Positions 1-23,202 of a DNA stretch of 23,202 nt are shown one piece after another. Within the stretch, counting starts at the first letter, position 1. Each line of letters starts with the position of its first letter. The DNA lies in the IMG/VR virus record IMGVR_UViG_3300044613_000702, positions 1-23,202 of that record, one strand, 5' to 3'. Under the pieces are notes generated by a model. The model was not told the origin of the DNA, did no database searches, and saw nothing but the letters and a program-made list of their open reading frames with translations. Position numbers and translations under genes: made by a program. This DNA is from a virus.

Positions 1-384
1 CTTGTATGATATGTGTATCCAGTCAGGTCCATTGATGTTGCCATATTCCCATATCAGTTGGTCAAAGATTAAGTTCGTGCGCATCCATTCATATAGCCGT
101 GCATTCTCGGCGTTGTCTTTCGTGTCAATGTCAATCGCTTCACCTTTGATGTGTTGTGAATTGGTCGAACCACCTACTTGCAGGTTCAACTTGAATGAGC
201 GATAAAATGAATTGATTTGTATCGGCTTGCCGTACCACTCCCTTGCAGGCTCGAAGCACCTTTCAGCGACTAACTTCATTGCAGCAAGTATCGTATCGTC
301 GGGATGGTTTGTGATGCCATAGCGCAACGCTGTCGGGCTGTGTGTCGCTTCCTTGTACGATATGTGCCTACTTATCCTTTCCAT
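1..384 (-). CDS. Peptidase M15-type endolysin, 3' end cut by window edge
   Basis: The frame opens at ATG 384-382 and stays open for 128 codons to base 1, so the C-terminus is outside the window. The product resembles zinc D-Ala-D-Ala carboxypeptidase / L-Ala-D-Glu endopeptidases of the M15 family. The N-terminal part (HISYKEATHSPTALRYGI, then EPAREWYGKPIQINSFYRS) matches the usual lead-in to the catalytic core. The zinc ligands are visible: H78 and D85 in SQHIKGEAIDID, and H124 in DWIHIS. It probably cuts peptidoglycan cross-links for host lysis. Its start overlaps the stop of the upstream membrane/coiled-coil gene by 17 bp, which suggests a lysis cassette at the end of the structural operon. 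A virion-associated muralytic role is the main alternative. The family call is firm; the lysis role is inferred from family and position. Confidence 0.85.
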   Translation of the reverse strand, partial: MERISRHISYKEATHSPTALRYGITNHPDDTILAAMKLVAERCFEPAREWYGKPIQINSFYRSFKLNLQVGGSTNSQHIKGEAIDIDTKDNAENARLYEWMRTNLIFDQLIWEYGNINGPDWIHISYK

Positions 385-628
385 CGTTCATTGCCTGTTG
401 AAGCAACAAATGCTTTATCTCTTTGATGTCGGTTTTAATTTCTTTCATCTCATCTCTCAACTCCTGCTTGTCTGCTGACCGCTGCTGCTTGATGTTCTCT
501 ACTTCTGTTTTAATCTTTGTGATTTCATTTTGCGTTGTTATCCAACCGCCAATCATCGTAAGCAGTAACGGCGTTGCTACTGCAACTAACTGCATCAGGT
601 TTACTTCACGCTTTATTGTTGTCGTCAT
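368..628 (-). CDS. Small membrane-anchored coiled-coil protein, possible holin/spanin-like lysis factor
   Basis: This 86-residue protein has a short charged N-terminus, one hydrophobic segment at about residues 12-31 (LMQLVAVATPLLLTMIGGWI), and then a long charged helix rich in E, K and Q (about residues 33-78) with coiled-coil character. There is no lipobox. The start ATG (628-626) overlaps the TGA stop of the fibre gene upstream as ATGA, so translation is probably coupled. The next gene is an M15 endolysin whose start lies inside this gene's 3' end. One membrane anchor plus a coiled coil beside an endolysin suggests a holin-, pinholin- or spanin-like role, but no family signature is decisive. 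Function is inferred from topology and neighbourhood only. Confidence 0.6.
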   Translation of the reverse strand: MTTTIKREVNLMQLVAVATPLLLTMIGGWITTQNEITKIKTEVENIKQQRSADKQELRDEMKEIKTDIKEIKHLLLQQAMNDGKDK

Positions 629-1575
629 AGTGGTGTGATTCTTATTGCAAATGCAAGGATGTTTGAGTTGCCCGAATAGTCAAGGTCTGTATCTTCATTT
701 ATTGTTGCAGGTAGTGTGCCTGCTGCAAGGTCTGTAGTTGTATTCTCATAGAACATATTTATCGTGTTGCCGAACTGAAACGAGTTCCACCCGAATATCG
801 GCAGTAATGCGCCGTTAGCGAATTGAAGCCATGTCTGTCCTGCTGCTGCTGTATTGCGAAACATAGCCAACATATACCAACCTTTTGTTAATGTTATCGG
901 GCTGTCAGGTGATGCAGTTATCACGGCAGTGCTTGATGTATCCACATTTGTTGCGCCACCTATTAACTGAAAATCTTGTCCTGATTCAATCGGCTTCGTG
1001 TATGAATATATGCCGAATGATGTCAATGAACCTGATGCCGATGACCTTGTTTCGGTGTAAAATCCATCCACATCACAATCCACAGGCACATATATTGGCA
1101 TAAGCTGAGTACGCCTGCCTGTCGAACCACTTGTCAATGCACTATTGTCGCCCTCTGCTTGTTGTGCAGTAATATATGGTGAACCATCTCTGAACTGAAA
1201 TACTTCTGCTGATGTGCTTGTGCCACCCGAATCATCCTGCCATACAGGTACGCCACCACTCGACACTGCAAGCACCTGACCACTGGTGCCGATTGCTAAC
1301 TTCTGTATCGTACTGCCATTGATATAGAACACATCGCCTGTCGCTGCATTGCTCGGCACGACGAATATCTCTTTGATGCCGTTGTTGGTCCTACACCACA
1401 TCTTTCCATCCGCAGCATTCATAAACAACTCACCGATATAGATGTCAAGTGAATCCCACGTGCCATCCACGTGGTTGTCTGATGGTGCAACCGTTGGCAC
1501 TTGCCCTGTCACCGTTGATAGCTTCTGTATCATCCTGCTATCCTGCGTGTTGATTGTTCTCGTAAAAATTGCCAT
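625..1575 (-). CDS. Tail fibre/receptor-binding protein B (paralogue of the 10370-12145 fibre)
   Basis: A 316-residue virion protein. Residues 8-112 align without gaps to residues 3-107 of the fibre at 10370-12145, with 62 of 105 positions identical by hand count. The shared domain starts at MIQK-STVTG-VPT and ends in IGTSGQVL-VSSGGVP-W, motifs common in Bacteroidetes phage fibres. After a Gly/Ser/Thr linker (about residues 113-122) the C-terminal part (about 123-316) is Gly/Ser/Thr/Asn-rich, beta-like and unlike that of the paralogue, so the two fibres probably share a virion attachment domain but differ in receptor tip. The gene has the TTCTATTTA leader 5 nt before its ATG and follows the 213-aa gene by 4 bp; that gene's TAA stop lies within the leader. 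Receptor binding is inferred. Confidence 0.7.
   Translation of the reverse strand: MAIFTRTINTQDSRMIQKLSTVTGQVPTVAPSDNHVDGTWDSLDIYIGELFMNAADGKMWCRTNNGIKEIFVVPSNAATGDVFYINGSTIQKLAIGTSGQVLAVSSGGVPVWQDDSGGTSTSAEVFQFRDGSPYITAQQAEGDNSALTSGSTGRRTQLMPIYVPVDCDVDGFYTETRSSASGSLTSFGIYSYTKPIESGQDFQLIGGATNVDTSSTAVITASPDSPITLTKGWYMLAMFRNTAAAGQTWLQFANGALLPIFGWNSFQFGNTINMFYENTTTDLAAGTLPATINEDTDLDYSGNSNILAFAIRITPL
1240..1575 (-). repeat. Fibre N-terminal domain, copy B
   Basis: This region encodes the shared fibre N-terminal domain (residues 1-112). Its counterpart is at 11825-12145. The alignment is ungapped over 105 residues with 62 identities by hand count, implying duplication or recombination of an attachment module. 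Confidence 0.8.
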
Positions 1576-1579
1576 ACTC

Positions 1580-2221
1580 TTAAATAGAATTTATCTTGTT
1601 TTGTTCAAAATTGTCATTGTCGTATTGCACCAAGTCCACGCCACCTGCAACAACGGTCTGCGGCTGTGTTGCCCCTGCATTACGTACCTCATCCACGCCG
1701 CCAATTACTTCTTCGATTCCTAATTCATCAACGGTCGGGATGCTGCAACTGTTCTCATATCCGTATGCAATCTTGATGCGCATATTCAATACCCACCCAT
1801 TAAGGCTGTCCTCGAATCGGTCTGCAAATGGTGTCATCGTCACGCTTTCATCCAGTTTGAACTCTTTTTCATCAGCAGATTCTTTACTCAATAATCCGAC
1901 CACATCCTGCGCCACAAGTTGCAGGTCGCTATATATCTCGAAGTCGTTCTTCTCCCCATCCGTAACCAAGTCTGCAAGTATCACTTGAAAACTGAAATAC
2001 ATCGCCCTGCCTTGTATGGATGAATCAATGACATTGAACCACATCAGCGGATAGGTCGGCTGTGATGTGATTGTACTCTTGTCAGGCATACCGCCATATA
2101 ATAACTTGCGAAAGGTCACATCATACAGACTGCCTATCCCGAAGCTATTTATCTGCCTGTGCTTTTCTGCTATGCTTTTTAGCGACCTTATCAGTCGGTT
2201 GATGCTGTACTTTGTCTTCAC
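1580..2221 (-). CDS. Head-tail/tail completion-like structural protein with C-terminal repeat tail
   Basis: A 213-residue protein starting with GTG (2221); an in-frame TAA two codons upstream rules out a longer start. The stretch with HRQINSFGIGSLYDV, then a PLMWFNV segment and a conserved beta/alpha core to about residue 160, resembles a small structural protein often found in Bacteroidetes phages near the connectors. A tail terminator or tail completion role is likely but unproven. Residues 169-206 carry two copies of a 19-residue repeat (GGVDEVR type) also found at the C-terminus of the baseplate-like protein at 12147-14636; this tail is probably an addition to the core. A possible 45-aa gene overlaps the first 77 bp in another frame, so the true start is somewhat uncertain. 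Confidence 0.6.
   Translation of the reverse strand: MKTKYSINRLIRSLKSIAEKHRQINSFGIGSLYDVTFRKLLYGGMPDKSTITSQPTYPLMWFNVIDSSIQGRAMYFSFQVILADLVTDGEKNDFEIYSDLQLVAQDVVGLLSKESADEKEFKLDESVTMTPFADRFEDSLNGWVLNMRIKIAYGYENSCSIPTVDELGIEEVIGGVDEVRNAGATQPQTVVAGGVDLVQYDNDNFEQNKINSI
1581..1589 (-). promoter_or_regulatory. TTCTATTTA leader motif of fibre B
   Basis: TTCTATTTA on the coding strand ends 5 nt before the ATG at 1575. It also supplies the first two bases of the upstream gene's TAA stop. The same 9-mer with the same spacing precedes the genes starting at 5152, 9971 and 15841. Its role, a translation initiation signal or a promoter element, is not known. Confidence 0.55.
1604..1717 (-). repeat. Two 19-residue GGxDxV repeats at C-terminus
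   Basis: Codons 169-187 (IEEVIGGVDEVRNAGATQP) and 188-206 (QTVVAGGVDLVQYDNDNFE) form a tandem repeat with GG-to-GG spacing of 19 residues. The same motif and period occur at 12168-12281 in an unrelated protein. DNA around the GGVDE core is also similar between the two loci (for example ctcatccacgccgcc versus ctcatccacgccacc on the plus strand). Confidence 0.7.
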
Positions 2222-2282
2222 GCTTTAGTTCGTATTTGATTAGCTTCTGAATGTTTTTGTTAGATGTCCGTTTGTTCACCAT
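2145..2282 (-). CDS. Possible small basic protein, 45 aa
   Basis: An ATG at 2282-2280 opens a 45-codon frame ending in TAG at 2147-2145. The start overlaps the stop of the connector gene as ATGGTGA, the kind of overlap used elsewhere in this operon, and the frame fills the 54-bp gap before the next gene's GTG start. The product is very Lys-rich and contains IQKLIKYELKRED followed by VAKKHSRKAQADK. No family is recognised. Against it: the last 77 bp overlap the next gene in another frame, and short open frames arise by chance. It could be a real basic virion or assembly protein. Confidence 0.35.
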   Translation of the reverse strand: MVNKRTSNKNIQKLIKYELKREDKVQHQPTDKVAKKHSRKAQADK

Positions 2283-2851
2283 TTACGCTTTTTGTATGGT
2301 TCTTGAAATCGGGGAATGCCTGCCCTATCAATGAAGTCATTGTCGCCATCGTCAAGCAGCATGCCGCTGAAGTAGTTCTGTATGTTCGGTTGTATGTCGT
2401 CGCCTGCATCGTTGCCGTTCTCATATTCGGGGAATAAGGTGCTGTTCTCGCATAGATATGCCGTTATGCGTTCTGCGTACCATTGCGCCCTGTTCTGCCA
2501 CCAGTCAATGACATCCTTAACATCCTGCATCGATACCTGTGTGCTTGTTTCGCTCACCTTAGTCATTATTCCCTTGTTCAAGTAGCGCACGCTGATATAC
2601 ATCGGCGAATCAGCAAGTATATAAGCAATCATACAACGCTGTATGTAGTCGTTCATTAAGGTCAGGTAATTGCCTGCCAATGTACCTGCAACGACATCCG
2701 ACTTCAACTTGTTGTACAACTCCGTGCCCAGTATCGGGTGGATGCGCTGTTCTTGCACATCGTCAATCAACTGACCAAGCACCTTGTAATCGATGTTGTC
2801 GCTTAATACGCTGTTGTTCTTTAGGTCTGCTTCTGATATGAATCGTACCAT
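2276..2851 (-). CDS. Head-tail connector-like structural protein
   Basis: A 191-residue protein directly downstream of the portal gene (8-bp gap). The N-terminus (FISEADLKNNSVLSDNIDYKVLGQLIDDVQEQRIHPILG) and the following helical segments with LYNKL and YLTLMNDYIQRCMIAYIL match a conserved Bacteroidetes phage protein usually found between portal and tail-completion genes. The mostly alpha-helical N-terminal half resembles gp6-type adaptor proteins, which form the ring under the portal. The C-terminus is acidic and then ends in a basic KKRKW. Function is inferred from position and helical character; the family resemblance is by eye. The stop overlaps the ATG of the possible 45-aa gene. Confidence 0.6.
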   Translation of the reverse strand: MVRFISEADLKNNSVLSDNIDYKVLGQLIDDVQEQRIHPILGTELYNKLKSDVVAGTLAGNYLTLMNDYIQRCMIAYILADSPMYISVRYLNKGIMTKVSETSTQVSMQDVKDVIDWWQNRAQWYAERITAYLCENSTLFPEYENGNDAGDDIQPNIQNYFSGMLLDDGDNDFIDRAGIPRFQEPYKKRKW

Positions 2852-2859
2852 CTTATATC

Positions 2860-4803
2860 TTATTTATCAATGATTAAAACTTGTTCCCACGTATGCCTGC
2901 AATAAGGTACGTGTAATAACCCTGCCGTGTCGGGTACTGTGTACCATCCGCCTTTCATTCGCCATACGTCATACCCGAATATAGCACTCATCCTGTCTAT
3001 GTCCTGCTTGCTGTATAACTTCTTGCGCTGCATCATCTTTTGGCAGAACTCACGACTTTCACCGCCTGCGCTTAATGGTGGCGCATCGCTCCTTAACGCA
3101 TAGCGATACATCGTCGTGATGCTCGGTATCTTGCCCTGTGGCGTGATGCCATCCGTACCCCTTGCCGTTGGCGTGCGCAGTATCTGTCCATCACGTTCTG
3201 ATTGCTTCAACCTGCCATCAGTGGTCATCTGTTCGATTAGGTTCTTGATGCGCTCTGTTTTCTCACGTATCGCCTTTGCAATATTCTCGATGCTGATGTC
3301 GGGTGTTTCTTGAAGTATCTTCAATATTTTATTTTCAAGCAAGTCTTTTTCAACGAACTGCTCGGCTTCATATACGCTGTTGAAATGTTGCCTTACCACC
3401 TTGACAATCGTCACGCTGTCCTCATCAATTCCGAATGTAGCAGCTATCTCAAGATGCTTCTTCCAATCCTTTGAATCTTTAGCAAATTCATCCATTGTGC
3501 TTTCGCCAAGCATCATATCGATGTCGGCATCGGTTAAGCCATATCCACCACGCAGCATAGTAACTGCCTGCTCATACGTCAATACGCCTTTGCCATATTT
3601 GTTTATGATACGCATCACGTTCTGCATCTGCCTGCCTGTAAGGTTGCGCAACGCATCATTGACCTGTGCCTGTTGTGCCTGCTCTTGTTGTTGCTCGGCT
3701 GCTACTTCCTGCTGTGCAGGTGTAATCGGTTCAGTTGGTATGATTGCAAACGCATTCGATATGCCTGTGATGTTCTCTGCGTGATAGTTGATTATCTTTT
3801 CAACAATCTGCTGCCTGCCGTTCACGTACGTGTTCTTGAATAACTCATACGCATCAAGCATCTCTGTTCTGCCACCCAGTTGACCCTCGACGCGTACACC
3901 CATAAGCATAGGGCTTACAATCTGATGCCCGACAAATATCTCTTGCAGCACGGTCTTGTTTAATATCTCGAACTTGGTATCGCTGTCATCGGGTTCCAGT
4001 GATTCGATTACAGGTGCTGCATCTTTGTTCGGCACGAAGTTCAACACGAACTTGCCTGCATTGTCCGTGCCTGCCTTTGTGTACTTGAACTGCTTACTTA
4101 TCGCACGCATCTCTTCTGCGGTCGGCTGTTGTGCAATGAAAGTAATTACCTTGCCGCCCCAAAATCCGTTCTTGATGTTGTTCAGATGGTAGTTGCTGAT
4201 TTCAATATCCGTTTCTATGTAAGGAATGCAACCGATGTAGTTCGGTATTGGATAGACCTTTGAGCCTGGTCTATACACCTTGTAATAAAATATCTGCCTG
4301 CCTTTGCGCTTGGTTATGTCAAATGAAGGATATTCAATGACTTCAGGCGTGTTGTATTGCGCCCATTGTGGGCTGTAATAGAAACAACTGCCATCCACAT
4401 TCGACCGCACATTCTTGAACTCCAATACTTTCATCTCATACGATGTACCTGCCCGATTCCATATACATTCAATCGCACAACCATTATACAACTCCAAGTC
4501 TGTAATCAGTTGGTAGGTGAACTCATTCATCGACTGCCATCTGTTCACGCTGTCGTATAATGCCTGCACCCTTGCATCTTGAACCTGCACCTCTACACCC
4601 TGCCCATATACATAGGTAATCTTTGAATTGACAATCGCATTGTGCTTCGCAGAACGATTGTATAGTTCAATCAAATAGTTCGGATATAGATTGTCCTCAC
4701 CATACGTCACATATCCATCACGTGGTCGCTCGATGTTGACTGGTATCTTGTGTGCTTCAAGTTGCACCTCATATAGGCTCGCCTTATCAGTTGTTTTTCT
4801 CAT
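2860..4803 (-). CDS. Portal protein with long C-terminal extension
   Basis: At 647 residues this is longer than most portals (about 450-520). Residues 1-370 look like an SPP1/HK97-type portal: GYVTYGEDNLYPNYLIELYNRS, AIVNSKITYVYGQGV, and a region with QEIFVGHQIVSPMLMGV and GRTEMLDAYELFKNTYV. It would form the dodecameric DNA-entry ring of the procapsid. A Gln/Ala-rich hinge follows at about 367-385. Residues about 470-550 contain a winged-helix-like stretch (KILKILQETPDISIENIAKAI). The last 80 residues carry SREFCQKMMQ, a GGW motif and CRHTW, resembling the Cys/His tail of MuF/gp7-type minor head proteins. It overlaps the upstream 121-aa gene by 17 bp. The portal call is solid; the meaning of the extension is inferred. 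Confidence 0.8.
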   Translation of the reverse strand: MRKTTDKASLYEVQLEAHKIPVNIERPRDGYVTYGEDNLYPNYLIELYNRSAKHNAIVNSKITYVYGQGVEVQVQDARVQALYDSVNRWQSMNEFTYQLITDLELYNGCAIECIWNRAGTSYEMKVLEFKNVRSNVDGSCFYYSPQWAQYNTPEVIEYPSFDITKRKGRQIFYYKVYRPGSKVYPIPNYIGCIPYIETDIEISNYHLNNIKNGFWGGKVITFIAQQPTAEEMRAISKQFKYTKAGTDNAGKFVLNFVPNKDAAPVIESLEPDDSDTKFEILNKTVLQEIFVGHQIVSPMLMGVRVEGQLGGRTEMLDAYELFKNTYVNGRQQIVEKIINYHAENITGISNAFAIIPTEPITPAQQEVAAEQQQEQAQQAQVNDALRNLTGRQMQNVMRIINKYGKGVLTYEQAVTMLRGGYGLTDADIDMMLGESTMDEFAKDSKDWKKHLEIAATFGIDEDSVTIVKVVRQHFNSVYEAEQFVEKDLLENKILKILQETPDISIENIAKAIREKTERIKNLIEQMTTDGRLKQSERDGQILRTPTARGTDGITPQGKIPSITTMYRYALRSDAPPLSAGGESREFCQKMMQRKKLYSKQDIDRMSAIFGYDVWRMKGGWYTVPDTAGLLHVPYCRHTWEQVLIIDK

Positions 4804-5152
4804 ATATCGTATTGGTATTATTTACTTGATGTGCAGTTATTGTGCTGCGTTGCCAAATTACTAAAGCCAAGCCACGTTCAAGGACTTGACCTGCTCCTGT
4901 TAGTACCGTGTATTCGTGATAGCCTAAGTCAAGGTTTACTTCGCCATTCGCTGCAATCGGATTTGTCGTGTCCTTTATCGTCAGCAGGTTGTATCGCTTC
5001 CTGTAATTGCTGATGTCAACCACGTTGCACTGATTGACTTCGTTTGTCTGCTTCGATTTGAATTGAATAACGAAATTCGTTTCGTCGTAGTCGGTCATTT
5101 CGCTTGCAGTGACCACCACCGTTGAATTGCCGTTCTTCTGCATTATTATCAT
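4787..5152 (-). CDS. Conserved phage protein of unknown function, 121 aa
   Basis: A small protein with no recognised catalytic motif. Predicted character is mostly beta: an N-terminal segment (GNSTVVVTASEM, then FVIQFKSKQTNEVNQC) and a later pair of strands (GEVNLDLGYHEYTVLTG and LALVIWQR). It has no signal peptide or membrane segment. A second in-frame ATG at 5143 is possible, but ATG 5152 is preferred because it carries the TTCTATTTA leader 5 nt upstream. It is the first gene after a strong terminator and overlaps the portal start by 17 bp, so it probably heads a portal-connector transcript or depends on readthrough. A virion role is likely from position; nothing more can be said. Confidence 0.55.
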   Translation of the reverse strand: MIIMQKNGNSTVVVTASEMTDYDETNFVIQFKSKQTNEVNQCNVVDISNYRKRYNLLTIKDTTNPIAANGEVNLDLGYHEYTVLTGAGQVLERGLALVIWQRSTITAHQVNNTNTIYEKNN

Positions 5153-5157
5153 ATAAG

Positions 5158-5166
5158 TAAATAGAA
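5158..5166 (-). promoter_or_regulatory. TTCTATTTA leader motif of the 121-aa gene
   Basis: TTCTATTTA on the coding strand, 5 nt before the ATG at 5152. It lies just downstream of the terminator at 5181-5218. This is the only motif copy whose surroundings are not squeezed between two coding regions. Confidence 0.5.
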
Positions 5167-5180
5167 TATTGGCAAAAGTG

Positions 5181-5218
5181 TAATAAATAAAAATGCCCCA
5201 CCATTACGGCAGGGCATT
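5181..5218 (-). terminator. Strong rho-independent terminator after the capsid genes
   Basis: On the coding strand an 11-bp stem (AATGCCCTGCC / GGTGGGGCATT, two G-T wobbles) closes a 5-nt loop (GTAAT) and is followed by TTTATTTATTA. It begins 22 nt after the stop of the 173-aa structural gene and lies between that gene and the 121-aa gene. It probably limits transcription after the highly expressed capsid genes. Confidence 0.85.
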
Positions 5219-5239
5219 CTACAAAATCTATGAAATAAT

Positions 5240-5761
5240 TTATGCAGGTAACAATAGTGCGGCAATGATGCCTGATGCAACTTCTTTCGCAGGCAGTGGT
5301 TCTTTGCCAGTGAACTCTAATTCGTATCCATTTCGGTCGTCAATTAGCTTACCGAATGTCGCAGTACGGTTGATAAGGTTCAAGCCGTAGCCTTCGCCAT
5401 ATAACCAGTATTTGTCATTGGAATCTTTAACGATGATGCAGACACGATTCTTCGCAACGATGTACAACTCATTGCGCTTGTTCGTTTCTTGCTTGTATAA
5501 CGGTATCTTGACAGACTGCTCGTGCGCAATAGTGCCATTCTCGGGCTTCTTGATTGCATTCTCTGACACCTCGCCCTGCTCTGAATATAACTCGTATGTC
5601 CAGAACTGCTTGCCGGATGCCATTGTGATTGCAGTGATTGCGCCTGTTACCGTTGTAACTGCTGTTACGTTATTGAACTCGGTGATATATATTTCTTTTA
5701 CACCACCTGCATTATCGCCTAAGCAGTCAAGACTGAAACCTTGTGTTAGTAAACAACTCAT
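5240..5761 (-). CDS. Virion structural protein, beta-rich (tail tube or head decoration candidate)
   Basis: A 173-residue protein starting MSCLLTQGFSLDCLGDNAGG, followed by VKEIYITEFNNV. This N-terminal pattern recurs in abundant structural proteins of Bacteroidetes phages. The body alternates beta segments (AITAITMASGKQFWTYEL, then a stretch beginning NELYIVAKNRVCIIVKDS) and ends in a hydrophobic IIAALLLPA. The family is often near the major capsid or tail genes, so a major tail tube or capsid-associated decoration protein are both possible; I cannot choose between them. The gene follows the capsid gene by 25 bp and is followed by a strong terminator, consistent with high expression. Cysteines 3 and 13 are notable but their role is unknown. 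Confidence 0.55.
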   Translation of the reverse strand: MSCLLTQGFSLDCLGDNAGGVKEIYITEFNNVTAVTTVTGAITAITMASGKQFWTYELYSEQGEVSENAIKKPENGTIAHEQSVKIPLYKQETNKRNELYIVAKNRVCIIVKDSNDKYWLYGEGYGLNLINRTATFGKLIDDRNGYELEFTGKEPLPAKEVASGIIAALLLPA

Positions 5762-5786
5762 AATAGTAAGGTGGTTTTAAGTGATG

Positions 5787-6728
5787 TTAAGAATTTGAAT
5801 ATTCAACGATTTCAGATGGGAATGCAACCTGCCATCCACGACGATAACGGAATGAATATTTCACGTTCTGGTCGTCTTGGCTGTACCACATTTCTGCTGC
5901 TTCTTCTTCGTTAAGCAAGTCAACGCCTAAGAATAAGTTGCGGTCAGGGTCCATCGCAAAGATGAACGGATTGTCACCGCTGTTTGAACCAAGTCCATCA
6001 AGACCGTGAACAGGTATGATTTCGTGTACTGAACCTTCAGCAAATATGTTCTTCTGATTGCCGCCCACAGGGAAGTGGAACAAGTTGTCGATGAACATCT
6101 TTTGGCGATACAATTCAGCGATGTCATATCCGCAGAATATTTTCACACCTGCATTACCTTTCAACTGAACAGGAATCTTCGCCACCACGTTCTGCATGAT
6201 AGTGCGCACGTTTGATGTGGTCACTGGTCCTGCAACCGCAGTCGCTACATTCGTACCCGTTGCAGCCTTAATGATTTTTGTCAAACCATCATAGATTGAC
6301 AAGTATGCAGATGTTGAAGTCGTGTCGCCCTGCCAGTCAGCAGTTTCTTGATGCTTCTTAATCTGCTCAACGATGTCAGTCACAATCTTTGCAGGTATGT
6401 CTGATTCGGTGTACTTCTGTCCGTTCTTTAACAGTATCTGTGTCCACTTAGCTTCAAGTGTACGAGGACAAAGTGTGTCCTGATACTTAACCGCTTTAGC
6501 GTCTATCTCACGCTGCGTGAATGCAGTAGTTCCTGATGCAAGGAATGAACAACCATCACCTGACTGTGGAATCGGTGTGTTGGTTAAAATTTGCAAAGCC
6601 ATTTTGCTCTTAACACCTACTTGCACGTTTGCCAATGCAGCGGTTTCTGATTCGAAGTGTAAGGCTGTGAGCAGCTCCTTACTGGTTTGGTTAACGTAGT
6701 CCGTTAACGATGAAACTGAAAATGCCAT
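5787..6728 (-). CDS. Major capsid protein (HK97-type fold, Bacteroidetes phage type)
   Basis: A 313-residue protein that begins only 1 bp after the scaffold gene and follows the protease and scaffold, the classic order for a capsid module. The N-terminus (FSVSSLTDYVNQTSKELLTALHF) leads into a core with CPRTLEAKWTQILLKNGQ, a probable E-loop/spine-helix region, then an alpha/beta P-domain (MQNVVAKIPVQLKGNAGVKIF). The C-terminal part has DNPFIFAMDPDRNLFLGVDL and KYSFRYRRGWQVAFPSEIV, typical of capsid A-domain ends. Length fits a compact HK97 subunit. Context and pattern make this the best capsid candidate in the window; no other large protein competes for the role. Confidence 0.8.
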   Translation of the reverse strand: MAFSVSSLTDYVNQTSKELLTALHFESETAALANVQVGVKSKMALQILTNTPIPQSGDGCSFLASGTTAFTQREIDAKAVKYQDTLCPRTLEAKWTQILLKNGQKYTESDIPAKIVTDIVEQIKKHQETADWQGDTTSTSAYLSIYDGLTKIIKAATGTNVATAVAGPVTTSNVRTIMQNVVAKIPVQLKGNAGVKIFCGYDIAELYRQKMFIDNLFHFPVGGNQKNIFAEGSVHEIIPVHGLDGLGSNSGDNPFIFAMDPDRNLFLGVDLLNEEEAAEMWYSQDDQNVKYSFRYRRGWQVAFPSEIVEYSNS

Positions 6729-6729
6729 G

Positions 6730-7338
6730 TTATTTAGTTTTTATTGTTTTTAATGTGGTTAGTATTGAATCGATTTTTTGTTGCTTCTTGTCCTTTGCTG
6801 TGGTGAACTGCTGATTTTCTTTTTTCAGTTCTGCTGTTGGCAGGTCGCCTATCTTCTCAATCAGTTCAAACATCTGCTTGTTTGTTTCTTGTTGCTTGCT
6901 GATTTCGGTTTCAATAGCAGACATCTTTGCGTTGATAGCATCCATCAGTTCCTTTAACTTCTTGCCCATATCTTCTTCTTCTTTCTTTGGGTACATACCT
7001 GCTTCTGTTTCGGCAGGTGTTGCAGGAAGCACAGGCTCGATGGCTGTGATAAGTCCGTTCGCTGTGGTTACCTTTGTGCCATCTTCAAGTTCGTGCGTTC
7101 CATCAGGCGCAGGGTTAGTGCCTTGCTCCGTTACGACCATAAGCGGATAGCCCACTTCAAGTTCGTCATACGTTATCATAGTGCCATCTTTCAGCTTGCC
7201 CTCGCCCATCATCTTTTCTTCTTCTTTGGTTTTTTCTGTGGCTTCAGGCATAGCTTCGCCAAGCCCTAACAGGATGCGCATCTTTGCGAATTTTTCTTCG
7301 CCGATTAGTTCTTTTATTGATTGTTTGATATCTGACAT
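6730..7338 (-). CDS. Capsid scaffold / assembly protein
   Basis: A 202-residue, highly charged protein between protease and capsid genes. Residues about 46-110 hold a small domain with GKLKDGTMITYDELEVGYPL and an EDGTKVTTANGLITAIEP motif. Residues about 118-190 form a long Lys/Glu/Gln-rich helix (GKKLKELMDAINAKMSAIET and onward) with strong coiled-coil character, as in phage scaffolds. It should act inside the procapsid and be removed or cleaved during maturation by the upstream XkdF-like protease. The ATG at 7338 directly abuts a stable hairpin (7340-7370), which may control its translation. The scaffold call rests on position, charge and coiled coil; the family pattern is by eye. Confidence 0.7.
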   Translation of the reverse strand: MSDIKQSIKELIGEEKFAKMRILLGLGEAMPEATEKTKEEEKMMGEGKLKDGTMITYDELEVGYPLMVVTEQGTNPAPDGTHELEDGTKVTTANGLITAIEPVLPATPAETEAGMYPKKEEEDMGKKLKELMDAINAKMSAIETEISKQQETNKQMFELIEKIGDLPTAELKKENQQFTTAKDKKQQKIDSILTTLKTIKTK

Positions 7339-7339
7339 A

Positions 7340-7370
7340 GCAGGTTGTTTCTAATAAATAGAAAACCTGC
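7340..7370 (-). promoter_or_regulatory. Hairpin abutting the scaffold start codon
   Basis: An inverted repeat with arms GCAGGTTGTTTCTA (7340-7353) and TAGAAAACCTGC (7359-7370), plus strand, around the 5-nt loop ATAAA. The stem has 12 bp with a 2-nt bulge. It ends one base before the scaffold ATG (7338). On the coding strand no T-run follows, so it is not a normal terminator. It may occlude the start, mark an RNA processing site or set the scaffold-to-capsid ratio. Confidence 0.65.
7355..7363 (-). promoter_or_regulatory. TTCTATTTA motif inside the scaffold hairpin
   Basis: The same 9-mer found 5 nt before four other starts. Here it lies 16 nt from the ATG and is split between the hairpin's 5' arm and its loop. 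Confidence 0.4.
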
Positions 7371-7378
7371 ACAGGTGT

Positions 7379-8404
7379 TCAACTTAGCACATCTTTCAGC
7401 TTGTTGATGACCTGCTCATCCGTTGCAGTTATCAACTTCTTTAAGAAGAAACCCTCTACGCTGAAACCTTTGAATGTGCCTGCCTTTATTAAGTTCCACA
7501 CCTCGTCATTCTCTATCTTATACGAACCGAACCAACTGCCATCGGGTATGTTGTCGAAGCCTGTCGGTGCTGTTATGCCACGCTGTTTGTCGATGATGAA
7601 GCTCTCGAACATATACACGCCCTCTACCTGCTGACCGTTGTGCATCAAGTTCACCGAATGTTGGAATCCATCCTTGTGGTACTTCATTACAAGCTGCTCA
7701 ATAGTCGCTGCATCGAATACGACATAGAACTCGAAGCCATCCGCCCCCTTGCGATATATAGGCAGGTTGGCAATCATAAGCGGACCAGTTACTATCCTGC
7801 GTTCTTCATTTTGCACTGCAAATTTCAACTTCTGCTCACGGTCTATTTGTTCAAGTTTACGCTGCGCCCATTCGATACCTGCATCGCCACCCCACGCAAG
7901 CCACATCAACCGACCACAACCATCGCCAAGTTCTTTCTGTGAATTTTGTCTGTGCCGCTCAAATGCTGCCATACGTGCAATCGTGTCACGGCTGATAGGT
8001 TCGCCCTTTGCAAGTTGATTCGCCCTTGCCTTGCCTACTGCTGTGCCACAATCGCCCCATCCATTTTCTTCTGCCCAACGCAATGCCACCTTTGCATTCT
8101 CTGATGCCTGCTTCGGATAGTCGTCATAGCTGTCTTGGAATTGCTCCGACATCCCTTTATTCTCATACATACTGATGCACATCGCAATGGCTTGGTCTTG
8201 CTCCTTGCCCTCGTCAATCATTGCAGGTATGCAGCGGCTTAAAAATTCTGACTGCGTTTCGCCTGCCTGTGGCTCGATGAATATCTCTGCATTGAACTTC
8301 ATCCACATCCGCTCGATAGCAGGTTGGTCAACTAAGGCAACGGCGTTCAATCCTGTATCGCTATTGTCGTCAATTATCATCTTGTAAATTGGGAACTTAT
8401 CCAT
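7379..8404 (-). CDS. XkdF-like prohead serine protease with internal insert
   Basis: A 341-residue protein. The N-terminus (FPIYKMIIDDNSDTGLNAVALVDQPAIE) and the C-terminal half (RRIVTGPLMIANLPIYRKG through FKGFSVEGFFLKK) match XkdF-type phage head maturation proteases. Likely catalytic residues are H255 (NLMHNG) and S315 (GFSVEG). These enzymes cleave scaffold and capsid N-termini in the prohead. Between the two halves, about residues 48-195, lies an insert with two parts: SEFLSRCIPAMIDEGKEQDQ followed by AIAMCISMYE, and a helical Trp/Cys-containing part (ALRWAEENGWGDCGTAVGKA ... CGRLMWLAWGGDAG). Similar segments occur in other phage head proteins, but their function is unclear. The gene overlaps the tape measure stop by 8 bp and precedes scaffold and capsid. 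Confidence 0.8.
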   Translation of the reverse strand: MDKFPIYKMIIDDNSDTGLNAVALVDQPAIERMWMKFNAEIFIEPQAGETQSEFLSRCIPAMIDEGKEQDQAIAMCISMYENKGMSEQFQDSYDDYPKQASENAKVALRWAEENGWGDCGTAVGKARANQLAKGEPISRDTIARMAAFERHRQNSQKELGDGCGRLMWLAWGGDAGIEWAQRKLEQIDREQKLKFAVQNEERRIVTGPLMIANLPIYRKGADGFEFYVVFDAATIEQLVMKYHKDGFQHSVNLMHNGQQVEGVYMFESFIIDKQRGITAPTGFDNIPDGSWFGSYKIENDEVWNLIKAGTFKGFSVEGFFLKKLITATDEQVINKLKDVLS

Positions 8405-9971
8405 ATAGTGCTTTTGTTTTTATGTCTGTAATTCTGTTTTGTGATGTGCTGATATCATCTTCAAGAACATACGCCTTAATCGGTTGCTGCCCTTGTTCTT
8501 GTCCTTGTGGAATGATTGTGCCTTGTGGGTTGAATACTGGTATCGTCGGTGCTGTTAGCGTTGCTCCACCTGCTCCTGCGCTTCCGCCGCCCTGCAATGT
8601 TGGTGGTGTTGATGTGCCTGCCTTTGATAATAAGGCACTTGCTTTGGCAATGTTACTCACAACCAATGCAATACCTGATGCAATGGCTGCTGCCTTTTCA
8701 ATCGGCGTAACACCTACTTTTGAACCATCACGAACCATCTGTGATATGGCAATGGCAGTATCTAACAATATCTGTGTTGCTGCGATTTTCTTTTGAAACT
8801 TCTCACGCTGCGCCTCATTCTTTATCGCTATGTTGCCAAGTGATGCCAATGCGTTCAACCCACTCTGTGCAATGCTGAACTTTGCATCCGCTGCCCTTTG
8901 TGCATTTGCGATTTCTTCTGCATCTAATTTTTCAGTCGCATCCTTTTGTCTTTTTTTTGATGCAATGACGAAGTTCGCTATTGCTTCAGCAGTCAACACT
9001 GGTGCTGAATTTTCAGGCGCAGTGACACCTGTCACGGTTTTAGTTCCTAATCCTCCAATTTCAACATCACCCCTGCCTGCCTTTAATGCAGCATCACGTT
9101 TCGCTTCTTCTTCATTTATTTTTTTTAATATATCGAAATACCTCTGACTGCCAATAACAGTATTTTCAAGTTCTTTATTGTAGTTAGCAATGGTTGCGTT
9201 ATATGCAGCCGTTGAACCTGCAACAAGGTCAATATTTTCTTTTGTCTTCTTAAGTTCTGTATTTACCTCTTTCTGCTTTTTCTCAACTTCAGTTGATGTT
9301 GTTACCCAGTTGACTAATTTCTTTGCTCCATTTTCAATAGTGCCGATAAACTTTCCTATGAATGGAATGTCCTTTAATGTGTCTAAGAATCCTTGTATTG
9401 CAAGTTTTACCTTTTCAAAATTGGCTATCAATGCCCCAAGTGCGACCGTTACCAACCCTATGCCCGTTGATGCAAGTGCTATCCTGAACAATTTCAATGC
9501 GCCTGTTGTGCCGCCGACTACTGTTGCGTATGCTGATTGTGCTGTGGTCAGTGCAACAGTCTTGATGATGCTCGCCTGCTTCAATCCATCCGCAATAGAT
9601 TGTGTAGCCTGCAATAGTGCCGTTGCTGATTGAACCTTAACAAGTGTAGCTTCAAGGTCTTCATTCTTTGTGCCGAATAACGCCGTTGCAGATATAGCCG
9701 CTGTCAATCCACCTGCCACCGTTTGACCGAATGCAGCGAATGCCTGCGCCTTTGCTCCCGGATCAAGTGCATTGATTTTCTCTTGCAAATCTTTTACTTG
9801 GTCACGTGCTTCGGCTGCTTTCTTTGCATACGTATCTGATAGCGCTTTGTTGCCTGCCTTATCCGCTTCCAATGCCGCCGCCGTTAGGTTCTTAATCTCC
9901 TGACGTGCTTCCTTAAGCGCATTCGTGCTTGCCCCTGTGTTGACCTTTACATCTAATACTACTTCTGCCAT
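8397..9971 (-). CDS. Tail tape measure protein
   Basis: A 524-residue, mostly helical protein. Residues 1-75 begin VVLDVKVNTGASTNALKEAR, followed by an Ala/Lys/Glu-rich coiled coil, the usual tape measure opening. A hydrophobic segment follows at about 160-186 (ALASTGIGLVTVALGALIAN), then a coiled-coil block with EVEKKQKEVNTELKKTKENI, and a late Ala-rich hydrophobic region (KAAAIASGIALVVSNIAKAS). It ends in a Gly/Pro/Gln-rich tail. Tape measures set tail length and act in the tail lumen and during DNA injection; 524 residues suggests a fairly short tail. It carries the TTCTATTTA leader. It lies downstream of the fibre and baseplate genes rather than just after the chaperone, which is unusual. 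Confidence 0.8.
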   Translation of the reverse strand: MAEVVLDVKVNTGASTNALKEARQEIKNLTAAALEADKAGNKALSDTYAKKAAEARDQVKDLQEKINALDPGAKAQAFAAFGQTVAGGLTAAISATALFGTKNEDLEATLVKVQSATALLQATQSIADGLKQASIIKTVALTTAQSAYATVVGGTTGALKLFRIALASTGIGLVTVALGALIANFEKVKLAIQGFLDTLKDIPFIGKFIGTIENGAKKLVNWVTTSTEVEKKQKEVNTELKKTKENIDLVAGSTAAYNATIANYNKELENTVIGSQRYFDILKKINEEEAKRDAALKAGRGDVEIGGLGTKTVTGVTAPENSAPVLTAEAIANFVIASKKRQKDATEKLDAEEIANAQRAADAKFSIAQSGLNALASLGNIAIKNEAQREKFQKKIAATQILLDTAIAISQMVRDGSKVGVTPIEKAAAIASGIALVVSNIAKASALLSKAGTSTPPTLQGGGSAGAGGATLTAPTIPVFNPQGTIIPQGQEQGQQPIKAYVLEDDISTSQNRITDIKTKALYG

Positions 9972-9976
9972 ATCAT

Positions 9977-9985
9977 TAAATAGAA
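9977..9985 (-). promoter_or_regulatory. TTCTATTTA leader motif of the tape measure gene
   Basis: TTCTATTTA on the coding strand, 5 nt before the ATG at 9971, in the 18-bp gap after the 127-aa gene. Confidence 0.55.
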
Positions 9986-9989
9986 AATA

Positions 9990-10373
9990 TTAAGAAATGA
10001 ATTGCAATATCTCGAGTGCCTTGTCCTTACGTGCCACCGTGTAATATGTCGTCTGTGCATATCCGTTCGTCGTGAAGTTCGTTGACCAAGCAGAATCCTG
10101 ACCGTTATCGAACCATAAGCGCAATCGTGGTGAACCGATACGCCAGTCATCAACGTGGTTGCGTACTGCATTGATTAGATTCACATACTGCTGCGTGGTT
10201 AGTTCTGCTTTGAAATATTCAAATAGTTCTGCAATCTGAAAGTTGCGCACTTCCTCATACTTATTATCTGCAAGCACCTCAACGGTTGATAGTATGTCGT
10301 TATCGTAATATTGAATCACGTTGCGAACTGCTCCGCTTGGTATTGTTTCTGTTGTTAGTCTTACTGTTATCAT
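9990..10373 (-). CDS. Unknown small tail-region protein, 127 aa
   Basis: I take ATG 10373 as the start because it overlaps the fibre A stop as ATGA; an upstream start would extend the frame into the fibre gene. The 127-residue product opens with beta strands (MITVRLTTETIPSGAVRNVI), then helices (FQIAELFEYFKAELTTQQYV) and a Trp/Asn-rich C-terminal part. There is no signal peptide or membrane segment. No family is recognised. Its place between a fibre and the tape measure and its likely coupling to fibre A fit a fibre-associated or fibre-assembly protein, but this is inference only. Confidence 0.55.
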   Translation of the reverse strand: MITVRLTTETIPSGAVRNVIQYYDNDILSTVEVLADNKYEEVRNFQIAELFEYFKAELTTQQYVNLINAVRNHVDDWRIGSPRLRLWFDNGQDSAWSTNFTTNGYAQTTYYTVARKDKALEILQFIS

Positions 10374-12145
10374 CTGAAATATAGTGCTACAATTAAAAAT
10401 ACGTTTGTTGGATTTGTCGCCCAAGTAGGTGTTGTGAATTTTAACTCGAAATAATCGCCCGAAACAAACGATGCACCCGATAACCCTGTTGCCTGTACAT
10501 ATACGTTTGCCGCATTCATCAATACGCCCGTTGATATAGTGTAATCTGTCGTGTTGTTTTTTCTTATTGCCAACGTGCCTGATTCACCAGTTCCGATTGT
10601 ACCTGCTACCCTGACCATTATCGATGCCGCAATCAACTCGAATGATGCAGCTACATAATGCCTACGTGCCGCCGCCGTTGTACCCCAATCCAATGATGCA
10701 GATAAGTCACCTGCATAGTAATTCGTCGCATCTAATGGGTTGAATGCCGTTGGTGCGATTCTGTGCATGAACACGCCCGACTTCTGATTGAATGTCGTCC
10801 AATCCGTTGATGACAATGCACCCCTATTAGTTGATGATGCAGTGGGTATGTTGATTGTAATCGTGCCGCTTGTCGTTATTGGCGAACCGCTGATATTTAT
10901 GTCGCTCCCTGTCGTGCCTGCTGCAACTGCTACCGATGTGACCGTGCCGCTTGTTAATGTCGGGAATGTCTTGTTTTTCCATAACCCCGATGACGTTTCA
11001 TATTGCAGGATGTCGTTGTTCGCTGCGCTTGTTATCAGTACATCGTGCAATTCGTCAAGTTCATATCCGTTCTGTGGCTTAACGTAAATCTGACCATTAC
11101 CTGCATTCGCTCGTTCTACTATACCAATATATACAAGGTGGTTCGGGGCAACTGGCTTCGTTGCAGTTAAAGTGCCTGCCGTAGCACCTAAGTATAACTG
11201 GTCACCTGCCGTATAAGCTGATGTGTTTACGCCCGATATTACGCCCTGCGTTATGATGAAACCTCTTTGATTAGCACCTATGCTCGAACTGAATACAACA
11301 CCGACCGTTTGCGCTGAAGTTGCATCTCCAGTATTCGATGCTAACTTAACGCTCATTCGATTGCCCTGCGCACCAAAGGCATATACTGGCTGTCCTTTGT
11401 TTATAGTTACAGAATCAGCATTGGTGACATAAGCAAATAATTGATTCGGCGCAACACCTATCATCTGAAAGTTAGTGCCATCATATATCAAGATAAACTG
11501 CTGCCCTGCTTCAATGTCGCCCCCTGTTACCTGAATATTCAACTGCTTCACTAATGTCTTTGCCCCAAGTCCGTTTATGTTGATAGTCGAATCATCATCA
11601 TTTGCATTGGTGAACTTAACTGCATATACATCCCCCTCTGTATATGATGCCACTCCCGATATGGTTACCGTGTATGTGTTCGTGCCTGATGCTACGCCAT
11701 AAGATACACCACCATCGATTGTCCACGTTCTGTCTGCTGACAAGTCCTGCGTGTCGCCGTTAATCGTTATCGTTCTTGTCGTAGGTACGCCACCCGATGC
11801 ACCGCCACCGCCCGTACTCGCTGCCCACGTTGGAACACCGCCACTGCTTACCGTTAACACCTGCCCCGATGTGCCTATCGGTAATCGCTGCCAAGTGCCG
11901 CTCCCTACATAGTATAGGTCGCCTGTTGCAGAATTGTTGCGTGTAATCAGGAACTCACGTATGCCTGCATTCATACGCATCCATACCTTGCTGTCTGCTA
12001 CGTTCGCCATTATCTCGCCCTCATATATGTCCGTTGCAGTCCACGTTCCATCCGTGAAGTCGCTTGTCGGTCCTGCCGTTGGTACAACACCAGTCACAGT
12101 GCTGTACTTCTGTATCATCTTGCTGTCTTGTATATTGATTGGCAT
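10370..12145 (-). CDS. Tail fibre/receptor-binding protein A
   Basis: A 591-residue Gly/Ser/Thr-rich virion protein. Residues 3-107 are the attachment domain shared with fibre B. A Gly-rich linker follows (about 110-122), then typical fibre shaft motifs: TITINGDTQDLSADRTWTI, GYELDELHDVLI, SGTVTSVAVAAGTTGSDINI and ASSTNRGALSSTDWTTFNQK. The last ~140 residues form a beta-rich tip. These motifs recur in Bacteroidetes phage fibres; the order fits an N-terminal anchor, a shaft and a C-terminal receptor-binding tip. Its ATG comes 1 bp after the baseplate gene stop, and an AGAGGA stretch upstream could be a Shine-Dalgarno-like site. The exact receptor is unknown. Confidence 0.75.
   Translation of the reverse strand: MPINIQDSKMIQKYSTVTGVVPTAGPTSDFTDGTWTATDIYEGEIMANVADSKVWMRMNAGIREFLITRNNSATGDLYYVGSGTWQRLPIGTSGQVLTVSSGGVPTWAASTGGGGASGGVPTTRTITINGDTQDLSADRTWTIDGGVSYGVASGTNTYTVTISGVASYTEGDVYAVKFTNANDDDSTININGLGAKTLVKQLNIQVTGGDIEAGQQFILIYDGTNFQMIGVAPNQLFAYVTNADSVTINKGQPVYAFGAQGNRMSVKLASNTGDATSAQTVGVVFSSSIGANQRGFIITQGVISGVNTSAYTAGDQLYLGATAGTLTATKPVAPNHLVYIGIVERANAGNGQIYVKPQNGYELDELHDVLITSAANNDILQYETSSGLWKNKTFPTLTSGTVTSVAVAAGTTGSDINISGSPITTSGTITINIPTASSTNRGALSSTDWTTFNQKSGVFMHRIAPTAFNPLDATNYYAGDLSASLDWGTTAAARRHYVAASFELIAASIMVRVAGTIGTGESGTLAIRKNNTTDYTISTGVLMNAANVYVQATGLSGASFVSGDYFELKFTTPTWATNPTNVFLIVALYFR
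11825..12145 (-). repeat. Fibre N-terminal domain, copy A
   Basis: Counterpart of 1240-1575. The two domains align without gaps over 105 residues. In both places the preceding gene ends in the same 19-residue repeats, so the duplicated block spans a gene boundary. Confidence 0.8.
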
Positions 12146-12146
12146 A

Positions 12147-14636
12147 TTATCCTCTTATTATGTGAATGTTTGATGTCGCTGCAAGGCTTCGCACTTCATC
12201 CTTACCGCCCACCACTACGTTATAGAATGAATCAGCAGCGATGTTGCGTATCTCATCCACGCCACCGATTACAAGGTTGTAATTGACAAGGTTATCAATC
12301 GGGTTGTCTGTGTCGCCTGCAACGAATGGTGTACCTACTTTGATTTTCAGAAATTCGCACTTTGTCACCTGCGCATTAATCGGATTATAGTTCTCAATCT
12401 TGTTAAGCCTGTAATAGGAATTGTCGATGAAATACTTCACGCTGAAATCAAGGTCACGTATGTCCTGCGGTGTTAAATACAACCACATCTTGACAATCTT
12501 TGAATCCTTATCCGTTATTTCAGATATGTATTGGCTCCAATATTTGTTATATAGATTGTTTGTTGTGTATATAGCAGGATTGTCGAACTTCCATCCCACT
12601 TGATTAGGTATGCCGAACAATAAATCCATTGTAGGCTGTTGTGCATCGTCAAGGTGTAATGCCTGCGGATAGTACGTATATGATGTGCCTGTCGACGTGT
12701 TGAACTTCTTAAACAATCCAATCTTGTTAGGCGCAATATCAATCTTTCCGTTGTGTGATAATATTCTTATTTTCTGCGCAAATGGTTCTGGTTTGTTGAA
12801 GTCGCCTTTGAAATACTGCGAAATAATTACACTGCCCGATTCTATGCCATGCGTTGATGCAAATACTAATTCGATTTTTTGTTGTTGCGTAACAAAGTCA
12901 TTGTCGATGTTTATAGTCCGTTCGCCATATACCTGCGACCACTTCGCTGTGTATTTTTCATTAGCTATGTCAACATCGCTTGTGTATGTCCAAAGAAACT
13001 GCCTGAAGTCAAGTTCGCCCATCGGGTATATCTCAATCTGCCTGCTGTTATCCAATTTCATTGTCCAGTCCAACACATCATTATCCATAAAGTCATTATA
13101 TGGCTCAATGATTAGGTTATTAGCATCGTCTTTATCAACATCAATGTAAAGGTTGAACATCTTTACAAGGCTCATTAAGAAGTCAACCTGCTTGATGTTT
13201 GCGTGCAGGTTAGATTGTAAGTTTATTAATGATACCGTATGCTCATCTGTCGAAACGCTCCAAGTGTTTTCTAAATCAGAAACAACAGAATTGAACTGCA
13301 CCCTTTCAACTGAAAGCGTATTGATAATATCTGTATTGTTTTTATTTACAACCATATTACCGTACACGGCTGATATGTCAGTTGTTTCACTATAACTTAT
13401 TGTGATGCTTCCACCTGTAAGAACACGAACCTCATTACCTGAATCTGATTGTGTGTTGTCTAATTGCAGATATACCAAGTCGCCATATTCAACTTCAAAT
13501 TCAATGTCTATGTTTTGTGTAATAGCAGGGTCTGAACCAAGTCCTGCTATTGTGATTGAATCAATTATATTCTCTAAATCTGTACAGGCAGGTTTATGTA
13601 TAAGTTGAAGAAATGCAAGTGTTTCAATTGTCGGGTTGCTTGAATTTATTTTTGTTTCAACTTCTATCTGAACACGTATCTTATGCTTTGCCCTGCGTTG
13701 GAATGGGATGATAAGGTTCTTAAACATTTGTGAGTTTAAGAATGTCGATGTATATGTAAATCCAACGCTACTGAATATCAAATCAACAAGCTGCTTCGCA
13801 TATACTGCCCCTCTTATCGTTGGAAGTTCAAAGTTTATAGATGTGCCTGTCGCTTGTGCATAGCCATCATATATCAATGGATAGGTGTACCCCTCACCGA
13901 TTGGCTGTCCGTTTGGGAATTGTGTCGTTATACTACCTGTGAAGTTGTCGTAATTGCTGCCGTTCTTCTGAACCTGCGTAAACCAACTATCAGTGATGTT
14001 GGTCTGGTTCACAATGTGGTTATAGTCTGAAAGGTCTATGTCACGCAGTTGCTTGTTGCCTATGCTATTAAAGAAACTGCCTATGCTACCGAATACAGAT
14101 ATTTCGTATTCAATAAAGTCACGTGTGCGGTTTATCTGAAGCAACTGCATCACACCCCTGAACTGCTCTATCGTGTCAATCTCAATGTATGCAAGTGCCT
14201 TGATGTTAGGATTGAAGCTGCCATCAATGTCAATCTCGAAGATGCTGCCGAATAGTGCGTTGTTCGTGTCTGTGCCTGGTATCCTTACGGTCTTGCTGAA
14301 TGAACCGTTCCTCTTGTCAGGATTGCGTATGTCTGCAATGTTATAGGTCAGCGTGAATGGAATGTCATCGTACAAGTCCACCTCTACATATTCAAGATAA
14401 AAGAACACGCCGCTCTGACTTGTCGGCACGGATGCGTTCAATGTAAGGCTCTGCGTTGTGCCGTTGGCTGATAATATCTTGCGCTCGATGTCGCCTGTGC
14501 TTGTCCTGAAGATTATCGTCTTGCCGTTGTCGGCTGACGTGAAGTTCGTGCCACTGCCTTGTACCGATATGCTGCCTGCCGATAATGTTACCGTGCCACG
14601 CCTGTTAGGTGATATATATAATTGCGTTCTGCTCAT
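12147..14636 (-). CDS. Large tail/baseplate protein with C-terminal repeats
   Basis: An 829-residue structural protein. The N-terminal ~85 residues are beta-rich (RRGTVTLSAGSISVQGSGTN). The next block, with VDLYDDIPFTLTYNIADIRN, KRNGSFSKTVRIPGT, NNALFGSIFEIDI and an IEQFRGVMQLLQI motif, is a hallmark of a large tail protein common in Bacteroidetes phages, often annotated as a baseplate or tail-tip component. The long remainder has mixed alpha/beta segments and ends at about residue 785 in two 19-residue repeats (GGVDEIR, GGKDEVR). The start overlaps the stop of the 402-aa tail gene as ATGA. It probably forms the tail-tip hub, with fibre A attached; this is inferred from gene order and family. 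Confidence 0.65.
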   Translation of the reverse strand: MSRTQLYISPNRRGTVTLSAGSISVQGSGTNFTSADNGKTIIFRTSTGDIERKILSANGTTQSLTLNASVPTSQSGVFFYLEYVEVDLYDDIPFTLTYNIADIRNPDKRNGSFSKTVRIPGTDTNNALFGSIFEIDIDGSFNPNIKALAYIEIDTIEQFRGVMQLLQINRTRDFIEYEISVFGSIGSFFNSIGNKQLRDIDLSDYNHIVNQTNITDSWFTQVQKNGSNYDNFTGSITTQFPNGQPIGEGYTYPLIYDGYAQATGTSINFELPTIRGAVYAKQLVDLIFSSVGFTYTSTFLNSQMFKNLIIPFQRRAKHKIRVQIEVETKINSSNPTIETLAFLQLIHKPACTDLENIIDSITIAGLGSDPAITQNIDIEFEVEYGDLVYLQLDNTQSDSGNEVRVLTGGSITISYSETTDISAVYGNMVVNKNNTDIINTLSVERVQFNSVVSDLENTWSVSTDEHTVSLINLQSNLHANIKQVDFLMSLVKMFNLYIDVDKDDANNLIIEPYNDFMDNDVLDWTMKLDNSRQIEIYPMGELDFRQFLWTYTSDVDIANEKYTAKWSQVYGERTINIDNDFVTQQQKIELVFASTHGIESGSVIISQYFKGDFNKPEPFAQKIRILSHNGKIDIAPNKIGLFKKFNTSTGTSYTYYPQALHLDDAQQPTMDLLFGIPNQVGWKFDNPAIYTTNNLYNKYWSQYISEITDKDSKIVKMWLYLTPQDIRDLDFSVKYFIDNSYYRLNKIENYNPINAQVTKCEFLKIKVGTPFVAGDTDNPIDNLVNYNLVIGGVDEIRNIAADSFYNVVVGGKDEVRSLAATSNIHIIRG
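12168..12281 (-). repeat. Two 19-residue GGxDEx repeats at C-terminus
   Basis: Codons 786-804 (YNLVIGGVDEIRNIAADSF) and 805-823 (YNVVVGGKDEVRSLAATSN) are a tandem pair with a 19-residue period. The same motif and period occur at 1604-1717. Confidence 0.75.
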
Positions 14637-15841
14637 CGTGTTGCGTATTGCTGATAGCCATATTCCATATCGATAACTAACTGCGAAGCACCATCATTGA
14701 CCGACTTACGCACCTCGTATGTGTTCGTGTTGATTTCAACTGGCACCAATGCACCATCCTCAACCGAATAGACCATCGGTGATGTAATTAGTTCCTGCAA
14801 CCAATCGAACTCTGCATCCGTTAGCCAATCCGAGTTCAACTGAACCGATTCTTTGCTCTCTACGTGGAATGTGGTCTTGCCCCTGTTCTTGATGTTCTGC
14901 GTGAACACGCCTGATGGGAATGTGTAGTCTGTCTTTTCGAATCGCTGCCGCTCTACCGTGATTGTTTCTCGTGAAACTTTTGTGAACTGCGCAGAATCGA
15001 AGCCGCCCCATCTGTTTTGAAACACAAGGTTGTAGGTCGTGTATGTGCATTCTGCATCCAGTATGTAATACGTGTATGTAAGGCTGTTGAAGTCGAAGCT
15101 GCTATCCAAAGCAGTGACCGTGTAATATGCCACGTTGTTAGTGATTATCGGTGTGCTGCCTGTTAAGGTAACAATCGTATTGTTCGCTATGTTGCCACTG
15201 CCAATCGGTACTCGCAGGAATTGATTCGTTAAGCCTGTCACCGTGTTGTTCGTGTTGGTCAGTCTGTATGTGCCAAGACCTACGCCTGCGCTGTTGTATG
15301 TCGCTATATATAACGCTGCCACGTCATTCGTTTGCTCTTGTATCATATAAAGCCAAGCATACGAACCTCGTGTATGCCTGAATGTCAACGGCGTGGTTAA
15401 GAACTTTGCCGATGCGTTCTGATTGATGCAGCGTGTGGTCGTGTCAAAGTTGATGAAGTCACGATAAGGGATGGATGCGTTCCATAGCCTTAATGTGTCG
15501 CTCGTCACGTCCAATGTCTGTGTAGTGCCGTACTCTTCGCCCACCTTGACCTGTACGGATGCACGCATATTCGGGCAGTTGTTGAAGCCTGTATCTGCAT
15601 ATTCTATGTCGTGGCTGATGTAACTATCCACAATGCGATGCAGGTCTATTGCTCCATATCCGTTCGGCATAGGCGACTTCTTGACCGTTGCCTGCAATGT
15701 GCCGTTGATGAATATCTGATATATGTGCCTGTAACCTGTCTGCACGTTGTTCGTTCCTGATACGGTAAGGAAGCACGGATTGTGTGTCGGTGCGAAGTTG
15801 TGCGTGGTCGTGTAGGGCTTGTCTATTATCGTGATTGCCAT
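14633..15841 (-). CDS. Tail protein, distal-tail/baseplate-like, 402 aa
   Basis: A 402-residue, beta-rich protein. The N-terminus (PYTTTHNFAPTHNPCFLTVSG) and a following domain with YRHIYQIFINGTLQATVKKS resemble a Bacteroidetes phage tail protein usually found just upstream of the large baseplate-like gene. The middle (about residues 170-260) is an Asn/Thr-rich beta region with repeats of TNNT/NNTI type. The C-terminal half has FQNRWGGFDSAQF, a GKTTFHVESKESVQLNSDW motif and WLQELITSPMVYSVEDG. It has the TTCTATTTA leader and is coupled to the next gene by ATGA. A distal-tail or baseplate role is likely; a more exact assignment is not possible. Confidence 0.6.
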   Translation of the reverse strand: MAITIIDKPYTTTHNFAPTHNPCFLTVSGTNNVQTGYRHIYQIFINGTLQATVKKSPMPNGYGAIDLHRIVDSYISHDIEYADTGFNNCPNMRASVQVKVGEEYGTTQTLDVTSDTLRLWNASIPYRDFINFDTTTRCINQNASAKFLTTPLTFRHTRGSYAWLYMIQEQTNDVAALYIATYNSAGVGLGTYRLTNTNNTVTGLTNQFLRVPIGSGNIANNTIVTLTGSTPIITNNVAYYTVTALDSSFDFNSLTYTYYILDAECTYTTYNLVFQNRWGGFDSAQFTKVSRETITVERQRFEKTDYTFPSGVFTQNIKNRGKTTFHVESKESVQLNSDWLTDAEFDWLQELITSPMVYSVEDGALVPVEINTNTYEVRKSVNDGASQLVIDMEYGYQQYATR

Positions 15842-15846
15842 ATTGT

Positions 15847-15855
15847 TAAATAGAA
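15847..15855 (-). promoter_or_regulatory. TTCTATTTA leader motif of the 402-aa tail gene
   Basis: TTCTATTTA on the coding strand, 5 nt before the ATG at 15841, in the 19-bp gap after the gp10-like gene. Confidence 0.55.
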
Positions 15856-15860
15856 ATAAG

Positions 15861-16511
15861 TTATTGTCGTTTGAATGTGGTCAGCGCAATCTCTAACTTC
15901 TTGCCCAGTCGTTTCTCGGTTTCCTCACGTAATGCCGCTATGCTCTGGTCGTTGATTACGCTGCTGAAGAAGTTAGTCGCCCTGATACCTCTGTCAATTA
16001 TCTTGTTGCGTATAGCGTATGCAATGCTGCTGTTGATGTTGCGTACTGCTGCTCCCGATTGTGTTGTGCTTGTGCGTATCTGTATCGGCTTCTGCGAAAT
16101 CCATAGTTCAAGGCTGTTCTGAAACTTGCCGCCACTTGACTTCGGCTTCTGTGGGTAGGCGAATGGCGAATCAGCACTCTCGGGATACGTTGACTTGCGA
16201 CCTTTCACACCCTTGTCCACATACTTCCAATAGTCGTTCATCACAAGCTGCACCGATACCGTGTTGCCTGTTTCTTCCACGTTCACCTGCACGCTGTTAT
16301 ATAGGCTCTGTTGCCCTGTCTTGCTTGTCGCATTCAGGTTCTCTTGCACCTGACTTTTTACGGCTGTGATGAACTTGATTAGTATGTCCGTGATGCTGTC
16401 TTGTATGATTACCTGCGTGTCGCTTGTGTCCGTGATGCCGATGTCGGCTGCCTCGAACTTCGCCCACCTTTCTGCCTGTAATTTGTTTATGCCTTTCGGG
16501 ATTGTTGCCAT
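15861..16511 (-). CDS. HK97 gp10-like tail/head-tail joining protein
   Basis: A 216-residue protein. An N-terminal helical region (about 35-75) is followed by a beta segment with VQVNVEETGNTVSVQLVMND, then YWKYVDKGVKGRK. That pattern, a strand pair then 'YxxYVDxGVKG', is typical of gp10-type tail completion/minor tail proteins. A later helix (SIAYAIRNKIIDRGIRATNFF) also fits that family. These proteins sit at the neck or tail terminus. It follows the tail assembly chaperone; its ATG lies inside the 3' end of the chaperone's -1-frame extension, with a 25-bp overlap. The family call is by eye and moderate. Confidence 0.6.
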   Translation of the reverse strand: MATIPKGINKLQAERWAKFEAADIGITDTSDTQVIIQDSITDILIKFITAVKSQVQENLNATSKTGQQSLYNSVQVNVEETGNTVSVQLVMNDYWKYVDKGVKGRKSTYPESADSPFAYPQKPKSSGGKFQNSLELWISQKPIQIRTSTTQSGAAVRNINSSIAYAIRNKIIDRGIRATNFFSSVINDQSIAALREETEKRLGKKLEIALTTFKRQ

Positions 16512-17253
16512 TGCTTCTTTTGTTTTGCCTCGTCATTCCGTGCCTTGTCAAGCCTGAATGAATAGTAATTAAAAAATTCAATTATCTGCATATTGAAATA
16601 GTAATCCCACATTCGCCTGTCGCTGCTCAATTCTTCCAAAATAATATACCACTTCCATCTCTTCTCGTAGTTGTCGGCAGTGTTTGTTTCAACTGCTTGG
16701 TCTGTTTGTCTGCTTCCGAAACCAAATAGCTTAGTGTAGCGTCTAACAAAGCGTTGAAGTGCAGATAAAAAAAAACAGTGATTGGATAGGCAACATCAAT
16801 GGTCATCTTCGCCTTGAATATGTCGGCTCGCCTTATCATATCTTCAGTGCTGTATGTCTTGCTGTCGCTCATAAAGATTGCAAGTATCTTGTGCATATTG
16901 TATATGATTTCATCCTGCGTTTTGCTCAACAACTCCAAATCGATGTACTGCGCAAGTTTTAGCTTTTCCATCTTCATCTGCAGGTTGTACTTCACCCCAT
17001 CGAACTTGACCTGCGTAGGGATGTGGTCTGCGCTTGGGAACTGATTGATGAATGTTATTTTATTCATCATAAAGGCATAGTCATCCATATCCACGTTGCC
17101 GATTACTTCTTCACTCTGTCCTGTTAGCACTGCAAGTATCTTGATGTCCTTTTCCAATACCAAGCCATCAGGCATCTTCAGTATCGCATATATCTCTTGG
17201 AACTTGCCTATGCTGATGTCGCTCCAGTCGGTCGGTAGGGTTATTCTTATCAT
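16487..17253 (-). CDS. Tail assembly chaperone, -1 frameshifted long form (255 aa)
   Basis: Joined product: codons 1-162 of the chaperone to base 16768, then a -1 slip and 93 codons in the new frame ending at TAA 16489-16487. The -1 frame is open from just after a TGA at 16798-16796, and has no ATG until late (codon 53 of the extension), so it is best reached by frameshift. The extension has real-protein character: QRFVRRYTKLFGFGSR, EKRWKWYIILEELSSD, then YYFNMQIIEFFNYYSF and a basic tail. The WKWY-x-LEEL...F-N segment resembles the small C-terminal partner of chaperones in Bacteroidetes phages. This mirrors lambda G/GT, where the long form bridges tape measure and tube protein. It accounts for 16512-16626, which no other plausible gene covers. 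Confidence 0.75.
16627..17253 (-). CDS. Tail assembly chaperone, 0-frame short form (208 aa)
   Basis: ATG 17253 is chosen because it overlaps the terminase large subunit stop as ATGA. The protein begins MIRITLPTDWSDISIGKFQE, and a later stretch has VKFDGVKYNLQMKMEKLKLAQYIDL, a pattern seen in tail chaperone proteins that start with a 'W-d/e-d-is-i-xxf' motif. The C-terminal third is helical with VAYPITVFFYLHFNALLDAT. Codons 160-162 (GTT TTT TTT) form the slippery site; unshifted ribosomes continue 46 codons to TGA. By analogy with lambda gpG, the short form would coat the tape measure during tail assembly. The function call combines the sequence pattern with the frameshift architecture. Confidence 0.65.
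   Translation of the reverse strand: MIRITLPTDWSDISIGKFQEIYAILKMPDGLVLEKDIKILAVLTGQSEEVIGNVDMDDYAFMMNKITFINQFPSADHIPTQVKFDGVKYNLQMKMEKLKLAQYIDLELLSKTQDEIIYNMHKILAIFMSDSKTYSTEDMIRRADIFKAKMTIDVAYPITVFFYLHFNALLDATLSYLVSEADKQTKQLKQTLPTTTRRDGSGILFWKN
16768..16774 (-). other. Slippery heptamer T_TTT_TTT for -1 frameshifting
   Basis: On the coding strand nine T residues (16775-16767) lie between G and A, read as GTT TTT TTT TAT in frame 0. The heptamer T_TTT_TTT is in the X_XXY_YYZ phase needed for a tandem -1 slip, after which TTA TCT GCA is read and the 93-codon extension follows. I see no convincing strong hairpin downstream by eye. A homopolymer sequencing error is the main alternative. Confidence 0.75.
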
Positions 17254-18428
17254 CGGAATAAAGTTACTTTGTTTAATTGTTTCGTTAGCCTGCAATGGTT
17301 AGCAAGTGCAAGGGCACACACCGTATCATCGTGCATCCCATCAGGTGCAGAATATCGCACACCACGTGCGCTGTATGTGTACTCGAATGATTCCATTTCT
17401 TCTTGCATTACCCCTTGTAAAATAGAAACCTCACGCTTTTGTACCGATGTAGCCAGCTCCAACATTATCTGCTGCTTCGATTCTGATGTGAACTTGAACC
17501 CCTCTGCGTTTGGACATATTTTGACCAGTTCTTCGACAATAGGGTCGCCGACACCAGTGCTATCTATCAATGCAGGTGTAGTGCCGATTAGCATCTTCAG
17601 TATTGCAGTGGTGCTGCTCCAGTCCTTTTGAAACCGCTCGAAGTATGCTATGCTGCCGTTCTGATGCAATCCCACGATGCAGGTGTAGTCGCTCGACTTA
17701 GCAAGGTCAACGCCGTAGAAGTGTACGTTGCTTGCATCTGCTTTCTGCTGTATCTGTTTTCTGATGTGTTCAAGTCCGAATGGGTTGGCTGCATTCTCAT
17801 TGAACATAGCCATATATTCTTGATTGAATGCTATTTCAGGCAGGTCTTTACGTGCTGCATCTATTTCGGATGGTTCAATGAATGGGTTTGTGTATGTACT
17901 CATTTGCCAACTTGCCCAGTCATTGTCGCCCTGACCTTTAACGAATAATTTGTAAAAGTCATTCTTACCCTTTGGCGTTGATAAAAACCAAGCACTGCCC
18001 TTTAAGTCGGTTAGTGTTGGTCTGATTGATTCAGTCCATAGTTCCCATAAATTCTTTGCAAATGCTGCTTCATCAACTATGGCTACTTTATATTTTCGTG
18101 AGCGACCTGCATATGGATTGTCCATTGTCCAGAAGTCTATGCGCCCACCAGTAATAAGTTCGATAAATTGATTGTCGTGCTTTCTCGATATGGCAGGCTT
18201 CAATAAGTTTTGCAGTTGCGTATATGTGTTTTCAAGTAATTTATATGTCGGGGTGAAATAACCACACGGATATTTACTTTTCGCTGATGTAATTATCAAT
18301 AAATGTGCTGCAAGGTATGACTTGCCCCATCGCCTGCCGCAATCAACTACATTGAACCTGCGCCTATTCTTTACGATTTCATTCTGCGCTTGGTGTAATG
18401 TCGGGATTGTAACTACTTGTGGATTCAT
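17250..18428 (-). CDS. terL: Terminase large subunit
   Basis: A 392-residue packaging motor from ATG 18428. The ATPase domain shows Walker A GRRWGKS (31-37), Walker B VAIVDE (115-120, catalytic E120) and the coupling motif STPKG (150-154). The nuclease domain has acidic residues D241 (YGVDLAKSSDYT), D289 (LIDSTGVGDP) and D367/D368 (MHDDTV), as expected for an RNase H-like fold. It translocates DNA into the prohead and cuts the concatemer. It overlaps the small subunit gene by 50 bp, and its TGA overlaps the chaperone ATG. Length is on the short side but both domains look complete. Confidence 0.95.
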   Translation of the reverse strand: MNPQVVTIPTLHQAQNEIVKNRRRFNVVDCGRRWGKSYLAAHLLIITSAKSKYPCGYFTPTYKLLENTYTQLQNLLKPAISRKHDNQFIELITGGRIDFWTMDNPYAGRSRKYKVAIVDEAAFAKNLWELWTESIRPTLTDLKGSAWFLSTPKGKNDFYKLFVKGQGDNDWASWQMSTYTNPFIEPSEIDAARKDLPEIAFNQEYMAMFNENAANPFGLEHIRKQIQQKADASNVHFYGVDLAKSSDYTCIVGLHQNGSIAYFERFQKDWSSTTAILKMLIGTTPALIDSTGVGDPIVEELVKICPNAEGFKFTSESKQQIMLELATSVQKREVSILQGVMQEEMESFEYTYSARGVRYSAPDGMHDDTVCALALANHCRLTKQLNKVTLFR

Positions 18429-18822
18429 CAACTATTTTAACGGTTACCTGCTTGTCGCCTGATTCTTGCACCTTATCTGCCATACCTAATTGCCGTGCTA
18501 TTAAGTTCTCTTTGTATAGACCTACTGCGGCTCGGTTGAAGTTGTGTGAATAGATATTCTTCCTTATACGTGTAATGATGGGGGCATAATTAGCGTATCT
18601 GCCATCATCATTCTTTGAATAATCACCTAAATCTTGAATAATATCATTATCTGCAAGCCAACACTCGAATCCCTCAAATGTCATTGGCTCTTTAACTTCT
18701 AAATAAACTACTCCTAATTTAACGTGCGACTGCGGTATCTTTAATATTGAAAGCGATTCTTGATATTTTTCAAATAACTCCCACAGTTGTTCAGGTGTCT
18801 TGATGTATTTATGCTTTGCCAT
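18379..18822 (-). CDS. terS: Terminase small subunit
   Basis: A 147-residue protein immediately upstream of the large subunit gene. KYIKTPEQLWELFEKYQESL, the 'PMTFEGFECWLAD' segment and the 'NDDGRYANYAPIITRIRKNI' segment match the Bacteroidetes phage type of DNA-packaging small subunit. The first half should form the helix-turn-helix DNA-binding part that recognises packaging sites, with an oligomerising helical part after it. The acidic/Ser-rich C-terminus (about 120-147) is probably flexible. The start follows the acyltransferase stop by 2 bp. Confidence 0.85.
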   Translation of the reverse strand: MAKHKYIKTPEQLWELFEKYQESLSILKIPQSHVKLGVVYLEVKEPMTFEGFECWLADNDIIQDLGDYSKNDDGRYANYAPIITRIRKNIYSHNFNRAAVGLYKENLIARQLGMADKVQESGDKQVTVKIVDESTSSYNPDITPSAE

Positions 18823-18824
18823 CT

Positions 18825-19400
18825 CTATTTTATTTTTTTTGCTGGTACACCTGCGTAAACACCTGATTCAGTTATATCGTTCAACACCACCGCCCCTGCG
18901 CCTATCGTCACCCCATCGCATATATGTACGCCCTCACGTATCACTGCGTTTGTACCAACATAGACACAATCACCTATCACGCAATAACCACTTACCCGTG
19001 CGCCTGGTGCAAGCGTTACATAATTGCCAATCACACAGTCGTGACCGATGTCTGAATGTAAGTTCATGTGCAAATGCCTGCCCGCAATTACGTTAGTGGT
19101 TATCACTGCATAAGGGCATAGTATCATTCCGTTGTTGTAGCTTGAAGTCATCGCTGTCTTATGGATGATGCGGTCATAGTTCTGATTCCTCGACATCTCT
19201 TTCACTAACTGCATACGAACGGTCGGATTGCCTATTGCTATCACCGTTGGCATATCTGTTGGCAACGTGGATAGTGGCAGTTCGTTATTGCATAGGTTGT
19301 CGCTTACGTAGAATGCGATGTGTTTATACCCCGAATATTTTGCCCACTGCTCAACTTCCCGACCGAAGCCACCCGAACCAACTATCGCAAGGCTATTCAT
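18825..19400 (-). CDS. NeuD/PglD-type sugar O-/N-acyltransferase
   Basis: A 191-residue protein from ATG 19400, which begins MNSLAIVGSGGFGREV, the usual nucleotide-binding opening of this family; a longer start inside the aminotransferase gene would add a non-homologous N-terminus. The C-terminal half is a left-handed beta-helix of hexapeptide repeats: IGNYVTLAPGARVSGYCVIG, then CVYVGTNAVIREGVHICDGV, then TIGAGAVVLNDI, ending VYAGVPAKKIK. H in IGHDCVIG corresponds to the catalytic His of PglD. Such enzymes transfer acetyl from acetyl-CoA to amino sugars or sialic acids. Its overlap (8 bp) with the DegT-type gene suggests a two-step amination plus acylation of a nucleotide sugar. The substrate is unknown. 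Confidence 0.85.
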   Translation of the reverse strand: MNSLAIVGSGGFGREVEQWAKYSGYKHIAFYVSDNLCNNELPLSTLPTDMPTVIAIGNPTVRMQLVKEMSRNQNYDRIIHKTAMTSSYNNGMILCPYAVITTNVIAGRHLHMNLHSDIGHDCVIGNYVTLAPGARVSGYCVIGDCVYVGTNAVIREGVHICDGVTIGAGAVVLNDITESGVYAGVPAKKIK

Positions 19401-20028
19401 AATATACTGCGAATTTAGATAAATCAGGATAAGGTAAGCTGATGTCGGGCATTTCCTTTGCCGTGCCATCCAAATTATAGAACTGCTGCATATCTCGAAC
19501 GCCCTTTGCCGCTATTTCAGGTAACAGATAAAAGTTCCACCCAAGCATCTCGAATGTATCTACGTGGTAGCTGCATTCACCCCTGCCGCTGAACCTCGCT
19601 CTCTTGAACCAATTATATGCATAAAAATTGTCAGTCAGTATCGCCCCTGCCTTGCCAAGTTTTAAGTGCTTGTACGGACCTGTAAATGATAAGCATTGAT
19701 ACTGATGTTCTCGATACATACCTGCTGTAAATCGCAATGCTGAATCCCAGACCGAACTGCCTATAAGCTGATATTCGCCAGTTAATATTCTCTCGCTTTC
19801 AATGAAGTTCACCTTATTACCTGAATGTATGATTGCACAAGGCACTGATGGATAAGTGTGCGATGGTATGCTGATTGTCTTGTTGACCACCTTACCCATA
19901 TGCTTTTCATACATCAACGCAAGGAATAAGGCATTGCTTTGATTATCTACTGCCACTGCATATGGTGAACCTGTGTATTCGCATAGCTTCCTTTCAAATT
20001 CTGCCGTGATGTCGTATATTGATGTCAT
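19393..20028 (-). CDS. Short DegT/DnrJ/EryC1-type sugar aminotransferase
   Basis: A 211-residue protein; complete family members are about 360-400 residues. The N-terminus (ITAEFERKLCEYTGSPYAVAV, DNQSNALFLAL, ISIPSHTYPSVPCAII) matches the start of DegT-type PLP enzymes. K120 in SFTGPYKHLKLGKAGAILTD is the probable PLP Schiff-base lysine, and D95 (VWDSAL) may replace the usual 'EDAAQ' Asp. The C-terminal small domain of full-length enzymes is largely missing, so it may be a minimal enzyme or a reduced remnant. The start overlaps the upstream gene as ATGA and its end overlaps the acyltransferase start. Role: transamination of a keto-sugar nucleotide, inferred. Confidence 0.75.
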   Translation of the reverse strand: MTSIYDITAEFERKLCEYTGSPYAVAVDNQSNALFLALMYEKHMGKVVNKTISIPSHTYPSVPCAIIHSGNKVNFIESERILTGEYQLIGSSVWDSALRFTAGMYREHQYQCLSFTGPYKHLKLGKAGAILTDNFYAYNWFKRARFSGRGECSYHVDTFEMLGWNFYLLPEIAAKGVRDMQQFYNLDGTAKEMPDISLPYPDLSKFAVYYE

Positions 20029-21308
20029 TGCCTTGCTTTTATGAAGTCATCGAAACTGCCATCATAATTTTTATGCGCATACTCCCACTTGTATTGTCTG
20101 TATAGTGGGTTCACCTCTTCCACGTTGTTTATCTGATTTTCAAAATAGTTATTCAGATACCCGATTCTGTTTATGTTGTTCCAATGCTTGAACATAGTGC
20201 TTTCAAGACCGCCATAGTATTTCTTTGGCTCTTCAAGTCCACCAATATGTCTTAAAAACTTCAAGTCTGCACACGATATTGACTGCGTACACGCCTGCGT
20301 TGGTTGCCATATCTCATAGTTCATATAGTGCCATTGATGATAGCCACGCTCACTCATTTCACGCCTGCATATGTCGAACATAAGGCATAAGTATTTCACA
20401 TTCTCGTGCTGTATCACATCCATCATTGCCGCATCCCACCCTTGCGTTACAGGGAACGAATCACAGTCATATAGAATAGCGAAATCAAAGTTTAATGTGT
20501 TTATCAGTTCGTTATAGCCTGCTGACAACCCTCTGTTGTATCGCTCACCGATAATGGTTATGTTGTATTTGCTTTTCAGCATTTCAACCATCTCAACGGT
20601 CAGGAATGGATAGGCGTTGTCCACTGCATATATGGGCAGGTTAAGTGTATTCGTGTTCCTCAACTGCTGCATACTGCGTTCAATGATTTCATATTCATTG
20701 TATAGCAGTGTGAATATCGCCTGCGTTTTTATTTTTTTTCGTACAACAAATTCATTGCCGTACTGACCAAGCACATCATATTCTTGAAAGTTTATTGCAT
20801 CTACGGCAGGTCGCACTTCAGGGCTGTATAGGTGGTCGTTGTAATCATCAAATACTATGTAGCCGCCATCAGATACTATCTTGCTGTATAGCTTAAAGTC
20901 GTTTTGCACTCCTGCATAGGAATGGTCGCCATCAATGAATAGAATGTCAATCTTGCCGCCGTTTAGCAGTTCCTTTACCCTATTGGCTGTGGCTGGGTAT
21001 TGTGAATTGGCTTCGATGTATTGATAGCTGTTGTTGTGTGTGTTCAACCTGCTTACATTGTCCATCACTCGCTCCTTTGGTATCGGACCACCCAAGTCTA
21101 TTGATATGACATTCGTATTGGGTCGCTGCAACATCAAACACGCTGAACCGCCTGCATAACAACCTATCTCGACATAGTTCAACTGCCTGCCCTTTTCGTA
21201 TGAATTGGCAATGTCGAATAAGATATGGTACTGCAGATGAAAGGTTTCATTGTTTATTGCGGCTGCAATCTGTTTTGTCAGTTCGAGTGATTCTGCCGTG
21301 ATATTCAT
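20025..21308 (-). CDS. Fusion of SAM methyltransferase (Methyltransf_24 type) and GT2-like glycosyltransferase
   Basis: A 427-residue two-domain protein. Residues about 35-165 form a class I methyltransferase: motif I VEIGCYAGGS (46-55), then IDILFIDGDHSYAGVQND (120-137), and GGYIVFDDYND (148-158). Residues about 196-350 look like a family-2 glycosyltransferase: AIFTLLYNEYEIIERSM at the start, NRGLSAGYNELI, and the DxD motif at D281/D283 (LYDCDSFPVT). The domains are joined by a basic linker (VRKKIKTQ, 189-196), where an in-frame A_AAA_AAA slippery heptamer occurs. It probably methylates and transfers a sugar in glycan building, perhaps on the virion or a host surface. ATGA overlaps couple it at both ends. 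The acceptor is unknown. Confidence 0.8.
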   Translation of the reverse strand: MNITAESLELTKQIAAAINNETFHLQYHILFDIANSYEKGRQLNYVEIGCYAGGSACLMLQRPNTNVISIDLGGPIPKERVMDNVSRLNTHNNSYQYIEANSQYPATANRVKELLNGGKIDILFIDGDHSYAGVQNDFKLYSKIVSDGGYIVFDDYNDHLYSPEVRPAVDAINFQEYDVLGQYGNEFVVRKKIKTQAIFTLLYNEYEIIERSMQQLRNTNTLNLPIYAVDNAYPFLTVEMVEMLKSKYNITIIGERYNRGLSAGYNELINTLNFDFAILYDCDSFPVTQGWDAAMMDVIQHENVKYLCLMFDICRREMSERGYHQWHYMNYEIWQPTQACTQSISCADLKFLRHIGGLEEPKKYYGGLESTMFKHWNNINRIGYLNNYFENQINNVEEVNPLYRQYKWEYAHKNYDGSFDDFIKARQ

Positions 21309-21568
21309 TTTGTGCGCTTCCGACCGTTTACTGGTTTGCTTTCATAAGTAGCGTAAATCGTGTGTTCATATAGTCGTTTCATCATATCCTGTACGCAGGT
21401 CGGGCAGGATAGGTCAGGCGGTGGCATATTGAATAACTCTACGTGTACGGATAGCATCGTCATCAGGTTTGACTGCGATTGGTTGTCGCCCGATACGAAG
21501 CCTGCCACTTTCCACGTGTTGTATGTAGTCCACGCTGCCTTTAGTCGTTCGTATTGTGATTGGTTCAT
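21305..21568 (-). CDS. Small conserved CxxC protein, 87 aa, unknown function
   Basis: I choose ATG 21568 because it forms an ATGA overlap with the stop of the membrane protein gene; the frame could also start upstream at GTG 21622, but that lies within the preceding gene. The 87-residue product opens MNQSQYERLKAAWTTYNTWK and later has LSCPTCVQDMMKRLYEHTIY. The CPTC pair may bind zinc or form a disulphide. No family is recognised with confidence. Its stop overlaps the methyltransferase-GT start as ATGA, so it belongs to the same coupled string. Confidence 0.6.
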   Translation of the reverse strand: MNQSQYERLKAAWTTYNTWKVAGFVSGDNQSQSNLMTMLSVHVELFNMPPPDLSCPTCVQDMMKRLYEHTIYATYESKPVNGRKRTK

Positions 21569-21828
21569 TGCTTGGTGATGTATTTTGTTATGATGTACCC
21601 TGCAAACATCGATGTGAAGCACAAAGGTATTAATATTTCAAAGGATACGTGGTTGATGATGCCCAATGTCAGGCATACCCAAAATGATAGGCACTTCGTA
21701 CAATCAAAGGGCTTCATTCGTTTGATATTGAAGAACCACTTGAATGTCTGTACCACATTGCTCACAGGATAGATGGCTGCTGCAATGAACGGCGACAATA
21801 TCAATATCCATTCACGATGAAGTTCCAT
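21565..21828 (-). CDS. Small membrane protein with CxxC motif, 87 aa
   Basis: An 87-residue hydrophobic protein with a probable membrane segment at about residues 8-25 (ILILSPFIAAAIYPVS), a middle stretch KPFDCTKCLSFWVCLTLGII and a third hydrophobic segment (FEILIPLCFTSMFAGYIIT). The 'CxxCLSFW' motif in a small multi-pass protein recurs in phages of this group, but no activity is known to me. It overlaps the glycosyltransferase stop by 28 bp and the next gene by ATGA. A host-envelope role is possible, for instance alongside the glycan genes; this is inference. Confidence 0.6.
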   Translation of the reverse strand: MELHREWILILSPFIAAAIYPVSNVVQTFKWFFNIKRMKPFDCTKCLSFWVCLTLGIINHVSFEILIPLCFTSMFAGYIITKYITKQ

Positions 21829-23202
21829 AGCTGTACACGTTTTTTATTTACCGTGTCGATGTGAAATTTATGTTTAACTGATTCGTATAACGCATTGCCG
21901 TAGTCCTCACGCATAGCAGGGCTTTCAATCATTCGCTTGATTTGTTTGTACCAATCCTTATGGCTTCGGTTAGGTTCAACTGGCACATAGTTGCTGCCGT
22001 TGTAGTGCGGCTGATAGGGATGGATATTTGATACGATGCACGGCTTCTTCTTGAATCCTGCCTCTGCAAGTTTCAAAGGCGACTTGCATTTGTTGAACTC
22101 GTTTTCTTTAAGCGGCACAAGGCACACATCCATTTCGTCTAACAGGTAGCCATAGTTGTATATGTCCTTGCCCCATATACGCCTGTACTTTTCGTTAGTC
22201 GTGATGTTGGTCGTTTCGTATTTCTTTAACTCGGCTGCATAGTCAGGCGATAGGCAGTTGTAGTTGTTTGTAAATACCTTTTCGTACTTGTACGATTCCT
22301 GCGCCTGCATCGGTATTGGTCGTTCTTCATACACGCCGTTGATAAGAAATGCCTGCTTCTGTCCATTGCTGAACCCACCATATACAATCTGATACTTGCC
22401 ATTTATTGACAAGTCATCGTGAAGCCTTTCCATCCCATCAGCCATCATTTGTATGTCGGGCAAGTGACAGATGCCGCCCTGCCATCCTACACGCACAAGG
22501 TCTGATTCCGTTGCCGTACTGCTCCATTGCGGTTGGTCAGGATTGATGCCGTTCGGTAATACCTCAACATTGCTGTTGTAGTTCTTTATCTTGTCTGCAA
22601 GGTATGATGTCGTTGTGGTCACATAGTCTGCCGCTCGTATCGTGTCCACCACTCTGTTTGATTCTTCTCTGTTGTAGGCGTAGTATAGAACGTGGTCGTG
22701 TGGCAGTACCCAGTAATCGTCAATATCGTACAACACCTTGCACCCTGCCTGCTTGGCTGTGTTGATTACGTGTACAGGGTTGATTGACCTCGATGCCTGC
22801 CTTGTGATGACTAACAACTGATAGCTCTTAAAAAAATCTGCTTTCGCTTGGTCTATTGTGTTGATTAGCGTGATGTCGATGTGCTTGTAGTTGTCTGCGA
22901 TATGGTGTGCAGGGATAAGGCAGCGATGGTACTCTACGCCCGATTCAGGTACGTTGCGAAGCATCAGCACCTTGTATGGTTGGTTGTTCATATAGTCTTT
23001 GATTTGTCTTTTGCTTTTCTTTAGCGAGAAGTGGATGGCTGATGTCGGGATGCCTGTTTCTCTGTGCAACTTGCGAATTGAACCCTCTGCGATATAGTGC
23101 TGCAATATCCGTGCATCGTAGGGGTACTTCCCGATGATGCCGTAACTTTTTTCTTGCTCTTGGATGTAGTCTTGGATGCCTGCTTCGTCATAGGTTGTTG
23201 GT
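21801..23202 (-). CDS. HTH domain fused in frame to a GT4-like glycosyltransferase, 5' end outside the window
   Basis: The frame is open from the window edge (codon at 23201-23199) to TGA at 21801, giving 466 visible residues. The first about 70 visible residues read as a sigma-region-4/HTH-like domain: DARILQHYIAEGSIRKLHRE, then TGIPTSAIHFSLKKSKRQIK. From ATG 22991 a glycosyltransferase begins: QPYKVLMLRNVPESGVEYHR, then GCKVLYDIDDYW, VEVLPNGINPDQ, VGWQGGICHLPD and KCKSPLKLAEAGFKKKPCIV, in the order expected of a GT-B (GT4-like) enzyme with C-terminal donor-site residues. No stop separates the two parts. An independent start at 22991 is possible but lacks a clear ribosome site. It would transfer a sugar to an unknown acceptor. 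The glycosyltransferase call is firm; the fusion needs the upstream sequence to confirm. Confidence 0.8.
   Translation of the reverse strand, partial: PTTYDEAGIQDYIQEQEKSYGIIGKYPYDARILQHYIAEGSIRKLHRETGIPTSAIHFSLKKSKRQIKDYMNNQPYKVLMLRNVPESGVEYHRCLIPAHHIADNYKHIDITLINTIDQAKADFFKSYQLLVITRQASRSINPVHVINTAKQAGCKVLYDIDDYWVLPHDHVLYYAYNREESNRVVDTIRAADYVTTTTSYLADKIKNYNSNVEVLPNGINPDQPQWSSTATESDLVRVGWQGGICHLPDIQMMADGMERLHDDLSINGKYQIVYGGFSNGQKQAFLINGVYEERPIPMQAQESYKYEKVFTNNYNCLSPDYAAELKKYETTNITTNEKYRRIWGKDIYNYGYLLDEMDVCLVPLKENEFNKCKSPLKLAEAGFKKKPCIVSNIHPYQPHYNGSNYVPVEPNRSHKDWYKQIKRMIESPAMREDYGNALYESVKHKFHIDTVNKKRVQLWNFIVNGY

Follow-up and report, generated by a model that had tools for sequence, protein, structure and literature searches.

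Phage-encoded sigma factors of the T4 gp55 and SPO1 gp28 types switch late genes. In the T4 late genes soc, e and I-TevI, the promoter lies inside a hairpin at the start site (PMC2988022). In bacteria, leaderless genes carry a −10 box (TANNNT) some 12 bp ahead of their start codon; such genes occur mainly in Actinobacteria and Deinococcus, and in one of 37 Bacteroidetes/Chlorobi genomes (Zheng 2011, PMC3160421). In Flavobacterium psychrophilum, leaderless mRNAs amount to 5.5%, the promoters mostly give transcripts with leaders, and the −7 box spans −12 to −5 (PMC9723704), while in F. johnsoniae 4 or 5 nt separate the −7 box from the start site (PMC6847099).

Here we analyse a phage locus with a related arrangement. 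The motif TTCTATTTA is most likely the core of the virion-gene switch of this freshwater phage. Like the TANNNT genes (PMC3160421), the locus has a putative promoter box at a fixed, short distance from the ATG (4–6 nt before the start codon, first base about 12 bp away) and a leader predicted to be missing or very short; unlike them, the box marks late genes of one phage family and is specific to each lineage. With the Bacteroidota promoter TAnnTTTG (PMC9723704, PMC6847099) it shares a box 4–5 nt from the presumed start site and part of the sequence, whereas host genes mostly have leaders and the phage box differs in sequence and drifts.

Results

The window and its relatives

The window, that is, the whole stretch of DNA analysed, is a 23.2-kb IMG/VR virus record (23,202 nt) carrying genes for terminase, portal and head-maturation protease. 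The gene at 5787–6728, here termed MCP, had matches to just two families, one unannotated and one of virion structural proteins, and no relative of the capsid protein was found in the annotated phage collection. Through capsid relatives 79 loci were found, and also longer relatives of 24–37 kb. Because six relatives lie within bacterial genome records of Chitinophaga, Chitinophagaceae and Mucilaginibacter, the host is very probably a member of the Bacteroidota. Two fibre-like genes of the window, at 625–1575 (−) and 10370–12145 (−), share a related stretch (tblastn of one matches orthologues of the other at ~55–60% identity).

A 9-mer at a fixed distance from start codons

TTCTATTTA occurs in five exact copies in the window, all on the coding (−) strand, with no further exact copy; 0.245 would be expected per window from 200 dinucleotide shuffles, the largest of which gave 2. 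A preliminary description of this DNA had placed the identical 9-mer exactly 5 nt before four ATGs, and the exact pattern TTCTATTTA-N5-ATG indeed returned all four (1575, 5152, 9971 and 15841, all −). Neither the opposite strand nor a reversed control pattern gave any match in the window. The motif thus stands at offset 5 upstream of 4 of the 25 gene starts; when the same upstream regions were shuffled 3000 times, no identical 9-mer exceeded a count of 1 at any one offset in 2731 shuffles, and the top count was 2 in the other 269. The fifth copy had been located inside a hairpin before the scaffold gene, and it is there (7355–7363, −, within 7340–7370). The same description called the four genes structural; only the gene at 1575 has a structural annotation, a weak tail-fibre match, and the other three are unannotated, though within the virion block. 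The boxes and neighbouring elements are as follows.

15869–15875 (−): candidate upstream element TTCAAAC, weak and uncertain; same place in G006, inside the upstream coding region
15847–15855 (−): TTCTATTTA, proposed late promoter −7/−10-like box, 5 nt before ATG 15841 of a 402-aa virion-block protein
9977–9985 (−): TTCTATTTA box, 5 nt before ATG 9971 of a 524-aa protein; kept in all close relatives with a varying spacer
7377–7382 (−): uncertain −35-like candidate TTGAAC, 13 nt upstream of the box; partly coding, overlapping the upstream gene's stop codon
7355–7363 (−): TTCTATTTA box of the scaffold gene, displaced so that it lies 16 nt from the ATG; all close relatives have CTATTTA or TTCTATATA
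5190–5220 (−): intrinsic terminator directly upstream of the next box; 14-pair stem, 6 GC pairs, T-rich tail
5158–5166 (−): TTCTATTTA box, 5 nt before ATG 5152 of a 121-aa protein; the positional counterpart has a box in all lineages examined
1603–1608 (−): uncertain −35-like candidate TTGAAC within the preceding coding region, 13 nt upstream of the box
1581–1589 (−): TTCTATTTA box, 5 nt before ATG 1575 of the tail-fibre-like gene, overlapping the upstream gene's stop codon

The upstream element is weak in the window's own lineage, where a −35-like sequence is present at only two or three of the five sites and overlaps coding sequence. Scanning the window for sigma-70 promoters yielded no more matches than in shuffled sequence. 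The host sigma-A −7 consensus TAnnTTTG is matched by TTCTATTTA at 4 of 6 fixed positions, the final G being missing in all five copies.

Conservation in close relatives

Loss of the fixed-distance enrichment elsewhere had been named beforehand as grounds for giving up the motif, and the enrichment held: in 20 close-relative loci, 35 of 49 copies lay exactly 5 nt before the nearest ATG. Among the rest, one lay at 6 nt and 11, at 16 nt from the ATG, were the copy of the scaffold hairpin; the reversed control was never seen within 40 nt upstream of an ATG in these loci. The box was retained at the same starts while the spacer between box and ATG changed. The box of 15841 is kept in G001, G002 and G005 and reads TTCTATTTG in G006; other variants are N6 at one start (L011) and TTCTATATA in one lineage (L023/L024). 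In the longer records G005 and G006, the motif-N5-ATG pattern was confined to the virion block. Early genes there have A-rich upstream regions and a few carry the canonical TAHHTTTG (4/40 early versus 0/38 late genes in the two records; small numbers).

Lineage-specific boxes in distant relatives

Relatives that keep the genes without the motif would also have spoken against it. Distant relatives do swap the motif, but they carry a box of their own at nearly the same place, 4–7 nt before late-gene ATGs and partly at corresponding genes. In lineage B the layout is TTGACC-N16/17-CTATTTA-N4-ATG, with the TTGACC partner at several starts but not all. Among far relatives, CTATTTA stood exactly 4 nt from an ATG in 26 cases, and no other offset had more than 2; many of the 26 come from homologues that are nearly identical, and after removal of near-duplicates CTATTT stood at offset 5 in 7/11. 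Lineage C has GTATTTAT or GTATATAT at 4–7 nt upstream of ATGs, in most cases immediately behind an intrinsic terminator, and lineage D has TTGACA-N17-ATTATA or ATTTTA followed by N4/5-ATG, so that a bipartite −35/−10 layout is clear in lineages B and D. By itself, a 6-mer search did not bring out a clear box for lineage C, D or E. The boxes of C and D were picked post hoc, by eye and by pattern in upstream regions, and are therefore less objective than those of A and B.

In the Mucilaginibacter prophage, TTATACTTA-N5-ATG occurs at three starts and once elsewhere in the ~7-Mb genome (3/4 sites in the prophage), and a Chitinophaga prophage has two TGATATATACAGTTG-ATG starts, the only such sites in its host genome. 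Genes of the prophages of Mucilaginibacter pedocola TBZ30 and Chitinophaga polysaccharea 1209 show the TTATACTTA-N5-ATG and GATATATACAGTTG-ATG forms. Separately, a near-identical stretch of ~30 bp (CAGAACGTCGATTTCTGATATATACAGTTGATG) precedes two distant genes of a Chitinophaga polysaccharea prophage (L127, starts 3728 and 11629).

As at 5152, the box in several cases closely follows an intrinsic terminator. In every lineage examined, the counterpart of that 121-aa gene, which precedes the portal, has a box, usually with a terminator upstream. Many boxes have a terminator ending directly upstream, so that there is room only for a promoter before the ATG. A scan of the viral-contig collection for TTGACC-N14..20-CTATTTA-N2..8-ATG gave mostly chance matches and no spacing preference; one locus clearly carried the family's capsid gene among at least 120 loci listed. 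Judged from the matches listed, the layout is specific to the family and not general. We found no description of these promoters in the open-access literature.

A divergent sigma-like protein

In most long genomes of the family, a gene for a predicted, divergent ECF-like sigma factor lies 3–5 kb upstream of the terminase genes; the N-terminal part of the protein resembles region 2, and the C-terminal part is a helix-turn-helix. The window holds the end of such a gene.

22980–23201 (−): C-terminal part of the sigma-like domain (region 4-like helix-turn-helix), cut by the window edge; 98.6% identical to residues 102–174 of the complete G005 protein
to 21801 (−): glycosyltransferase-like part in the same frame, following the sigma-like part (whole stretch 21801–23201)

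The sigma-glycosyltransferase fusion is complete in L084 (9718–11418, +). Prophages L147 and L149 carry the two parts as separate genes next to each other. Between the fusion gene and the terminase, the window has a cassette of sugar-modifying-looking genes (18825–21308, −) whose gene content differs among relatives.

A profile built from the family found 16 homologous ORFs in the phage family, and homologues were present in 4/4 host-genome records tested, near the prophage in three. No homologue was found in the records G013 and G021, which may be incomplete. Pfam Sigma70_r2 matched 6/14 members and the PHROG sigma profile 7/14, below the curated cut-off; a Sigma70_r2 search of whole records likewise gave only sub-cut-off matches and missed most lineages, which the family-built profile recovered. 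A PDB sequence search with the sigma alignment returned nothing significant. In an AlphaFold2 model (pLDDT 73), the two helical parts aligned to sigma regions 2 and 4, respectively, and the structural neighbours were almost all sigma factors, at Z below 8 and Foldseek E above 0.05. Judged from the weak profile matches and this middling model, the family protein is likely a sigma factor; we found no description of the family in the open-access literature. A phage sigma-like gene together with a probable phage-specific late promoter recalls the T4 gp55 and SPO1 gp28 types, from which the present protein differs in its ECF-like two-domain build and, in the window's lineage, in its fusion to a glycosyltransferase.

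The scaffold hairpin

The scaffold gene is preceded by a hairpin that holds its displaced box.

7340–7370 (−): hairpin GCAGGTTTTCTATTTATTAGAAACAACCTGC, whose end is 1 nt upstream of the scaffold ATG at 7338, with the box in the 5′ arm and loop

The predicted RNA fold has −13.7 kcal/mol (z −3.3), and relatives keep the stem with changed sequence. In all five sequence variants the predicted fold is a stem that reaches the AUG or stops right beside it, with energies of −10.6 to −19.3 kcal/mol and z of −1.3 to −5.8, and the box is retained in arm and loop, while RNA beginning inside the loop is predicted to be unstructured (−0.8 kcal/mol). At the scaffold starts of L122, L124, L126, L039 and L125, from several lineages, the box is also displaced from the ATG and leaves a short leader; a displaced box is likewise seen at some prophage scaffold genes.

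A putative late promoter inside a start-proximal hairpin, as in T4, is seen here as a sequence layout conserved in relatives. In read-through RNA the hairpin would fold right up to the AUG, whereas the RNA start at the box would fall inside the hairpin, giving a late transcript that lacks the 5′ arm. By analogy with T4, we infer that the hairpin may lower translation of read-through RNA and that late transcripts may escape this. As at soc, e and I-TevI (PMC2988022), the late promoter would be placed so that late RNA is free of an inhibitory hairpin; unlike there, no Shine-Dalgarno site is present and the hairpin ends just before the AUG.

Discussion

The fixed distance to the ATG, the TTGAC element 16–17 nt upstream, the adjoining terminators, the limitation to late genes and the lineage-wise change are all promoter-like, and we hold with high confidence that the box is a promoter. 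TTCTATTTA would be the −7/−10-like box of the late promoters, to which the phage-encoded ECF-like sigma factor would direct the RNA polymerase of the Bacteroidota host, and where the DNA would open. Transcription would begin 4–6 nt downstream of the box, at the A of the ATG or right next to it: given the 4–5 nt from box to start site in Flavobacterium, a spacing of N4/N5 puts +1 on that A. The late mRNAs would then probably be leaderless or nearly so, and it is fairly likely that the sigma-like protein is what reads the box. Taken as a whole, a scheme in which phage sigma and host RNA polymerase produce leaderless late mRNAs from TTCTATTTA promoters seems to us quite probable.

The preliminary description had preferred a phage-specific translation initiation signal, read in the mRNA just before the AUG, on the ground that a constant distance to the ATG argues for a role of the ribosome, and had offered a late promoter with very short leaders as its alternative. 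The distance is indeed strict, and in Flavobacterium an A at −6 acts as a positive determinant; however, the constancy needs no ribosome, because 4–5 nt is also the mapped distance from the −7 box to the transcription start there. The motif is absent from early genes, whose contexts are A-rich, the scaffold copy lies 16 nt away within a hairpin, TTGACC or TTGACA stands 16–17 nt upstream in relatives, the directly adjoining terminators leave little or no leader, and a sigma-like gene is encoded alongside. We therefore rejected the translation signal, which now appears very improbable, and the evidence came down on the side of the promoter.

A promoter of this kind might instead be read by the host primary sigma, perhaps with a phage activator, the phage sigma-like protein having another role. 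This is unlikely in our view: TCTATTTA does agree with TAnnTTTG at 4/6 fixed positions, and the counterpart of 15841 in G006 carries TTCTATTTG, but the host-type box is rare before early genes and missing before the late genes counted in G005 and G006 (small numbers, as given above), and the boxes drift from the host consensus by lineage (ATTATA, TTATACTTA), each lineage having its own diverged sigma-like protein. As for the scaffold hairpin, its stable stem, preserved by compensating changes, would suit an element for RNA processing or transcriptional pausing that has nothing to do with promoter escape. We regard that as possible but somewhat doubtful, since arm and loop keep the promoter box, RNA from the loop is predicted to be unstructured, and the same layout recurs at several T4 late genes (PMC2988022).

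Because related prophages occur in cultured Chitinophaga and Mucilaginibacter strains, the model of a phage sigma acting on late promoters is directly testable. In its broadest form, towards which we lean slightly, a family of Bacteroidota phages would express its virion genes on leaderless mRNAs by means of a fast-diverging phage ECF-like sigma factor, with box and sigma co-evolving in each lineage and the sigma fused to a glycosyltransferase in one. If true, this would be a case of leaderless translation used systematically, in a phylum that has few leaderless mRNAs and makes no use of Shine-Dalgarno sites. It would also provide a late-gene switch that can be read from sequence in uncultured freshwater and soil Bacteroidota phages, and a natural series of diverged sigma/promoter pairs useful for studies of recognition.
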